A stretch of DNA of 64,000 nt from Gymnodinialimonas ceratoperidinii (GTDB taxonomy: Bacteria; Pseudomonadota; Alphaproteobacteria; Rhodobacterales; Rhodobacteraceae). The translations under genes and the position numbers were made by a program. The stretch lies in assembly GCF_019297855.1 (NCBI RefSeq), contig NZ_CP079194.1, positions 793,501 to 857,500 of the forward strand, given 5' to 3'. Shown piece after piece: positions 1-64,000 of this stretch; the first letter of the stretch is position 1, and every line of letters starts with the position of its first letter. The notes below the pieces were generated by a model that worked only from the letters and a program-made list of their open reading frames with translations, was not told where the DNA came from and made no database searches.

Positions 1-128
1 AGGTGGGCTCACCTGACGAGATCGCCTTTGCCGCCGGGTGGATCAGCGCCGACGACATGGTCGAACGGGCGCGGCTCTTCGGCAAGACCCAATACGGCCG
101 CTATCTGGCGACCACCGCGAAGGGATAG
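1..128 (+). CDS. rfbA: Glucose-1-phosphate thymidylyltransferase, C-terminal fragment (truncated by window edge)
   Basis: Only the last 42 codons are in the window; the frame enters from the left and stops with TAG at 126-128. The visible peptide contains GSPDEIAFAAGWI and ends near TQYGRYL. This matches the conserved end of RmlA/RfbA enzymes (typically G-[CS]-P-E-E-I-A-[YF]-x-x-G-[FW]-I followed by GYGxYL). RmlA makes dTDP-glucose from glucose-1-phosphate and dTTP, the first step of dTDP-rhamnose synthesis. A glycosyltransferase gene starts 6 bp downstream, which fits a polysaccharide locus. The family call rests on a short tail, so the exact nucleotide sugar is inferred. Confidence 0.75.
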   Translation, partial: VGSPDEIAFAAGWISADDMVERARLFGKTQYGRYLATTAKG

Positions 129-134
129 GCGCCC

Positions 135-2591
135 GTGGTGATCCGTCGTCTGCAAGCACTCTACCTGAGATATGCAGCGGTGCACGCGGATCGCCTGCGG
201 GGCGTGCCTCTGGGCCGGATCGGACGGCGTATCGGCCAGGTTGAACGGGTCGTGCGGCGTGGCGACGTGATCGAGATCACCGGTTGGGCCAAGGCCCGCG
301 ATGTGAAGGTCACCTGGGCGGGCGGGGAACGCCGGCTGACACCGAACATCTACCGCGGCGATGTGGCCGCGCAAAATGCGATCGCGCCGGAGACAGGGTT
401 CGAGGGCGCCATCCCCGCCTCGGCCAGACACTTGAAATTGCACGCGGAACGCGACGATGGCGAAGTTGCAAGTGTGCCGCTATCCCACCCCGATGAAGCG
501 GTGCCGAACGGAGCGCGGCGTCGCCTGCGCCGCGCGTTTTTACGAGACCTCACAAAGTCCCTGCCGACGATCGCGCAGTATCAATGGCGCCCGACAGCGC
601 AGCGAAAGACCGCCGTCAAGCGCGCCTTGGGCCTGGAGACGGCCGCCCGCGGCCACCTGATCGACCCTGCCTGGCTGCCGGCTCATCGCTGTGAGCCTGA
701 CGCTGCCGCTGGCGAGGAAGTCACCATCATCCTCCCGATCTACAACGCGCTGCCGTACCTCAAAAAATGTCTGGCGCGGGTCGAAGCGGGCACGGACCTG
801 CCTTGGCACCTGATTGCCGTCAACGATGCCTCCACAGACCCCGAGCTCGGGCCGTGGCTGGAGGAGTGGGTGGCCGAGAGGCGCGGCAAGGTGACGTACC
901 TGCCGCAGACAAGGAACCTCGGGTTTATCGGCGCCGTGAACCTGGGCCTTGAAGCCGCTGAAAGGCGCGGGGGCGATGGTCCGATCGTGCTGCTGAACAC
1001 CGATGCGATGTTGCCCGACGGCTGGGCCAGCCGCCTCACCGCGCCGCTTGAGGATCCTGCCGCGGCCTCCGTCACGCCGCTCTCGAACGCTGCGGAGGTC
1101 TTGTCGGTACCGAAAATCGGCCCCGGCATCGCGCTGGGCGACGGCGACGTCGACGCGATTGACCGCGTGGCGACGACGTTGGGCGTGGGGCCGGTCACGG
1201 ACGTGCCGACGGGCGTCGGCTTCTGCATGGCCATGGCGCGGCCCTGGCTGGCGAAGGTGCCAAGGCTCGATCCGGCGTTTGGGCGGGGTTATGGGGAAGA
1301 GGTCGACTGGTGCCAGAAGACAAAGGCGCTCGGGGCCCGGCATCTCTGTCAGCCGCGGCTGTTCGTGGAGCATGTCGGCGGGCAAAGCTTCGGTTCGGAG
1401 GAGAAGCTGCGCCAGATGCGCGCGTCCAACGCTCTGATTTCACGGCGATACCCGGTATTCGACGCGAATGTGCAGCGGTTCATCTCGGAGGATCCGCTCG
1501 CCACGCCGCGGCTCGCCCTGGGGATTGCCCTCGCCTCACGTCACCGCGCGCGGCTTCCCGTCTTCCTCGCGCATTCGCTGGGCGGCGGGGCCGAGATCGC
1601 GATGCAGATGGAGATCGAGGCGCTGGGCGCCGCGGTGATCCTGCGTGTCGGCGGACCTCGCCTGTGGCAGGTCGAGGTGCAGGTGAAAGGGCAGACGACA
1701 TCCGGCCAGACCGATGACCTGTCGGTCGTGAAACGACTCCTGCGCCCGGCTGCGGCGCTCGACCTGATTTATTCCTGCGGCGTGGGCGACCGCGATCCGA
1801 TCACGCTGCCCGACGCGCTTCTGGCTTTGCGCCGCGCGGGGCGCGACGACACCATCGCCTTGAGGCTCCACGATTATTTCCCGCTCTCGCCCTCCTACAC
1901 GCTGCTGGAGCAAGGCGAGTTCCTAGGCACACCCGACCGCGACAACATTGACCCGCACCACACGGCTGGCCGTCCTGACGGGACCACTGTCAGCCTCGCG
2001 CACTGGCGCGACAGATGGGGCGCGCTGGTTGCTGCGGCGTCGGAAGTCACGGCCTTCTCTCATGCAGCCGCCGCGTTGGCGCGAGAGGCCTATCCGGACG
2101 CTCCCCTTGTAGTGCGGCCCCACAGGTTGCCGACGCAGGTACGCCGGGTTCGGGCGGCCCATGGCGGCTGCATCGGCATCCTTGGCAACATCAACCATCA
2201 AAAGGGCGCGTGGGTGTTGCGTGAAGCGGCGATGCGGCACCCGGGTCAGACCTTCGTTGTCATCGGGCACGCCGACAGCGCCATTCCCATGCCGCGCAAC
2301 GTGATCCTGCATGGCGCCTATCGGCGGGAGGAGATTGCGGACCTTGCCGAACGCTACGGGGTCAGCGGGTGGCTCGTGCCGGCGATCTGGCCCGAGACGT
2401 TCTCTTTCACGACCCATGAGGCGTTGGACACCGGCCTGCCCGTGGTGGGATTCTCTCTCGGGGCGCAGGGCGAAACACTGGCCGCCGCGTCCAATGGCAC
2501 CGCCGTTCCGCTGGAGCCGAAGGACACGTCCGTCGCGCGTCTGATCGAGGCGCTCTACCTGGAGATTGCGCCAAAGGAGGCGGCAGAATGA
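135..2591 (+). CDS. Two-domain glycosyltransferase (GT2 family plus C-terminal GT4-like domain)
   Basis: An 818-residue cytosolic protein with no signal peptide, probably starting at GTG 135 (a second GTG follows immediately). From about residue 194 a GT2 fold begins with VTIILPIYNALPYLKK, followed by a VNDASTD motif and LLNTDAMLPDGW near residue 287, whose NTD takes the place of the metal-binding DXD. A second domain from about residue 677 (ILGNINHQKGAW ... WPETFSFTTHEAL) resembles the nucleotide-sugar-binding half of GT4 enzymes. The middle section is unassigned. It probably adds two sugars, or modifies glycans, in exopolysaccharide or O-antigen synthesis. It lies between rfbA and a sulfotransferase and overlaps the latter by 4 bp. 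Donor and acceptor cannot be read from sequence. Confidence 0.8.
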   Translation: MVIRRLQALYLRYAAVHADRLRGVPLGRIGRRIGQVERVVRRGDVIEITGWAKARDVKVTWAGGERRLTPNIYRGDVAAQNAIAPETGFEGAIPASARHLKLHAERDDGEVASVPLSHPDEAVPNGARRRLRRAFLRDLTKSLPTIAQYQWRPTAQRKTAVKRALGLETAARGHLIDPAWLPAHRCEPDAAAGEEVTIILPIYNALPYLKKCLARVEAGTDLPWHLIAVNDASTDPELGPWLEEWVAERRGKVTYLPQTRNLGFIGAVNLGLEAAERRGGDGPIVLLNTDAMLPDGWASRLTAPLEDPAAASVTPLSNAAEVLSVPKIGPGIALGDGDVDAIDRVATTLGVGPVTDVPTGVGFCMAMARPWLAKVPRLDPAFGRGYGEEVDWCQKTKALGARHLCQPRLFVEHVGGQSFGSEEKLRQMRASNALISRRYPVFDANVQRFISEDPLATPRLALGIALASRHRARLPVFLAHSLGGGAEIAMQMEIEALGAAVILRVGGPRLWQVEVQVKGQTTSGQTDDLSVVKRLLRPAAALDLIYSCGVGDRDPITLPDALLALRRAGRDDTIALRLHDYFPLSPSYTLLEQGEFLGTPDRDNIDPHHTAGRPDGTTVSLAHWRDRWGALVAAASEVTAFSHAAAALAREAYPDAPLVVRPHRLPTQVRRVRAAHGGCIGILGNINHQKGAWVLREAAMRHPGQTFVVIGHADSAIPMPRNVILHGAYRREEIADLAERYGVSGWLVPAIWPETFSFTTHEALDTGLPVVGFSLGAQGETLAAASNGTAVPLEPKDTSVARLIEALYLEIAPKEAAE

Positions 2592-3400
2592 CAGCGAAAC
2601 TCCCCCCGCCCGCAGCGGACAAGGCGCCGCTTTTCATCGTCGGGTCCATGCGGTCCGGCACCACGTGGCTGCGCGACATGCTGCGGCGGGTGCCGAACCT
2701 GATCTGCCCGGAGGAAACCCATTTCATGCGGTGGGCGGAGCCGTTTCGCACCCCGAGCGGGATGACGCAGCACCGCAACAATGCCCTGTTGCGCAAGCAT
2801 CGCGAGATGGATGGCGTGGATGAGGAGGTGTTTGACCTGATCCTCGGGCGCAGCCAATCGAAGGGAGAACTCCAGCGGCGCTACATCTCGGCTTTCGCGG
2901 CGGCCAAAGGCGTCGAGGCGCCGTTCCGGTGGTTCGACAAGACGCCGCAGAATATCTATGGCCTGCCCTTGATCATGGCGGAGTTTCCGCGGGCGCGCAT
3001 CCTGCATCTGGTGCGTAATCCGCTCAATGTCGTGGCGAGCTTGCAACTGGGCCGCCAGGTCTCGATCCCCGATTTGCAAGGCGCGATCAACTGCTGGACG
3101 GAGGCGGTCGAAATCTGGGACGCCGTGGCGGGCGTCGCGTCGGGCCGCACGCGGGAGATCCGATACGAGGATATCCTCGCAGATGCGCCGGGCTGTATCG
3201 CGGCGATTCTCGAGTTTGCGCAGGTCGACCACGCGCCGGGGCTTTGGACGCCCAAGGACGCGCAGCCGGAGAAAAACCAGTGGCGCAAGGTGCTCTCACA
3301 TGAGGCGGCGCTTCGCGTGGCGCGGCGGTGTGATCGCCTCGCAACCCCACGGGGCTATGACCTGATGGCTCAGGTCAAACAGTGTGAGACCGCGGGCTGA
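2588..3400 (+). CDS. Sulfotransferase family protein
   Basis: A 270-residue PAPS-dependent sulfotransferase. Residues 15-28 give the 5'-phosphosulfate-binding loop (GSMRSGTTW at 19-27), and the 3'-phosphate-binding segment LVRNPLNVVASL lies near residue 140. Both are hallmarks of the Sulfotransfer family, and the length is normal. The ATG overlaps the stop of the upstream glycosyltransferase (ATGA at 2588-2591), so the two are translationally coupled. This supports sulfation of the surface polysaccharide made by this locus, although the acceptor is inferred only from the neighbours. It converges with the ABC ATPase gene; the 40 bp between them hold no clear terminator. Confidence 0.85.
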   Translation: MTAKLPPPAADKAPLFIVGSMRSGTTWLRDMLRRVPNLICPEETHFMRWAEPFRTPSGMTQHRNNALLRKHREMDGVDEEVFDLILGRSQSKGELQRRYISAFAAAKGVEAPFRWFDKTPQNIYGLPLIMAEFPRARILHLVRNPLNVVASLQLGRQVSIPDLQGAINCWTEAVEIWDAVAGVASGRTREIRYEDILADAPGCIAAILEFAQVDHAPGLWTPKDAQPEKNQWRKVLSHEAALRVARRCDRLATPRGYDLMAQVKQCETAG

Positions 3401-3440
3401 AGGGCAGACACAAGCCTTGCGGCGCCCGCCCTCAGCGGCG

Positions 3441-4496
<1,056 letters not shown>

Positions 4497-4516
4497 GTGC
4501 CGCGTCCTCCCTGAGG

Positions 4517-5371
4517 TTATTCTGCTGCGTCGGGAAAGCGCCAGTCCTGCGCCTCCGCCGCGATGGATGATACCGCGGCGTGGATGCGCGGCAGATGGGC
4601 ATCGAGCCCGGCAAGCGTGGTGCGTTCGGTCGAGGATGTGACCGAGACCGCGCCCAATACGCGACCCGAGCGGGTGCGGATCGGGACGGCGACGCAGATG
4701 ATTCCCGGCTCGTGTTCTTCCCGGTCATAGGCGTGCCCGCGCTCGGCGATGGCGCGTAATTCCTCGCGCAAGGAGGCGGCGTCTGCGTAGGTGTGGGCCG
4801 TGAAGGCGTGGAAGCTCTGCTGACGCAGGATCGGTTCCAACTCGTCCTCGGGCAGGAAGGCGATCATCGCTTTGCCGACGCCGGTGCAATAGCAGGGCGC
4901 GACCTTGCCGGCCTGGGAATACATCTTGAGAGGGTCATGGGCGTTGATCTTGTCGACGTAGAGGACCGAGCCGCCGTCAAGCTGTGCGAGGTGGATCGTC
5001 TCGCCCACGTCTGCGGCGAGCGCTTCGAGATAGGGGCGCGCCACGGGGGCCAGGGACGTGGTCTGCCACGCGGCATGGGCAAGGCGGACAAGGCGCAGGC
5101 CCGGTGCATAGGTCTGTCGGTCGGGGTCGTAGGTCAGCATGGATTGCTTCGTGAGCACCTGAACCAGCCGGTAGAGCGTCGCCTTGGGAAACGGGCTCTC
5201 GGCCAGGATCTCTCCGAATCGGACCGGGCGACCGAAGCCTGCCACGGCATCCAACACCGAGAGTGCTTTACCCACGGTCCCGTCAGAGCTGTCGGCGTGA
5301 TCGGCTGCCAAAGTCTTGTCTCCCCTTGCTGCATTGGGCCGCGCCCGCCGCTTCCTCCCGCTCGCGATCAT
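4517..5371 (-). CDS. IclR-family transcriptional regulator
   Basis: A 284-residue protein with an N-terminal winged helix-turn-helix (about residues 35-90, including [13 protein letters not shown]) and the C-terminal IclR effector domain ([32 protein letters not shown]). It is placed divergently from the sugar-binding-protein gene, with palindromes in the gap, so it most likely controls the galactoside regulon and itself. The ATG at 5371 gives a basic N-terminal extension. A TTG start about 24 codons further in has a better ribosome-binding site (GGGGAG), so the true start is uncertain. The effector is probably a galactoside or galactonate-pathway intermediate (inference from context). Confidence 0.88.
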
Positions 5372-5401
5372 GGGCCAGACTGCCGATGCCGCGCTTTGCT
5401 G

Positions 5402-5430
5402 TTGACAAGACTAGGCAGGTTCGGACTAAG
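5402..5430 (+). promoter_or_regulatory. Candidate sigma-70 promoter for the galactoside operon
   Basis: TTGACA at 5402-5407 is followed after 17 bp by ACTAAG at 5425-5430. The -35 is perfect but the -10 matches the consensus weakly (three of six). It lies 70-98 bp upstream of the binding-protein ATG and just upstream of the palindromes at 5443-5467, a geometry that would suit repression by the divergent IclR protein. Confidence 0.4.
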
Positions 5431-5442
5431 ATTTCAATATAA

Positions 5443-5467
5443 GAAACCAAGTTTCACATAGTGGAAC
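5443..5467. promoter_or_regulatory. Overlapping palindromes, candidate IclR operator
   Basis: Two inverted repeats share one arm: GAAAC-CAA-GTTTC at 5443-5455, and GTTTCACATAGTGGAAC at 5451-5467. The second has the GTTTC/GGAAC arms and about 17 bp size common for IclR-family operators. They sit in the 128 bp gap between the IclR gene and the binding-protein gene. That this is the IclR site is inferred from position and symmetry. Confidence 0.5.
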
Positions 5468-5499
5468 TAGATTTTTTGTAAGATCCTAGGGAGGACACC

Positions 5500-6762
5500 A
5501 TGCGATCCATTTTCAAGACCGGTGCGGCAGCACTGGCAGCAGCGACCATGCTTACCGGCGTTGCCCACGCAGACGGCCACAGCGTTTCCGGCCCGCTGCG
5601 CATCTTCTCCGACATGTCGAACCCGGCGCCCCGCGCGGTCATGGAAGACATGGTTGCCCGCTTCACCGAGGCCAACCCGGAGGTCGAGGTCGAGCTGGTC
5701 ATCACCGACCGCGAAGCCTGGAAGACGCAGATCCGCAACGTGCTGCAATCCGGCACCGCCGATGTGGTGAACTGGTACGCCGGTAACCGCATGGCCCCCT
5801 ACGTGGACGCGGGCCTGTTCATGGACATCAGCGACCTCTGGGAGGAGGGCGGCCTGACGGAAACGCTCGCCTCGACGCAGGGCTCCATGACCATGGACGA
5901 CGGCATCTGGGGCGTTCCCTACACGTATTATCAGTGGGGCGTTTACTACCGCGAGGACATCTTCGAAGAGCTTGGCCTTGAAGCGCCCACCACCTGGGAA
6001 GAAGAGCTGGCAAACTGCGAAGTGATCGTGGAATCGGGCCGTGCCTGCTACACCATCGGTACGCAGTTCCTGTGGACCGCCGGCGGCTGGTTCGACTACC
6101 TCAACATGCGCACCAACGGCTATGATTTCCACATGGCCCTGACCGCAGGCGAAGTCGAATGGACCGACCCGCGCGTGCGCGCCACCTTCGAGAACTGGCA
6201 GACCCTGATCGAAATGGGTGCCTTCATCGACGACCACCAGTCCTACAGCTGGCAGGAGGCGCTGCCCTTCATGGTCAACGGCGAGGCGACCGCCTACCTG
6301 ATGGGCAACTTCGCCGTGGCACCGCTGCGTGAAGCGGGCCTGAGCGACGATCAACTGGGCTTCTACCAGTTCCCGCAGATCGACCCCTCGATCGAGCCGG
6401 GCGAGGACGCACCCACCGACACCTTCCACATCGCGGCCAACGCCGAGAACGTGGAAGCGGCGGAAGCCTTCCTGCTGTTCGTGGCTTCGGCCGAGAACCA
6501 GACGCTGATCAACAACGGCGACAACCTCGGTCAGCTTCCGGTTAACGCCAACTCGCAGGTCGATGACGACGAGTTCCTGAACGCAGGCTTCGACATGCTG
6601 TCGAACAATGCGACGGGCGGCATCGCGCAGTTCTTCGACCGCGACGCTCCGGCCGAGATGGCGCAGGTCGCCATGCAGGGCTTCCAGCAGTTCATGGTCG
6701 ATCCCTCGACGCTTGATCAGGTCCTGATGATCCTCGAGCAGGCGCGCAGCCGGATCTACTAA
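5500..6762 (+). CDS. ABC transporter sugar-binding protein (extracellular solute-binding family 1)
   Basis: A 420-residue periplasmic binding protein. Residues 1-24 form a Sec signal peptide with likely cleavage after AHA (before DGH). The mature protein has the family 1 layout, with DVVNWYAGNRMAPYVDAG and WGVPYTYYQWGVYYREDIF typical of CUT1 sugar binders. The ATG follows a strong AGGGAGGA at 5488-5495. It is the first gene of the operon, and a perfect 11-bp hairpin follows it, probably raising its level above the permeases. Linked alpha- and beta-galactosidases suggest an oligogalactoside ligand; this is inference. Confidence 0.9.
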   Translation: MRSIFKTGAAALAAATMLTGVAHADGHSVSGPLRIFSDMSNPAPRAVMEDMVARFTEANPEVEVELVITDREAWKTQIRNVLQSGTADVVNWYAGNRMAPYVDAGLFMDISDLWEEGGLTETLASTQGSMTMDDGIWGVPYTYYQWGVYYREDIFEELGLEAPTTWEEELANCEVIVESGRACYTIGTQFLWTAGGWFDYLNMRTNGYDFHMALTAGEVEWTDPRVRATFENWQTLIEMGAFIDDHQSYSWQEALPFMVNGEATAYLMGNFAVAPLREAGLSDDQLGFYQFPQIDPSIEPGEDAPTDTFHIAANAENVEAAEAFLLFVASAENQTLINNGDNLGQLPVNANSQVDDDEFLNAGFDMLSNNATGGIAQFFDRDAPAEMAQVAMQGFQQFMVDPSTLDQVLMILEQARSRIY

Positions 6763-6773
6763 GCCAATCGTGG

Positions 6774-6802
6774 CAGGCGGCGAGACATTCCCTCGCCGCC
6801 TG
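6774..6802 (+). terminator. Hairpin between binding-protein and permease genes (attenuator or mRNA-stabilising stem)
   Basis: A perfect 11-bp stem (6774-6784 with 6792-6802) closes a 7-nt loop, 11 bp after the binding-protein stop codon, followed by TTTCC rather than a long T-run. It probably acts as a leaky terminator or 3' RNA-protecting stem so that the binding protein is made in excess over the permeases. Confidence 0.7.
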
Positions 6803-6889
6803 TTTCCTACGCAGAGGGGGCAATCGCGCCCTCTGACTCGGGACTGACCGAGCCCAATTCTCTCAATCGCTCCGCGGGGGACCGGATCC

Positions 6890-7927
6890 ATGACGACCGT
6901 CATGACTGACACGCCAATCGACTCGAAGCCCCCACGTCGCGTGGTCAGCCAGCAGACCATCGCGCCATGGCTGTTCCTGCTGCCGGCCTTCCTGTTTTTC
7001 GCGACCTACGTGCTCTATCCGATCGTGCAGTCGTTCTACATCTCGACCTTCGAGTGGAACGGCCTCTATTCGCCGCAATACCGTGGCGTCGACGGTTTCA
7101 CCGATCAGCAGTGCCTCGAACTTGGCAACCGCGCCGGGCGCGAGCCGGGCTGCGAGCTGACCGGCGATACCGTCTGGAATGCCGAATACGTTGGGATGGA
7201 GAACTACCGGAACCTCTACACCGACCCGTTCTTCTGGACCTCGCTCAAGAACAACGTGATCTGGCTGGTGCTTTACTTCCTCGCCATTCCGGCCGGGCTG
7301 ATGATCTCGCTTTTCCTGAACCAGAAGGTGGTGGGGATGCGGCTTTACAAGTCGCTGTTCTTCTTTCCCTTCGTGCTGTCGCAGGTCGTCGTGGGCCTCG
7401 TGTTCTCGTGGTTCATGTTGCCGGGCGCGGATGAGGGCTTGCTGAACGTGATCCTCGGCTGGTTCGGCGCCGGGCCAGTGAACATCCTTGGCAATGCCGA
7501 TACGGCCACCTATGGCATCATCGCCGCTGGCCTCTGGCCGCAGACGGCCTATTGCATGATCCTCTACCTCACGGGCCTGAACGCCGTGGACCCCGAGCAG
7601 ATCGAGGCCGCGCGGCTGGACGGGGCGAAGGGGCCGAAGATGCTCTGGTACGTCGTGCTGCCGCAACTTTGGCCCGCGACCTTCATCGCCATCGTCGTCA
7701 CGGTCATCGGCGCGCTGCGGTCTTTCGACCTGATCACCATCATGACCAATGGCGGGCCGGGCTTCTACAACACCTCGGTGCTGGCGTTCTACATGTACGA
7801 CGTGGCGCTGTCCGAATTCGGGTTCCGCATGGGCTATGGCTCGGCAATCGCCGTGATCCTGTTCCTCATCATGATGGTCTATATCGCCGGCTTCCTGTGG
7901 AAGATGTGGCGGGACGAGAAGGGATAG
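6890..7927 (+). CDS. ABC sugar transporter permease (MalF/UgpA-like)
   Basis: A 345-residue inner-membrane permease. Hydrophobic segments begin near residue 25 (PWLFLLPAFLFFATYVLYPIV), and the cytoplasmic EAA loop (EAARLDGAKGPKMLWYVVLP) starts near residue 240, where it contacts the ATPase. A roughly 50-residue periplasmic section after the first helix carries two Cys residues (QQCLELGN ... PGCELTG) that could form a disulfide. It follows the binding-protein gene and precedes the second permease by 4 bp. It belongs to the CUT1 family; substrate is inferred from the operon. Confidence 0.9.
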   Translation: MTTVMTDTPIDSKPPRRVVSQQTIAPWLFLLPAFLFFATYVLYPIVQSFYISTFEWNGLYSPQYRGVDGFTDQQCLELGNRAGREPGCELTGDTVWNAEYVGMENYRNLYTDPFFWTSLKNNVIWLVLYFLAIPAGLMISLFLNQKVVGMRLYKSLFFFPFVLSQVVVGLVFSWFMLPGADEGLLNVILGWFGAGPVNILGNADTATYGIIAAGLWPQTAYCMILYLTGLNAVDPEQIEAARLDGAKGPKMLWYVVLPQLWPATFIAIVVTVIGALRSFDLITIMTNGGPGFYNTSVLAFYMYDVALSEFGFRMGYGSAIAVILFLIMMVYIAGFLWKMWRDEKG

Positions 7928-7931
7928 AGCC

Positions 7932-8783
7932 ATGTTTCCACGTCCTATCGAACAAGCCTCCCCCGCAATGCGCATCGGCTACCAGATGCTCTTGCCCTTC
8001 ATGCTGCTGGTCTGGCTGATCCCGCTGCTGGCGGTGATGTGGTTCTCGGTCAAATCCGGGGATGACTTCACCCAGGGCAACTACTGGGGATGGTCGCGCG
8101 AAGGGCTGCAGGGCTTTGCCAACTACTGGATGGTTTTCACGGAATCCGACATGCCGCGCTACCTGTGGAACTCGGTCGTCATCACCGTGCCGACGATGCT
8201 GGGGGCCGTGGCGCTGTCGTGCATGACGGGCTTCGCGCTGGGCGTTTACCGCTTCAAGGGCAACCTGCTGATCTTCTTCATGTTCGTCGCGGGCAACTTC
8301 GTGCCGTTCCAGATTCTCATGGTGCCGGTGCGCGACCTGACCGACCAGATGGGCCTTTATGACACGCGCACCGGTCTGATCCTGTTTCACATCGCGTTCC
8401 AGACCGGCTTCTGCACGCTCTTCATGCGCAACTTCATCCGCGCCCTCCCGCGTGAGTTGATCGAGGCGGCGCGGGTCGAGGGCGTCAGCGAGTACCGCAT
8501 CTTCTGGTACGTCGTCCTGCCGCTGATGCGCCCAGCCATCGCGGCGCTCTGCGTGCTGATCTTCACCTTCGTCTGGAACGATTTCTTCTGGGCCGTGGTG
8601 CTGACGCAATCCCCCGAGAGCCAGCCGGTGACCGCCGGCATCACCGCCTTCAACTCGCAATTCCGCGCCATGTATCACTTGATGAGCGCCGGCAGCATCG
8701 TCGCCGCCATTCCGCCCGTGGCAATGTTCTTCCTGATGCAGAAGCACTTCATCGCGGGGCTGACACTGGGCGCGGTGAAGTAA
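7932..8783 (+). CDS. ABC sugar transporter permease (MalG/UgpE-like)
   Basis: A 283-residue inner-membrane permease, the second half of the CUT1 translocation pore. It has about six hydrophobic segments and an EAA loop near residue 178 (EAARVEGVSEYRIFWYVVLP). The N-terminal hydrophobic helix (MLLPFMLLVWLIPLLAVMW) follows a short cytoplasmic leader. Its stop codon overlaps the ATG of the alpha-galactosidase by one base (TAATG at 8781-8785), so uptake and hydrolysis genes are co-translated. Confidence 0.9.
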   Translation: MFPRPIEQASPAMRIGYQMLLPFMLLVWLIPLLAVMWFSVKSGDDFTQGNYWGWSREGLQGFANYWMVFTESDMPRYLWNSVVITVPTMLGAVALSCMTGFALGVYRFKGNLLIFFMFVAGNFVPFQILMVPVRDLTDQMGLYDTRTGLILFHIAFQTGFCTLFMRNFIRALPRELIEAARVEGVSEYRIFWYVVLPLMRPAIAALCVLIFTFVWNDFFWAVVLTQSPESQPVTAGITAFNSQFRAMYHLMSAGSIVAAIPPVAMFFLMQKHFIAGLTLGAVK

Positions 8784-10900
8784 TGGACGGCGCCATGACG
8801 CAGCATACTTCGACCACGCGCACGTGGCGGTTGGACGACGACGGTCGCCAGACGCTGGTGCTGGCCGCAACGGGTGACCGGCTGCCGCAGGTCGTCTACT
8901 GGGGCGCGCCCTTGCCGATGGACGAGGACCTCGGCACGCTACACGCGGCCCATGCGCTCGACGTGACGGGGGGGATGCTGGACGAGAACCCCGACCTCTC
9001 CCTCAGCCCCGAGGCGGTGCGCAGTTTTCCCGGCCAGCCCGGCCTGATCCTGCGCGATGGCGATGGCACGCCGCTGCTGCCGAAGTTCTGCTTCGGTCAG
9101 GAAGAGCGCAGCGCCACCGGGCTGGTGCTGACCTATACCGACGCTGACAACGGCCTGAGCCTGTCGTTTCATTTCGAGACCGACGCCTCTACCCGGATCG
9201 TGACGGCGAAGACGAAGCTCAAGGCGAGCCGGCCCGTGCATCTGCACTGGCTGGCCGCGCCGGTCCTGCCTGCGCCGCAGCAATCGGAAGAAATGATCGA
9301 TTTCTCGGGCCGTTGGTGCGGAGAATTCCAGCCCAACCGCACGCCTTGGTCCCCCGGCATGCGCTACCGCGAGAACCGTACGGGGCGCACCGGACACGAA
9401 CATTTCCCCGGCCTGCTTGTGCCCCTGAAGGGCTGCACCAACACCGAGGGTGAGGCATACGGCTTCCATTACGGCTGGTCCGGTGGTCACAAGATGATCG
9501 CCGAGGAGCTCCCCGACGGGCGCCGTCAGATCCAGTTCGGCCATGCCACACGGATGGAGACCCAGGCCGCCAAAGCCTTCGAATCCGCGACCCTCTACGT
9601 CACCTATTCCCGCAGCGGGCTGAATGGCTGCGCGGTGAGTTTCCAGCGCCATCTGCGCGACCGGATCGTGACGTGGCCCGACCGAGACCGGCTGCGGCCG
9701 GTGCATTACAACTGTTGGGAAGCGGTTTATTTCAACCATTCGCTGCCGGTGTTGACCGATATCGCCGACCGCGCCGCCGACCTCGGGGCCGAGCGTTTCG
9801 TGCTCGATGACGGCTGGTTCGGGCAGCGCGATGACGACACCCGGTCGCTTTCGGATTGGGAGGTCGACGCGCGCAAGTATCCCGATGGCTTGGGGCCGCT
9901 GATCGAACATGTCCACGGGCTCGGGATGACCTTTGGCATCTGGTTCGAGCCGGAGATGATCAACCCCGACAGCGACATCCACCGCGCCAATCCCCATTGG
10001 GCGCTCGGAAGCGAGGATCAGACCCTCGGCCGTCAGCAAAAGGCGCTCAACATGGCGTTGCCGGAGGTGCGGGATTTCATCTACGACCGGATGGCCGCGA
10101 TCCTTTCGGCCCATGAGATCGACTACATCAAGTGGGACCACAACCGCGTCCTGCCGATGCCCGACGCGGATCAGACGCGCGGCTCCTACGCGCTGATCGA
10201 CCGGCTGCGCGCCGATTTCCCGCAGGTAGAGATCGAGTCCTGCGCCTCGGGCGGGGGGCGGATCGACTTCGGCATCATGAAGCGCACGCAGCGGGTCTGG
10301 CTCTCGGACAGCAATGACGCGCTGGAGCGGCTGCGCATCCAGCACGATGCGGCGCTGTTCCTGCCGATGGCGGTAACCGGCTCCCATGTGGGACCGCGGC
10401 GCTGCCACACCTCGGGGCGGATTTTCGACATCTCGTTCCGCGCCTGGGTGGCCGCGCAGCGCCACATGGGCTTCGAGATGGACCCGCGCGAGCTGGATGC
10501 CCATGAAGCGACGGTCCTGCGCGAGGTCACGTCCTGGTGGAAAGACAACCGGGCGTGGTTGCTGAAGGCCGATATCCTGCGGCTCGACAGCGCGGACCCC
10601 GCGGTGATGGCCGAGCAACAGATGGCACGGGAGGGCGACCGCTTCGTGGTCTTTGCGGGCAAGGCCGCGACGTCCGAGCAGATCGGCCCGCGGCCCCTGC
10701 GGCTGACCGCGCTGGACGCGGCGGCGCGCTACCGCGTGACATTGCTCAACCGGGGCACCGCGCCCGCGCTGAGCCGCGGCATGCCGGCCCTGAAAGAAGG
10801 CCCGATCGAGGTTTCCGGCGCGTGGCTGATGCATCAGGGGCTGACCTTGCCCTGGAACTTCCCCGACACGATGTGGGTACTGGAAGGCGAACGTCTATGA
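8783..10900 (+). CDS. Alpha-galactosidase, GH36
   Basis: A 705-residue enzyme without a signal peptide, hence cytoplasmic, releasing terminal alpha-galactose from oligosaccharides such as melibiose or raffinose, or from galactosylglycerol-type compounds. The TIM barrel carries DDGWFGQRDD near residue 342, the nucleophile motif YIKWDHNR with Asp452, and the acid/base region SDSND at 508-512. SCASGGGRIDFG is also a GH36 hallmark. The N-terminal third is the usual beta-sandwich. The ATG at 8783 overlaps the permease stop; an internal ATG at 8795 is an alternative. The gene ends in a 4-bp overlap with the SDR gene. Confidence 0.92.
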   Translation: MDGAMTQHTSTTRTWRLDDDGRQTLVLAATGDRLPQVVYWGAPLPMDEDLGTLHAAHALDVTGGMLDENPDLSLSPEAVRSFPGQPGLILRDGDGTPLLPKFCFGQEERSATGLVLTYTDADNGLSLSFHFETDASTRIVTAKTKLKASRPVHLHWLAAPVLPAPQQSEEMIDFSGRWCGEFQPNRTPWSPGMRYRENRTGRTGHEHFPGLLVPLKGCTNTEGEAYGFHYGWSGGHKMIAEELPDGRRQIQFGHATRMETQAAKAFESATLYVTYSRSGLNGCAVSFQRHLRDRIVTWPDRDRLRPVHYNCWEAVYFNHSLPVLTDIADRAADLGAERFVLDDGWFGQRDDDTRSLSDWEVDARKYPDGLGPLIEHVHGLGMTFGIWFEPEMINPDSDIHRANPHWALGSEDQTLGRQQKALNMALPEVRDFIYDRMAAILSAHEIDYIKWDHNRVLPMPDADQTRGSYALIDRLRADFPQVEIESCASGGGRIDFGIMKRTQRVWLSDSNDALERLRIQHDAALFLPMAVTGSHVGPRRCHTSGRIFDISFRAWVAAQRHMGFEMDPRELDAHEATVLREVTSWWKDNRAWLLKADILRLDSADPAVMAEQQMAREGDRFVVFAGKAATSEQIGPRPLRLTALDAAARYRVTLLNRGTAPALSRGMPALKEGPIEVSGAWLMHQGLTLPWNFPDTMWVLEGERL

Positions 10901-11667
10901 ACGAACTTGCGACATATCCCGATCTCAAGGGGGCTTCGGTCTTCATCACCGGCGGCGGCTCGGGCATCGGTGCCAGCCTGACGGCGGGTTTCCTGCGCCA
11001 AGGCGCGAAGGTGACTTTCGTGCAGCGCACCGACGCCACGCCTTTCGCCGATGAGATGGAGGCCGAGACAGGCAACCGCCCCCTCGCGCTGGTCTGCGAC
11101 ATCACCGACACGGCGCGGCTGCGCGCCTGCATCAACGAGGCGGCCGAGGCCCATGGGCCGGTCACGGTGCTGGTGAACAATGCCGCCAACGATCAGCGCC
11201 ACAAGACGCTGGAGGTGGACGAGGCGTTCTGGGACTGGTCCCAATCGATCAACCTCAAGGCCTATTTTTTCGGCTGTCAGGCAGTGATCGAGGGGATGCG
11301 CGCCGCCAGTGGCGGGTCGATCATCAACATGTCCTCGATCAGCTACATGATGGGCAACGCGGGCTATCCCGCCTACACCACGGCGAACGGTGGCATTACC
11401 GCCATGACCCGCTCGCTGGCGCGCGAATTCGGGCCGGATCGCATCCGCGTCAACGCGCTCGCGCCGGGGTGGGTGCTGACCGACAAGCAGCTTGAACTCT
11501 GGGCCTCCCCCGAGGACTTGGATGCACATATGCAGCGGATGTGTTTGAAGGAGCATCTGAAGCCGGAGGACATCGTCGGCGGCACGCTTTTCCTCGCCTC
11601 GGGGGTCTCCAAGGCGATGACCGGCCAGACGATGGTGATTGACGGCGGCGTGGTGACGACGGGATGA
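10897..11667 (+). CDS. SDR-family oxidoreductase, putative galactose dehydrogenase, with altered catalytic motif
   Basis: A 256-residue classical short-chain dehydrogenase. TGGGSGIG near residue 20 binds NAD(P), LVNNAA lies near residue 95 and the catalytic Ser is about residue 147. The ATG at 10897 overlaps the alpha-galactosidase stop. In the galactoside operon, upstream of a lactonase, dgoK and dgoA, it is the natural candidate for oxidising D-galactose to galactonolactone. The active-site Y-x-x-x-K reads Tyr160-TTA-Asn164: the lysine codon is replaced by AAC at 11386-11388. The protein may therefore have unusual catalysis, another role, or reduced activity. Confidence 0.85.
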   Translation: MNELATYPDLKGASVFITGGGSGIGASLTAGFLRQGAKVTFVQRTDATPFADEMEAETGNRPLALVCDITDTARLRACINEAAEAHGPVTVLVNNAANDQRHKTLEVDEAFWDWSQSINLKAYFFGCQAVIEGMRAASGGSIINMSSISYMMGNAGYPAYTTANGGITAMTRSLAREFGPDRIRVNALAPGWVLTDKQLELWASPEDLDAHMQRMCLKEHLKPEDIVGGTLFLASGVSKAMTGQTMVIDGGVVTTG

Positions 11668-11674
11668 ACGAGGC

Positions 11675-12586
11675 ATGAGCAGCAACACGACATATGCGGA
11701 ATGGATCGCCGTCGACTGGGGCACCACGCACCTGCGCGCCTGGGCCATGTCCGGCGACACGGTCAAGGCCGAGGCGTTCAGCGAAGACGGCATGGCCAGC
11801 CTGACCCGCGAAGCATTCGAGCCCGCCTTGTTGCGCCTGATCGAACCATGGTTGGGGGCGGCTGCGACCCCGGTCGTGGCCTGCGGCATGATCGGTGCGC
11901 GACAGGGCTGGTTCGAGGCGCCCTACGTCGCCGTTCCCGCCAAGCCCGGCGAGTTGCAACCCGTGCAGGCGCCGACGGATGACAAGCGGCTGAACCTGAT
12001 GATCGTCCCCGGCCTCAAACAGGCCGATCCCGCCGACGTGATGCGGGGCGAGGAAACCCAGATCGCCGGTTTTCTGGCCGAGAACAAGGATTTCGACGGC
12101 GTCCTCTGCCTGCCCGGCACCCATGCCAAGTGGGTCCGCATCTCGGCTGAAGAGGTCGTCAGCTTCCAGACCTGCATGACCGGCGAGATGTTCCAACTCC
12201 TCGCCGAGCAGTCTGTCCTGCGCCATTCCATTGCCGCGCAGGGGGACGACCCGGACGCCTTTGTCGAGGCCGTCTCAGACACCATCTCGCGGCCCGAGAA
12301 ACTGTCACAGCGGCTGTTCAACCTGCGCGGCGAAAACGTTCTGAACGCGCTCGATCCCGCCACGGCGCGGGCGCGGCTTTCGGGGTATCTGATCGGCGCG
12401 GAACTGGCCTCCACCAAGCCCTATTGGTTGGGGCAGGAGGTGGCGCTGGCCGGCAGCCCCGCGCTTACCGCGGCCTATGAGGCCGCGTTGCGGAGCCAGG
12501 GCGTGGAAGCGCGCAGCTTCGATGCTGCCCCTCTCACCCGCACCGGCCTTGCCCGGTTGCACGCAGCCTTGACGGAGTCCGCCTGA
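11675..12586 (+). CDS. dgoK: 2-dehydro-3-deoxygalactonokinase
   Basis: A 303-residue kinase of the DgoK family that phosphorylates 2-keto-3-deoxygalactonate to the 6-phosphate using ATP. The N-terminal nucleotide-binding signature is [13 protein letters not shown] (residues 11-23), and [10 protein letters not shown] lies near residue 150. Length and motifs are typical. It sits 7 bp after the SDR gene and ends with a one-base stop/start overlap with the aldolase gene, so kinase and aldolase are produced together. Function is well supported by sequence and pairing with dgoA. Confidence 0.92.
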
Positions 12587-13203
12587 TGTCTCGTCCCCTT
12601 ATCGCGATCCTGCGCGGTCTCACGCCGCCCGAGGCCGTCCCCATGGCCGAGGCGCTGATTGATGCAGGTATCGACCGGATCGAAGTGCCGCTGAACTCGC
12701 CGGACCCGCTGGAGAGCATCCGCGCCATGGCCAAGGCCTGCGGCGAGAATGCCCTGATCGGCGCGGGCACGGTCCTGACCCCGGAGGATGTGAATGCCGT
12801 GGCCGAAGCCGGCGGCAAGCTGATCGTCTCTCCCAACGCGGACGCCGAGGTAATCCGGGAGACCAAGCGTCTGGGTCTGCAGAGCTTTCCCGGCGTGATG
12901 ACCCCCACCGAATGCTTCGCCGCGCTGCAGGCCGGGGCCAATGGGCTGAAGATCTTCCCCGCCTCGCTGCTCGGCCCCGAGGGGCTGCGCGCCATCCGCG
13001 CGATCCTGCCCGAGGGCACGCAGGTCTTTGCCGTCGGCGGCGTGGGGCCCGAGAACTTCGGCCAATGGATCAAGGCCAGCGCTGACGGCTTCGGCATCGG
13101 CTCCGCCCTCTACAAACCCGGCCTTACGGTGGACGAGGTCGCCGCCCGCGCCCGCGCCATGGTCGAGGCCTATGACACCGCCACCAAGGGGCCGCTCGTA
13201 TGA
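12586..13203 (+). CDS. dgoA: 2-dehydro-3-deoxy-6-phosphogalactonate aldolase
   Basis: A 205-residue class I aldolase of the KDPG/KDPGal family, cleaving 2-keto-3-deoxy-6-phosphogalactonate to pyruvate and glyceraldehyde-3-phosphate. The Schiff-base lysine is Lys122 in NGLKIFPAS, and the N-terminal [10 protein letters not shown] and [11 protein letters not shown] segments are conserved in the family. Length is normal. The start overlaps dgoK (TGATG at 12584-12588), and the end overlaps the lactonase gene by 4 bp. The dgoK neighbour argues for the galacto over the gluco substrate. Confidence 0.92.
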
Positions 13204-14051
13204 CGGTCGACGTTTTCGACGACCGCGCCTGCATCCTCGGCGAAGGGCCGCTCTGGCACCCGGAGCGGCGGCAGCTCTTCTGGTTCGACATCATCGGCCA
13301 GAAGCTGATGACACGCACGGACGCGGGGCCGCAGGAATGGCGCTTCAATAGGCCGGTATCCGCCGCAGGATGGATCGATCGCGACCGGCTTCTGATCGCC
13401 TCGGACGTGGACCTGTTCACCTTCGACCTGACAACGGGCACCGAGACGCGCGTGACCCCGCTGGAAGACAACAACCCGGCCACGCGCAGCAACGATGGCC
13501 GCGCCGACCGTCAGGGTGGTTTCTGGATCGGCACCATGGGTCGCAACGCCGAGGCCGGGGCAGGGGCGCTCTATCGCTGTTATCGCGGTGAGCTGCGCTG
13601 CATCCGGGCTGATGTGACCATCCCCAACGCCACGTGTTTCACTGCTGACGGCAAAAACGCCTATTTCGCGGATACAGCCGAAAGCACCGTCTGGCGCTAC
13701 CGCTTGGATGCGGACGGCTGGCCGGCGGCGGAGCCGGAAGTCTTTCTCGACCACCGCGAAGCCGGGCTGAACCCGGACGGCGCTGTGCTGGACGCGGAGG
13801 GCAACTTCTGGTGCGCCGAATGGGGCGCCTCCCGCGTGGCCTGCTATAGCTCGGCCGGTGATCTTGTAGAAGAAATCACGCTACCGGTGCCGCAGCCGAC
13901 CTGCCCGGCCATCGCCGATGGTTACCTCTACGTTACGAGTGCCCTGCAGGGGTTGCCGGATGACGCGTTCGACACCGCGCCGCATTCGGGCAAAACCCTC
14001 CGCGTTGCCGTCTCTGTCGAGGGGCTACCCGAACCGCAAGTCTCGCTATGA
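13200..14051 (+). CDS. SMP-30/gluconolactonase family lactonase (probable galactonolactonase)
   Basis: A 283-residue six-bladed beta-propeller of the SMP-30/gluconolaconase/LRE family. Candidate metal ligands are Glu15 in [10 protein letters not shown], the Asn in [18 protein letters not shown] and the Asp in LNPDGAVLD, matching the Glu/Asn/Asp set of the family. No signal peptide. In this operon it would hydrolyse D-galactono-lactone to galactonate. It overlaps dgoA and the beta-galactosidase gene by 4 bp on each side. The sugar specificity is inferred; family members act on several aldonolactones. Confidence 0.87.
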
Positions 14052-15943
14052 CCCTGCAGCGGACCCTTGGCACCTGCTACTACCCCGAGCATTGGCCGGA
14101 AGAGACCTGGGCAGAGGACGCCGCCCGGATGGCTGACCTGGGCCTCACCTGGGTCCGCATCGGCGAATTCGCCTGGAGCCGGTTGGAACCTTCCCCCGGC
14201 AATTTGCAATTCGATTGGCTGGAGCGCGCGATCGATGTGCTCCATGACGCGGGCCTCAAGGTTGTCCTCGGAACGCCCACGGCCACGCCGCCGCGGTGGA
14301 TGCTGAACAAGCACCCCGACATGCTCGCCGTCGACGCCCAGGGCAACCCGCGCAAGTTCGGTTCGCGCCGGCATTATTGCTTCTCCCACGACGGCTACCG
14401 GGCCGAGGCGGTGCGCATCACCCGCCTGCTCGCCGAGCGCTTCGGCCGCAAGGTGGAGGCTTGGCAGACCGACAACGAATACGGCTGCCACGACACGATC
14501 TACAGCTACTCCGACCCCGCGCGAGCGGCCTTCCGCGACTGGCTGGCGCAGAAATACCAGTCCACCGAGGCACTGAACCGCGCCTGGGGCAATATCTTCT
14601 GGTCGATGGACTACGACAGCTTCGACGATATCGACCTGCCCAACCTCACGGTGACCGAACCCAACCCGGCCCACGCGCTGGACTTCCGGCGCTTCTCCTC
14701 CGACCAGGTCGCCCGCTTCAACGAAGCGCAGGTGGCCACGATCCGGCAGCATTCCGACGCGCCGATCAGCCACAACTACATGGGCCGCATCGTCGAGTTC
14801 GACCATTTCGCCACCGGCCGCCAGATGGAAATCGCCACCTGGGACAGCTACCCCCTGGGCTTTCTCGAGGACCGGCTGGAAGCCTCGCCCGAGCACAAGC
14901 GCCGCTACGCGCGCCAGGGTGACCCGGATTTCCAGGCCTTCCACCACGACCTCTACCGCGCCGTGGGCCGGGGCCGCTGGTGGGTGATGGAACAACAACC
15001 CGGTCCGGTGAACTGGGCACCCCATAACCCCGCGCCGCTCCCCGGCATGGTGCGCTTCTGGACATGGGAGGCCTTCGCCCACGGCGCCGAATGCGTCGCC
15101 TACTTCCGCTGGCGCCAGGCCCCCTTCGCGCAAGAGCAATACCACGCGGGCCTCCTGCGCCCCGACAGCGCCGAGGCCGAGGGCTTCGCCGAGGCCGCTC
15201 GCGTCGCCGCCGAATTGAAGCAGATGCCCGACGTGGAACACACCCAAGCGCCCGTCGCCCTGGTCTTCGACTACGCCAGCGCCTGGGGCTGGTCGGTGCA
15301 GCCCCAGGGCGCGGGCTGCGACTATTTCCGGCTGGTGTTCGAGGTCTACCGCGGCCTGCGCAAGCTCGGCCTCTCCGTCGACATCATCCCGCCGGATACC
15401 GAAACGCTCGCAGGCTACGCGCTGGTGCTGGCCCCGGGCGCGCTCACCCTCTCCGAGCCGCTCCTCAAGGCGATTTCAGAGACGTCGGCTCAGGTGATCC
15501 TCGGCCCGCGGACCAATGCCAAGACCGAGCACCTCTCGACCCCGGTGCCGCTTCCCCCGGCCATCGAAGGCCTCGACGTCACCATCTCGCGGGTCGAGAC
15601 CCTGCGCCCCGACATGCCGATCCCGGCCGAGGGCGGCGGTGCGGTGAAACTCTGGTTCGAGCAGTTGGACAGCACCGAACAGATGATCGAAGAAACCGAG
15701 GACGGCGCCGCCATCCTCGTCGGCGCCCGCAACCTCTTCTATCTCGCAGGCTGGCCTGACCCGACCCTCCTGCAACGCATCCTGGCTCAAAGAGCTGAAG
15801 CCGCGGGCCTTGCGCCGCAAGTGCTGCCACAAGACATCCGCATCCGGGACACGGGCAACACCCGTTTCGTCTTCAACCACGGCCCCGAGCCCGTCACCTT
15901 CAATGGCCAAACGATCCCGCCCGCCGGCGTCATCTGGACCTGA
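14048..15943 (+). CDS. Beta-galactosidase, GH42
   Basis: A 631-residue cytoplasmic beta-galactosidase with the GH42 layout: catalytic TIM barrel (about 1-380), trimerisation domain, and a C-terminal beta-domain. The acid/base is Glu144 in WQTDNEYG and the nucleophile Glu315 in WWVMEQQPG. The start CYYPEHWPEETW is diagnostic of the family. It releases galactose from beta-galactosides. Last gene of the operon, it overlaps the lactonase gene by 4 bp. With GH36 in the same operon the cell could process both anomers of imported galactosides. Confidence 0.93.
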   Translation: MTLQRTLGTCYYPEHWPEETWAEDAARMADLGLTWVRIGEFAWSRLEPSPGNLQFDWLERAIDVLHDAGLKVVLGTPTATPPRWMLNKHPDMLAVDAQGNPRKFGSRRHYCFSHDGYRAEAVRITRLLAERFGRKVEAWQTDNEYGCHDTIYSYSDPARAAFRDWLAQKYQSTEALNRAWGNIFWSMDYDSFDDIDLPNLTVTEPNPAHALDFRRFSSDQVARFNEAQVATIRQHSDAPISHNYMGRIVEFDHFATGRQMEIATWDSYPLGFLEDRLEASPEHKRRYARQGDPDFQAFHHDLYRAVGRGRWWVMEQQPGPVNWAPHNPAPLPGMVRFWTWEAFAHGAECVAYFRWRQAPFAQEQYHAGLLRPDSAEAEGFAEAARVAAELKQMPDVEHTQAPVALVFDYASAWGWSVQPQGAGCDYFRLVFEVYRGLRKLGLSVDIIPPDTETLAGYALVLAPGALTLSEPLLKAISETSAQVILGPRTNAKTEHLSTPVPLPPAIEGLDVTISRVETLRPDMPIPAEGGGAVKLWFEQLDSTEQMIEETEDGAAILVGARNLFYLAGWPDPTLLQRILAQRAEAAGLAPQVLPQDIRIRDTGNTRFVFNHGPEPVTFNGQTIPPAGVIWT

Positions 15944-15956
15944 GCGCGCGGCGCGT

Positions 15957-16007
15957 CTTCATCTTGGCCGTACAACTCTGGGGGGTCCGGGGGGCAAAGC
16001 CCCCCGG
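15957..16007. repeat. Dispersed intergenic GC-hairpin repeat, copy 1
   Basis: A 22-nt conserved block at 15957-15978 (starting CTTCATCTTGGCCG) is followed by a G-rich spacer and a perfect 9-bp stem, 15987-15995 with 15999-16007, around an AAA loop. The 22-nt block recurs base for base, inverted, at 60574-60595. It lies 13 bp after the beta-galactosidase stop in the 102 bp before the convergent dehydrogenase stop, and may help end both transcripts. Confidence 0.75.
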
Positions 16008-16045
16008 TTGGTCGCCCCGGCGAAGCCCGGGCGAAACCAGCGGGA

Positions 16046-17494
16046 TCAGATCCCGTCGATGCAGACGTATTTCGTCTCCAGGTAATCCTCCAAGCCCTGG
16101 CTGCCGCCCTCCTTGCCGAGGCCGCTTTCCTTGACGCCGCCGAAGGGCGCCTCGACCGTGGTGATCAGGCCCGAGTTGATGCCGATCATCCCGTATTTCA
16201 GCCCCTCGTTCAGGCGGAAGGCGCGGCCGAGGTCTGAGGTATAGGCGTAGCTGGCGAGGCCGAAGACCGTGTCATTGGCCATCTCGATGGCCTCTTCCTC
16301 GGTCTCGAACTTGAACACCGGCGCCAGCGGGCCGAAGATCTCTTCCTGCGCGAAGGCCATCTCCTGCGTGGCCCCCGTGATCACCGTCGGCTCGAAGAAG
16401 CTGCCGCCCAACTCGTGGGGCGCCCCGCCGCAAGCGACGTTGCCGCCCTTGGACTTCGCGTCGTCGAGCAGTTCCTGCACCTTCTCCACCGCGTCGCCGT
16501 CGATCAGCGGGCCTTGCACCACGCCTTCCTCGCGACCGTCGCCAACCTTCATCTCGCGGGTCTTCGCGACCAGCTTCTCGACGAAGGCGTCGTGGATGCC
16601 GGCCTGAACGTAAATCCGGTTGGCGCAGACGCAGGTCTGGCCCGAGTTGCGGAACTTCGAGACCATGGCGCCCTCCACGGCGGCGTCGATGTCGGCGTCG
16701 TCGAAGACGATGAAGGGCGCGTTGCCGCCCAGTTCCATCGAGACTTTCTTCACCGTGTCGGCGGACTGGCGGATCAGCTCCTTGCCGACCTCGGTGGAGC
16801 CGGTGAAGGTGATCTTGCGCACCTCGGGCGCCTCCATCATCGCGCCCGCGATCTTCCGGGCCGAGCCGGTCAGCACGTTCACCGCGCCCGCCGGATAGCC
16901 CACTTCCTCGGCCAGCGCGGCCCAGGCGAGACCCGAGTAGGGCGTGGCCGTCGCCGGCTTGGCCACAACCGGGCAGCCCACCGCCAGCGCCGGGGCGACC
17001 TTGCGTGCCAGCATCGAGGAGGGGAAGTTCCACGGCGTGATCATGCCCACAACGCCCACAGGATGCTTGGTCACGAGGATGCGGCGGCCGTTGGTGCCGG
17101 CGGGCACGATCTCGCCCTTGGCGCGGCGCGCCTCCTCAGCAAACCAGCGCACGTATTGCGCGCCGATGGCGACCTCGCCCTTGGCCTCTGCGAGCGGTTT
17201 GCCCATCTCGACAGTCAGCAGCTCGCCGAGCGCATCCTGGTTGTCCATCAGCGCGTCATGGAGCTTCCACAGCAGCCCGACGCGGTCCATCAGTGACATC
17301 GCGGCCAACTCGCCGAAAGCGGCCTGGGCAGCGGCGATGGCGCGTTCGGTCTCGGCAGTGCCGCAGTTCGGAACAGTGCCGATCACCTCGCCGGTCGCCG
17401 GGTTCGTCACGTCGATGGTCTCGCCGCTGTCCGCGCCGATCCAGGCGCCGTCCACGAAGGCCGCCTCTTTCATCCATGCTATCCAATCGGCCAT
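16046..17494 (-). CDS. gabD: NAD(P)-dependent succinate-semialdehyde dehydrogenase family protein
   Basis: A 482-residue aldehyde dehydrogenase closest in pattern to GabD enzymes, which oxidise succinate semialdehyde to succinate. Catalytic Cys is near residue 284 (NSGQTCVCANRIYV), the general-base Glu near 253 (MELGGNAPF), and cofactor-binding FTGSTEVGKEL lies in between. The frame is open further upstream to 17602, but ATG 17494 (MADWIAWMK) has a good GAAGGAG and avoids overlap with the upstream GAPDH gene. The GAPDH gene is 50 bp upstream on the same strand. Exact aldehyde substrate is uncertain; the carnitine and galactose genes nearby do not require it. Confidence 0.85.
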   Translation of the reverse strand: MADWIAWMKEAAFVDGAWIGADSGETIDVTNPATGEVIGTVPNCGTAETERAIAAAQAAFGELAAMSLMDRVGLLWKLHDALMDNQDALGELLTVEMGKPLAEAKGEVAIGAQYVRWFAEEARRAKGEIVPAGTNGRRILVTKHPVGVVGMITPWNFPSSMLARKVAPALAVGCPVVAKPATATPYSGLAWAALAEEVGYPAGAVNVLTGSARKIAGAMMEAPEVRKITFTGSTEVGKELIRQSADTVKKVSMELGGNAPFIVFDDADIDAAVEGAMVSKFRNSGQTCVCANRIYVQAGIHDAFVEKLVAKTREMKVGDGREEGVVQGPLIDGDAVEKVQELLDDAKSKGGNVACGGAPHELGGSFFEPTVITGATQEMAFAQEEIFGPLAPVFKFETEEEAIEMANDTVFGLASYAYTSDLGRAFRLNEGLKYGMIGINSGLITTVEAPFGGVKESGLGKEGGSQGLEDYLETKYVCIDGI

Positions 17495-17544
17495 CTGCTT
17501 CTCCTTCGTTGTGCGCGGTGCAGCCCTGCACTCGCGAAAAATTT

Positions 17545-18549
17545 CTAAGGGCGGGGTCCCATCGCCGAGGCGACATCCAGCATCCGGCAGGAGAACCCCC
17601 ATTCGTTATCGTACCATCCAAAGACGCGCAGCATGCCGCCTTTCGACCGCTTGATCTCCGGCCCCGCTACGATCAGCGACTCGGGGCGTGCCCGCAGGTC
17701 TGAACTGACGAGGGGCTTGTCGGTATATCCAAGTATCCCGTTGGTCTTCTCTTGCAAGAGAGCGCGGGCGGTCTCGGCGCTTGGCATCTCGCGCGTCATC
17801 ACCGCCAGATCGACGCAAGAGACCGAGGCCGCGGGCACGCGGACCGCCGATCCGGTGATCCGTCCGGCCAGATGCGGCAGCACCACGTCGACGAGCTGCT
17901 CGGCCGAGGTCGTGGTCGGCACCATCGACAGGGCCGCGGCGCGCGAACGGGCGGGGTCGCGCATCGGCATGTCCACGGTGGGCTGGCTGCCGGTATAGCA
18001 ATGCACCGTGGTCATCAGCGCGCTGTCGAGGCCCCAGGCCTCGTCGATCAGCCGCACCAATGGCGCGACGGCATTGGTCGTGCAGGAGGCGTTGGAGACG
18101 ATCCGATGCTCGGGCGAAAGCGCCTCGTGGTTGGCGCCGAGAACCACCGTCAGGTCCGGCTCGGGCGCGGGGCCCGAGATCAGGACCCGGCCCGCACCGG
18201 CCGCCAGCGCGGCCTCGGCCACGTCGCGGGTGCCGCGCCCGGTGCATTCCATCAGGATGTCGATATCCGAAAGGTCGAGCGCGCCGGTGTTGCATTCCTG
18301 GGTCAGACGGATGTGGCGACCGTTCACGACGAGGTCGCCGTCCTCGACGAGGACATCCCCCGGAAAGGCGCCGAACACGCTGTCGAACTCGAAGAGGTAG
18401 GCGCAGGTCTCGGGCGGGGCGATGTCATTCACCGCGACGATTTCAACGTCAGGCCAGTTGGGTCCAAGACGTCCACCACCCAGGATCCATGCCCGCAGGA
18501 CGGATCGTCCAATCCGGCCAAACCCGTTAATCGCCACTCGGATGGTCAT
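17545..18549 (-). CDS. gap: Glyceraldehyde-3-phosphate dehydrogenase family protein (type I)
   Basis: A 334-residue GAPDH-fold protein. NGFGRIGRSVLRA near the N-terminus binds NAD(P), the catalytic Cys is in SNASCTTNAVAPL near residue 154, and the C-terminus has WYDNEWGFSCRMLDV. It starts after a strong AGGAGGAA. Compared with housekeeping Gap, the sequence around the usual TGAAKAVGKV helix is replaced by RAAALSMVPTTTSAE, and NGILGYTDKPLVSSD differs at several positions, so it is probably a paralogue (GapB-like or erythrose-4-phosphate dehydrogenase-like). It is not part of a calvin or glycolytic cluster here. Its physiological substrate is open. Confidence 0.85.
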   Translation of the reverse strand: MTIRVAINGFGRIGRSVLRAWILGGGRLGPNWPDVEIVAVNDIAPPETCAYLFEFDSVFGAFPGDVLVEDGDLVVNGRHIRLTQECNTGALDLSDIDILMECTGRGTRDVAEAALAAGAGRVLISGPAPEPDLTVVLGANHEALSPEHRIVSNASCTTNAVAPLVRLIDEAWGLDSALMTTVHCYTGSQPTVDMPMRDPARSRAAALSMVPTTTSAEQLVDVVLPHLAGRITGSAVRVPAASVSCVDLAVMTREMPSAETARALLQEKTNGILGYTDKPLVSSDLRARPESLIVAGPEIKRSKGGMLRVFGWYDNEWGFSCRMLDVASAMGPRP

Positions 18550-18702
18550 CGGTTCCTCCTATGGGCCGAGTGATGCACGGCGCTCGCGGAAGGTGCAAGG
18601 GAGGCCACGCCGTGGCGTCATCCAATTTTGTCATTGGATACAGCAAGCTTGGTGATGGCGGTGGGCGGGCATCGGCCCCCCTCCCTCGCCTTCCTGTCGC
18701 GT

Positions 18703-18728
18703 GGAGGAGGCCACGGACGGCCTCCTCC
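18703..18728 (-). terminator. Hairpin downstream of the carnitine operon
   Basis: A perfect 10-bp stem (18703-18712 with 18719-18728, 6-nt loop) is flanked by a further CCTGTC/GACAGG pairing, 18 bp after the carnitine dehydrogenase stop. No T-run follows in either direction, so it is a terminator-like or 3'-stabilising stem rather than a classical intrinsic terminator. Confidence 0.6.
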
Positions 18729-18745
18729 GACAGGGCAAAAACCCG

Positions 18746-20146
18746 TTAGCGTCCGACCTTGCCCGCGCCTTCCGGGGTCGGGAGATCGGCCTGCGCTTCG
18801 GCAAGTTTCGCCAGCGCCTCGGCCACCGCCGGGCCGGGAAGGCAGGTCTTGCGGGTGGTGAGGTCGACGTGCAGCAGCAGGCTTTCCACCGTCGCCGCAG
18901 CCGTGCCGTCACCGCGATAGAGCGTGTGGAAGAGGTGCAGCTTCTTGCCCGCACCGTCCAGCATCCGCGTCTCGGCGCGCAGCCGGTCGCCCGCGTGCAC
19001 CTCGTCGAGGTAGCGGACGTGGTTTTCCACCGTGAAATAGCTCAGCCCCGAGGCGATGTAGTCCGCATCGGCGCCCACCATCTCCATGAACCGGTCCGAG
19101 GCCTTCGAGCCCGCTTCGAGGTAGTGGGTCTCGTTCATGTGGCCGTTGTAGTCAGTCCAGGCCTGCGGCACCTGCCGGTCGAGCGTCACCGGGGCCTCGG
19201 CCCGTGGCAGTGCCGCTTCATGGCGCGCGACCACGCCGCCCGCGCCGGAGCCGGAATGCTTCAGCGCGCGCATGATGCCCACGAGGTTGTCGTCGCGCAG
19301 GCGTTCCAACTCGCGGATGCTCATGTGGCCCGATTGCGCGTCGGATTGGCCGGCGATCAGGTCGACCAGTTCCTCGGTGAACTCTGGCACGTCCATCAGC
19401 TTGGTCCAGGGCCAGGACAGGCAGGGGCCAAACTGCGCCATGAAATGCTTCATGCCCGCCTCGCCCCCGGCGACGCGGTAGGTCTCGAACAGGCCCATCT
19501 GCGCCCACCGCAAGCCGAAGCCCATGCGGATCGCCTCGTCGATCTCCTCCGTCGTGGCGATGCCGTCCTTCACCAGCCAGAGCGCCTCGCGCCAGACGGC
19601 TTCGAGGAAACGGTCGGCGATGTGAGCGTCGATTTCCTTGCGGACGTGAAGCGGATACATCCCCACGGTCTCGAGCACCGTCGCCGCGCGGGCGCAGTGG
19701 TCGGCGTCGCCCACCAGCTCGATCAGCGGCAGCAGGTAGACCGGGTTGAACGGATGCGCGACGATCACGCGGGCGCCCTTCGCGGTCAGCTCCGAGGGCT
19801 TGAAGCCGCTGGTGGAGGAGCCGATGACCGCGTGTTCGGGCGCAAGCTCGGTGATCTGCGCGAGGATCGGGTGCTTGATGTCGAGCCGCTCGGGCACGCT
19901 CTCCTGCACCCAATCGGCGTCGGAGCAGGCCTCGGCGAGATCCTTGGCGAAGCGCAGGCTGCCCTCGGACGGCAAAGCAGTATCGTAGAGCGAGGGCAGG
20001 GCGCGGCGGGCGTTTTCCAGCACCTCGCCGATCTTGCGCTCGGCCTCCGGGTCGGGGTCGTGGATCACCACGTCCCATCCATTCAGGAGAAACCGCGCGG
20101 CCCATCCGCCGCCGATGACGCCACCGCCGATGATTGCTGCTTTCAT
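18746..20146 (-). CDS. lcdH: L-carnitine 3-dehydrogenase fused to a thioesterase domain (betainyl-CoA thioesterase)
   Basis: A 466-residue two-domain protein. The N-terminal part is a 3-hydroxyacyl-CoA-dehydrogenase fold with GGGVIGGGWAARF at 7-19 and IGSSTSGFKPSEL plus VAHPFNPVYLLPLIELV, characteristic of L-carnitine dehydrogenase (L-carnitine to 3-dehydrocarnitine with NAD). Residues about 320-450 are a hotdog thioesterase (WTDYNGHMNETHYLEAGSKA). In carnitine-degrading alphaproteobacteria such as Sinorhizobium meliloti the fused domain hydrolyses betainyl-CoA to glycine betaine. The product of the beta-keto acid cleavage enzyme encoded upstream is betainyl-CoA, so the two domains act before and after it. 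Start overlaps the lipocalin stop by 4 bp. Confidence 0.92.
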   Translation of the reverse strand: MKAAIIGGGVIGGGWAARFLLNGWDVVIHDPDPEAERKIGEVLENARRALPSLYDTALPSEGSLRFAKDLAEACSDADWVQESVPERLDIKHPILAQITELAPEHAVIGSSTSGFKPSELTAKGARVIVAHPFNPVYLLPLIELVGDADHCARAATVLETVGMYPLHVRKEIDAHIADRFLEAVWREALWLVKDGIATTEEIDEAIRMGFGLRWAQMGLFETYRVAGGEAGMKHFMAQFGPCLSWPWTKLMDVPEFTEELVDLIAGQSDAQSGHMSIRELERLRDDNLVGIMRALKHSGSGAGGVVARHEAALPRAEAPVTLDRQVPQAWTDYNGHMNETHYLEAGSKASDRFMEMVGADADYIASGLSYFTVENHVRYLDEVHAGDRLRAETRMLDGAGKKLHLFHTLYRGDGTAAATVESLLLHVDLTTRKTCLPGPAVAEALAKLAEAQADLPTPEGAGKVGR

Positions 20147-20682
20147 GGGGTCACACTCCGCGTCAGAGGGGCCAGGTCATAGCCGTTGAAATCAAGCACT
20201 TCGCGTGCCGCGGCGAGACGGTCGGAAGGGATCTCCGGCTCGCGGTTCAGGATCCAGCCGACCCGGCCATTGGGGGCGCCAACCACGGCGGTGCGGTAGC
20301 CTTCGTCGACCCAGAGCACCCAGTAGGGCGCTGCCACCGGCACGCCCTCCAGCCGGACCGAGAGGCGGCCAAGCCCCTCGTCCGTGGCGGTGCCGGAGAT
20401 CGTGTCGACCGCGCGGCCCGCAGCATCGAGGCAGGTATTCGTCACGCTCAGCACGCCCGGCGTTTCGGTCAGGGCGTAGTCGGCGATGGCACCGGGGCAA
20501 TCGGCCTGAAACGGGTTCGGATAGCGCGCCACCTCGTACCAGCGCCCGACATAGCGGGACGCATCGAAACTGGCCGAGGAGGCGATCGTCACGCTGTCAT
20601 CGCGGTAACTCGGCCCGATGACAGCCCCGCAGGACGCGATAGCGAACAGCGCCGGGAGCAGCCCGTAAAGCGGAAGCCTCAT
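20143..20682 (-). CDS. Lipocalin-family lipoprotein (Blc-like)
   Basis: A 179-residue protein with a lipoprotein signal peptide: hydrophobic LPALFAIAS then Cys18 in a lipobox (I-A-S-C). The lipocalin hallmark YVGRWYEVARYPNPFQ follows near residue 44, and VLWVDEGYRTAVVG and ILNREPEI are typical of bacterial Blc. The mature protein would be anchored to a membrane, probably the outer membrane facing the periplasm, and bind lipids or small hydrophobic molecules. It is embedded between two carnitine-pathway enzyme genes with 4-bp overlaps on both sides, so it is translated with them. Its role there is unknown; binding of acyl-carnitines is one speculation. Confidence 0.88.
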   Translation of the reverse strand: MRLPLYGLLPALFAIASCGAVIGPSYRDDSVTIASSASFDASRYVGRWYEVARYPNPFQADCPGAIADYALTETPGVLSVTNTCLDAAGRAVDTISGTATDEGLGRLSVRLEGVPVAAPYWVLWVDEGYRTAVVGAPNGRVGWILNREPEIPSDRLAAAREVLDFNGYDLAPLTRSVTP

Positions 20683-21590
20683 CGCGGCGCCTGTTTCGTC
20701 AGGCCAAGGTTCTCGCGGACTTGATCCGGTCCGATGATCTTTGCCCCCATCCCCTCGATGATGCCCACGGCACGCTCCACCAGCTGCGCGTTGGTCGCCA
20801 GCACGCCCTTCTCCAGCCAGAGGTTATCCTCCAGCCCGACGCGGACGTTGCCGCCTGCCAGCACCGAGGCCGCGACATAGGCCATCTGGTTGCGCCCGAG
20901 CGCGAAGGCCGAGAAGGTCCAGTCATCGGGCACGTTGTTCACCATCGCCATGAAGGTGTTCAGATCGTCCGGCGCGCCCCATGGCACGCCCATGCAAAGC
21001 TGCACCAGCGCCGGGCTGTCGAGCACGCCCTCCTTCACCAACTCCTTGGCAAACCACAGGTGGCCGGTGTCGAAAGCCTCGATCTCGGGCTTCACGCCGA
21101 GATCGGTCATCATCTGCCCCATGGCCCGCAACATGCCGGGGGTGTTGGTCATCACATAGTCGGCCTCGGCGAAGTTCATCGTGCCACAGTCGAGCGTGCA
21201 GATCTCGGGCAAGCAGTCGGCGATGTGGGCCACGCGCTCGGCCGCGCCCACCATGTCGGTGCCCGCCTCGTTGACCGGGAAGGGCGCCTCGGTGGAGCCG
21301 AAGGTGATGTCGCCGCCCATGCCGGCGGTGAGGTTCAGGACCACATCGACGTCAGCGTCGCGAATGCGCTCCGTCACCTCGCGGTAATAGGCGAGGTCGC
21401 GCGAGGGCGTGCCGCTTTCGGGATCGCGCACGTGGCAATGGACCACGGCCGCGCCAGCCTTTGCCGCGTCGATGGCGCTCTCGGCGATCTGCTGCGGCGA
21501 GCGCGGCACGTGGGGGCTGCGGTCCTGGGTCGAGCCCGAGCCGGTCACGGCGCAGGTGATGAAGACGTCTTTGTTCATGGTCAGTGGCAT
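20679..21590 (-). CDS. Beta-keto acid cleavage enzyme (BKACE/DUF849), 3-dehydrocarnitine:acetyl-CoA type
   Basis: A 303-residue Zn-dependent TIM-barrel enzyme. The metal-binding HCHVRD has His51 and His53, and DVVLNLTAGMGGD and TLDCGTMNFAEADYVMTN are family signatures. BKACE enzymes condense a beta-keto acid with acetyl-CoA; in carnitine clusters, 3-dehydrocarnitine plus acetyl-CoA gives betainyl-CoA and acetoacetate. The frame is open to 21650, but ATG 21590 has AGAAGGAAA at proper spacing and gives the family length. Located between the crotonase and lipocalin genes, directly upstream of the carnitine dehydrogenase fusion, which fixes the probable substrate. Confidence 0.9.
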   Translation of the reverse strand: MPLTMNKDVFITCAVTGSGSTQDRSPHVPRSPQQIAESAIDAAKAGAAVVHCHVRDPESGTPSRDLAYYREVTERIRDADVDVVLNLTAGMGGDITFGSTEAPFPVNEAGTDMVGAAERVAHIADCLPEICTLDCGTMNFAEADYVMTNTPGMLRAMGQMMTDLGVKPEIEAFDTGHLWFAKELVKEGVLDSPALVQLCMGVPWGAPDDLNTFMAMVNNVPDDWTFSAFALGRNQMAYVAASVLAGGNVRVGLEDNLWLEKGVLATNAQLVERAVGIIEGMGAKIIGPDQVRENLGLTKQAPR

Positions 21591-21661
21591 GTTGTTTCCT
21601 TCTGTCACAGCCGCGTTTCCCTGCGGATCCGCGGTCCCGTGAATGATCATTCGTAAATGGG

Positions 21662-22447
21662 TTAGCGGCCCTTCCAGACCGGATCGCGTTTCTCGGCAAA
21701 AGCACGCGCGCCTTCTAGCTGATCCTCAGAGCGATAGAGCTTCTCGACGGTTTCAAACTGGCTCTTGGTGATCTTGTTGAGCGCGTCCTGAAACTTCATG
21801 TCCTCGGCCTCGCGCACGACTTCCTTGATCGCGGCATAGACCAGCGGCGGCCCGCTCGCGAGAAGCTCGGCCATCTCGCGGGCCTGATCCATGAGGTCCT
21901 CGGCCGGAACGATCCGGTTGATCAGGCCCCACCGGGCCGCCTCTTCTGCATCGAGCCAGCGCCCGGTGAACAGCATCTCCATGGCGATGTGATAGGGGAT
22001 GCGCTTGGGCAGCTTGATCGAGGCGGCATCCGCCACCGTCCCTGAGCGGATTTCCGGCAAGGCAAAGGTCGCGTGCTCGGCGGCCATGATGATGTCGGCA
22101 CCCAAGGCCAGTTCCAACCCGCCGCCACAGCAGATCCCGTTGATCGCCGCGATCACCGGCTTGTTGAGCCCGCGCAATTCCTGCAGCCCGCCGAAACCGC
22201 CGACGCCGTAGTCGCCATCCACGGCATCGCCATCGGCGGCGGCCTTCAGGTCCCAACCGGGGCAGAAGAACTTCTCGCCCGCGCCGGTGACGATGGCGAC
22301 GCGCAAGTCGGGATCATCGCGGAAGTCCGTAAACACCTCACCCATGAGCCGGCTGGTCTGCAAATCGATCGCATTGGCTTTGCCACGATCCAGCGTGACC
22401 TCGAGGATATGGCCGCGGCGGGCGGTCTTGATCGGCGTATCGGTCAT
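21662..22447 (-). CDS. Enoyl-CoA hydratase/carnitinyl-CoA dehydratase (CaiD-like)
   Basis: A 261-residue crotonase-fold enzyme. The oxyanion-hole segments are FFCPGWDLKAA and NGICCGGGLELALGADI, and the region FALPEIRSGTVADAASIKLP resembles CaiD (FALPEAKLGIVPDSGG). It would hydrate crotonobetainyl-CoA to L-carnitinyl-CoA. The ATG at 22447 follows GGGAG and overlaps the acyl-CoA synthetase stop by 4 bp; the open frame extends to 22504 but without support. A 71-bp gap separates it from the BKACE start. General beta-oxidation hydratase activity is the alternative. Confidence 0.85.
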   Translation of the reverse strand: MTDTPIKTARRGHILEVTLDRGKANAIDLQTSRLMGEVFTDFRDDPDLRVAIVTGAGEKFFCPGWDLKAAADGDAVDGDYGVGGFGGLQELRGLNKPVIAAINGICCGGGLELALGADIIMAAEHATFALPEIRSGTVADAASIKLPKRIPYHIAMEMLFTGRWLDAEEAARWGLINRIVPAEDLMDQAREMAELLASGPPLVYAAIKEVVREAEDMKFQDALNKITKSQFETVEKLYRSEDQLEGARAFAEKRDPVWKGR

Positions 22448-24486
22448 GGTGTCTCCCTTTTTCGGATAAGCGCATCGACGGCGACGGCGCGGTTGGGTGT
22501 GCAAAGCAGCGGGTTGATCTCCACCTCGAAGGTATCCGCCGCCTCGGCTATGACGTAGTCCTGCACGGCAAGGACTGCGCGGACAATCGCCGCCACATCG
22601 GCGGGCGGCGCGGCACGATACCCCGCCAGCCGCGGCGCGAGGCGCAGGCGCGACAGGGCGACGCTGATGTCGTCTTCGGTGCAGGGCAACAACAGATGTG
22701 TCGTGTCGTCAAGGATCTCGGTCAGGGTGCCGCCGGCGCCAAGGGTCAGGACGAAGCCGTGGGCGGGATCGCGGGTGACGCCGATCAGCAATTCGATCGC
22801 CGGCCCGTCGATCATTTCTTCTACAAGAAATGAGCCGGCGCCCATGGCACGCGCCGCATCCCCGATTGTTTCGGCGCTCAGGTTCAGGCGCACGGCGCCC
22901 GCTTCCGTCTTATGCGCGAAGCCGACACCCTTGAGGGCGATGCTGCCGCCGATCGAGGCGGCGGCCGCTTCGGCGTCTTCCGGCGTCTCGACCAAGCGAG
23001 CCTGCGGGATCTCGACCCCATGTGCGGCGAGGCATGCCTTGCCATCTGCCTCGCCAAGCACGTCGGTTGCCCCTTCCGGCCCCGGCAGCAGCACCGGATC
23101 ATGCGCGGTGCGCGCGTGCAGTCTCGCCGCAACGGCGACCGCCTCCAATGCGTCCGTGAAGCCAGAGAGCGGCACGATCCCACGGTCGATGAGCGCCCGC
23201 GCCGTTGCCTCGGGCATCGTGTCCGGCAGGCTTGAGAGCACCGCGATGGGCCGCCCCGAGGCCGCCTGCGCGTCGGAGATCGCGTCGATGACAAGGTCCC
23301 AATCCGGCGCAGGGCACCGGTCCGGTCGCGGAAAATCGAGCACCACGAGCCCGAGCGCCAGGCTCTCGTCCATCATGGCGGTGAAACAAGCCGCCATGGC
23401 TGCGCGGTCCGCCCAGATATAGGTGTGGTAATCCAACGGGTTGGCCAGGGCCACCTTGGGTCCGAGCGCCGCGCGCAGGGCGGTTCGCTGCGATTCCGAG
23501 AGGCCTGGATAGACGACATCATGCGCCATCGCCGTGTCAGCCATGAGACAGGCCTCACCACCAGAGCACGACATGGACGCGATCCTGTTGGACGGCAACG
23601 GCCCGGTGACATGCAGCAGCTTCAGAACCTCCAACAAGGCAGGCAGGCCACTGACCTGGCCGATCCCAAGCCGCGCCAGCAAGGCGCGCGCTCCGGCATC
23701 GCTCCCCGCGAGGGAGGCCGTGTGCGAAACCGTCGCCGCCTGGGCCTGGTCCGAGGCGCCCACCTTCAGCGCCACCACAGGCTTGCCCATCGCCCGCGCC
23801 TTCTCTGCGAGAGCCTCCAAGGCCCGGATGTCCCGAATACCCTCGATATGCAGTCCAAGCGCCGTGACGCGCGGATCATCCAGCAGCGCCATGCCGATCT
23901 GGGCCAGGTCCGTCTGCGCCTGATTTCCCGCGGTGACCACATAGGCCAGAGGCAGGCCACGGGTCTGCATGGTCAGGTTGATCGCGATATTCGACGATTG
24001 CGTCACCAGCGCGACGCCACGCGCGACCGGCAGCGTGCCATGATGATCCGGCCATAGCGCCACACCGTCGAGAGCATTGACCAAACCGTAGCAGTTCGGC
24101 CCCAGGATCGGCATGTCACCCGCCGCATCCAGCAAGGACGCCTGCAGATCATCGGCACCGGCCAGTTCTTCCACCGCTTCGCTGAAGCCCGAGGCAAAAC
24201 AGATCGCCCCGCCCGCGCCACGAGACGCGAGCGCCGCAATGACCTCGACGGTGGCATGACGATTGACGCCAACGAAGGCAGCATCAGGCGCCCCGGGCAG
24301 TTCGGCAACCGAGGCGAAAGCATCCACGCCGGCTACCGCCGGCTTCGTCGGGTGCACAGGCCAGATTTCCCCCTCAAAGCCGATCTTGCGGCACTCACGG
24401 ATGACGCTCTCGCACCATGCGCCACCGCCGATCACGGCGATCGATCCGGGTCGCAGCAACCGATCCAAGGAACGCCCCTCCTTCAT
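22444..24486 (-). CDS. NDP-forming acyl-CoA synthetase (acetyl-CoA synthetase ADP-forming family)
   Basis: A 680-residue fusion of the alpha and beta parts of NDP-forming acyl-CoA ligases: CoA-binding Rossmann domain (SIAVIGGGAWCES near residue 14), succinyl-CoA-ligase-like domains with the phospho-His motif SHTASLAGSDAGARAL, and a C-terminal ATP-grasp domain (ALKGVGFAHKTEAGAV; LVEEMIDGPAIELLIGV). In this operon it is the likely gamma-butyrobetaine or carnitine activating enzyme, by position only. ATG 24486 (MKEGRSLDRLL) is the natural start because upstream sequence is repeat DNA; no good ribosome-binding site is visible. The start codon lies within a copy of a dispersed repeat. Confidence 0.83.
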   Translation of the reverse strand: MKEGRSLDRLLRPGSIAVIGGGAWCESVIRECRKIGFEGEIWPVHPTKPAVAGVDAFASVAELPGAPDAAFVGVNRHATVEVIAALASRGAGGAICFASGFSEAVEELAGADDLQASLLDAAGDMPILGPNCYGLVNALDGVALWPDHHGTLPVARGVALVTQSSNIAINLTMQTRGLPLAYVVTAGNQAQTDLAQIGMALLDDPRVTALGLHIEGIRDIRALEALAEKARAMGKPVVALKVGASDQAQAATVSHTASLAGSDAGARALLARLGIGQVSGLPALLEVLKLLHVTGPLPSNRIASMSCSGGEACLMADTAMAHDVVYPGLSESQRTALRAALGPKVALANPLDYHTYIWADRAAMAACFTAMMDESLALGLVVLDFPRPDRCPAPDWDLVIDAISDAQAASGRPIAVLSSLPDTMPEATARALIDRGIVPLSGFTDALEAVAVAARLHARTAHDPVLLPGPEGATDVLGEADGKACLAAHGVEIPQARLVETPEDAEAAAASIGGSIALKGVGFAHKTEAGAVRLNLSAETIGDAARAMGAGSFLVEEMIDGPAIELLIGVTRDPAHGFVLTLGAGGTLTEILDDTTHLLLPCTEDDISVALSRLRLAPRLAGYRAAPPADVAAIVRAVLAVQDYVIAEAADTFEVEINPLLCTPNRAVAVDALIRKRETP

Positions 24487-24526
24487 CTTTTCACAAATAC
24501 GGTGGGGGTGCGGGGGGAACCCCCGC
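24481..24526. repeat. Dispersed intergenic GC-hairpin repeat, copy 3 (divergent), overlapping a start codon
   Basis: Starts CTTCATCTT like copy 1, continues TTCACAAATAC, then a G-rich spacer and a 7-bp stem, 24510-24516 with 24520-24526 around GAA. A second 6-bp stem follows (24533-24538 with 24544-24549). It occupies most of the 73 bp between the acyl-CoA dehydrogenase and acyl-CoA synthetase genes. The CAT at 24484-24486 inside the conserved end is the synthetase start codon on the minus strand. Confidence 0.65.
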
Positions 24527-24559
24527 GCGGTCGCTTTGTGAAGCAAAGCGAAAGCATCC

Positions 24560-25720
24560 TCACGCGCCCAACGGACGGAAAAGGTCGCGGCTGATGATGT
24601 GCCGCTGAATTTCGCTGGTGCCGTCCCAGATCCGCTCGACCCTCGCATCGCGCCAGAACCGCTCGATGGGGAAGTCATCCATCAACCCCATGCCGCCAAA
24701 GATTTGCAGCGTGGTGTCCGTCACCCGCGCGAGCATCTCGGTCGCGTAGACCTTGGCCGAGGCGATCTCGCGGTTCGCCGGCAGGTTCTGGTCCAGCCGC
24801 CAGGCGCCGGCAAGGGTCAGGAAATCGGCGGCGTCGATCTCGGTGATCATGTCCGCGACCTGGAAGCTGACGCCCTGGAATTTCGCGATCGGCTGGCCGA
24901 ACTGCTTGCGCTCCGCCGCATATTCCAGCGCCATGTCGAAGCAGCGCCGGGCGCGGCCGACGCTGAAAGCGGTAACCGTCAGGCGGGTGGCGTAGAGCCA
25001 TTCGTTCATCACCGCGAAGCCGCCGTCGACCTCGCCCAGAACCTGCGCGTCGGGCAGGCGGCAATCGTCGAAGCTCAGGATGCAGTTCTTGTAACCCTTG
25101 TGGCTGACGGAATTGTAGCCGTCGCGGACCTCGAACCCCGGATGCCCGCGATCCACGAGGAAACAGGTGATCCGTTTCTTCGGTCCGCGCGGGGTCTCGT
25201 CCACGCCGGTGGCAACGAAGACGATGAAGAAATCCGCGTGCTCCGCGCCCGAGATGAAATGTTTGGAGCCGTTGACGACCCAATCACCACCGTCGCGCAC
25301 CGCGCTGCATTTCATGCCGCGCACGTCCGAGCCCGCATCCGGCTCGGTCATCGCCAGCGCGTCCATCCGCTCGCCCCGCACGGCGGGCAGGAGGTACTTC
25401 TCAACCTGCTCCCCTTCGCAGGCCATCAGGATGTTCTGCGGGCGGCCGAAGAAATGCGTCAACGCCATCGACCCGCGCCCCAACTCACGCTCCACCAGCG
25501 TGAAATCGAGGTGAGACAGCCCCGCGCCGCCGACGCTTTCGGGAAAGTTGCAGGCGTAGAACCCGAGGTCGATGACCTTCTGCTTGATCTCCTGACCAAG
25601 CTCCAGCGGCACATGGGCGTTGCGCTCCACCTCGGCCTCGTGGGGGTAGATCTCCTTCTCCACGAAGCTGCGGACGGTGGAGACGATCATCTCTTGTTCT
25701 GGGCTGAGGCCGAAATCCAT
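24560..25720 (-). CDS. Acyl-CoA dehydrogenase (probable gamma-butyrobetainyl-CoA dehydrogenase)
   Basis: A 386-residue flavoenzyme with the full acyl-CoA dehydrogenase fold: DALAMTEPDAGSDVRGMK and NGSKHFISGAEHADFFIV for FAD and substrate binding, and a C-terminal QIFGGMGLMDDFPIERFWRD segment. First gene of the leftward carnitine operon, with a good AAAGGA before ATG 25720. It would oxidise gamma-butyrobetainyl-CoA to crotonobetainyl-CoA, passing electrons to ETF. At the position where medium-chain enzymes have the catalytic Glu (YEGT), this protein reads IWDGTSEIQR, with Asp. Exact substrate is inferred from the cluster. Confidence 0.87.
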   Translation of the reverse strand: MDFGLSPEQEMIVSTVRSFVEKEIYPHEAEVERNAHVPLELGQEIKQKVIDLGFYACNFPESVGGAGLSHLDFTLVERELGRGSMALTHFFGRPQNILMACEGEQVEKYLLPAVRGERMDALAMTEPDAGSDVRGMKCSAVRDGGDWVVNGSKHFISGAEHADFFIVFVATGVDETPRGPKKRITCFLVDRGHPGFEVRDGYNSVSHKGYKNCILSFDDCRLPDAQVLGEVDGGFAVMNEWLYATRLTVTAFSVGRARRCFDMALEYAAERKQFGQPIAKFQGVSFQVADMITEIDAADFLTLAGAWRLDQNLPANREIASAKVYATEMLARVTDTTLQIFGGMGLMDDFPIERFWRDARVERIWDGTSEIQRHIISRDLFRPLGA

Positions 25721-25754
25721 GGCGTGTCCTTTCAGTTGCGCCGAGGATAACGCT

Positions 25755-25785
25755 CGTCATACCGTCAATCTTGCTGTATGCGACG
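25755..25785. promoter_or_regulatory. Inverted repeat in the divergent carnitine promoter region, candidate operator
   Basis: CGTCATAC at 25755-25762 is repeated in inverted form as GTATGCGACG at 25776-25785 (one extra base), with a 13-bp spacer. It fills the 70 bp between the acyl-CoA dehydrogenase and the GlxA/AraC-type regulator genes. Binding by that regulator is inferred from position. Confidence 0.4.
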
Positions 25786-25790
25786 AAACC

Positions 25791-26756
25791 ATGCCGGATA
25801 CGTATTCCATGCTTCTGTTTGACGGGTTCTCGAACCTCTGTCTCGCCAATGCGGTGGAGCCTCTGCGCGCGGCCAATACCTTGGCGCGGCGCGAGCTCTA
25901 CCAATGGAGTTTCCTGTCGCTGACCGAGGCACCGATCCACTCGTCCAGCGGCCTGCCGGTGCAGGCGACGCCGCTGTCCTCGCTGCTGTCGGGTGCCTAT
26001 CTCTTCGCGATGCCAAGCTACGGCTTCGAGGCTCTGGCGACGCCTGCGACCGCGCGTGCCTTGCGGGCGGCGTCGAAACGGTTCGAGACGCTCGTGGGCC
26101 TCGACACCGGTGCCTATCTGCTGGCCGCCGCGGGCCTTTTGGACGGACGGCGCGCGACCTGCCATTGGGATACGCTGCCGCAGGCGGCCGAGACGTTTCC
26201 GGAGGTCGATTTCACCGAGGACCGCTTCGTGATCGACGGGGACCGCGTCAGTTGCGGGGGCGCGACGACGACGCTGGAACTGATGCTGGAGTTGATCGAG
26301 CGGCGTCACGGCGCGGCGCTCTCGCTCGAGGTGGCGGCGCTGTTCATGTATGGCGAGAGGGCGCCTTCCGTCCCGCCGGATCGCCTGTTTCCCTCCCATC
26401 GGACGGTCAAGGCGGCGGCGGCCCTCATGCGGCGCCATGTGGAAGACCCCCTGCAGATCGACGCGCTCGCCGCCAAGCTGCACCTCACCCGCCGTGCGCT
26501 GGAGCTGGCGTTTCGCGACCACGCCGGCCTGTCACCCGGCGCGCTTTATCGCAGCATCCGATTGGCCGAGGCGCGGCGGCGGCTGGAGCAGACCCGCGAC
26601 AGCGTGGCAGAGGTGGCCTTGCGCTCGGGCTACCGCGATGCGACGGCTATGACACGCGCCTTCAAGGCGGAATTCGGGATCACACCATCGGCCGCGCGGG
26701 CGGCGGTGAAGACAGAAGGCTCGGCACAGACCGGGCGCAGATCGGAGGGGCGATGA
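25791..26756 (+). CDS. GlxA/CdhR-type AraC-family regulator of carnitine catabolism
   Basis: A 321-residue regulator with an N-terminal DJ-1/GATase1-like domain (about 1-170; MLLFDGFSNLCLANAVEPLRAAN, and CGGATTTLELMLELI) and a C-terminal AraC HTH pair (about 215-315; ALAAKLHLTRRALELAF, EVALRSGYRDATAMTRAF). The same architecture is found in CdhR, the activator of carnitine dehydrogenase genes in Pseudomonas aeruginosa, and this gene diverges from the carnitine operon. Start ATG 25791 (MPDTYSM) is chosen because it begins the domain; the frame is open further upstream. Ends with a 4-bp overlap into the ThDP enzyme gene. Confidence 0.87.
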   Translation: MPDTYSMLLFDGFSNLCLANAVEPLRAANTLARRELYQWSFLSLTEAPIHSSSGLPVQATPLSSLLSGAYLFAMPSYGFEALATPATARALRAASKRFETLVGLDTGAYLLAAAGLLDGRRATCHWDTLPQAAETFPEVDFTEDRFVIDGDRVSCGGATTTLELMLELIERRHGAALSLEVAALFMYGERAPSVPPDRLFPSHRTVKAAAALMRRHVEDPLQIDALAAKLHLTRRALELAFRDHAGLSPGALYRSIRLAEARRRLEQTRDSVAEVALRSGYRDATAMTRAFKAEFGITPSAARAAVKTEGSAQTGRRSEGR

Positions 26757-28336
26757 AACGTACGGTAGGTGAGGTGTTGATCACCCTGTTGGAGCGGCGC
26801 GGCGTCGACACCATCTTCGGCATTCCCGGCGTGCACACGGTCGAGATGTATCGCGGGCTCGACGGGTCGCCCATTCGCCATATCACTCCGCGCCACGAGC
26901 AGAGCGCGGGCTTCATGGCCGACGGCTACGCCCGCGCCACCGGCAAGCCCGGCGTCTGCCTGTTGATCACCGGTCCCGGCGTCACGAACGCGATCACGCC
27001 GATGGCGCAGGCCCGCGCCGACAGCATCCCGATGCTGGTGATCTCCGGCGTCAATCGCGCCGAGACATTCGGACAGGAGGAAGGGTTCCTCCACGAACTT
27101 CCCGACCAGCAAGCGATGATGGCGCAGGTCGCGGTTCTGTCGCAGACGCTGCACAGGGGCGAAGACCTCGAGCGGGTCGTGGACCGAGCCTTCGCGGCGA
27201 TGACGACGGGTCGCCCCGGCCCCGTCCATATCGAGGTGCCGCTCGACGTGATGAAGCAACAGATCGAGACGCCGCCTGAGCGCGCGGCGGTCGAGACGCG
27301 TCGGAGCCCGGACGCGGGCGAGATCTCTGACGCGGCCGCCCGGCTGAGCGCAGCAAAACGCCCGATGATCCTTGCAGGGGGCGGCGCGGTGGGCGCGGCG
27401 GAGGCGATCCGGTCACTGGCAGAGGCGCTCGACGCGCCCGTCGTGACCACAACCAACGCGCGGGGCGTTCTGGGCGGCCACCCGCTTTGCATTCCCGCCA
27501 GCCCGTCTCTGCCCTCCGTGCGGCAATTGATGGCCGAGGCCGACGCCGTGCTCGCCATTGGCACGCAATTCGGGCGCACCGATTATGACATGTATGAAGA
27601 TGGCAAGGCTCCGGCCCTCTCCGACCTGATCCGCGTGGATTGCGATGCCGTCCAGATCACCCGCGGTCGCCTGCCGGACCTCGCTATCGTCTCCGACGCC
27701 CACGCGGCCGTCTCGGCGCTGGTTGAAGCGGTCACCCCGCGCGCGTCAGAGGCCGCGGGCGCGTGGTTGGCGGAAACGGCGCGGAAGGATGCTCTGGCGG
27801 AGCTGTCGGCGGAATATCTCAGCCATATCGACGTCATCGACACCATTACGAAGGCGCTGCCCGACAGCCGGATCGTGGGCGACAGCACGCAGGTGATCTA
27901 TGCGGGCAACATGTACGCCGACATCAGCCAGCCCCGCGGTTGGTTCAACGCGGCGACGGGATATGGCGCCTTGGGTTATGGCCCTTCGGCCGCGATCGGG
28001 GCGGCGCTGGGCGGGGCCGCCACGCCGACCGTTTGCATCACTGGCGACGGCGGTCTGCAATTCTGCCTGTCCGAGCTGGGTACGGCGGTTGACGAGGAAA
28101 CGCCGGTGATCTTCGTGGTGTGGAACAACCACGGCTATCAGGAGATCGAGCGCTACATGGTCGACAACCAGATCGTGCCGGAAGGGGTAAAGCCCTCGGC
28201 ACCGGATTTCGTCGCGGTGGCCCGCGCCTATGGCATGGCGGCGGAGCGGATCGAGGGAGAGGCGGGCCTTGCCGACGCGCTTGCCCGCGCTGCCGCCACG
28301 GGCAAGTCCTACCTGATCGAGATGATCGTCCCGTAG
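26753..28336 (+). CDS. Thiamine diphosphate-dependent enzyme, acetolactate synthase-like (AruI-type pattern)
   Basis: A 527-residue three-domain ThDP enzyme: Pyr domain with the catalytic Glu in RHEQSAGFMADGYARATG, central TPP domain, and PP domain with the GDG...NN cofactor motif (GDGGLQFCLSEL ... VVWNN). The beginning GVDTIFGIPGVHTVEMYRGL resembles proteins annotated as 5-guanidino-2-oxopentanoate decarboxylase. It would decarboxylate or transfer a 2-keto acid unit. Coupled by a 4-bp overlap to the carnitine regulator gene, it may belong to the same regulon, but no step of the known carnitine route needs it. Substrate unassigned. Confidence 0.8.
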   Translation: MKRTVGEVLITLLERRGVDTIFGIPGVHTVEMYRGLDGSPIRHITPRHEQSAGFMADGYARATGKPGVCLLITGPGVTNAITPMAQARADSIPMLVISGVNRAETFGQEEGFLHELPDQQAMMAQVAVLSQTLHRGEDLERVVDRAFAAMTTGRPGPVHIEVPLDVMKQQIETPPERAAVETRRSPDAGEISDAAARLSAAKRPMILAGGGAVGAAEAIRSLAEALDAPVVTTTNARGVLGGHPLCIPASPSLPSVRQLMAEADAVLAIGTQFGRTDYDMYEDGKAPALSDLIRVDCDAVQITRGRLPDLAIVSDAHAAVSALVEAVTPRASEAAGAWLAETARKDALAELSAEYLSHIDVIDTITKALPDSRIVGDSTQVIYAGNMYADISQPRGWFNAATGYGALGYGPSAAIGAALGGAATPTVCITGDGGLQFCLSELGTAVDEETPVIFVVWNNHGYQEIERYMVDNQIVPEGVKPSAPDFVAVARAYGMAAERIEGEAGLADALARAAATGKSYLIEMIVP

Positions 28337-28360
28337 GGCGCGGCCTTGCGCGGGCTCCTG

Positions 28361-30016
28361 TCAGTTGCCCGCGGCTTCCACACCCGCGCCCGCGCCGCCT
28401 TCGGCGCGCTCCTGCAGCAGTTTGGTGAGCCAATCCGGGTCCATCTCCGGCACCGAGGAGAGCAGCAATTCCGTGTAGGGATCATGCGGCGGCTGGAACA
28501 TCTCCTGCTTTGGGCCTTGTTCGACGACAACGCCCTGCCGCATCACCACGACCTCATCGGCGATCGCTTTCACCGTCGCGAGGTCATGGGTGATGAACAT
28601 ATAGGCGAGGTCAAACTCGGTCTGCAGCTTGTCGAGGAGCTTCAGGATGCCCTCGGCCACAAGCTGATCCAGCGCGCTCGTGACCTCGTCGCAGATGATG
28701 AACTGCGGCTCGGCGGCAAGCGCGCGGGCGATGCCGATGCGCTGCTTCTGACCTCCCGAAAGCTCGGACGGGAGGCGGTCGATATAATCGTCGGGCTCCA
28801 ATTCGATCAGCGACAATAGGTTGCGCACGCGTTCTTCCAACGCACGGCCCTGCAGGCCGAGGTACATCTGCGCCGGACGCCCGATCAGCTCGCGCAGTTT
28901 CTGTTTCGGGTTCAGCGCCGTGTCGGCCATCTGGTAGATCATCTGCGCCTGACGCAGCTGGTCCTTCGTCCGTTTGCGGTAGTCGAGCGGCAGCGGCGTG
29001 CCGTTGAACAGCACCTCACCGGCGCGCGGCGGGAGCAGCCCGGTGATCACCCGCGCGGCCGTCGATTTGCCCGACCCCGATTCACCCACAACCGCGACGG
29101 TGCGTTTGGCGTGGATGTCGAAGGAGACGTCCTCGAGCACGTTCAGCGTGCCATAGCCGGCGGTGACATGTCGGACGGAGACCACGGGCACGGCGTCGGC
29201 CGGGGCAGGGGGTTGTTCGACCCGCGCATGGCTGCGCACGGCCCAGAGCGACTTGGTATATTCTTCCGTCGGAGCGGTGAGCATCCGTCCAGTCTCGGCT
29301 TCCTCGACCTCTTCCCCCTTCAGCAGAACCTTGATGCGATCCGCCATCTGCGCCACCACGGCGAGGTCATGGGTGATGTAGATCGCCGCCGTGTTGAACT
29401 GCTCGACGATGTCCCGGATCGAGGCCAGAACCTCGATCTGGGTGGTGACGTCGAGCGCCGTGGTCGGCTCGTCGAAGATGATCAGGTCAGGGCGGCAGGA
29501 CATCGCCATGGCGGTCATCGCGCGCTGCAACTGCCCGCCCGAGACCTGATGGGGATAGCGGAAGCCGATGGTGCCGGGCTCGGGCAGATGCATCTTCTCG
29601 TAGAGCACCGTCGCGTCCGAAGCCGCCTCGCGCCGGCCCATGACGCCATGCTCGACCGGGCCCTCGCAATACTGGTCGATCAGCCGATGCGCCGGGTTGA
29701 AACTCGCCGCCGCCGATTGCGCCACATAGGCGATCCGCTTGCCGCGCAGGTTTCGGCGCTCGGCCTCCGATGCGTTACGCAGGTCGATGCCGTCGAACAT
29801 GATTTCGCCGCCCGAGATCCGGCAGCCGTCGCGCGCGAACCCCATGGCGGCGAGGCCGATGGTGGATTTGCCCGCGCCGGACTCGCCGATCAGGCCCAGA
29901 ACTTCGCCCCGGTGCAGCGTCAGGTCCACGCCCTTGACGATCTCCAGCCACTCCTCATCGGCGCGGCCTTCGATGCGCAGGTCTTTCATCGTCAGAAGGA
30001 TTTCTTTCTCGGTCAT
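28361..30016 (-). CDS. Oligopeptide-type ABC transporter ATPase, fused DppD-DppF form
   Basis: A 551-residue protein made of two complete ABC ATPase domains. The first has GESGAGKST near residue 43 and VSGGQLQRAMTAMA; the second has GESGSGKST near residue 317 and LSGGQKQRIGIARALA with FIICDEVTSALD. Both ATPases of a dipeptide/nickel-type importer are thus on one chain. Last gene of a leftward operon after two permeases and the binding protein, spaced 4 bp from the permease. Convergent with the ThDP enzyme (24 bp gap). Substrate is likely a peptide or opine-like amide; the downstream logic with hyuAB hints at cyclic amides, which is inference. Confidence 0.88.
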   Translation of the reverse strand: MTEKEILLTMKDLRIEGRADEEWLEIVKGVDLTLHRGEVLGLIGESGAGKSTIGLAAMGFARDGCRISGGEIMFDGIDLRNASEAERRNLRGKRIAYVAQSAAASFNPAHRLIDQYCEGPVEHGVMGRREAASDATVLYEKMHLPEPGTIGFRYPHQVSGGQLQRAMTAMAMSCRPDLIIFDEPTTALDVTTQIEVLASIRDIVEQFNTAAIYITHDLAVVAQMADRIKVLLKGEEVEEAETGRMLTAPTEEYTKSLWAVRSHARVEQPPAPADAVPVVSVRHVTAGYGTLNVLEDVSFDIHAKRTVAVVGESGSGKSTAARVITGLLPPRAGEVLFNGTPLPLDYRKRTKDQLRQAQMIYQMADTALNPKQKLRELIGRPAQMYLGLQGRALEERVRNLLSLIELEPDDYIDRLPSELSGGQKQRIGIARALAAEPQFIICDEVTSALDQLVAEGILKLLDKLQTEFDLAYMFITHDLATVKAIADEVVVMRQGVVVEQGPKQEMFQPPHDPYTELLLSSVPEMDPDWLTKLLQERAEGGAGAGVEAAGN

Positions 30017-30020
30017 GTCG

Positions 30021-30944
30021 TTATTCCTTCAAGCCGGAGGCGCGGTGGAGCTGCCAGTCGACCACGAAGTTGACGCTCACCGTCAACAGCGCGATGGCGC
30101 CGGCGGGCAGAAGCGGCGTGATGTCTCCAAAGGTGATCAGCGTCGCGTTATCCTTCACCATCGAGCCCCAGTCCGCTGTGGAAGGCGGCATGCCCAGGCC
30201 GAGGAAAGAGAGCGCCGAGATCATCAGGAAGACGAAGCAGAACCGCAGCCCGAACTCTGCCACCAGCGGCGCCATGGCGTTTGGCAGGATCTCGCGGGTG
30301 ATCAGCCGCCACAGGCTTTCGCCACGCAGCTTGGCAGCCTCGACGTAGTCCATCACCACGATGTTCATCGCCACCGCGCGCGCTAGGCGGAACACGCGGG
30401 TGCTGTCGATCAGGGCGATGATGATGATCATGTTGACGATGGAGGTGCCAACGATGGTCAGCAGGAGCAGCGCGAAGATCAGCGCCGGGATCGCCATCAG
30501 CACGTCCACGGTGCGCGACAGGATCTGGTCCAGCCAGCCGCCCATGATTGCCGCCAGAAGGCCAAGGACCGAGCCGATGATGAAGGCGAGCGCGGTGGTC
30601 AGGAAGGCGATGCCCACGGTGTTGCGCGCGGCGTAGATCATCCGCGAGAGCATGTCGCGCCCGAGATTGTCGGTGCCCAGAAGATTCACCTCGCTCCAGG
30701 GCTCATATTCGCGGCCGACGATTTCGGTCTCGCCAAACGGAGCGATCAGCGGCGCGAAGACGGCGACGATGATGTAGATCACGATGATCATCATGCCGAA
30801 GCTCGCCGTCATGGGCGCGGTGCGCAGCTCTTTCGCCACGCCTCGGGGGGCGACGGCGACAGCGCCTTGGCGGAATACCAACCCGGCGCCCATCGCGACC
30901 GCGATGGCGAGGGCCAGCCAGAGAAGACCAATGAATAATGCCAT
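30021..30944 (-). CDS. Oligopeptide-type ABC permease (DppC-like)
   Basis: A 307-residue inner-membrane permease. An extra N-terminal hydrophobic helix (LFIGLLWLALAIAVAMGAGLV) precedes the usual DppC helix (FGMMIIVIYIIVAVFAPLIAPFG). The conserved LLGTDNLGRDMLSRMIYAAR and the cytoplasmic loop EAAKLRGESLWRLITREILPN are DppC hallmarks. It is 12 bp downstream of the DppB-type gene. The longer N-terminus is mildly unusual, since most DppC proteins start with a single membrane helix. Confidence 0.88.
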   Translation of the reverse strand: MALFIGLLWLALAIAVAMGAGLVFRQGAVAVAPRGVAKELRTAPMTASFGMMIIVIYIIVAVFAPLIAPFGETEIVGREYEPWSEVNLLGTDNLGRDMLSRMIYAARNTVGIAFLTTALAFIIGSVLGLLAAIMGGWLDQILSRTVDVLMAIPALIFALLLLTIVGTSIVNMIIIIALIDSTRVFRLARAVAMNIVVMDYVEAAKLRGESLWRLITREILPNAMAPLVAEFGLRFCFVFLMISALSFLGLGMPPSTADWGSMVKDNATLITFGDITPLLPAGAIALLTVSVNFVVDWQLHRASGLKE

Positions 30945-30956
30945 GTCTCAGCCCCC

Positions 30957-31913
30957 TCAGCGACGGTGCACGAGGCGGGGGTTGGACAAGGTCGCCAACA
31001 CATCCGCGGTGAGGTTCAGCAGCACGTAGGCTGCGGCGAAGATCAGTGCGATGCCTTGCACCACCGGCATGTCCCGCGCGGACACGCTGTCTACCATGAG
31101 CTGCCCGAGGCCGGGGTAGACGAAGACCACCTCGACCACGACCACGCCGGTGATCAGGTAGGCGAGGTTCAGCGCGATCACGTTGATGATCGGGGCCAGC
31201 GCGTTGGGCAGCGCGTGTTTCACGATCACCCGCATCGGCGACATGCCCTTGAGCCGCGCCATCTCGATATAGGGGCTGGCGAGCAGGTTGATGATCGCGG
31301 CCCGCGTCATGCGCATCATGTGCGCGGTGACCACGAGGGTGAGCGTCAGGGCTGGCAGGAACGCCCGGTGCAGGTACTCGCCCCAGCTGACTTCGCCGCG
31401 CATTGACGACATGGAGGGGAACGGCCCGCCCGCGCCTGCGAGATAGAAGATCAGGATGTAGGCGACGAAGAATTCGGGAAAGGAGATCGAGGTCAGTGCC
31501 GAGGCATTGGCGAAACGATCGAAGAAGGAGTTGCGGAACAGCGCCGCGAGGATGCCGAGGATCAGCGACAGCGGCACCGCGATGATGGCCGCGTAAAGCG
31601 CCAGCGAGAGCGTCCAGCTCAGGCGGCGGCCGATCAGCTCGGATACGGATTGCCCGTTGGCAAGGCTCTGGCCCAGATCACCCCGGACCACGTCGCCGAG
31701 CCAGTTGGCATAGCGCACCAGCATCGGGTCGTTGAGGCCCAGTTGATTGCGCAGCGCGGCGACGGTTTCGGGGGTGGCGGATTGGCCAAGGATCTCTTGC
31801 GCGAAGTCGCCGGGCAGAAGCTCGGTGCCGAGGAAGATGATCAATGACACGACGAACAACGTGACGAGGCCAAGGGCCAGACGCTGCAAAATCATCGTCG
31901 AGATATGTGACAT
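30957..31913 (-). CDS. Oligopeptide-type ABC permease (DppB-like)
   Basis: A 318-residue inner-membrane permease with an N-terminal helix (LALGLVTLFVVSLIIFLGTELLPGD), LGLNDPMLVRYANWLGDVVRGDLG, and the cytoplasmic EMARLKGMSPMRVIVKHALPNAL coupling loop, all standard for DppB. About six membrane helices are visible. The operon order is binding protein, DppB, DppC, ATPase, with a hairpin between the first two genes. Confidence 0.9.
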   Translation of the reverse strand: MSHISTMILQRLALGLVTLFVVSLIIFLGTELLPGDFAQEILGQSATPETVAALRNQLGLNDPMLVRYANWLGDVVRGDLGQSLANGQSVSELIGRRLSWTLSLALYAAIIAVPLSLILGILAALFRNSFFDRFANASALTSISFPEFFVAYILIFYLAGAGGPFPSMSSMRGEVSWGEYLHRAFLPALTLTLVVTAHMMRMTRAAIINLLASPYIEMARLKGMSPMRVIVKHALPNALAPIINVIALNLAYLITGVVVVEVVFVYPGLGQLMVDSVSARDMPVVQGIALIFAAAYVLLNLTADVLATLSNPRLVHRR

Positions 31914-31999
31914 GGGGTCCCTTCAGGGCGGGCATTTGCCCGGATTCTTGCTGTTTTTGGTTCCGGTCGGAACGGACGTGAGTGCAGATGAAATGGAAA

Positions 32000-32025
32000 C
32001 CCCCGGCCAGATGGCTGGCCGGGGG
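32000..32025 (-). terminator. Hairpin between binding-protein and permease genes
   Basis: A perfect 11-bp stem (32000-32010 with 32015-32025) closes an ATGG loop 10 bp after the binding-protein stop on the minus strand, followed by GTTTCCATTTC. It likely reduces read-through into the permease genes or stabilises the binding-protein message. Confidence 0.72.
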
Positions 32026-32035
32026 GGAATTTGGC

Positions 32036-33604
32036 TCAGGAAGCGAAGGACCAGCGTTCTGCGATGCGCTGGCCATCGTTGCGCCAGTTGGCGGCAATTT
32101 CGTCCGGTCGCGCCAGCGCCTCGGTATGCGCGCCCACGTAGGAGGCGAACATCGGGATGAGCGCACCGCCCTGGTTGGCACAGATGTCCTGCATCTCGTA
32201 GTACATCTCGCGGCGCAGGTCCTGATCCAGCTCGGAGCGGGCCTGAACCAGCAGCTCGTTGAACCGCTCGTGCGACCAATAGGTCTCGTTCCATGCCGCA
32301 CCTTCGGAGTAGGCGGTGGAGAACATGAGGTCTTCCGTCGGACGGCCACTCCAGTAGGTGCCGGCGAAGGGCTTCTGCATCCAGACGTTGGACCAGTAGC
32401 CATCGTCGGGCTCGCGCACCACTTCAAGGTTGATGCCCGCCGCCGCCGCGGATTCCGCGAACAGGACGCCCGCATCCAGCGCACCGGCAAAGGCCGCGTC
32501 CGCGAGGTGGATCTGCACGTCGAGGTTCTCCATGCCGGCCTCACGCAGGTGGAAGCGCGCGCGGTCGGGGTCGTAGCTGTGCTGTTCCAGCTCGGCGTTG
32601 TAGAACTGCTGGCCCGAGCCAATCGGGTGGTCGTTGCCGATCTCGCCGTAGCCGTTGAGGATCGTGTCTACCAGCTGCTGCCGGTCGATGGCGAACTTCA
32701 GCGCCATGCGCACGTCATTGTTGTTGAACGGCTCCGCACGGGTGTCCATCGGCAGGCCGTAGTGCTGCGTGCCCGCGACCGAGAGGATCTGGATGCCCGG
32801 CGCGCGTTCCAGCAGGTGCACCGTGTTCAGGTCCGCGGTGTCGATGTAGTCCACCTCGCCCGAGATCAGCGCGTTCTGGCGCGCGGCGTTGTCGTGGATC
32901 ACGATCTGCTCGATCGCGTCGAAATGCGCGCGGTCGGTCTTCCAGTAGCCGTCGTGGCGCGTGTAGCTGGCCGAGACGCCGAACTCGAGATCGTTGAGCA
33001 CGTAGGGCCCGCAACCGTCCGTTGTCATCGGATCGATCGCCCCGTCGTTCACGGCGGGCAGGATCGGCAGGTGGTAGTCGGAGACCACGAAGGGGAAGTC
33101 GGCGTTGCCGGATTCCAGCGTGAAGACCACGGTCATGCCATCGGCGGTGATGTCGGTGATCGGCGCCACGATGGGGGCCGCCGCCGAGGTCGAATCCTCG
33201 CCGCGGTGATAGTTGATCGAGGCGATGACATCCTCGGCGGTCATGATGTGACCGGAGTGGAAGGCCACGTTCTCGCGCAGGCGGAACGTCCAGGTCTTCG
33301 CGTCGGCCGAGGCTTCCCAGCTCTCTGCCAGCTCGGGCACGAGGGTGCCATCGGCGGCGATCTCGGTCAGGTAGTTGTTGCGGGTGTGGCCCTGCAGGAT
33401 GGTGAAGTCGTTTTCCCATGTGCCGGGATCGAGCGAGTCGGTGGTGGAGCCATGGGCCATACCGATACGCAGCGTACCGCCCCGGACCGGTTGCGCGCGG
33501 AGCGGCGTGCCCCAAGGCGTGATGAGGGCGGCGGTGCCAACGGCAGCGGTGCCTTGAAGCATGGTCCGACGGCTCACGCCACCGGGTCGGTTGAACTTGG
33601 TCAT
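32036..33604 (-). CDS. Oligopeptide-type ABC transporter substrate-binding protein, Tat-exported
   Basis: A 522-residue family 5 solute-binding protein. The N-terminus carries a twin-arginine motif (SRRTML, Arg12-Arg13) and a hydrophobic stretch, so it is exported folded to the periplasm. RGGTLRIGMAHGSTTDSLDPG and YDPDRARFHLREAG are family 5 features. The frame opens at GTG 33616, but ATG 33604 (MTKFNRPGG) has GGAG at good spacing. First gene of the leftward transporter operon. Its ligand is not predictable from sequence. Confidence 0.88.
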   Translation of the reverse strand: MTKFNRPGGVSRRTMLQGTAAVGTAALITPWGTPLRAQPVRGGTLRIGMAHGSTTDSLDPGTWENDFTILQGHTRNNYLTEIAADGTLVPELAESWEASADAKTWTFRLRENVAFHSGHIMTAEDVIASINYHRGEDSTSAAAPIVAPITDITADGMTVVFTLESGNADFPFVVSDYHLPILPAVNDGAIDPMTTDGCGPYVLNDLEFGVSASYTRHDGYWKTDRAHFDAIEQIVIHDNAARQNALISGEVDYIDTADLNTVHLLERAPGIQILSVAGTQHYGLPMDTRAEPFNNNDVRMALKFAIDRQQLVDTILNGYGEIGNDHPIGSGQQFYNAELEQHSYDPDRARFHLREAGMENLDVQIHLADAAFAGALDAGVLFAESAAAAGINLEVVREPDDGYWSNVWMQKPFAGTYWSGRPTEDLMFSTAYSEGAAWNETYWSHERFNELLVQARSELDQDLRREMYYEMQDICANQGGALIPMFASYVGAHTEALARPDEIAANWRNDGQRIAERWSFAS

Positions 33605-33616
33605 TGATGTCTCCAC

Positions 33617-33936
33617 TGTTGTGACTTCTGACCGGTTTGCCCGGCCTGTTTGTCAGGTCATTCTGCCCGCGATAGTCTGCGTTTCAAGCTCTAGATGCAA
33701 CCGGCTAGGCAAGTTTGTCAGGAGGGCGGGCGCTTGACAGAACCGGTTTTAGCGGTGGTTTGACAGGCTGCAGCGGTTCCAGAGCGGAGGCCCGACGCGT
33801 CCATCGTCAAGCAATAAAGGGGCTGGAGCGGATGTGAGAAGTATTCAGGTATGCAGGACTGTCGCGCGAGGGCGGTCAGTAAATCGGCTACGCGGCCCGC
33901 GACGCGCGGACCGGGAAATCGCGCTGTATCCCGCCC
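33617..33936. promoter_or_regulatory. 320-bp intergenic region with repeated decamers upstream of the ABC operon
   Basis: No convincing gene lies here. The decamer GTTTGTCAGG occurs at 33648-33657 and 33713-33722, and GTTTGACAGG at 33758-33767. ACCGGTTT appears twice, once within the palindrome AACCGGTT near 33741. Because the ABC operon starts at 33604 on the minus strand and hyuB ends at 33937, these repeats should control the ABC operon. No confident -10/-35 pair is seen. Confidence 0.35.
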
Positions 33937-35640
33937 TCAGACGTCCTCACCCCGCGCCACGGCGGCGGCGACGTCACCAATATCCTCATCCGACAGGCCG
34001 TAGTCCCGTGTCGCCTCCTCGGCGCTGATATAGCCCCGTGCGAGGTCGCGGCGGACCAGCGCCGGGTCGCGCTCGGCCGGGTCGCCGTAGCCCGCGCCGC
34101 CGGGGAAGGCCATCTGCACGCGGCGGCCCTCGGGGACGAACTGTTTGCCCTTCACCCGCATCGGCGTGCCGTCGTCCTGCGCGATCCGTGTCTCACCGCC
34201 CGCATGGCCGCCGCGCCGCCCGCGGGCCGGGTGATCGCCCCGGTCGAACATCGCCTGAATGTCGAACTCGTGGCCGGGCATTGCGCTCACGTCCATGAAT
34301 TGCCCGAGACCACCGCGCGTCCGGCCCGCGCCGCCCGAGCCGGGACGCAGCTCCTTGCGCCAGATGATCACCGGGCCCGCGTGCTCCGTCGCTTCGATCG
34401 GCATGGTCATCACGCCCGAGGGGAAAGCCGTGGCGTTCAGCCCGTCGACATCCGGCCGCGCGCCCGAGCCGCCGGAGTTGAAGGTCAGCACCTCGGCCCG
34501 GCGTCCGCCCGACGCCGTGGGGCGCACCGACATCTGGAAATTGCACAGGCAGCCCGCACCCTCGGCGGGGACGAGGCCGGGCACGATCTGGTCGAAGGCG
34601 TTGAACACCACGTCCGGCACGAAGTGGCCGACGATATGGCGCAGCGCCACCGGGGCGGGGTGCACGGCGTTGACGATGGTACCCTCGGGCGCGGTCACCT
34701 CGAAGGGCGCGAGCGAGGCCGCGTTATTGGGGATCTCCGGCGCAATCGCCACCTTCAGCGCGTAGCAGGCATAGGCCTTGGTGTAGACCATCGGGCAGTT
34801 GATGCCCTTCTTGTCGACGCCCGAGGTGCCGTCGAAATCGGTGACGATGCGATCCTCGTGCACCGTGACCCGCGCCTTGAGGGTGATCGGCGTATCGAAG
34901 CCGTCGACGGTCATCTCGCCCTCGGCGGAGGTGCGGGGCAGGGCAGCGATCCGCTCCAGCGTGGCGCGGCGGGAGTTGTCGAGGATGAAACCCGCGATGC
35001 CGTCGAGGTCGTCGAGGCCGAATTCCTCCATCATGTCGATCAGGCGGCGGTGGCCAATCTCGTTGCAGGTGGCCAGCGCATACATGTCACCCACCAGTTG
35101 GTCGGGCTCGCGCACGTTGCCGCGCACGATGCGGATCAGGGATTGGTCGACCTCGCCCCGCTCGGCGAATTTCATGATCGGCAGGTAGATGCCTTCCTCG
35201 TAGACGGAATGGGCATCGGCCCCGAAGCCGCGCCCGCCGACGTCGACCACATGGGCGGTGCAGGCAAAAAAGCCCACCAGCGCGCCGTTCCGGAAGGAGG
35301 GCGAGACCATGGTGATGTCATGGAGGTGGCCGGTGCCCTCCCAGGGATCGTTGGTGATGTAGACGTCGCCCTCGAACATGTTCTCCCGCCCGATGCGGCG
35401 GATGAAGTGAGGCACGGCGTCGGCCATGGCGTTGACGTGGCCCGGCGTGCCGGTCACGGCCTGCGCGAGCATCCGGCCATGGGTGTCGTAGACCCCGGCG
35501 GAAAGATCACCTGCCTCGCGGACGGAGGTGGAGAAGGCGGTGCGCACCAGCGCCTGGGCCTGTTCCTCCACCACCGAGATCAGGCGGTTCCACATGACCT
35601 GGTAGGCGACGGTCGAGGGCTTCTGGCTATCCGTGGTCAT
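33937..35640 (-). CDS. hyuB: Hydantoinase B / N-methylhydantoinase subunit B
   Basis: A 567-residue HyuB-family protein. RTAFSTSVREAGDLSAGVYD, GTPGHVNAMADAV, ITNDPWEGTGHLHDITMVSP and GAGYGDPAERDPALV are the conserved blocks of the hydantoinase B/5-oxoprolinase C-terminal family. With HyuA it forms an ATP-dependent complex that opens cyclic amides such as N-methylhydantoin, hydantoins or 5-oxoproline. It begins 3 bp after hyuA ends. The binding-protein operon starts 332 bp further downstream on the same strand. Substrate not defined. Confidence 0.9.
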   Translation of the reverse strand: MTTDSQKPSTVAYQVMWNRLISVVEEQAQALVRTAFSTSVREAGDLSAGVYDTHGRMLAQAVTGTPGHVNAMADAVPHFIRRIGRENMFEGDVYITNDPWEGTGHLHDITMVSPSFRNGALVGFFACTAHVVDVGGRGFGADAHSVYEEGIYLPIMKFAERGEVDQSLIRIVRGNVREPDQLVGDMYALATCNEIGHRRLIDMMEEFGLDDLDGIAGFILDNSRRATLERIAALPRTSAEGEMTVDGFDTPITLKARVTVHEDRIVTDFDGTSGVDKKGINCPMVYTKAYACYALKVAIAPEIPNNAASLAPFEVTAPEGTIVNAVHPAPVALRHIVGHFVPDVVFNAFDQIVPGLVPAEGAGCLCNFQMSVRPTASGGRRAEVLTFNSGGSGARPDVDGLNATAFPSGVMTMPIEATEHAGPVIIWRKELRPGSGGAGRTRGGLGQFMDVSAMPGHEFDIQAMFDRGDHPARGRRGGHAGGETRIAQDDGTPMRVKGKQFVPEGRRVQMAFPGGAGYGDPAERDPALVRRDLARGYISAEEATRDYGLSDEDIGDVAAAVARGEDV

Positions 35641-35643
35641 GGC

Positions 35644-37722
35644 TCAATCCTTCGCGATCATGTCGATGCAGCCGTCGGGCTGGCGCAGGGCGTTGCGGCT
35701 GGCGGGCAGGATGATGGTGGTCTCGTCCTCGGTCACGGCGGCCGGACCGTGGGCGACCTGACCCTCTGCCATTGTGGTGCGGTCGACCACGGCGGCATCG
35801 AAGAACCGCGCTTCGGCGGGGTCGAAAAGCTGGCGCTCCCCTTGGGCCGTGGCCGTGGCGCCGGGTGCGGCCTCGTCGAGGCGCGCGACCTCTTCGGGCG
35901 GGGTGGTGGCGTTGACCGACCAGACGGTGATCTCGATATCCATGCCCGCAACGGTGCGTCCGAAGAGCTTGGCGTATTCCTCCTCGAACCGCGCCTGGAA
36001 GGTCGCGGCGTCGGGGTTCATGGCCTGGGCTTCGGTCAGGTCGATGGGGATTTCCCACCCCTGTCCGGTGTAGCGCATGTAGACCTTGAACTCCGACAGG
36101 ATCGGCGCCTCGGCGTCACAGGTGCGCACGAAGCCCGTGGCCTCGGCCTGCAGGTCCGTGAGCAGGGTGCGGATCGTGTCCGGCGCAAAGTCCGAGAGCT
36201 TCATGTAGACCGAGCGGTTGGCCTCGAAGCTGAAGGGGGCGCGCAGGAAACCGATGGCGCTGCCCACCCCTGCGCCGGGCGGCACGAGGCAGCGGTCGAT
36301 GCCCAGTTTTTCGCAGAGCCGCCCGGCGTGGAGCGGAGCCGCGCCGCCGAAGGCGATCATCGTGTAATCGCCCAAGTCCTCGCCGTTCTCCACCGCGTGG
36401 ACGCGGGCCGCGTTGGCCATGTTCTCGTCCACCACCTCGGCCACACCGAAGGCGGCCTCTACCGCGTCCATCTCGAGCGTTTGGCCCAACTCGCTTTCCA
36501 ACGCGGCGGCGGAGGCATCGGGGTCGAGCGCGATCGAGCCGCCCGCGAAATTGGCCGGGTCCAGCTTGCCGAGCATGAGGTCGGCATCGGTCACCGCAGG
36601 CCGCGCGCCGCCGCGCCCGTAGCAGGCGGGGCCGGGCTCGGAACCTGCGCTCTCGGGCCCCACGCGGATCTGCCGCATCGCGTCCACATGGGCCAGCGAG
36701 CCGCCGCCGGCCCCGATCTCCACCATGTCGATGACGGGGATCGAGATCGGCATCCCCGAGCCCTTCTTGAAGCGATAGGTCCGCGCCACTTCGAACACGC
36801 GGCTGGTCTTGGGGGTCTGGTTCTTGATCAGGCAAATCTTCGCGGTGGTCCCGCCCATGTCGAAGGAGAGCACCTTGTCCAGCCCGTAGCGCGCCGCGAT
36901 ATGGGCGGCGAAAACCGCACCGCCGGCGGGACCGCTTTCCACCAGCCGGACCGGGAACTCGGCTGCATTGGCGATCGAGATGATGCCGCCGCCCGAATGC
37001 ATCAGGAAGATGCGGCAGGTGACGCCCTCACCGGCCAGCCGCTCCTCCAGCCGTCCAAGGTAGGAAGCCATCAGCGGCTTGATATAGGCATTGGCGAGTA
37101 CCGTGTTGAAGCGCTCGTACTCGCGCATCTGGGGCGAGACCTCGCTGGAGAGCGAGACGGCAACGTCCGGCACCACCTCGGCAAGGATATCGCGGATCAT
37201 CTGCTCGTGGGCCGGATTCAGGTAGGCGTGGATCAGCCCCACGGCGACGCTCTCGAATCCCGCCGCCTTGATCCGCTCTGCAACCTTGCGGACCTCTTCC
37301 GGGTCCAGCTCGATCATCATCTCGCCCTTCGCGTTCACCCGCTCGGCCACGGTGAAGCGCATCTGTCGCGGCAGGAGCGGCTCGGGCAGGGTGAGGTTGA
37401 GGTCGTATTGCTCGAAGCGGCTCTCGGTCCGCATCTCGATCACGTCGCGGAAGCCCTCGGTGGTGATCAGCGCCGTCTTCGCGCCACGCCGCTCGATCAG
37501 CGCGTTTGTCGCAAGGGTCGTGCCGTGGATGATCTGGGTGATCTCCGCCGGCGTGATGCCCGCCTTCGCGCAGACCTGCTGCATCCCGTCGATGATCGCG
37601 TTCTCCGGCGCGGCATAGGTCGTGAGCACCTTGGTCGAGACCTGCCCGCCCGCGCCCTCCAGCACGACGTCCGTGAAGGTGCCGCCGATATCGACACCGA
37701 GGCGGTAGGAGGCAGAGGTCAT
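35644..37722 (-). CDS. hyuA: Hydantoinase A / N-methylhydantoinase subunit A
   Basis: A 692-residue HyuA-family ATPase subunit. The N-terminal YRLGVDIGGTFTDVVL is the ASKHA nucleotide-binding loop, followed by IHGTTLATNALIERRGAKTALITTEGFRDV and VLSFDMGGTTAKICLI, all diagnostic. The ATG has AAGGA upstream. HyuA and HyuB are separate genes here, unlike single-chain 5-oxoprolinase. A LysR gene lies directly upstream on the same strand, and the two promoter regions share the octamer TGAGTTTC, suggesting regulation by that protein. Confidence 0.92.
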   Translation of the reverse strand: MTSASYRLGVDIGGTFTDVVLEGAGGQVSTKVLTTYAAPENAIIDGMQQVCAKAGITPAEITQIIHGTTLATNALIERRGAKTALITTEGFRDVIEMRTESRFEQYDLNLTLPEPLLPRQMRFTVAERVNAKGEMMIELDPEEVRKVAERIKAAGFESVAVGLIHAYLNPAHEQMIRDILAEVVPDVAVSLSSEVSPQMREYERFNTVLANAYIKPLMASYLGRLEERLAGEGVTCRIFLMHSGGGIISIANAAEFPVRLVESGPAGGAVFAAHIAARYGLDKVLSFDMGGTTAKICLIKNQTPKTSRVFEVARTYRFKKGSGMPISIPVIDMVEIGAGGGSLAHVDAMRQIRVGPESAGSEPGPACYGRGGARPAVTDADLMLGKLDPANFAGGSIALDPDASAAALESELGQTLEMDAVEAAFGVAEVVDENMANAARVHAVENGEDLGDYTMIAFGGAAPLHAGRLCEKLGIDRCLVPPGAGVGSAIGFLRAPFSFEANRSVYMKLSDFAPDTIRTLLTDLQAEATGFVRTCDAEAPILSEFKVYMRYTGQGWEIPIDLTEAQAMNPDAATFQARFEEEYAKLFGRTVAGMDIEITVWSVNATTPPEEVARLDEAAPGATATAQGERQLFDPAEARFFDAAVVDRTTMAEGQVAHGPAAVTEDETTIILPASRNALRQPDGCIDMIAKD

Positions 37723-37790
37723 GGCGGGTCCTTAACGATGAAAGTGCGCGCGGCCATAGAACGCCAAGGGGCAGGAGACGTCCAATCAAT

Positions 37791-37798
37791 TGAGTTTC
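37791..37798. promoter_or_regulatory. Octamer upstream of hyuA shared with the LysR gene promoter
   Basis: TGAGTTTC at 37791-37798, 68 bp upstream of the hyuA ATG, is identical to the octamer at 38730-38737 ahead of the LysR gene, and both follow an AT-containing ATC/ATCA stretch. It is a candidate half-site for the LysR protein. Eight bases alone could match by chance. Confidence 0.3.
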
Positions 37799-37817
37799 AG
37801 GGGGTGATAGCTATTTC

Positions 37818-38699
37818 TTATCCTGCGATGCGCGTTGCCAGCTCGGCCGCATCCTGCACGAAGCGGGGCGTGCGTCTGGGATCGAAGCGCGCGAAAAGCT
37901 CCAGCGTCTCGGGCAACCAACCGCAGGAGAATTCGCGCAGACGTCCGGCGGCGATCTCCTCGGCGACCATGGGGCGCGGGAGCAGCGCGGGGCCCATGCC
38001 GTCGACTGCCATGGCGACGCAGGAGGTGAGGCTGCTGGAATGCACGATCTGGTTCATCGCAACCCCCTCGCTCCGCGCATGTTCTGCCAATGCCGCCGAC
38101 GCGCGGGTATTGCGCCCGTGGCTGATCACCGGCCCCTCGAAAAGCGCGGCGAAGGTCTCGGCCGTTGCCACATCGGGCGCCGCGACCCAGCAATAAGGCG
38201 CATGGCCTAGCGGCAGGCTGCCTCCCAACTTGCGGGCAAAGGGGCCGGTTTGCAGGGCGAGATCCAACTGGTTCGCGGCAAGATCCTTCTCGATCTCGAC
38301 CGAAAGGTTCACGTCCAGTTCGACCCGGACACTGGGGTAGAGGTCTTTGAACGCCCGTAAGAAATCGTGGAGCCACGTACAGGCGACGAGTTCGGTCACC
38401 CCGAGGCGGAGCCGGTCGTCGATCAGGTCCTGCCTTCCGGCAATCGTCAGAAAATCCTCTCCGGCCAGCAACACCTTTCGCGCCGCCTCCAGCAGCGTCG
38501 CGCCCTTCTCGGTCAGGCGCACGGAACCGGCGTCGCGATGCATCAGGACTGTGCTCAGCGTCTGTTCCAAGGATGCGATCCGGGTGGAGATATTGGGCTG
38601 CGTCGTGCCGAGCGCATGGGCCGCCTTCCGGAAGGTGCCCATGTCGACGACACTGACGAAGGCCTCCAACTGCTTGAGGGTAAGCTGGCTTTTTATCAT
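37818..38699 (-). CDS. LysR-family regulator linked to hyuAB
   Basis: A 293-residue LysR-type regulator. The HTH (LTLKQLEAFVSVVDMGTFRKAAHALGTTQPNISTRI) covers about residues 6-45, and the rest is the periplasmic-binding-like effector domain. The frame is open to 38774, but ATG 38699 begins the family domain. It lies 95 bp upstream of hyuA on the same strand, so it is probably an activator of the hydantoinase genes and an autoregulator. A dyad lies 15-38 bp upstream of its start. Confidence 0.85.
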   Translation of the reverse strand: MIKSQLTLKQLEAFVSVVDMGTFRKAAHALGTTQPNISTRIASLEQTLSTVLMHRDAGSVRLTEKGATLLEAARKVLLAGEDFLTIAGRQDLIDDRLRLGVTELVACTWLHDFLRAFKDLYPSVRVELDVNLSVEIEKDLAANQLDLALQTGPFARKLGGSLPLGHAPYCWVAAPDVATAETFAALFEGPVISHGRNTRASAALAEHARSEGVAMNQIVHSSSLTSCVAMAVDGMGPALLPRPMVAEEIAAGRLREFSCGWLPETLELFARFDPRRTPRFVQDAAELATRIAG

Positions 38700-38713
38700 C
38701 CGCACCAAACCGA

Positions 38714-38737
38714 TCAGGAAACTTGATCCTGAGTTTC
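38714..38737. promoter_or_regulatory. Overlapping inverted repeats ahead of the LysR gene, candidate LysR box
   Basis: GAAACT at 38718-38723 and AGTTTC at 38732-38737 form a perfect inverted repeat with an 8-bp spacer. TCAGG at 38714-38718 and CCTGA at 38728-38732 form a second one. Symmetry and size fit a LysR operator in the 193-bp gap divergent to the PiT gene. Confidence 0.42.
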
Positions 38738-38892
38738 TATGGCAAGCAAAGCCGGCAAGTCTACCTCTCCGCACAACGGGTCGAAAAAGACACGTATTGC
38801 AGTTTCGTGACAGTCTTCCGCGTCACGGCGCACGGAATCGTTGATTTCGACAGGTCGAGGGCGCTAACAGCGCTCGCAAATAGGGGAATGAC

Positions 38893-40377
38893 ATGACTCA
38901 GCAGCAAGGTGATCCGCGTCACTTGGAGACGCTTGACCGAGACTTGGACCGGTTTTCCAACCTCGAACGGGCGACCAGCATGGTGGCACGGCCAATGGTC
39001 GGCACAGGCGTCTCGCTTGTTTTCGTGGTCCTCGCGGGCCTCGCGGCGCTTTTGTTTTTCGGACAGGCCAGCAACACGCTGATCGTCGTCATCGCCGCCT
39101 GCCTCGGTGCCTACATGGCGCTGAACATCGGCGCCAACGACGTGGCCAACAACATGGGTCCCGCCGTGGGCGCTAATGCGCTGTCGATGGGCGGCGCCAT
39201 TGCCATCGCGGTCATATTCGAGAGCGCCGGTGCCCTGATCGCGGGCGGCGACGTTGTCTCCACCATCGCCAAGGGCATCATCGCGCCCGAGAGCATGGGT
39301 ACGGCCGAGGTCTTCGTCTGGGCGATGATGGCGGCGCTGCTGGCGGCGGCGCTCTGGGTCAACCTCGCCACCTGGGTCGGTGCGCCGGTCTCCACCACCC
39401 ATTCGGTCGTGGGCGGCGTGATGGGTGCGGGCATCGCAGCCGCCGGTTTCGCGGCGGTGAGCTGGGGCACCATGGGCGCCATCGCGGCCAGCTGGGTGAT
39501 CTCGCCCGTTCTGGGCGGCGGCGTGGCGGCGCTGTTCCTCGCGCTGATCAAGTCGCGGATCATCTACCGTGACGACAAGATCGCCTCGGCCCGCGTCTGG
39601 GTGCCGATCCTCGTGGGCATCATGGCAGGCACCTTTGCCGCCTACCTCGCGCTGAAGGGCCTGAAGAAAATCCTGCCGATCGACATGCCGACGGCATTGA
39701 TCATTGGCGCGATCGTGGGCGTCTTGGTCTGGGTAGTCATGATCCCGGTGATCCGCCGCCAGTCCGAGGGGCTGGAGAACCGCAACAAGTCTCTGAAGGT
39801 GCTGTTTGGCATCCCGCTCGTGGTTTCCGCCGCGCTGCTGAGCTTCGCCCATGGCGCCAACGACGTGGCCAACGCGGTCGGCCCGCTGGCGGCCATCGTG
39901 CAGGCCTCGCAGTCGGGGGATTTCACGCAAGCGGTTTCGATCCCCTTCTGGGTCATGGTCATCGGCGCTTTCGGCATCTCCTTCGGCCTGTTCCTCTTCG
40001 GGCCGAAACTGATCCGCATGGTCGGCGGCCAGATCACCAAGCTGAACCCGATGCGCGCCTATTGTGTGGCGCTTTCGGCGGCAATCACGGTGATTGTGGC
40101 AAGCTGGCTCGGTCTGCCTGTCAGCTCCACCCACATCGCCGTGGGCGCGGTCTTCGGTGTCGGCTTCTTCCGCGAATGGGACGCCGAGCGCCGGATCAAG
40201 AAGGCGCGGCTGGCAATGCCCGACCGCCCGAAATACGCCCCGGAGGAGCGCCGTCGCCGCAAGCTGGTGCGCCGGTCGCATTTCATGACGATCATCGCGG
40301 CTTGGGTCATCACGGTGCCCGCCGCGGCGGTTCTTTCGGCGGCGATCTTCTTCCTGATCACCCTCGTGACGGGCTAG
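38893..40377 (+). CDS. Inorganic phosphate transporter, PiT family
   Basis: A 494-residue polytopic inner-membrane protein with about 11-12 hydrophobic segments. The duplicated PiT signature appears as NIGANDVANNMGPAVGANA near residue 79 and FAHGANDVANAVGPLAAI near residue 320. It imports phosphate with protons or sodium, or as a metal-phosphate complex. The ATG follows AGGGGA. The N-terminal 40 residues are hydrophilic. No phoU-like partner (DUF47) gene is next to it, although these often accompany PiT genes. Confidence 0.9.
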   Translation: MTQQQGDPRHLETLDRDLDRFSNLERATSMVARPMVGTGVSLVFVVLAGLAALLFFGQASNTLIVVIAACLGAYMALNIGANDVANNMGPAVGANALSMGGAIAIAVIFESAGALIAGGDVVSTIAKGIIAPESMGTAEVFVWAMMAALLAAALWVNLATWVGAPVSTTHSVVGGVMGAGIAAAGFAAVSWGTMGAIAASWVISPVLGGGVAALFLALIKSRIIYRDDKIASARVWVPILVGIMAGTFAAYLALKGLKKILPIDMPTALIIGAIVGVLVWVVMIPVIRRQSEGLENRNKSLKVLFGIPLVVSAALLSFAHGANDVANAVGPLAAIVQASQSGDFTQAVSIPFWVMVIGAFGISFGLFLFGPKLIRMVGGQITKLNPMRAYCVALSAAITVIVASWLGLPVSSTHIAVGAVFGVGFFREWDAERRIKKARLAMPDRPKYAPEERRRRKLVRRSHFMTIIAAWVITVPAAAVLSAAIFFLITLVTG

Positions 40378-40383
40378 GCCGGG

Positions 40384-41622
40384 TCACGCGAACCGCGTGA
40401 TCGCATAGGGGGCGAGGTCGGCGTTGCTGCGCCGGTCCTCTATCAGGTCGGCCACGACCTCCCCCGACTTCGGCGCCATCATCAACCCGTAGTGGGAATG
40501 GCCGAAGCAGGTGAACAGGCCCGGTCGCTCCGGCACCTCGCCGATGGCGGGCAGGCTGTCGGGGAACGAGGGGCGCTGGCCCATCCACAGCTTGCCGTCT
40601 TGGGTGTTCAACCCCCGCAGCGCGTCTGAGGCGGCATCCGTGAGGATCGCCTCACGGCTCGGGTCCGGCGGGGCGTCGATGGCGGCGAACTCGGCCTGGC
40701 CCGCGATGCGGATGCCGCCGTTCATCCGGCTCAACACCACCTTGCGATCCACGTCCATGACTGAATGGTTCAGGGAAACACCGGGGTTGCGGAACTCCAC
40801 GTGGTAGCCGCGCTCGGCCTGAAGCGGCACCTTCATGCCCAACCCCTGAAGGAGGGTCTTTGACCAGACCCCCATGGCGATCACGACGCGCGCGGCCTCG
40901 TAGCTGTCGCCTTTGCAGCGGACGCTCCACCCCGTTTCGCCCTGCTGTAGGGCCTCCACCTCGTCGCGGATGATCTCCACCCCGAGACCGCGGGCCTTGG
41001 CGGCGAGCGCGTCGCAGATCTCTCCCGGTGACAGCGCGCGGGCCTGACCCTTGATGAGGATGGCGGCCTTGAACGCCTCGCTCAGACCGGGCTCCAACTC
41101 GCGGAGCGCGCCGCCCTCGACCACCTCCATCTCCGCGCCCTTCTCGCCGCGGAGGGCATAGCCGAGCGCGGTGATATCCGCCTTCTCCGCCTTGCGGAAC
41201 GCGTGGATGTAGAAGGAATCCTGCACGAGGTGCTCTTGCCCCGTGCCTTGCAGGTGGCGACGGTAGAGATCGACGGAAGGGCCGCAAAGATGCTCCATCG
41301 CGTCGACGATCTCGCGCACCCGCGCGACGCGCCCCTGCGCAAGGAACCGCAGGCCCCAAGGCACCATCGCGGGCCAATGGCGGGCATGGATGCGCAGCGT
41401 CTTGTCGCGGTCGGTCAGCAGGCCGGGGATCTGCTTCAACAGCCCCGGCATGCTCTGGGGGATGATCGACCAGGGAGAGATCACCCCGGCATTGCCGAAG
41501 GAGGTCTCGCGCCCCGGTTCCTGCCGGTCGATCAGGCGCACCGCGTGGCCGCGCTCGGCGAGGGAGAGGGCACAGCAGAGCCCGACAGCGCCGGCGCCGA
41601 GAATGGTAATCGGATGGTCCAT
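40384..41622 (-). CDS. dadA: FAD-dependent D-amino acid dehydrogenase (DadA-like)
   Basis: A 412-residue DAO-family flavoprotein. GAGAVGLCCALSLAERGH at the N-terminus binds FAD, and ETSFGNAGVISPWSIIPQSMPG is characteristic of DadA-type dehydrogenases. The C-terminal TCFGHSHYGLMMAPKSGEVVADLI closes the FAD site. It would oxidise a D-amino acid or similar imino compound and feed electrons to the membrane. It starts 4 bp after the TRAP permease stop, so the imported compound is probably its substrate. Exact amino acid is unknown. Confidence 0.85.
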   Translation of the reverse strand: MDHPITILGAGAVGLCCALSLAERGHAVRLIDRQEPGRETSFGNAGVISPWSIIPQSMPGLLKQIPGLLTDRDKTLRIHARHWPAMVPWGLRFLAQGRVARVREIVDAMEHLCGPSVDLYRRHLQGTGQEHLVQDSFYIHAFRKAEKADITALGYALRGEKGAEMEVVEGGALRELEPGLSEAFKAAILIKGQARALSPGEICDALAAKARGLGVEIIRDEVEALQQGETGWSVRCKGDSYEAARVVIAMGVWSKTLLQGLGMKVPLQAERGYHVEFRNPGVSLNHSVMDVDRKVVLSRMNGGIRIAGQAEFAAIDAPPDPSREAILTDAASDALRGLNTQDGKLWMGQRPSFPDSLPAIGEVPERPGLFTCFGHSHYGLMMAPKSGEVVADLIEDRRSNADLAPYAITRFA

Positions 41623-41626
41623 GGGC

Positions 41627-43843
41627 TCAGGCGACCGCGTTCGCGCGCCGTTTGAGGCCCTGGCTCAGGATCACCGGCGTGCACAGGATGAGCGCGAAGA
41701 GGTCGGCCTGCAGCGACGGCGCGATGAAGACCAATCCGGCGAACGCCAGCAGCCAGCGGAAGGCCATGTTCACTGGGGCGAAGAAGTAGCCCACCACGGC
41801 CGTCGACAACGCCACGACCCCGGCGATGCAGGACGCCGCGGTATAGGTGAACTCCCACAGGTCGAACCCGGTGGACGAGACGAACAGCAAGACCGGCGCA
41901 TAGACGAAGGCCATGGGCGCCACGACCTTGCCGAGCCCGAGGGTGAAGGCCGATATGCCGGTTCGGAACGGGTTTGAATTGGCAATCGCCGCGGCCGCAT
42001 AGGCCGAGGTGCAGACCGGCGGCGTGATCTCTGCCACCACGCCGTAATAGAGCACGAACATGTGGCTCGCGATTGGCGGGATGCCCAGTTGCGCCAGTGC
42101 CGGCTGTGCGACCGAGACCAGCATGATGTAGAGCGCCGTCGTCGGGATGCCCGCGCCCATCAGGATGCAGGCGATGGCGATGAAGACGAGGCTGATGAAC
42201 AGCGTCAGGTCCTCGACGGTGATGAATTGCAGGCCGGTCATGTCGAAGAGGACATGCAGGTCCGTGCCGAGGTTCGACGCGCCCTGCGTGACCATGAAGC
42301 CGATGCGGAAGCCGATGCCGGTGGTGTTGATCACACCCACGACGATGCCCACCGCCGCCGAGGCCGCGCCGACGGCGAGGGCGTATTTCACCCCGGTCTC
42401 GAAGGTTGTGGCCATTTGCGGCAGGCGGATGCGCGTCTGGGGGTTGAGCGTCCCGAGAACGCCACAGGCGATCAGGATCGCCGACATGCCCAGATCGAAG
42501 CCACCGCCGAGGTATTTCCAGACAACGAAGGCGATGAAGGCCGCGGCGTAGATCAGCGTGATCGGCTCCCGCACCCGGGACATGCCCGCGATCAGGGCGA
42601 CCGAGATGCCGCAGAAGGCCGACATGTAGGGCGTGTAGCCCGAGAAGAGCACGACCAGCAGCGCGATCAGCGGCACGATATTGGCCCAACCCTCGCGCCA
42701 GACGGCGGCGAACTGCGGCAGCGCCTCGCGGGTCAGGCCCTTGAGGTCCAGCTTCTTGGCCATCAGGTGCACGACCGTGAAGACGCCCACGTAATGCAGC
42801 AGCGCGGGGAAGATCGCGGCGATGACGATGGTGGTGTAGGGCACCTCGAGGAACTCGGCCATGATGAAGGCCGCGGCCCCCATGATCGGCGGGGTGATCT
42901 GCCCCCCGGCGGAGGAGGCCGCCTCGACTCCGCCAGCGAAATGGCCGGGATAGCCAAGGCGTTTCATGTTGGGAATCGTCAGTGCCCCGGTGGAGACGGT
43001 GTTGGCCACCGAGCTGCCCGAGATCGTGCCGAAGAAGGCCGACGAGACGACCGAGACTTTCGCCGGCCCGCCGGTGTAGCGGCCGGCAAGGATCGTCGCG
43101 TTGTCGATGAAAAGCTGCCCAAGCCCGGTGCGCTGCGCGATGACGCCGAACAGCACGAAGTGGAAGACGATGGTCGAGACCACCCAAAGGGTGACGCCGA
43201 AGATGCCCTCCTGCGGGAAATACATCGACGATACGAAGGTGCGCACGCGCACGCCGGGGTGCTGCAGGACGCCGGGGAACCACGGCCCGAACAGGGCATA
43301 GGCAATGAAGACGCAGATGATCGCGGGCAGGATCCACCCAAGGGTGCGGCGCGCGATGTCGAGCACGAGGATGATCAGGCAGGTGCCGAAGAACATGTCG
43401 TAGTTGTTCGGGTTGCCCATCCGGAAGGTCTGCTCGTCGATGCCGAGCATCGGCACACCGCGCCATGCAAGACCGAGATAGAGCGCCGAGGCGACGCCAA
43501 GGATCATCAGGATGAAATCGAAGATCGGCACATTGCCGATCCGGAAAGCGGAATTGCGGACCTCGAAGGCGCGCTTGGTCTTGAAGACGGGGAACAGCGC
43601 GTAGGTCAGGATGAACAGGCCCGACAGGTGCCAGCCCATATGCCAGTGGTCGGCGGGCAGGGCGAAGCCTGCGGTCAGGTAGTGGTAGACGGCAAAGGTC
43701 AGGGCCACCGCGCGCAGGCCAAGGGCGAGGCGGGGGCCGACGGGCCGGGTGGCCGCGCCCTCGTCGTATTTCCGTTCGATCTCGGCCAGTTCCTCGGCGC
43801 TCAATTCGTCGGTGCTGGTCTGGTCTGCGGTCTGTGCTGACAT
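41627..43843 (-). CDS. TRAP transporter fused permease (TAXI type, 4TM-12TM)
   Basis: A 738-residue inner-membrane protein in which the small (DctQ-like) and large (DctM-like) TRAP permease subunits are one chain, as usual with TAXI binding proteins. About 16-18 hydrophobic segments are visible, with signature stretches such as SSAFFGTISGSSVANTVSTG and GGQITPPIMGAAAFIMAEFL. ATG 43843 (MSAQTADQ) follows GAGAGGGG; the open frame begins earlier at 43906 without support. A hairpin and 88 bp separate it from the binding-protein gene upstream. Confidence 0.92.
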   Translation of the reverse strand: MSAQTADQTSTDELSAEELAEIERKYDEGAATRPVGPRLALGLRAVALTFAVYHYLTAGFALPADHWHMGWHLSGLFILTYALFPVFKTKRAFEVRNSAFRIGNVPIFDFILMILGVASALYLGLAWRGVPMLGIDEQTFRMGNPNNYDMFFGTCLIILVLDIARRTLGWILPAIICVFIAYALFGPWFPGVLQHPGVRVRTFVSSMYFPQEGIFGVTLWVVSTIVFHFVLFGVIAQRTGLGQLFIDNATILAGRYTGGPAKVSVVSSAFFGTISGSSVANTVSTGALTIPNMKRLGYPGHFAGGVEAASSAGGQITPPIMGAAAFIMAEFLEVPYTTIVIAAIFPALLHYVGVFTVVHLMAKKLDLKGLTREALPQFAAVWREGWANIVPLIALLVVLFSGYTPYMSAFCGISVALIAGMSRVREPITLIYAAAFIAFVVWKYLGGGFDLGMSAILIACGVLGTLNPQTRIRLPQMATTFETGVKYALAVGAASAAVGIVVGVINTTGIGFRIGFMVTQGASNLGTDLHVLFDMTGLQFITVEDLTLFISLVFIAIACILMGAGIPTTALYIMLVSVAQPALAQLGIPPIASHMFVLYYGVVAEITPPVCTSAYAAAAIANSNPFRTGISAFTLGLGKVVAPMAFVYAPVLLFVSSTGFDLWEFTYTAASCIAGVVALSTAVVGYFFAPVNMAFRWLLAFAGLVFIAPSLQADLFALILCTPVILSQGLKRRANAVA

Positions 43844-43880
43844 GGGGTGCCCCTCTCCCGGGTCGTCTTGCTGAGGTGAC

Positions 43881-43905
43881 TGGGGCGCCCTCTCAGGACG
43901 CCCCA
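43881..43905 (-). terminator. Hairpin after the TAXI binding-protein gene
   Basis: An 11-bp stem with one C-A mismatch and a CTC loop lies between the binding-protein stop (43932) and the TRAP permease start. No T-run follows on the minus strand. A likely stabiliser or partial terminator that favours the binding protein. Confidence 0.6.
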
Positions 43906-43931
43906 ACCTGTTGCGAAAAATGGCTGTGGAG

Positions 43932-44939
43932 TTACTCCATCAGGCCCGCTTCTTCGTAGTAGCGCTGCGCACCGGGGTGCAGCGGCACACCAAGCGCTTC
44001 CATGCCTGCCAGCGCGGTGTCCGCGGTGATCAGGCGGCCCTTCGGGTGGCCGTTGTCGAGCATCCGGCGGGTGGCTTCGTTCCAGAGCGCCTGGGTGATG
44101 CCGTAGATCAGCTCTTCCTCGACCTCGGAGGAGGTCACCAGAAGCGCCGAGACCGCGGGCGTCATCGTGTCTTCGTCGATGCCCTCATAGGTGCCGCCGG
44201 GGATCATCGAAGGAATGTAGGCCGGGACCGCTTCGTTGATCCGCGCCATGTCTTCCTCGGTGAAGGAATGCAGGTTCATGCCCGAGGTGGAAGCCAGCTG
44301 CACCATTGCCGCGACCGGCCAGCCGGCGGCGTAGAAGTAGGCGTCGAGCTGACCGTCGGCGAGCCGCGCGGCGGACTGGCTGTTGTTCAGCTCAGCCTCT
44401 TCGATGTTGTCGCGGGTGATGCCCCAAAGCTCCAGCATCTGCAGCACGGCCACCTGGGTGCCGGATCCGGCCTGGGCGATGCCCACGCGCATTCCCTCGA
44501 GGTCGCCGAGGTTGTCGATTTCCACGCCCGCGGGCAGGACGAGGTGCAGGTCCTCGGGGAAGAGGTTCGCGATCACGCGCAGGTTCGGGTGCTCGCGGCC
44601 TTCAAAGGCGCCTTCGCCGAGGTACATCGAGCGGGTCACGTCGGCGGCGGCAAGGCCCGCCTCCAGCTCACCGTTCTGCACGGCGGCGTTGTTGAAGACC
44701 GAGGCCGTGGTGGACTGCGCGATGGCGATCAGGCCCGGCACGCCGCATTGGCCACCCTCGTCACAGGGACGCGAGCCCGGAGGGGCCGAAATCGCCGAGG
44801 CAATTGCGCCGCCGATGGGGAAGTAGGTGCCGCCTGCGCCACCGGTGCCGATGCGGAAAAATTCCTGGGCCGTCGCCGGCGCTGCAGCAGCCATTGCCGC
44901 CACCAGCGCGAAGCCAGCCAATTTGGGTGCAAATGTCAT
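43932..44939 (-). CDS. TAXI-family TRAP transporter solute-binding protein
   Basis: A 335-residue periplasmic protein. Signal peptide of 24 residues (cleavage ATA before QEFF), then FFRIGTGGAGGTYFPIGGAIA, the opening of TAXI proteins. VGIAQAGSGTQVAVLQML and a Cys pair in SRPCDEGGQCGVPG (probable disulfide) are also seen. Strong GGGAG before the ATG. TAXI proteins often bind glutamate or related dicarboxylates; the DadA-like gene downstream suggests an amino acid. First gene of the leftward operon, divergent from the LysR gene. Confidence 0.9.
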   Translation of the reverse strand: MTFAPKLAGFALVAAMAAAAPATAQEFFRIGTGGAGGTYFPIGGAIASAISAPPGSRPCDEGGQCGVPGLIAIAQSTTASVFNNAAVQNGELEAGLAAADVTRSMYLGEGAFEGREHPNLRVIANLFPEDLHLVLPAGVEIDNLGDLEGMRVGIAQAGSGTQVAVLQMLELWGITRDNIEEAELNNSQSAARLADGQLDAYFYAAGWPVAAMVQLASTSGMNLHSFTEEDMARINEAVPAYIPSMIPGGTYEGIDEDTMTPAVSALLVTSSEVEEELIYGITQALWNEATRRMLDNGHPKGRLITADTALAGMEALGVPLHPGAQRYYEEAGLME

Positions 44940-45067
44940 TGCGATCTCCCTGTCTTATGATTGGCACCGTTTGGACGATGCGTTGAACAAGCCGACCGTA
45001 ACCGTCGTGAATATAAAAGCTAACTTGAAAAATTTACATTTACCAAAATTCTGCTTATTCGTCGGCC
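44940..45067. promoter_or_regulatory. Divergent control region between the TAXI-TRAP operon and its LysR gene
   Basis: A 128-bp gap whose right half (about 45010-45060) is AT-rich (ATATAAAAGC, TTGAAAAATTTACATTTACC) against the GC-rich background. It must hold both divergent promoters and probably the LysR site. I could not pick a convincing dyad or promoter hexamer pair. Confidence 0.45.
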
Positions 45068-46012
45068 ATGAACCTCCAGCAGATCCGTACCTTTCGGGCG
45101 ATCATGACCTCGTCCAACATGTCCGACGCCGCGAACAAACTGGGCCGGACACAGCCCGCCGTCAGTGCGTCGCTCAAGGCGCTCGAGGATGCCTTGGGCG
45201 TGACCCTGTTCGATCGCGACGGCAGGAAGCTCTCTCCCCGGCCCGAGGCGCATTACCTCCTGTCGGAGGCCGAAACGATGTTGGCGCAATCCCAGCGGAT
45301 CGCCCACACGATGCAGACCATGGCTCTTGGTCAGGCGGGCTCTCTGTCGGCGGTCGCGATGCCCGGCCCGGCCTCACTCCTGTTTCCGCGGTTCATTGCC
45401 GGTATCCTGCAAGGCGTCGACGGGCTCTCCCTGTCGCTTTTTGCGCGCAGCTCTCCCCAGATCGAGGAACTCGCCAAGGCGCAGAGCATAGATTTCGGGT
45501 TCGGCGATGCGCCGCAAAGTCCCGAGGGGCGGAGCCTGTTCGACTGTCAGGTCATCTCCGCCCAATGCTGCGTGGCGCTGCACCCCGGTCATCCTCTCGC
45601 GCAGCGCGAGACCGTGAGCCTCGCGGACCTCGGCGGTGTCGCGCTCGGGACGCTGCACCGGGGCCACGCCCTGCACCGCAAGCTCAACGCGCAGATGGAG
45701 ATGGCGGGCGTCTCGCCGCATATTTTCCTTGAAAGCCAGACCTATCTGCCGATCCTGCAGTTCGTCGAGCAGGGGCTCTGCGCCGCCATCGTGGATCCGC
45801 TGACCAAGGCGCATATCGAGGCGTCCGGCCAAGGCGCATCCGCCATCGCCGTGCGGCCCCTGAGCGACAGGTTTCGCTATCGCTACGGGATCTACTGGCC
45901 GCGTTTCCGCGCGATCTCCACCCTCGCGGTCGAGGTGCGCAAGAAATGGGAAGCCGAGGTCTGGCGCATGCTCACCGAAATGGACTCAGCCCCCCGCGCC
46001 GAGGACAGCTAG
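45068..46012 (+). CDS. LysR-family regulator of the TAXI-TRAP operon
   Basis: A 314-residue LysR-type regulator, HTH in the first 60 residues (MNLQQIRTFRAIMTSSNMSDAANKLGRTQPAVSASLKAL, quoted in two parts by position: 1-20 and 21-39), effector domain after residue 90. Divergent placement from the TAXI-TRAP-dadA operon points to local control of that operon. Its stop overlaps the convergent adenylate cyclase stop (CTAG at 46009-46012), leaving no room for a terminator between them. Confidence 0.85.
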   Translation: MNLQQIRTFRAIMTSSNMSDAANKLGRTQPAVSASLKALEDALGVTLFDRDGRKLSPRPEAHYLLSEAETMLAQSQRIAHTMQTMALGQAGSLSAVAMPGPASLLFPRFIAGILQGVDGLSLSLFARSSPQIEELAKAQSIDFGFGDAPQSPEGRSLFDCQVISAQCCVALHPGHPLAQRETVSLADLGGVALGTLHRGHALHRKLNAQMEMAGVSPHIFLESQTYLPILQFVEQGLCAAIVDPLTKAHIEASGQGASAIAVRPLSDRFRYRYGIYWPRFRAISTLAVEVRKKWEAEVWRMLTEMDSAPRAEDS

Positions 46013-47262
46013 GCCCGCGCAGTCAGCCACCACGTCTCCACCGGCCCGATCCCTTTCACGTCGATCTCGCCGCGTTTCTCGAAGGTGAAATCCGATCCCA
46101 ACTGCGCCCGCGCGGCGGGGGTGACAAGAATTCTTCCCGGCGCGCTGTAACTCTCCATCCGGCTGGCCGTATTCACCGTCTCGCCCCAGACATCGTAGAA
46201 CAGCTTGCGATTGCCGATGACGCCCGCCACCACCGGTCCGACGTGGAGCCCGATGCGGATCTCGAACCCGTCCGGCAGGAACGCGGCGGAGGTCCGGGCC
46301 ACTTTCAGCATATCAAGCGCCATGTCCGCAGCGCGATGGGCCGGATCACCGACCGCGTTCGGCATCCCCGCGGCGACCATGTAGGCGTCGCCGATGGTCT
46401 TGATCTTCTCCATCTGGTGCCGGTCGGCCAAGGCGTCGAACTCGGTGAAGACCGTGTTGAGCAGGTCCACGATCTCCCGCGGGTCGAGCCGGATCGACAG
46501 CGGCGTGAAATCGGCGATATCCGCGAATACAATCGCCACGTTGGGCAGGCTGTCGGCGATGGTCGCATGGGGTTCCGCTTTCAGTCGCCCCGCGATCTCG
46601 CGCGGCAGCAGGCTGTAGAGCAGGTCTTCCGAGCGCGCGTATTCCGCCTCGAGCGACCGCTCCGCGCGGTCGGCATGGATGAAGCCCACGTAGACCCCGA
46701 GCGTGGCGAAGCAGGTGACCACGACGAAGGCACTGACCTGCAGGAAGGTGAGCAGCCCGTCGCTGACCCGAATGAACGGTGCGGGGTCCGTGATGAACAT
46801 TTCGGAATAGACCATCGCCGCCGCGCAGATCAGGACGAGGCCCACCAGCCAACCCGCGTGGCGGGTGCCAAAGCAGACGATGGCGATCACCGGGATGCTC
46901 AGGAAATACAGGTGCAGGCCCGAGCCGCGCCCCAGAAGCCAGACAAGTATCGCCTGCACCACAACCGCCAGTGTCGCGCCGAAGATCCACGCGGCCAGCA
47001 TGTTGCGCGCCGCGATCATCGGCCAGAGCAGGAACAGCCCGAATAGCGACACGGCAGCGGCAGCGGGCCAGAGACCGGGCGCATCGATCCAGAGGTAGAG
47101 CGCGGCGTAGGAGCTACCCGATAGCGGAATGAGCGCCGAGATCACGTTCAGCGTGCGCCGTTGGCGAAGCTCGGGGCCGTGCAACCCTTCGGTGCCATAG
47201 CTCACGTACCAGACCATCCAGTCCGGCAGACGCCATTTCTCGAGGTAGACGCGCGATTGCAT
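46009..47262 (-). CDS. Membrane-bound class III adenylate cyclase
   Basis: A 417-residue protein with about six N-terminal transmembrane helices (residues about 40-205) and a C-terminal class III cyclase domain. VAIVFADIADFTPL supplies two metal-binding Asp residues. KIKTIGDAYMVA carries the Lys, and YDVWGETVNTASRM the Asp, that select adenine, so cAMP rather than cGMP is the expected product. ATG 47262 follows AGGAG; the longer open frame to 47358 is unsupported. No HAMP or PAS domain is visible between membrane and catalytic parts. Target of the cAMP signal is unknown. Confidence 0.88.
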   Translation of the reverse strand: MQSRVYLEKWRLPDWMVWYVSYGTEGLHGPELRQRRTLNVISALIPLSGSSYAALYLWIDAPGLWPAAAAVSLFGLFLLWPMIAARNMLAAWIFGATLAVVVQAILVWLLGRGSGLHLYFLSIPVIAIVCFGTRHAGWLVGLVLICAAAMVYSEMFITDPAPFIRVSDGLLTFLQVSAFVVVTCFATLGVYVGFIHADRAERSLEAEYARSEDLLYSLLPREIAGRLKAEPHATIADSLPNVAIVFADIADFTPLSIRLDPREIVDLLNTVFTEFDALADRHQMEKIKTIGDAYMVAAGMPNAVGDPAHRAADMALDMLKVARTSAAFLPDGFEIRIGLHVGPVVAGVIGNRKLFYDVWGETVNTASRMESYSAPGRILVTPAARAQLGSDFTFEKRGEIDVKGIGPVETWWLTARA

Positions 47263-47414
47263 AACAGCTCCTGTGATACGGCTCTCGCCTTGGGGCAGGA
47301 TAGGCGGTGGCGGCCCGTGACCAAGCCCTTTCTGCCGGGGTGATCTTCGCCTCGACACCAGCGGCGCGCCTGATACGGTCGCTCCTGTCGCCCACAGGGG
47401 CGCCGCCGCCGCGA

Positions 47415-48353
47415 ATGAGGATGCCTTTGTCTGAAGACATTGCCTACGTTGAACACCCCAGTGACGTGCTGGCCCATGCAGTCGCCCTCGGGGCGCAGGG
47501 CCGGGGTTTTGCGCTGATCACCTCGGTCGCCATTGAGGGCGGCGCGGCGCGGGAAGTGGGCTCTCTGGCCTTGGTCGAGGAGGGCGGGGCGATGGTCGGT
47601 TACCTCTCGAATGGATGCATCGACAAGGACATCCAGCACCATGCGAGCGAGGCGCTGCAACGCGGCGAGAAACGTCTGATCCGCTACGGTGAAGGCTCCC
47701 AGTTCCTCGACCTCAAGCTGCCCTGCGGCGGCGCGTTGGAGGTTTTGATCGACCCGGCCCCCGACATGGCAGCGCTTGCGGCCGCCGATGCCGCCCTCGC
47801 CGCGCGACAGCCCGCGACGCTAACGTTCGAGACGCCCGCGCCCGACGAACGCTCGCTCGCCTTCACCTATGCGCCGAAGATGCGTCTGGTTCTGGCCGGA
47901 CGCGGCGCGGTGTTCCGGGCGACGGCTCAGGTCGGCAAGTCGGCGGGGTTCCAGATCTACCTCCTGTCACCCGACGCCGACGATATCGCGGCCACCGCCG
48001 CGCTTTGCGATCAGCCACCCACCCATCTCACGTCTCCGGGACAATTCGTGCCGATTTCGGTGCTGGATGAATATTCGGCCTTCCTCACCCTGTTCCACGA
48101 TCACGACTGGGAGCCGGAGCTGTTGCGCGCCGCGCTCGAGACCCGGTCACCCTTCATCGGCAGCTTGGGTAGCCAGCGCACCCATGGCGCACGGCTTGCG
48201 CGTCTGGCGGCCCTGGGCGTGGCGTCAGACGAGCTCGACCGTTTGCGCGGCCCGATTGGCTTGGTGCCGTCGTTGCGCGAGGCGCCGCTGATCGCGCTTT
48301 CGGCCATGGCCGAAGTGGTCGCCGCCCTGCCCACCGGCATCCGCGCCGCCTGA
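47415..48353 (+). CDS. xdhC: XdhC/CoxI-family protein
   Basis: A 312-residue protein with an N-terminal XdhC_CoxI domain (VALGAQGRGFALITSVAIEGGA; YLSNGCIDKDI; KLPCGGALEVLIDP) and a C-terminal Rossmann-like XdhC domain (MRLVLAGRGAVFRA; RSPFIGSLGSQRTHGARL). XdhC proteins bind and finish molybdenum cofactor for xanthine dehydrogenase-family enzymes. No molybdoenzyme gene is in this window, so it is orphaned here. The start is uncertain: ATG 47415 and ATG 47421 are close, neither has a good ribosome-binding site, and the frame is open upstream to 47307. Confidence 0.83.
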   Translation: MRMPLSEDIAYVEHPSDVLAHAVALGAQGRGFALITSVAIEGGAAREVGSLALVEEGGAMVGYLSNGCIDKDIQHHASEALQRGEKRLIRYGEGSQFLDLKLPCGGALEVLIDPAPDMAALAAADAALAARQPATLTFETPAPDERSLAFTYAPKMRLVLAGRGAVFRATAQVGKSAGFQIYLLSPDADDIAATAALCDQPPTHLTSPGQFVPISVLDEYSAFLTLFHDHDWEPELLRAALETRSPFIGSLGSQRTHGARLARLAALGVASDELDRLRGPIGLVPSLREAPLIALSAMAEVVAALPTGIRAA

Positions 48354-48382
48354 TCTGCACGACATCAATCGCAAGCGTTCGT

Positions 48383-49519
48383 CTAGACCTGGGTCTCTGA
48401 CGCGATGCGCCCGGCCATCATTGGGTGGGCCACGCCAGTGGTGCCGGCAAATGTCACCGGCAATTCCCGCAAACGCCGCATCGCGAGGTAGGCGAAGCAC
48501 TGGGCCTCTGTCGCGTCGCCTTCCCAACCGCGGGCCTCGGCCTTCTCCACGGCAACGCCCGCATATTCGGCAATCATCCGCAGCAACGTCGGGTTGTGCC
48601 GCCCGCCGCCGCAGACGATCAGGCGATCCGGACGAACCGGCAGGTGGTCGAGCCCGCGCCCGATGGCCGAGGCTGTGAAGGCGGTGAGGGTCGCCGCCCC
48701 ATCGGCGTCGGAAAGCTCTGCCACCCAGTCATGGCCGAAGTCGAACCGGTCGAGGGATTTCGGATAGGCCTGATCGAGGTAGGGATGCTCGAGAGCGCGC
48801 GCGAGCCGCGTCGCGTCCACTTGCCCCGTGGCCGCAAGCTGCCCGTCGCGGTCCATCTCGCCCAAGCCACGGTGGCGCATGAAATCGTTGATCGGCGCGT
48901 TGGCCGGGCCGGTATCGAAGGCCGCCAGCGTCCCATCGGCCGCGCGGCCCGTCACGTTCGCGACGCCGCCAAGGTTCAGGATCGCGGTCCCCTCGGCATC
49001 ATCGAGCGTCGAGAGCAACGCATCGTGGTAATTCGCGGACAGCGGCGCGCCTTGCCCGCCAGCGGCCATGTCGCCACTGCGGAAATCAAAGACCACTTCC
49101 GAACCAAGGCGGCGCGCCATCTCGACGCCTTCTCCAAGCTGCCGGGTTTGCCCGAGCCGCTCCGGCGTCGGCGCGCGGTGCAGCACCGTCTGTCCATGGA
49201 AGCCCACCGCAGCGATATCCGAGAGCGCCAGCCCGGCCTCCTCCACCAACCGCGCCACGGCGTCCGACTGCGCGGCGGTGATCCGCGCCTCGGCCTCGGC
49301 AAAGATCGCGGGCTCCGGCCCGTCGAACCCCCATGCCATGGCCTCCTGCAGGCAGCGCGCCAGCAGCGCGTTGGTCTCCGCGTCGTAGGGGTAGAGCGCG
49401 AAAAGGCCGAAGGCGCCGATCGTCTCGCCGTCGGTCTTCAGAAGCGCCACGTCGATGTTTCCGTCCAGCACGGTGCCGGTCATCAGCCCGACGCACCAGC
49501 GCATCTCGTTCTCAGCCAT
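48383..49519 (-). CDS. anmK: Anhydro-N-acetylmuramic acid kinase
   Basis: A 378-residue ASKHA-family kinase that opens and phosphorylates 1,6-anhydroMurNAc to MurNAc-6-phosphate. VGLMTGTVLDGNIDVALLKT at the N-terminus is the phosphate-binding loop, and GFHGQTVLHRAP and NLGGVANVTG with FDTGPANAPINDF are AnmK hallmarks. MurNAc-6-phosphate is the substrate of MurQ encoded at the other end of the same leftward operon. Its ATG overlaps the serine hydrolase gene end by 8 bp. Function is strongly supported by both motifs and context. Confidence 0.93.
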   Translation of the reverse strand: MAENEMRWCVGLMTGTVLDGNIDVALLKTDGETIGAFGLFALYPYDAETNALLARCLQEAMAWGFDGPEPAIFAEAEARITAAQSDAVARLVEEAGLALSDIAAVGFHGQTVLHRAPTPERLGQTRQLGEGVEMARRLGSEVVFDFRSGDMAAGGQGAPLSANYHDALLSTLDDAEGTAILNLGGVANVTGRAADGTLAAFDTGPANAPINDFMRHRGLGEMDRDGQLAATGQVDATRLARALEHPYLDQAYPKSLDRFDFGHDWVAELSDADGAATLTAFTASAIGRGLDHLPVRPDRLIVCGGGRHNPTLLRMIAEYAGVAVEKAEARGWEGDATEAQCFAYLAMRRLRELPVTFAGTTGVAHPMMAGRIASETQV

Positions 49520-50480
49520 AGAGGGCCTCTCCCACTTCCTGTCGCAATGCCGCGATCCCGGTCTCCACGTGCCGCGAGGGGTGCACGCGGTTGGTCAGCA
49601 GGGTCCAGACCTGCCCCGCTCGGTGATCGATCCAGAGGCCGGTGCCGGTAAAACCGGTGTGGCCGATGGTGTCCTCGTCGCAGGCCTGCCCGCCGGACCA
49701 GCCGGGATAGCGGATTTCCCACCCATGGGTGCGCTGGTCGCGCAGCCGCTCGCAGGTGAGATCCGGGCCGCGTGCCAGCAGGCGTTCACCGAAGTCGAGA
49801 AGCGCGTCGGCGGTCCCGAAGAGACCGGCATGGCCCGAGCCTTGCAGCGCGTAGCAATTCTCGTCGTGGACCTCGCCGCGCATCACGCGGCCGCGCCATG
49901 TGCAGGCCTCGGTCGCGGCGCAGGCAGAGGGCTCGGGGGCGAAGGTGAAGCCCGCGCCGGGATCCATCTCGCGGATCATCCGGCCCTCGATCCGCTCCAG
50001 CGCGATGCCGAGGCAGATGAAGTTGATGTCGGAGTAGACCGGAGTCTCCACCCGAGCCCATTCTCGTTGCAACACGAAGGCGCGGAGCGTCGCGGGATCA
50101 GCGCCGTAGGTGTAGATCGGTACCACTGCCGGGAAATGCGTGAGGTGGCCCAGGCAGTCGCGGAAGGTCGTCGCGCGCTCCCAACAGCCCGCGTCATACT
50201 GGCGGAAATCGGGGATCACCGTGGTCAGCGGCGCGTCGAGGTCGAGCCGCCCGGCCTGCGCATGGGCAAGGATGCGCTCGGTAGTGAAGACCACCTTGGT
50301 GAGGGAGGCGAGGTCGTAGATCGTCTCGCGGGTCACGGGTGCAGGCTCGGGCACCAGCGCGGCCTGTCCCGTCCACGCAACCTGCCGGCCCGCGCCGTTC
50401 ACCACGCCGAGGATCGCGCCGGGAATGCGTTTCTCGCGCACTGCATCTTCCACGCGCGCCCAGGCCGCGTCGAAACTCAT
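49512..50480 (-). CDS. Beta-lactamase-fold serine hydrolase in the peptidoglycan-recycling operon
   Basis: A 322-residue class C beta-lactamase/penicillin-binding-fold protein. The nucleophile motif is Ser59-LT-Lys62 (DLASLTK), the second motif is VYSDINF, and a C-terminal HTGFTGTGLW replaces the KTG box. No signal peptide, so cytoplasmic. The start ATG 50480 overlaps the ABC ATPase stop by 4 bp; the open frame to 50549 is unsupported. Inside an operon for muropeptide sugar recovery it could trim peptides or esters from imported wall fragments; this is inference, since the family includes esterases, amidases and peptidases. Confidence 0.85.
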   Translation of the reverse strand: MSFDAAWARVEDAVREKRIPGAILGVVNGAGRQVAWTGQAALVPEPAPVTRETIYDLASLTKVVFTTERILAHAQAGRLDLDAPLTTVIPDFRQYDAGCWERATTFRDCLGHLTHFPAVVPIYTYGADPATLRAFVLQREWARVETPVYSDINFICLGIALERIEGRMIREMDPGAGFTFAPEPSACAATEACTWRGRVMRGEVHDENCYALQGSGHAGLFGTADALLDFGERLLARGPDLTCERLRDQRTHGWEIRYPGWSGGQACDEDTIGHTGFTGTGLWIDHRAGQVWTLLTNRVHPSRHVETGIAALRQEVGEALYG

Positions 50481-52180
50481 GGCCGCGGCTCCACGGCAGA
50501 GCGGTGGCCGGGCCCATGCTCGTGCCACGCCAGCGGCGCGGGCTCCCACCCGAGCGGGCGCAGGGTGGAAGGCACCTCGTCGGTCTCCACCGCGAAATCC
50601 ACCTCGCGGCGGTCCAGCGCGGGCACGGCTGAGATCAGCTTGCGCGTGTAGGGATGCTGCGGGGCGGAGAGGACCTCTGTCGAGGGGCCGATCTCGACGA
50701 TCTGGCCTGCGTAGATCACTGCGATGCGGTGGGCGATGCGCTCCACCACGCCCATGTCGTGGGAGACGAAGAGGTAGGCGAGGTCGAACTCGCGCTGCAG
50801 GTCCACCAGCAGGTCCAGCACCTTGGCCTGCACCGAGACGTCCAGCGCCGAGACCGCCTCGTCCAGCACGAGGATCTTCGGTTCGGGCATCAGGGCGCGG
50901 GCGATGCAGATGCGCTGACGCTGGCCGCCCGAGAACTCATGCGGGTAGCGCTCCAGCGAATCCGTGGGCAGGTCCACCTTGTCGAGCAGCATGCGCATCC
51001 GGTCCTCCGCTGCGCGGTCCACCTTGCGGCCCGCCGCGATCACCGGCTCGGCCAGCAGGGTGCGCACGTTCATCCGCCCGTTGAGCGAGGCATTGGGGTT
51101 CTGGAACACCATTTGCACCGCGCGCGGGCCACCGGCCGAGATCTCTCCCCGCGTCGGCTCATTCAACCCGAGGATCGCGCGCGCCATGGTGGACTTGCCC
51201 GAGCCGCTTTCGCCAACGATGCCGAGCGTCTCGCCCGGTTGCAGCTCGAAGGAAACGTTGGAGACGGCGTGCACCTCGCCCTTCGCGGGCCGCAGGAAGC
51301 CCCCGCCCACGGGAAAACGTACGGCAAGGTCGCGAACCGCCAGTGCCGGGGTGCCGGGCGCTTGGCGTGCCTCGGGCGCAGCGGCGCCGTGGCGGAAGTG
51401 CGGCACGGCCGAGAGCAGGTGCTGCGTGTAGGGATGGGTCGGCCTGTCGATGATGTCGTTCGTCGTGCCAGCCTCCACGACCTTGCCGTGCTGCATCACC
51501 ACGGTCTTGTCGGCGATCCCCGCGACGACGCCGATGTCGTGGGTGATGAAGATCAGCCCGGTCCGGGTCTCGCGCTGCAACTCGGCCAGCAGGGCGAGGA
51601 TCTGCGCCTGGATCGTCACGTCGAGCGCCGTGGTCGGCTCATCTGCGATCAGCAGGCGCGGCTCGCTCGCCAGCGCCATGGCGATCATGATCCGCTGCAG
51701 CATCCCGCCCGACATCTGGTGTGGCGCTTGATCCAGCCGGCGCGCGGCATCGGGGATGCGCACCCGGTCGAGCGCGCGGATCGCTGCATCGCGCACCGCG
51801 CGCCCCGAGAGGCCATGGCGCTTTGCAAAGATCTCGCCGATCTGGGTGCCGACCTTCAGCACCGGGTTGAGCGAGGTCATCGGTTCCTGAAAGATCATCC
51901 CGATCTCGCGCCCGCGCAGGCCCTGCATCTCGGCCTCGGTCGCGGTGACGAGGTCGCGGGTGCCGTCGAGCAGGATCTGCCCGCCAAGGATGCGCCCGCC
52001 GCCGTAATCCACCAGCCGGTTGATCGACATCGCCGTGACCGACTTGCCCGAGCCGCTTTCGCCGACGATCGCCAGCGTCTCGCCCGGCGCCACGTCGAAG
52101 CTGACACCGTGGACAACCTCTTTCTCCTGCCCCGCGCGCCCGAAGCCCACGCGGAGGTCCCTGACCGATAGAAGCGTCAT
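50477..52180 (-). CDS. Peptide-type ABC transporter ATPase, fused DppD-DppF form (peptidoglycan-recycling operon)
   Basis: A 567-residue double ATPase. First domain: GESGSGKSV near residue 40, [16 protein letters not shown] and [15 protein letters not shown]; second domain: GESGSGKST near residue 327, [16 protein letters not shown] and [15 protein letters not shown]. It powers the two permeases encoded just upstream (4-bp overlap). Similar in architecture to the 28361-30016 gene, but a separate system. Context with murQ and anmK suggests uptake of muropeptides or anhydroMurNAc compounds. Confidence 0.88.
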
Positions 52181-53019
52181 GCCCGGCCTCCCCCTTGCGA
52201 TTTCGGATCGGTGATGTCGCGCAGCGCGTCACCCAACAGGTTGAAGCCCAGAACGGCGAGCATGATCGTCGCCGCCGGGAAGATCAGCAGCCAGGGCGCC
52301 ATCTCCATCAGGTTGCGGCTGTCCGAGAGCATCAGCCCGAGCGACGGGTCCGGCGGCTGCGTGCCAAGGCCGAGGAAGCTCAGCGCCGCCTCGGTCAGCA
52401 GCGCCCAGGCCAGCGCCAGCGTGTATTGCACGGTCAGCGGTGCTACGAGGTTGCCGAGCAGGTGGCGGGACATGATGTAGCTGCGCGAACTGCCGAAGGT
52501 GCGCGCGGCGTCGACGAAGCTGCGGGTCTTGAGCGACAGCGCCGGCCCTCGCGCCACGCGGGTGAAGATCGGCGTGTAGACCACGGCGATGGCAAGGATC
52601 GAGGTCCACATGCTCGCCTGCAGGATGGCCACGATCAGCAGCGCCAGAAGGATCGCGGGGAAGGCCAGCAGCACGTCCATGGTGCGCATCGTGGCCCCGT
52701 CCCAGAGCCCGCCGAACCACGCGGCGGTCAGCCCGAGCACGGTGCCGAGGGTCGCCGCGATAGTGACCGAGGAAAGCGCCACCACGAAGGAGCGTCCGAT
52801 CCCCTCCATCAGGCGGCTCAACATGTCGCGCCCGAAGAGGTCGGTGCCGAGCAGGTAGGTGGAGCTCGGCCCTTGCAAGCGGGACAGCCGGTCCTGAGCC
52901 AGCGGATCATGGGGCGTCAGGCCAAGCAGGCCGAGGAGGGCGGCAAGCCCGAGAAGACCGATCAGGACGAGACTGATCCGCCCGGCGGGATGGCGGGCCA
53001 GCGCGCGCAGCAGGCTCAT
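52177..53019 (-). CDS. Peptide-type ABC permease (DppC-like)
   Basis: A 280-residue inner-membrane permease with an N-terminal helix (ISLVLIGLLGLAALLGLLGL), YLLGTDLFGRDMLSRLMEGI and the coupling loop DAARTFGSSRSYIMSRHLLGN, all DppC-type. It overlaps both neighbours by 4 bp, so the four transporter genes of this system are tightly coupled. Confidence 0.88.
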   Translation of the reverse strand: MSLLRALARHPAGRISLVLIGLLGLAALLGLLGLTPHDPLAQDRLSRLQGPSSTYLLGTDLFGRDMLSRLMEGIGRSFVVALSSVTIAATLGTVLGLTAAWFGGLWDGATMRTMDVLLAFPAILLALLIVAILQASMWTSILAIAVVYTPIFTRVARGPALSLKTRSFVDAARTFGSSRSYIMSRHLLGNLVAPLTVQYTLALAWALLTEAALSFLGLGTQPPDPSLGLMLSDSRNLMEMAPWLLIFPAATIMLAVLGFNLLGDALRDITDPKSQGGGRA

Positions 53020-53978
53020 GATTTGCCTCCGTAGCGGATACGCGGATCGAGCGCCGCGTAGGCGAGGTCGACCAGCAGGTTCACCAGCATGAAGTTGAAG
53101 GCGATGAAGAGGATCACCCCCTGCACCAGCGCGTAGTCGCGCTCGAGGATCGCATCGAGCACCACGCGGCCAAGGCCCGGCAGGGCGAAGATCTGCTCCA
53201 CGATGACGGCGCCGCCCAGAAGGTAGCCGAACTCCACCCCGCTCAGCGTCAGCACCGGAATCAGCGCGTTCGGCAGGGCGTGGCGCCAGATGACGTAGCC
53301 CTGGCTGAACCCCTGCGAGCGGGCGGTGCGCACGTAATCCTCGCTCAGGATGTCGAGCATCGCGGCACGGGTGATGCGGGTGACGGCGGCGGCGAAGGCG
53401 GTGCCAAGCGCGAAGGCCGGCAGGATCATCTGCGCGAGATTGCCGAGCGGGTTCTCGGAGAAGGTGACCTGGCGGCCCATGGTGGGCAGCACGCCGAAGC
53501 CCACGGAAAGGATGTAGATGGAAAGAAGCGCCACGACGAAGTTGGGCATGGATTGGCCCATCATGGCGAAAATGCGCACGATCAGGTCCGAGGGCCGGTT
53601 GGCGCGCGTCGCGGCGTAGACCCCGGCCGGCAGGCCGATCGCCAGCGCAATGACCATCGACATCAGCGCCAGTTGCAGGGTCAGGGGAAAGCGTTCGAGG
53701 ATCAGGTCCAGCACCGGCTGCCCATAGGTAATGGAAATGCCCAGATCACCCTGCAACAGCCCGCCAAGCCAGCGGAAATATTGCACGAACCAGTTCTGAT
53801 CGAGCCCGAAATAGACGGTCAGTGCCTCGCGCTGCGCGGGCGTCAACATGCCGGCCTCGGTGCCCAACATCGCCGTGATGGCGTCGCCGGGCACCAGCCT
53901 TATCGCAACGAAGACGAAGATCGAGACACCCAACATGACCAGCGGAAAAACCGCGAGGCGTCTGAGAAGATAATTCAT
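53016..53978 (-). CDS. Peptide-type ABC permease (DppB-like)
   Basis: A 320-residue inner-membrane permease: N-terminal LLRRLAVFPLVMLGVSIFVF, FGLDQNWFVQYFRWLGGLLQ, and the cytoplasmic TARSQGFSQGYVIWRHALPN loop of DppB proteins. It follows the binding-protein gene by only 25 bp with no intervening hairpin, unlike the other three uptake systems in this window. Confidence 0.9.
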   Translation of the reverse strand: MNYLLRRLAVFPLVMLGVSIFVFVAIRLVPGDAITAMLGTEAGMLTPAQREALTVYFGLDQNWFVQYFRWLGGLLQGDLGISITYGQPVLDLILERFPLTLQLALMSMVIALAIGLPAGVYAATRANRPSDLIVRIFAMMGQSMPNFVVALLSIYILSVGFGVLPTMGRQVTFSENPLGNLAQMILPAFALGTAFAAAVTRITRAAMLDILSEDYVRTARSQGFSQGYVIWRHALPNALIPVLTLSGVEFGYLLGGAVIVEQIFALPGLGRVVLDAILERDYALVQGVILFIAFNFMLVNLLVDLAYAALDPRIRYGGKS

Positions 53979-54003
53979 GTCGGGTGCCTGTCCGTTCGTC
54001 TCG

Positions 54004-55521
54004 TTATTCTGCCAGCGTCACGTTGGTGAGGCCGAACAGCGTGCCGGTGGGCGAGGAGGTGAAGCCGGAAACGGCCTCGGTCTGCGCCGTGTAGGTGTTG
54101 CCGGTGAACAGCCAGATCCAGGGCGACATCTCGGCCAGATGGCTCTCGAAGTTTGCGAAGATCTCGGCGCGGGCGGCCTCGTCGGTCTCGGCGCGGCCCT
54201 CGTTCATCAGGCTGTCCAGCGTGTCGTCGATGTAGTTGGCGACGCCCTGCAGGTTGCCGTCCCGGGTCCAGTAGCGGTTGTACATGGTGTAGGGATCGAC
54301 GCGACCGCCGTTCAGCGCCACGGCCATGTCGAAGTCGGCGGCCAGCCAGCGGTCGATGTAGACGCTGAGTTCCAGCATCTCGATCTCCAGCGTGATGCCC
54401 ACTTCCGACAGTTGCGATTGCAGCACCTGCGCCACGGCCGAGGCGGTGGGTGGCTCGCCGTTGGCCGCGATCACGGTGGCGGTGAAGCCGTCGGGATGAC
54501 CGGCCTCGGCCAGCAACTCGCGGGCGCGGTCCTGATCCTGCTCGTAGCAGAAGAGGCCGCTCGGGTCCGAGCGATAGGCCGGAGAGGTCAGCGGGCCGGT
54601 GACTTCGCCCTCGCCAAGCAGGGCCGCATCCAGCACGTCCTGCCGGTCGATGGCGCACCCGATGGCCTGGCGCAGCGCCAGCTCGCCCATCGGCTCACGC
54701 GAGGCGTTGAGCTGCAGCACGTAGTAGCTGAGCGTCGGGGCGGCATTGAGTTGCAGGCCGGGAGAATCCGGCACCAGCGTGGCGACCAACGGGTCGTTGA
54801 TTAGCGCGAAATCGGCCTGACCGGCGCGCAGGGCGGCCAGCAGGGCGGTCTCGTCGGGCAACACGCTGATGTTGATCCCATCATAGGCCACGTCGCCGCC
54901 GGCCCAATCCTCGAACGCGCCGAGCGTGGCGGAGGCGTTGGGTGTGCGCGCGTCGAGCGTGAAGGGACCGGAGCCGATCACCTCGGTATCCAGCGTCCCG
55001 GCCTCGATGGCCGAGGCGGGAACCACGGCGGCGTTGACCGAGGCCAGACCGTTCAGCAGCGGCGCATTGGGGGCGTCGAGTTCGAAGATCACCGTGTGGT
55101 CATCCGGGGTCTCGATGTTGACGATGGAGGTATAGTTGGCCCGCGCGATGGCGCCGGTTTCCTCGTTCAGGATGCGGTCGAAAGAGGCGCGCACATCGGC
55201 AGAGGTGACGGGCGTTCCGTCGTGGAACATCGCGTCGGCATCAAGCTGGAACGTCAGTTGCAGGCCATCGTCCGAGAAGCTCCAGCTTTCGGCCAGGGCA
55301 GGCTGCAATTCCAGCCCTTCGTCCAAGCGCACCAGCGGCTCGTAAAGCAGTTCCAGCAGGCGGATCGTGGCGAAGCCCGGCTGCGTGTGGGGGTCCAGAC
55401 CCGTGGCGTCCTGCGACCAGGCCAGATCGAGCGTTTGCGCCGATAGCGGCGCGGCGAGGGCGGTGCTGACGAGCGCCAGCGCCCGCGCCGTGGTCTTGGC
55501 GGTGTGTGTGATCGATTTCAT
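54004..55521 (-). CDS. Peptide-type ABC transporter substrate-binding protein (candidate muropeptide binder)
   Basis: A 505-residue family 5 solute-binding protein with a Sec signal peptide (basic MKSITHTAKTTAR, hydrophobic ALALVSTALAAPLSA, cleavage before QTLDL). LDLAWSQDATGLDPHTQ and EPLVRLDEGLELQPALAESW are family 5 features. Good GGGAGAT upstream of the ATG. It is encoded directly after murQ, so its ligand may be a peptidoglycan fragment. Family 5 proteins such as MppA and YejA are known to bind murein peptides or muropeptides, which supports but does not prove this. Confidence 0.87.
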   Translation of the reverse strand: MKSITHTAKTTARALALVSTALAAPLSAQTLDLAWSQDATGLDPHTQPGFATIRLLELLYEPLVRLDEGLELQPALAESWSFSDDGLQLTFQLDADAMFHDGTPVTSADVRASFDRILNEETGAIARANYTSIVNIETPDDHTVIFELDAPNAPLLNGLASVNAAVVPASAIEAGTLDTEVIGSGPFTLDARTPNASATLGAFEDWAGGDVAYDGINISVLPDETALLAALRAGQADFALINDPLVATLVPDSPGLQLNAAPTLSYYVLQLNASREPMGELALRQAIGCAIDRQDVLDAALLGEGEVTGPLTSPAYRSDPSGLFCYEQDQDRARELLAEAGHPDGFTATVIAANGEPPTASAVAQVLQSQLSEVGITLEIEMLELSVYIDRWLAADFDMAVALNGGRVDPYTMYNRYWTRDGNLQGVANYIDDTLDSLMNEGRAETDEAARAEIFANFESHLAEMSPWIWLFTGNTYTAQTEAVSGFTSSPTGTLFGLTNVTLAE

Positions 55522-55556
55522 TTCCGGATATCTCCCTTGGGTTGATGTACTGCGGT

Positions 55557-56489
55557 TCAGGCGGCGGAGTTTTTTCCCGCTCGTTCAATGGCTTTGCGCA
55601 GGAAACCGCCTTCGGCTTCCAGGATCGCGCGCGCCTTGTCGGCGTCGAGGTCGGTGATCTGCATCAGGATGGCGAGCTTCACGCTGCCGTCGCTTTTGCG
55701 CAGCAGGTCCTGCGCCTCTTTGGCGTCGCACCCGGTCGCGTCGCGCAACATCTCTTCGGCACGGTCCGCGAGTTTCTGGTTCGAGATCGTCACGTCGACC
55801 ATCCGGTTGCCCCAGGTCTTGCCGAGGCGGATCATGCTGGCGGTGCTCAGCATGTTGAGCACCATTTTCTGCGCCGTGCCTGACTTCAGTCGGGTCGACC
55901 CGGTGATGACCTCGGGCCCCACGACGGGGGAGATCGCGGCGTCAGCGATCTCGGTGATCGGAGAGCCCGGATTGCAGGACAGCGACGCGGTGAACGCGCC
56001 GACCTCCTTTGCATGGCGCAGTGCGCCGATGACATAGGGCGTGCGACCGCTGACCGCGATGCCGACGACCACATCGCGCGCCTCGAGATCAATGGCCTTG
56101 AGGTCTTCGGCGCCTTGATCGGCATCGTCCTCGGCCGCCTCGACCGGGTAGCGCAGGGCGCGTTCGCCGCCGGCGATCAAGCCGACGACCATCGTATCAG
56201 GCACCGAAAACGTCGGCGGGCATTCCGAGGCGTCGAGCACGCCGAGCCGCCCGCTGGTGCCTGCGCCGATGTAGATCAGCCGCCCGCCTTGGGAGATCGC
56301 CTCCACGATCTGGTCCACCGTGCGGGCAATTGCGGGGATCTCGGCGGCGACCGCTTTGGCCACGCCCTGATCCTCGACATTCATGCAGGTGACGATCTCG
56401 GACGCGGTCATCAGATCGATCTTGGCCGAACGCGGGTTGCGCGCCTCGGACACAAGTGATGCGAGGTCTGATCGAGTGGCGGTAGACAC
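55557..56489 (-). CDS. murQ: N-acetylmuramic acid 6-phosphate etherase
   Basis: A 310-residue SIS-fold lyase that removes D-lactate from MurNAc-6-phosphate to give GlcNAc-6-phosphate. The SIS core [21 protein letters not shown] contains the catalytic Glu89, preceded by [12 protein letters not shown], typical of MurQ. I start it at GTG 56489 because AAGGGGAG lies 8 nt upstream; the open frame to ATG 56543 would read through the AT-rich promoter. First gene of the leftward operon with the ABC importer, serine hydrolase and anmK. Divergent from the RpiR-type regulator. Confidence 0.93.
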
Positions 56490-56591
56490 GGCAGCGACTC
56501 CCCTTCTTGAGAGAAGATTGAATTTTTTATTCCCCCATGTCAATTTTTTTGTGATAAGTTATTCCAAACTGAGCAAAGCGGGTCGTGATCC
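56490..56591. promoter_or_regulatory. Divergent murQ / RpiR-type regulator control region with repeated motifs
   Basis: An AT-rich 102-bp gap. TTATTCC occurs at 56527-56533 and 56559-56565, 32 bp apart (about three helical turns). The first is part of the dyad GAATTTTTTATTC (56520-56532), the second of GATAAGTTATTCC (56553-56565, arms ATAA/TTAT). A minus-strand TTGACA lies at 56538-56543. The paired sites are good candidates for the SIS-domain regulator encoded next door. Confidence 0.5.
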
Positions 56592-57440
56592 TTGTCCATT
56601 CTCACCTTGATGCAGGCGCAGCTTGAAACCTTCTCGGCGGGCGAGCGACAGATCGCGAACACGATCCTCGATGATCCCGACATGATGGCCCGCCTGTCGT
56701 CGATCGAACTGGCGCGGAAGTCGGGGCGCAGTCAGTCTTCCGTGGTGAAATTCTGCCAGAAACTGGGCTTCTCGGGCTACCAGGACCTGCGATTGGAGAT
56801 CACCCGCGCCGCCGCCGCGGCCCGGAGCGCGCCCCTCGACGCGGTGCACAGCACCATCGACACCGGGGATGACGCGCTGATCACGGCGCAAAAGCTGTTG
56901 TCGAGCAAGATCAAGTCCCTGCAGGAAACCCTCGGCATCAACGCGCCCGGGCAGATGGACGCCGCCCGCGATATGCTTAACGGTGCGGCGCGGGTGCAGC
57001 TTTCCGGGGTCGGTGCGTCATCGCTCGTGGCCCGTGATTTCGCCTACAAGCTGCAGAAACTGGGCATTCCTGTGCTTTTCGACGGGGATAGTCACATCCA
57101 GATCGCCCATGCCGCGACCCTGACGGAAAGCGATGTGCTCGTGTCGCTCTCGCAATCGGGCACCAGTCTCGAGACGCTGCGCGTGGCCGAGACCGCGCGG
57201 CAACGCGGCGCGACGATCCTGACAGTGACAGGCCTGCATCCCAACCGGCTGGCGGAACTGGCCGATATCGCTCTGCGCACCGTGACCGATGAAGAACGGG
57301 TCCGCTCCTCGGCGATCACCTCGCGCGATGCGCAGCTGATCCTTCTCGACATGGTGTTCCTGCGGCTGGTGCAGATCCGCGATGGCGCGGTCGAGTTGAT
57401 CAGCGGCGCGGCCGAAGCAGTAGCCCCGCTGAAGCTGTAG
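56592..57440 (+). CDS. RpiR-family regulator (MurR-like)
   Basis: A 282-residue regulator: N-terminal HTH_6 domain (about 1-75; FSAGERQIANTILDDPDMM, and LARKSGRSQSSVVKFCQKLGF) and a C-terminal SIS domain (about 125-260; LSGVGASSLVARDFAYKLQ; VSLSQSGTSLETLRVAE). MurR, the repressor of murQ in Escherichia coli, has this architecture and senses MurNAc-6-phosphate; divergent placement from murQ supports the same role. The start is a TTG at 56592 or a GTG two codons earlier; neither has a clear ribosome-binding site. Confidence 0.87.
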   Translation: MSILTLMQAQLETFSAGERQIANTILDDPDMMARLSSIELARKSGRSQSSVVKFCQKLGFSGYQDLRLEITRAAAAARSAPLDAVHSTIDTGDDALITAQKLLSSKIKSLQETLGINAPGQMDAARDMLNGAARVQLSGVGASSLVARDFAYKLQKLGIPVLFDGDSHIQIAHAATLTESDVLVSLSQSGTSLETLRVAETARQRGATILTVTGLHPNRLAELADIALRTVTDEERVRSSAITSRDAQLILLDMVFLRLVQIRDGAVELISGAAEAVAPLKL

Positions 57441-57449
57441 CCGCCGCGC

Positions 57450-57485
57450 AAAAACCAAGACCCGCGCGAGGGGCGCGGGCCTTGG
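57450..57485 (-). terminator. Intrinsic terminator of ccr
   Basis: On the minus strand a 12-bp stem with one mismatch (57455-57467 with 57473-57485, loop GAGGG) is followed directly by TTTTT (complement of 57450-57454). It lies 26 bp after the ccr stop and 15 bp after the convergent regulator stop, and is the clearest rho-independent terminator in the window. Confidence 0.88.
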
Positions 57486-57510
57486 CCCAAGTGAACAAGC
57501 TCGGGCGCGG

Positions 57511-58821
57511 TCAGCCGGCCTTGGGGCCTGCCTCCAACACATCTTCGAGAGTGCGCAGCCCGGTGCGCGGCGCCTGAACCAGAACCGACATATTGCCGGG
57601 CTTGTGCTCGTTGCGCAGCATCTTGGTGTGGGCGCCGGGCAGTTCCTCCCAAGGGAAGACCTCGGACATGCAGGGGTCCAGCCGCTGCTCGCACATCAAT
57701 TTGTTAGCGGCGGCGGCCTGCTTGAGGTGGGCGAAGTGGCTGCCCTGCAGGCGTTTCTGATGCATCCACATGTAACGCACGTCGAAGGTGCAGTTGAAGC
57801 CCGAGGTGCCGGCGCAGATCACCACCATGCCGCCCTTCTTGCAGACCAGCGTGGAGACCGGGAAGGTCGCCTCGCCGGGGTGCTCGAAGACCATGTCGAC
57901 GTTGTTCCCCTTGCCGGTGATGTCCCAGATCGCCTTGCCGAACTTGCGGGCTTCCTTGAACCAATCGGCATATTCCGGCGTGTTGACCTTGGGCAGCTGG
58001 CCCCAGCAGTTGAAGTCCTTGCGGTTGATCACGCCCTTGGCGCCGAGGCCCATGACGAATTCGCGCTTGTCCTCGTCCGAGATTACCCCGATCGCATTGG
58101 CACCTGCCGTGTTGATCAACTGGATCGCATAGGAGCCGAGGCCGCCCGAGGCGCCCCAGACCAGCACGTTCTGGCCGGGCTTGAGGTCATGGGGTTCATG
58201 GCCGAACAGCATCCGGTAGGCGGTCGCCAACGTCAGCGTGTAGCAGGCGCTTTCCTCCCAGGTCAGGTGCTTAGGGCGCGGCATGAGCTGCTGCGCCTGC
58301 ACATTGGTGAACTGCGCGAAGGAGCCGTCGGGCGTCTCGTAGCCCCAGATCCGCTGCGAGGTGGAGAACATCGGGTCGCCGCCGTTGCACTCCTCGTCGT
58401 CGCCGTCGTCCTGGTTGCAGTGGATCACCACCTCGTCGCCGACCTTCCAGCGCTTCACCTTCTCACCCACCGCCCAGACGATCCCCGAGGCGTCGGAGCC
58501 CGCAATGTGATAGGGCGCGCCGTGGCCGTCGAAGGGGCTGATCGGCTGGCCGAGCCCGGCCCAGACACCGTTGTAGTTCACGCCCGCCGCCATCACGAGG
58601 ACCAGCACCTCGTTGCTGTCGAGCACCGGCGTATCCACGACCTCGACCTCGAAGGCCTGATCCGGCTCGCCATGGCGCTCGCGGCGGATGGTCCAGGCGT
58701 ACATCTTGGGCGGTACGTAGCCCATCGGGGGCATCTCGCCCATCTCGTAGAGGTCTTTCATCGGCGCATCGTAGGGGGCGGCGGTGGTGGGCGCGTCTAG
58801 GGCCATGGTGCTCTCCGTCAT
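57511..58821 (-). CDS. ccr: Crotonyl-CoA carboxylase/reductase
   Basis: A 436-residue MDR-superfamily enzyme of the ethylmalonyl-CoA pathway that reductively carboxylates crotonyl-CoA to ethylmalonyl-CoA with NADPH and CO2. Ccr-specific stretches are YVPPKMYAWTIRRERHG, HCNQDDGDDEECNGGDPMFS and VFEHPGEATFPVSTLVCKKG; LVWGASGGLGSYAIQL binds NADPH. Another ATG lies at 58827, but GAAGG is only 2 nt from it and 8 nt from ATG 58821, so I take 58821. The mutase acting on its product, after epimerisation, is ecm at 60721. Confidence 0.94.
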   Translation of the reverse strand: MTESTMALDAPTTAAPYDAPMKDLYEMGEMPPMGYVPPKMYAWTIRRERHGEPDQAFEVEVVDTPVLDSNEVLVLVMAAGVNYNGVWAGLGQPISPFDGHGAPYHIAGSDASGIVWAVGEKVKRWKVGDEVVIHCNQDDGDDEECNGGDPMFSTSQRIWGYETPDGSFAQFTNVQAQQLMPRPKHLTWEESACYTLTLATAYRMLFGHEPHDLKPGQNVLVWGASGGLGSYAIQLINTAGANAIGVISDEDKREFVMGLGAKGVINRKDFNCWGQLPKVNTPEYADWFKEARKFGKAIWDITGKGNNVDMVFEHPGEATFPVSTLVCKKGGMVVICAGTSGFNCTFDVRYMWMHQKRLQGSHFAHLKQAAAANKLMCEQRLDPCMSEVFPWEELPGAHTKMLRNEHKPGNMSVLVQAPRTGLRTLEDVLEAGPKAG

Positions 58822-58879
58822 TGTCATATCCTTCGCCGGCGGCGATGCCGCGCTGCGGAATCAAATGCTGCTGATGCGA

Positions 58880-58908
58880 GGAATATTAATCACGAAGAAA
58901 TAATGCAA
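58880..58908 (-). promoter_or_regulatory. Candidate ccr promoter
   Basis: On the minus strand TTGCAT (58908-58903) and TATTCC (58885-58880) are separated by 17 bp, in an AT-rich part of the 232-bp gap upstream of ccr, giving a transcription start about 50 bp before the start codon. The hexamers match only partly. Confidence 0.35.
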
Positions 58909-59059
58909 CCCTGAATTGCCAGTTTGGGTAATTTTATGTCGTCGCGGATTTAGCGCGCCATGGGATACCCAGAGAGACACAGGGCACGCCGATGCCTTCT
59001 GGTGGCGACCAGTTGTAGGAGGTTGCAACGATGGGGGAGCGGGAAAGCGGCGCGGCGGT

Positions 59060-60448
59060 TCAGCCTTCAGGCGCGGCGAGAGCTTCGACATCGAGAAGAT
59101 GCGCCACGCTCGCCGCGTAGTACTCGACGACCGGGCTGCCGCGATCGGACACCGCCAGCGTCTCGCCCTTGCGTTCGACGAACCCGCGCTCCATCAAGGC
59201 GCGCAACCCCGCCTCGATGGTGTAGTCGAGATCATCGCGCGCCAGATGCACCGAGACGCCGCGGCTCTGCGCCCGCTCGATCCGGGTCCGCACCTCGGCC
59301 TGCAGGCTTGCCATGTCCCGCGCGCCATCGCGAAGCGCGTGGGAGACCAGCGGTACAGGCACGATCGGCGTCACGGCGGCGATGCGCGACATCAACGCCT
59401 CACCCAGATCGGCAGCGTTGTCGTTGTGGGGGTGCGAAAGGAAATCGGTCAGGGAAAGTGGGTCACCGAAGGAAACGGCGGCATAGCCATAGCGGTGAAA
59501 CTTGCCGGTCAGGCGGTGCCAGACCTGTCGCCGCAGGTAGCGGTAGATCGGCAAAAGCGAGAAGCGAAAGCCCCCGGTACCCCGCTTCTGCGCCGCGATC
59601 AGGTTCCGGTCCTCCATCACACGGTCATAGTTCAGAGCGACGGGTACGAAGGTCACATTGCGCGATTTGCCGGGGTGGAAGCCGTCGAGGATATAAGAGA
59701 TCAGCCCCAGTTTCGGCTCTCCCAAGCCACCGGTGCGTGACAGGCCGCCCTCGGGGAAAACGGCCTGGGTGACGCCAGCCTCGGTCGCCATCTGCACGTA
59801 GCGGGCCAGCACCTTGCGATAGAGAGGGTTGTTGTAGCGGCGGCGAATGAAGTAGCCGCCCAACGCGCGGACGAGCCCGCGCAGGGGCCAGACCCGCGCC
59901 CATTCTCCCACCGCATAGGCCAGGGCCGAGCGCTCGGCGACCAGCCATGTGACCAGCACGTAATCCATGTTGGAGCGGTGGTTCATCACGAAAACCACGG
60001 TGTCATCGGCGGGAATGGCCTCCAGCGCGTCCGAATTCGCGTCGGTCAGGCGGACCCGGTAGAGCGATTGGCTGAGAAAGCGCGCGGCCCGGATCGCGAA
60101 GGCGAAATAGGTGAAAGCCGAGAACCCCGGGACGATCTCGCGGGCATAGCGCTCGGCCGTTTGCGCCGCGACGTCCTCGCGGACGCCCTTGGCCTTGGCA
60201 TGCTCGATGATCGCCTGCGCCACTTCGGGGTCATAGACGAGGCGGCGCACCGTATCCATGCGCCGCGCCAGCTTGAACGGTTGGATCGGCGTTTTCAGGC
60301 GTTTGTTCAATTCGGCGACGGCGTTTTCGAGTCGGCGGCGCAGGAACCAGCGCACAGAGGGAAACAGGAAATGCGACGCGAAGGTGACTGCCGCAAAGAG
60401 CAGGATCAGCACAAAGAGCCAGAGCGGCAGGGTGATGGGCGTCGTCAT
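59060..60448 (-). CDS. Glycerolipid acyltransferase (PlsB/PlsC superfamily)
   Basis: A 462-residue protein with an N-terminal membrane helix (LPLWLFVLILLFAAVTFASHFLF, residues about 6-28) and an acyltransferase domain. The catalytic HX4D motif is NHRSNMDYV near residue 156, and the phosphate-binding motif is FPEGGLSRTGG near 230. It would acylate glycerol-3-phosphate or lysophosphatidate at the inner membrane. It is longer than a usual PlsC (about 240) and shorter than PlsB (about 800). Located between ccr and ecm on the ccr strand, with no known part in that pathway. Confidence 0.82.
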   Translation of the reverse strand: MTTPITLPLWLFVLILLFAAVTFASHFLFPSVRWFLRRRLENAVAELNKRLKTPIQPFKLARRMDTVRRLVYDPEVAQAIIEHAKAKGVREDVAAQTAERYAREIVPGFSAFTYFAFAIRAARFLSQSLYRVRLTDANSDALEAIPADDTVVFVMNHRSNMDYVLVTWLVAERSALAYAVGEWARVWPLRGLVRALGGYFIRRRYNNPLYRKVLARYVQMATEAGVTQAVFPEGGLSRTGGLGEPKLGLISYILDGFHPGKSRNVTFVPVALNYDRVMEDRNLIAAQKRGTGGFRFSLLPIYRYLRRQVWHRLTGKFHRYGYAAVSFGDPLSLTDFLSHPHNDNAADLGEALMSRIAAVTPIVPVPLVSHALRDGARDMASLQAEVRTRIERAQSRGVSVHLARDDLDYTIEAGLRALMERGFVERKGETLAVSDRGSPVVEYYAASVAHLLDVEALAAPEG

Positions 60449-60547
60449 GGAAGATAGGTGTCAGGAAACGCGCGGCGGCGCAATATTTGCGCGGGGTTTG
60501 GGTTGTTGGGAGACGGTTGGCGATGTCGTGGCTGGGGCATCTGCCGA

Positions 60548-60595
60548 TTGGGGGCGCTGCCCCCAAGCCCCCGGAGTTGTACGGCCAAGATGAAG
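60548..60595. repeat. Dispersed intergenic GC-hairpin repeat, copy 2 (inverted)
   Basis: The block at 60574-60595 is the exact reverse complement of 15957-15978 (22 of 22 bases). Beside it is a perfect 8-bp stem, 60548-60555 with 60559-60566, around GCT. It lies in the 272-bp gap between the acyltransferase and ecm genes, upstream of both rather than between convergent ends, so here it is unlikely to be only a terminator. Confidence 0.75.
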
Positions 60596-60646
60596 CAGGG
60601 AGCGGCGCGTATTCGTGCCGCGGTGCAGCTTTGCGTGGGCAGCGAA

Positions 60647-60676
60647 TTGACAGAGTCATTTTATTCCGAATATATG
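60647..60676 (+). promoter_or_regulatory. Candidate ecm promoter
   Basis: TTGACA at 60647-60652 and TATATG at 60671-60676 are separated by 18 bp, 45 bp upstream of the ecm ATG, in an AT-rich patch. Downstream, TTGCGA occurs twice (60682-60687 and 60700-60705), 18 bp apart, a possible operator overlapping the transcription start. Confidence 0.55.
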
Positions 60677-60720
60677 CAGTCTTGCGAAACGATATTGCTT
60701 TGCGAGAAGGTAGCGTGCCC

Positions 60721-62685
60721 ATGACACAGGCTCAGAAAGACCGCCCCTGGCTGATCCGGACCTATGCCGGACATTCGACGGCGGCGGCGTCCAATGCGCT
60801 CTACCGCGGCAACCTCGCGAAGGGACAGACCGGTCTTTCGGTGGCCTTCGATCTGCCGACGCAGACGGGGTACGACAGCGATCACGTTCTGGCGCGCGGC
60901 GAGGTGGGCAAGGTCGGGGTGCCGGTCAGCCACCTTGGCGACATGCGGGCCTTGTTCGCGGATATTCCGCTGGAGCAGATGAATACCTCGATGACGATCA
61001 ATGCGACCGCGCCGTGGTTGCTGGCGCTCTATATCGCGGTGGCCGAGGAGCAGGGGGCCGATGTCTCGAAGCTGCAGGGGACGGTGCAGAACGATCTGAT
61101 GAAGGAGTACCTTTCGCGCGGGACCTACATCTGCCCGCCGAAGCCCTCGCTTGCGATGATCGCGGATGTGGCCGAGTACTGCTCCCGCGAGGTGCCGAAG
61201 TGGAACCCGATGAACGTCTGCTCCTACCATCTGCAGGAGGCGGGCGCGACGCCGGAGCAGGAGCTGGCCTTCGCCTTGGCTACGGCGATCTCGGTGCTCG
61301 ATGAGCTTCGCCCGCGGGTGGCTGCCGAGGATTTTCCGACTTTGGTCGGGCGGATTTCCTTCTTCGTGAACGCGGGCATCCGCTTCGTGACCGAAATGTG
61401 CAAGATGCGCGCCTTTGTCGACCTCTGGGACGAGATCTGTGCCGAGCGCTATGGCGTCGAAGATCCGAAATTCCGCCGCTTCCGCTACGGCGTGCAGGTG
61501 AACTCTCTCGGGCTGACCGAGCAACAGCCTGAAAACAACGTCTATCGCATCCTGATCGAGATGTTGGCGGTGACGCTTTCGAAGAAGGCCCGCGCCCGTG
61601 CCGTTCAATTGCCGGCCTGGAACGAGGCCTTGGGCCTGCCGCGTCCGTGGGACCAGCAATGGTCGATGCGGATGCAGCAGATCATGGCCTTCGAGACGGA
61701 CCTGCTGGAGTATGGTGATCTTTTTGATGGCAATCCTGTCGTGGATGCCAAGGTCGAAGCCTTGAAGACCGGCGCGCGGGCTGAACTGGCCAACCTTGAG
61801 AGCATGGGCGGCGCCATTTCGGCGATCGATTACATGAAGGGGCGGCTGGTGGATTCCAATGCCGAGCGGGTCAACCGGATCGAGCGCGGCGAGACGGTCG
61901 TGGTCGGGGTGAACAAGTACACGGCCTCCGAGCCATCACCTCTGTTGGGGGAGGACGGGGGCATCATGGTCGTTGATCCCGCCGTGGAGCAGGATCAGAT
62001 CGGGCGTCTGGAGGCATGGCGCGCGGCGCGCGACGCGGGCGCTGTGGCGGAGGCGTTGGAGGCGCTTTCCCTTGCCGCGCGGGAGGGGCGCAACGTGATG
62101 CCGGCCTCCATCGCGGCGGCCAAGGCCGGGGTCACGACCGGGGAATGGGCCGGCGTCATGCGGGCCGTTCATGGTGAATATCGTGGGCCGACGGGCGTCT
62201 CGGGCGCGGTCTCGAACCAGACGGAAGGGCTGGAGGATATCCGCGAGGCCGTCGATCTTGTCAGCGCCAAGCTGGGCCGCCGGCTCAAGTTCCTCGTCGG
62301 CAAACCGGGGCTCGACGGCCATTCCAATGGGGCCGAACAGATTGCCTACCGCGCGCGTGATTGCGGAATGGATATCAGCTACGAAGGAATCCGGCTGACG
62401 CCGTCCGAAATCGTCGAAGCGGCGAAATCGGAAAATGCCCATGTCATCGGTCTCTCCATTCTCTCGGGCAGCCATGTGCCGCTGATTGAGCAGGTAATGG
62501 AGATTTTGCGGAAAGAGGGCCTGCAAATTCCGGTCATGGTGGGGGGCATTATTCCCGACGAGGATCGCGACGCCCTCTTAGCGCAGGGGGTGGCGCGGAT
62601 TTACACGCCGAAGGATTTCGAGCTAAATCGGATCATGTCCGATATCGTGAACCTCGCGGATCCTGCCGGAATGGCTGCAGAATAA
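60721..62685 (+). CDS. ecm: Ethylmalonyl-CoA mutase
   Basis: A 654-residue adenosylcobalamin-dependent mutase converting (2R)-ethylmalonyl-CoA to (2S)-methylsuccinyl-CoA. The N-terminal part is the substrate barrel (RPWLIRTYAGHSTAAASNAL; VAFDLPTQTGYDSDH), and the C-terminal part is the B12 domain with DGHSNG near residue 534 (DxHxxG base-off motif) and VIGLSILSGSH. The length and RTYAGHSTA pattern fit Ecm rather than methylmalonyl-CoA mutase (about 700). The frame is open upstream, but ATG 60721 has GAGAAGG. Closeness to ccr supports the assignment. Confidence 0.93.
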   Translation: MTQAQKDRPWLIRTYAGHSTAAASNALYRGNLAKGQTGLSVAFDLPTQTGYDSDHVLARGEVGKVGVPVSHLGDMRALFADIPLEQMNTSMTINATAPWLLALYIAVAEEQGADVSKLQGTVQNDLMKEYLSRGTYICPPKPSLAMIADVAEYCSREVPKWNPMNVCSYHLQEAGATPEQELAFALATAISVLDELRPRVAAEDFPTLVGRISFFVNAGIRFVTEMCKMRAFVDLWDEICAERYGVEDPKFRRFRYGVQVNSLGLTEQQPENNVYRILIEMLAVTLSKKARARAVQLPAWNEALGLPRPWDQQWSMRMQQIMAFETDLLEYGDLFDGNPVVDAKVEALKTGARAELANLESMGGAISAIDYMKGRLVDSNAERVNRIERGETVVVGVNKYTASEPSPLLGEDGGIMVVDPAVEQDQIGRLEAWRAARDAGAVAEALEALSLAAREGRNVMPASIAAAKAGVTTGEWAGVMRAVHGEYRGPTGVSGAVSNQTEGLEDIREAVDLVSAKLGRRLKFLVGKPGLDGHSNGAEQIAYRARDCGMDISYEGIRLTPSEIVEAAKSENAHVIGLSILSGSHVPLIEQVMEILRKEGLQIPVMVGGIIPDEDRDALLAQGVARIYTPKDFELNRIMSDIVNLADPAGMAAE

Positions 62686-62801
62686 CCCGTCTCGGCTTCT
62701 TGACGCCGGAAAAAGTACATGTCCATTTGTATACTTGCCAGAAGGGCACGTATCTTGGCAAATGCCCCTTACTGGAAGCCAAAAGTGAAAGGGGAATTCG
62801 C

Positions 62802-63119
62802 ATGGCAGCATCTCTTGAGAAAATGAGCTTGGAAGAGCTTCAGGCCCATCAGCGCGAAGTGGAGGCGACGATCAAGGGTTATGAAAAGAAACGCAAAGCA
62901 GACTGCCTTGCGGAATTGAAAGCCGTTGCCAAGAAGCACGGTTTTTCACTCGATGATTTCACCGGTGGAAAATCGTCATCCAAATCCGGCCCCAAAGGTG
63001 TTGCGAAATATGCAAACCCCGCTGATCTGAGCCAGACCTGGACCGGTCGCGGGCGGCAGCCAAACTGGATCAAGGATGCCCTGGCGTCTGGCAAGTCCCT
63101 GGAAGAGTTCGCAATTTAA
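62802..63119 (+). CDS. H-NS-family nucleoid protein (HvrA/Spb-like)
   Basis: A 105-residue H-NS-type protein: N-terminal coiled-coil oligomerisation region (about 5-45; [20 protein letters not shown]), a Lys/Ser-rich linker, and the C-terminal DNA-binding loop [16 protein letters not shown]. In Rhodobacter capsulatus the related HvrA regulates photosynthesis and nitrogen genes. ATG 62802 follows AAGGGGA. The 116-bp leader has dyads (TTGCCA/TGGCAA about 62751-62782). It shares a one-base stop/start overlap with deoD, an unusual partner for a global regulator. Confidence 0.9.
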
Positions 63120-63823
63120 TGACTGTCCATATCGGTGCAAAGCCTGGAGATATCGCTGAAACGGTGCTCATGCCGGGCGACCCTCTGAGGGCAAAATGGG
63201 CGGCAGAACGGTTTCTGGAAAATCCGGTCTGCGTCAATGAAGTGCGTGGAATGTTGGGGTTCACGGGAACGTGGCGTGGCAATCGCGTGACGATCCATGG
63301 CTCCGGTATGGGCATGCCCAGCCTGTCGATCTACGCCAACGAATTGATCCGCGATTACGGAGCAAAGACGTTGATCCGGATCGGCTCCTGCGGGGCGATG
63401 CAGAAATCCGTAAAGCTGCGCGACGTGATTCTCGCGATGACGGCGTCGACCCTTTCGACCCCATCCTCGGGTATTTTCCGAGAGCTGAATTACGCGCCCT
63501 GTGCAGATTACGGATTGCTTCAGGCGGCCTATGAGGCGGCAGAGGGAAAGGGCGCGGGCATCCATGTCGGGGGGATCTATTCCTCGGACGTGTTTTATGA
63601 TGAGCGGCCCGACCTGAACGAACAGATGGTGCGCCACGGTGTTCTGGCTGTGGAAATGGAAGCCGCAGAGCTCTATACGCTTGCAGCACGCCATGATGCA
63701 CGGGCCCTGGCGGTGCTGACCGTATCGGATCACTTGCTGACGGAAGAGGCTTTACCTTCGGAAGAGCGTCAGTCGAGTTTTTCGGACATGGTGGAGATCG
63801 CCTTGGAGGCTGCGTTTTCGTGA
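63119..63823 (+). CDS. deoD: Purine-nucleoside phosphorylase, DeoD type
   Basis: A 234-residue hexameric-type PNP that splits purine (deoxy)nucleosides with phosphate. [13 protein letters not shown] near residue 15, [20 protein letters not shown] near residue 49, [11 protein letters not shown] and [14 protein letters not shown], together with the catalytic Asp in VSDHLL, are diagnostic. Length is normal. ATG overlaps the H-NS stop by one base, and the stop overlaps the next GTG (CGTGA), giving a three-gene translationally coupled string. Confidence 0.93.
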
Positions 63824-64000
63824 GGCAATTGGCCGGAAGGGATATTGGCCCGATCGGTCTTGGCTGCATGAGCTTCGGTGGCATCTACGGCGCTACCGAT
63901 GAAAAAGAGAGTTTCGCCTGCATGCAGGCGGCGCTCGACCTCGGCGTGACCCATTGGGACGTGGCCGAGATCTACGGCGGCGGTGTCTGCGAAAGCGTGA
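63820..64000 (+). CDS. Aldo/keto reductase family protein, N-terminal part (truncated by window edge)
   Basis: The first 60 codons of an aldo/keto reductase, starting at GTG 63820 within the deoD stop region. [16 protein letters not shown] and [18 protein letters not shown] match the AKR opening, with the Asp and Tyr of the catalytic tetrad in D-x-x-x-x-Y. Substrate cannot be assigned. The protein continues past 64000. Confidence 0.8.

Follow-up and report, generated by a model that had tools for sequence, protein, structure and literature searches.

A conserved operon predicted to import anhydroMurNAc-peptides and pass their sugar to AnmK and MurQ

The 64,000-nucleotide stretch of DNA analyzed here (the window) carries, on its minus strand and in this order, murQ and the genes for a family 5 binding protein, DppB, DppC, a fused ATPase and a PF00144 hydrolase, followed by anmK. 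We judge it somewhat more probable than otherwise that these seven genes form an inducible catabolic module which imports anhydroMurNAc-peptides, cleaves their amide bond in the cytoplasm and passes the sugar to AnmK and then MurQ; the importer substrate, the bond cut and the inducer are those that we infer. The binding protein and the DppBC-ATPase would take up 1,6-anhydroMurNAc-peptides from the periplasm, perhaps along with MurNAc-peptides; the serine hydrolase would cleave the MurNAc-L-alanine amide to give anhydroMurNAc and peptide; AnmK would open the anhydroMurNAc ring and phosphorylate it to MurNAc-6-phosphate; and MurQ would convert the latter to GlcNAc-6-phosphate and D-lactate. An RpiR-type repressor would leave its GGAAT-N5-ATTCC operator in response to MurNAc-6-phosphate or a similar sugar phosphate. 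The first-pass annotation had suggested a self-contained route from import to ether cleavage, and this would hold if the hydrolase is the amidase predicted here; the operon has no NagZ, and fragments that carry GlcNAc would depend on an enzyme from elsewhere.

All seven genes of the set that was said to face an RpiR-type regulator are present (Table 1), with short gaps or overlaps as described: 35 bp between murQ and the binding protein gene, 25 bp between the latter and the DppB gene, and then −4, −4, −4 and −8 bp. For the hydrolase gene the ATG at 50480 is the most likely start (322 aa), giving a 4-bp overlap with the ATPase gene. For murQ it is the GTG at 56489 (310 aa) and not the TTG at 56543, since the latter would place the conserved operator at 56519–56533 inside the gene.

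Table 1. Features of the operon and its divergent regulator, in window coordinates
Feature	Position	Strand	Basis or remark
anmK (operon copy, second in genome), anhydro-N-acetylmuramic acid kinase, 378 aa	48383..49519	-	NF007141
PF00144 serine hydrolase, 322 aa	49512..50480	-	Pfam and motifs; proposed cytoplasmic MurNAc-L-alanine amidase
Fused double ATPase, Dpp/Gsi/Opp-type importer, 567 aa	50477..52180	-	two ABC_tran and two oligo_HPY
DppC-type permease, 280 aa	52177..53019	-	BPD_transp_1, OppC_N
DppB-type permease, 320 aa	53016..53978	-	Opp2B model match
Family 5 periplasmic binding protein with signal peptide, 505 aa	54004..55521	-	SBP_bac_5
murQ, MurNAc-6-phosphate etherase, 310 aa from GTG	55557..56489	-	TIGR00274
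Predicted operator TGAATTTTTTATTCC (GGAAT-N5-ATTCC, 1 mismatch)	56519..56533		conserved palindrome
RpiR/MurR-like regulator, divergent	56592..57440	+	HTH_6 and SIS

The assignments of AnmK and MurQ are borne out, as both proteins exceed curated cut-offs and have their catalytic residues. The operon AnmK scores 461.9 bits against a cut-off of 352 (NCBIfam NF007141), has the Asp of the DTGP motif when aligned with E. coli AnmK, and shares 49.4% identity with the AnmK encoded elsewhere in the genome. MurQ scores 475.1 bits against a curated cut-off of 255 and 401 bits against a cut-off of 302 for TIGR00274; it is 50.3% identical to E. coli MurQ and retains Glu83 and Glu114 (which we take to be the E. 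coli MurQ numbering). Judged by these scores and residues, the two proteins are AnmK and MurQ. The substrate of AnmK is an anhydro sugar, and its presence therefore points to anhydro fragments.

Close copies of the gene set were found in two orders of bacteria. Among the 80 related loci kept, 72 carry the full set of seven in one order and on one strand, so that the co-occurrence proposed for checking is confirmed; three genes are each in two pieces in one of the 72 (L016), and the ATPase gene is in two pieces in L053. Close homologues of the binding protein (59–100% identity) in two order-wide genome samples are accompanied by the hydrolase and anmK in every case (4/4 and 10/10), and murQ is near in 12 of these 14, the two sampled loci without it beside the operon being L138 and L141, both among the 10; nor does murQ adjoin the operon in three Devosia loci. 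These counts are not independent, as many of the loci are close kin and some order-sample genomes are also among the 80, and they agree with the idea of a dedicated importer linked to anmK, the hydrolase and usually murQ. Transporters of this kind regularly standing without murQ or anmK had been named as the finding that would speak against this idea. That is not the case for the close homologues, but for 12 of 16 distant ones (30–36% identity, Rhizobiales sample) the sequence retrieved around them, in some cases short (4,972 and 10,825 bases), includes no wall gene. Of three low-identity matches in Rhodobacterales, L112 was examined widely and L093 and L094 over about 4.4 kb. Five more loci have a different Dpp-type transporter (binding protein 30–36% identical) near similar wall genes: murQ, the hydrolase and anmK in L112; the hydrolase and anmK in L142 and L144; the hydrolase, murA2, nagK and murQ in L151; and anmK, murQ, nagK and murA2 in L152. 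From their gene content we regard these five as a natural re-assembly that counts in favor of muropeptide import. A second MurA with intact active-site residues is present in 55 of the 80 related loci and a NagK/MurK-like kinase in 57; both are absent from the window. The operon and ccr are far apart in the other carrier of the same genus. In six non-carriers of that genus the ccr regions are free of operon genes and of the xdhC-like gene, and a clean empty site could thus not be delimited.

The profile scores place the importer among the peptide- and nickel-type systems. The binding protein matches the Pfam profile SBP_bac_5 with 278.7 bits, and it and both permeases match Nik, Gsi, Opp and Dpp models, in each case under the cut-off; DppB reaches 332.4 of 350 bits for Opp2B and 112.9 of 445 bits for YejB, and DppC matches Opp2C and NikC models under cut-off. 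The best model for the ATPase is GsiA (608 bits, under its cut-off of 1077), and it exceeds the cut-offs of certain ATPase models, among them NF008453 (481.1 of 408). On these matches the transporter is Dpp/Gsi/Nik-like and not YejABEF, which is excluded by the YejB score of DppB and by a true YejABEF elsewhere in the genome. The first-pass annotation had connected the operon with YejABEF and a lack of AmpG, and that connection finds no support in view of the same two findings.

No AmpG match was found in the host genome at E 0.001, and AmpG was over its cut-off in none of 10 genomes (two weak matches, 24–30 bits) and in 2 of 14 controls, whereas YejB was over its cut-off in all of the same 10; the host YejB, at 767 kb, is over cut-off when neighbors in the frame are included. 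The host genome also has a YepA-like binding protein, an Amidase_2/AmpD-type protein, a second AnmK and AmgK/MurU candidates. The YepA-like assignment is based on 35% identity to the genome's YejA, with the published fingerprint left aside; the Agrobacterium YepA/YejA pair is given as 38.7% identical in PMC9790009. The AmgK/MurU genes are candidates in that the MurU match overlaps an APH-family gene, and the MurU model is over cut-off in none of the 10 genomes (host best 87.3 of 250), with sub-cut-off matches in 14 of 14 controls. The AnmK model matches in 5 of 14 control genomes, B. subtilis not among them. The operon binding protein (identity at least 62%) occurs in only 4 of 292 order-sample genomes though YejB is in 10/10 and AmpG in 0/10, and the operon is therefore an accessory branch; a replacement for AmpG is ruled out, the host already having YejABEF. 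It is probably an extra, inducible branch of the MurQ type and not an answer to missing AmpG, with the YejABEF/AmpD/AnmK/AmgK/MurU route probably running in parallel and not displaced by it.

The hydrolase matches PF00144 with 92.7 bits and has the Ser-x-x-Lys, Tyr and H/K-T-G motifs and the beta-lactamase fold of that family; an alignment of 22 sequences shows little or no variation in Ser59-x-x-Lys62, Tyr149-Ser-Asp, HD(E/D)N..GHAGLF and HTGFTG. It is above no NCBIfam cut-off. Its relation to E. coli YfeW (PBP4B) is full-length (26% over 316 aa), but YfeW proper is rejected by a model score of 54.1 of 385 bits and the absence of a signal peptide, and a class C beta-lactamase by 23.1 of 415 bits for the curated model. 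The structure model (pLDDT 90.7) aligns with solved members from residue 1, and because the fold begins at residues 1–3 there is no room for a signal peptide; the protein is thus most likely cytoplasmic, although the hydrophobicity of its first residues (1.54; range −0.23 to 1.99 for 22 hydrolases) overlaps that of the signal peptide-bearing binding proteins (1.47–2.61). This location fits hydrolysis after import. The VIA-align structure listing for the hydrolase includes no YfeW or AmiE structure, an absence that excludes nothing. B. subtilis AmiE, encoded in a murQ cluster, is entered as a PF00144 protein in a table of PMC10653849 and is described in PMC5061867 as a MurNAc-L-alanine amidase working outside the cell; it is the functional precedent for the MurNAc-L-Ala amidase activity predicted for the hydrolase.

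Could the importer instead take free murein peptides, in the manner of MppA/Opp, with the hydrolase a cytoplasmic peptidase and AnmK and MurQ co-regulated for sugars imported by YejBEF? We think this unlikely. Such a peptidase would be a carboxy- or aminopeptidase of the beta-lactamase fold. The transporter family is indeed peptide-type, the fold matches of the hydrolase include a DD-peptidase (3pte) and a D-stereospecific hydrolase (9s7k), YejABEF is available as a sugar-peptide route, and adjacent murQ is missing in some loci. However, a peptide importer leaves the constant linkage to AnmK unexplained, and the comparison with MppA, put forward in the first-pass annotation, gave just 25% identity and no amino-end Asp. 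This residue (Asp408 of DppA, Asp419 of OppA, also in MppA) presumably binds the peptide's free amino terminus. The operon protein lacks both the Asp and the Arg positions of DppA; at the Asp column it has Gly or Arg, depending on gap placement, and its Gly406 is invariant in 16 aligned sequences. With a DppA model score of 129.1 of 1005 bits in addition, it is neither an MppA nor a DppA orthologue. Absence of the Asp would fit a ligand in which the lactyl group caps the amino terminus of the peptide; of seven unlinked paralogues, however, only one has D in this column and the other six have T, S or G, so the loss does not single out muropeptides. The binding protein was also modeled, with 16 similar sequences, but at pLDDT 56.4 the structure is of insufficient quality and plays no part here.

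We give rather less credence to an importer of free anhydroMurNAc, MurNAc or disaccharide, with a hydrolase that removes an ester or other decoration and not a peptide. The sugar alone suffices for AnmK and MurQ, esterases are among the best fold matches of the hydrolase, and the best solved relative of the binding protein is AgaA (6hlx), whose ligand we take to be agropinic acid, a sugar-amino-acid opine. Against it, other MurQ loci of the same order, presumed to handle free sugar, are without Dpp-type permeases and hydrolase: the 10 in the Rhodobacterales sample have no match to the hydrolase, anmK, DppB, DppC or the binding protein (a NagK-like kinase is present in 9/10 and an ABC ATPase match in 7/10). 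The nearest murQ-linked enzyme of the same fold with a known reaction is, moreover, an amidase. Import of an unrelated lactam, opine or antibiotic-like compound, with AnmK and MurQ recruited for a related sugar, is very improbable: the PF00144 fold and the AgaA similarity speak for it, and the above-cut-off scores and catalytic residues of AnmK and MurQ, the class C beta-lactamase score (23.1 of 415) and the MurA and NagK/MurK-like kinase added in 55/80 and 57/80 relatives speak against it. For the importer of anhydroMurNAc-peptides that we prefer, amide cleavage is the favored prediction for the hydrolase, and peptide trimming or ester cleavage seems less likely.

The regulator has HTH_6 and SIS domains, but its 153.5 bits for the MurR equivalog model fall short of the cut-off of 408, and its best model gives 206.2 of 355. 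The palindrome GGAAT-N5-ATTCC, with 0–1 mismatch, is found in 64 of 65 divergent regulator/operon gaps versus 28 of 1300 shuffles, counted on the same set of gaps in which it was discovered; L012 is the single gap without it, and one of 65 divergent-regulator loci, whose gap is at least 600 bases, was left out of the count. The pattern has 3 matches in the window versus 1.44 expected, not beyond chance, so the predicted operator is put forward solely on its conservation. The gene set is probably switchable.

More tentatively, with AmpG and YejBEF-YepA as the first two, the operon may encode a third kind of muropeptide importer, one tied to a serine amidase of the cytoplasm; in most relatives it may also be joined through the second MurA to a breakdown-to-synthesis switch. 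In the MurA-carrying loci the fragment-derived sugar phosphate would free the MurR-like repressor and turn on the second MurA, and wall turnover would thereby control entry into new peptidoglycan synthesis at its first committed step. If the operon works as predicted here, alphaproteobacteria have two ABC routes, a core one that returns MurNAc to UDP-MurNAc and a second, inducible one in which MurNAc is burned through MurQ; a serine enzyme performs AmpD's job in the cytoplasm; a function is given to a transporter publicly named, where it is named, as a peptide/nickel transport protein and to a hydrolase named, where it is named, as CubicO, esterase or serine hydrolase; and one operator becomes a testable connection between wall turnover and MurA level. 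Among the matches listed in a search of open PMC papers, none describes the operon or its murA-containing version.

The E. coli locus murR<>murQ-murP-yfeW resembles the operon in its divergent RpiR-type regulator, MurQ, transporter and PF00144-type serine hydrolase, but its transporter is the PTS protein MurP and not a Dpp-type ABC importer, its YfeW has an N-terminal hydrophobic leader that the operon hydrolase does not have, and anmK lies outside it. E. coli MppA-Opp likewise combines a family 5 binding protein with an Opp/Dpp-type ABC importer for murein pieces; the MppA ligand is a free tripeptide, and the operon protein, as noted above, is only distantly similar and has lost the amino-end Asp. 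AmpD carries out in the cytoplasm the anhydroMurNAc-L-Ala cleavage proposed for the operon hydrolase. It is a zinc Amidase_2 enzyme; the host encodes such a protein separately, and the operon enzyme is, by its motifs, a serine hydrolase. B. subtilis murQ-murR-murP-amiE-nagZ-ybbC also pairs MurQ with a PF00144 enzyme (AmiE), but in the parts of PMC5061867 and PMC10653849 drawn on here, amidase and NagZ work outside the cell, MurP imports the sugar and AnmK is not among the six genes. A further parallel in transport is Agrobacterium YejBEF-YepA, a peptide-superfamily ABC importer of anhydromuropeptides in AmpG-less alphaproteobacteria (PMC9790009, as excerpted); those excerpts propose AnmK/MupP/AmgK/MurU for the sugar and do not mention MurQ, and in them YepA is encoded apart from YejBEF, a transporter of another subfamily than the importer of the operon.

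The seven-gene, same-strand run with short gaps or overlaps and a divergent regulator that the first-pass annotation described is present as stated, and its spacing in operon order was measured as gaps of 35 and 25 bp followed by overlaps of 4, 4, 4 and 8 bp. The genome is a single contig of 3,621,968 bases (the window spans 793501-857500), and its nearest named relative by binding protein is Rhodobacteraceae bacterium M385 (94%). AnmK and MurQ score over their curated cut-offs with catalytic residues intact, the transporter components show similarity to the models for Nik, Gsi, Opp and Dpp, and the RpiR-type regulator scores below the MurR equivalog cut-off. A second importer in the window, running with hydantoinase subunits, perhaps takes up a lactam or hydantoin that is then opened.

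Coordinates of the operon, its control region and other features (L-numbers are compared loci)
Feature	Location	Coordinates	Remarks
murQ, binding protein, DppB, DppC, fused double ATPase, PF00144 hydrolase, anmK, in this order	window	56489 down to 48383	minus strand
RpiR-type regulator	window	56592-57440	divergent; 102 bp separate it from the operon
Predicted operator	window	56519-56533	GGAAT-N5-ATTCC
Second peptide/nickel-type ABC importer with fused ATPase and binding protein, two ORFs between	window	28361-37722	same run holds hydantoinase A and B (oxoprolinase-like) subunits; LysR regulator adjoins
D-amino acid dehydrogenase-like gene and fused TRAP transporter permease	window	40384-43906	the two adjoin
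murA2 and NagK/MurK-like kinase (example)	L035	5614-7742	
murA2 and NagK/MurK-like kinase (example)	L124	12373-14489	
Another Dpp-type transporter near murA2, nagK, murQ, hydrolase	L151	6220-17387	gene order differs
Another Dpp-type transporter near murA2, nagK, murQ, anmK	L152	6339-16852	gene order differs

Searching GTDB species genomes with a profile built from 16 binding proteins gave 211 relatives, and the check proposed by the first-pass annotation, conserved co-occurrence of the seven genes, gave all seven in the same order and strand at 72 of the best 80 of these 211. Five of the eight incomplete loci are truncated by a contig end (L019, L032, L038, L046 and L069), three Devosia loci lack murQ and keep the remaining operon genes, and some operon genes are split in two pieces at L016 and L053. 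Because the 80 loci were picked by similarity, two order-wide genome samples were added, some of whose genomes are also among the 80 loci. In the window's order, seven of 292 genomes have binding protein matches at 1e-60 (four at 62–100% identity, three at 33–35%), and all four close carriers have the full operon. MurQ passes its cut-off in these same four genomes (14/292 at 1e-60), and hydrolase homologues at 1e-60 occur in five, the four carriers and G285. The second sample took in 297 genomes from the order to which Rhizobium multihospitium (L035) belongs, and 24 of them gave 26 matches, L035 itself included; at the ten loci with 59–67% identity DppB, DppC, ATPase, hydrolase and anmK are all in line, and murQ is near eight (at L133 with 42% identity and ~6 kb away) and not beside those at L138 and L141. 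The first-pass annotation had counted homologous transporters regularly lacking murQ and anmK as evidence against its reading; anmK accompanies every close homologue (4/4 and 10/10), whereas 12 of the 16 distant second-sample binding proteins (30–36%) have no wall gene within the stretch examined.

Wall genes adjoin the other four distant ones (L142, L144, L151 and L152), and at these loci and L112 a different Dpp-type transporter is joined with hydrolase, anmK, murQ, nagK or murA2; the hydrolase, present in four of the five, is 57–61% identical. Such re-assembly is the best evidence for a functional tie between a Dpp-type importer and the wall-sugar enzymes, and L151 and L152 seem to have brought such genes together independently. 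Ten other MurQ loci of the window's order (L113-L122) have no match to DppB, DppC, binding protein, hydrolase or anmK; nine have a NagK-like kinase and seven an ABC ATPase match, and their MurQ genes probably serve a free-sugar route.

AnmK acts on 1,6-anhydroMurNAc, and lytic transglycosylases produce anhydro fragments, so the incoming sugar would most likely be such a fragment, from which the peptide would have to come off. In the structure model of the hydrolase (pLDDT 90.7) the fold begins at residue 3, and alignment with solved members already begins at residue 1, which leaves no room for a signal peptide. Aligned over 316 residues with YfeW from the E. coli murQ operon, the hydrolase shows 26% identity, and the two have the motifs YDLASxTK, YSD, HDE..GHAGLF and GHTGxTGT in common. 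AmiE of the B. subtilis murQ cluster is, in the portions available of these papers, a PF00144 protein (PMC10653849) and a MurNAc-L-alanine amidase that works extracellularly (PMC5061867). By analogy we infer that the operon hydrolase would cleave MurNAc-L-alanine inside the cell, after import, which would account for AnmK as well as for the peptide-type importer. The binding protein lacks the DppA-type Asp and Arg positions, and this fits muropeptide import without proving it. In DppA these two residues hold the free ends of the peptide. The five distant binding proteins linked to wall genes have Gly at the Asp column, but among the 12 unlinked ones, seven were examined and six of these lack the Asp too.

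The first-pass annotation had tied the importer to YejABEF-type uptake in the absence of AmpG. This was not borne out: a separate YejABEF lies at about 765-771 kb of the window's genome, and the tests made rejected YejABEF or AmpG membership of the transporter. They also rejected the binding protein as an orthologue of DppA or of MppA, with which the same annotation had suggested comparing it. AmpG passes its cut-off in none of ten genomes tested and YejB in all ten. The window's genome also encodes a second binding protein 35% identical to its own YejA (a YepA candidate on that identity), an Amidase_2 protein, an APH-family gene that overlaps one for a nucleotidyltransferase (candidates, from the overlap, for AmgK/MurU) and a second AnmK; each of the four carriers has two AnmK copies, against a single copy in all six same-genus non-carriers. 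Judged on the YejABEF, YepA, Amidase_2, AmgK/MurU and AnmK components, the housekeeping route thus seems to be wholly or almost wholly in place even without the operon, and what the operon adds is a MurQ branch. The gene ccr adjoins the operon in the window (about 850 kb), whereas in the other same-genus carrier (G167) the operon is at about 3889 kb and ccr at about 753 kb of one contig, so the operon's position is not fixed and it moved or was acquired more than once. Plasmid records of Rhizobium and Allorhizobium, 15 in all, carry binding protein homologues at 60–80%.

With zero or one mismatch, the palindrome GGAAT-N5-ATTCC occurs in 64 of the 65 gaps between regulator and operon, 47 of them with an exact copy, versus 28 of 1300 shuffles, and since the gaps are kin and the motif was derived from and counted on the same set, this supports a conserved site and not a particular factor or inducer. 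Among the best 80 of the 211 relatives, a MurA paralogue occurs at 55 loci and a NagK/MurK-like kinase at 57, mostly between regulator and murQ and most often beside the regulator and predicted operator; in the window's order L124 and L125 have both, and the window has neither. MurA2 of L042 scores 529 bits (cut-off 392.7), and on a NagK model the L020 kinase reaches 265 bits, below the cut-off of 370. The E. coli MurA active-site residues Lys22, Cys115, Asp305 and Arg397 are kept in all seven MurA2 proteins examined. Of 15 genomes, eight with murA2 in the locus have 2–3 MurA copies and six without it have one; in that of L018 a second MurA is outside the stretch examined. MurA is the first enzyme of wall synthesis, and the boldest reading is that MurA2 would provide feed-forward from wall turnover to wall synthesis.

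Among the matches listed from the open PMC literature, no description of this operon was found. The nearest functional idea is Agrobacterium YejBEF-YepA (PMC9790009), in a paper that does not mention MurQ. MurQ salvage in E. coli and B. subtilis uses a PTS importer, whereas here a Dpp-type ABC importer is in its place, and AmiE acts outside the cell whereas the proposed amidase sits inside. By this comparison, the operon would be a MurQ/AnmK salvage operon in its way of working, but with another importer and with the amidase brought into the cell.
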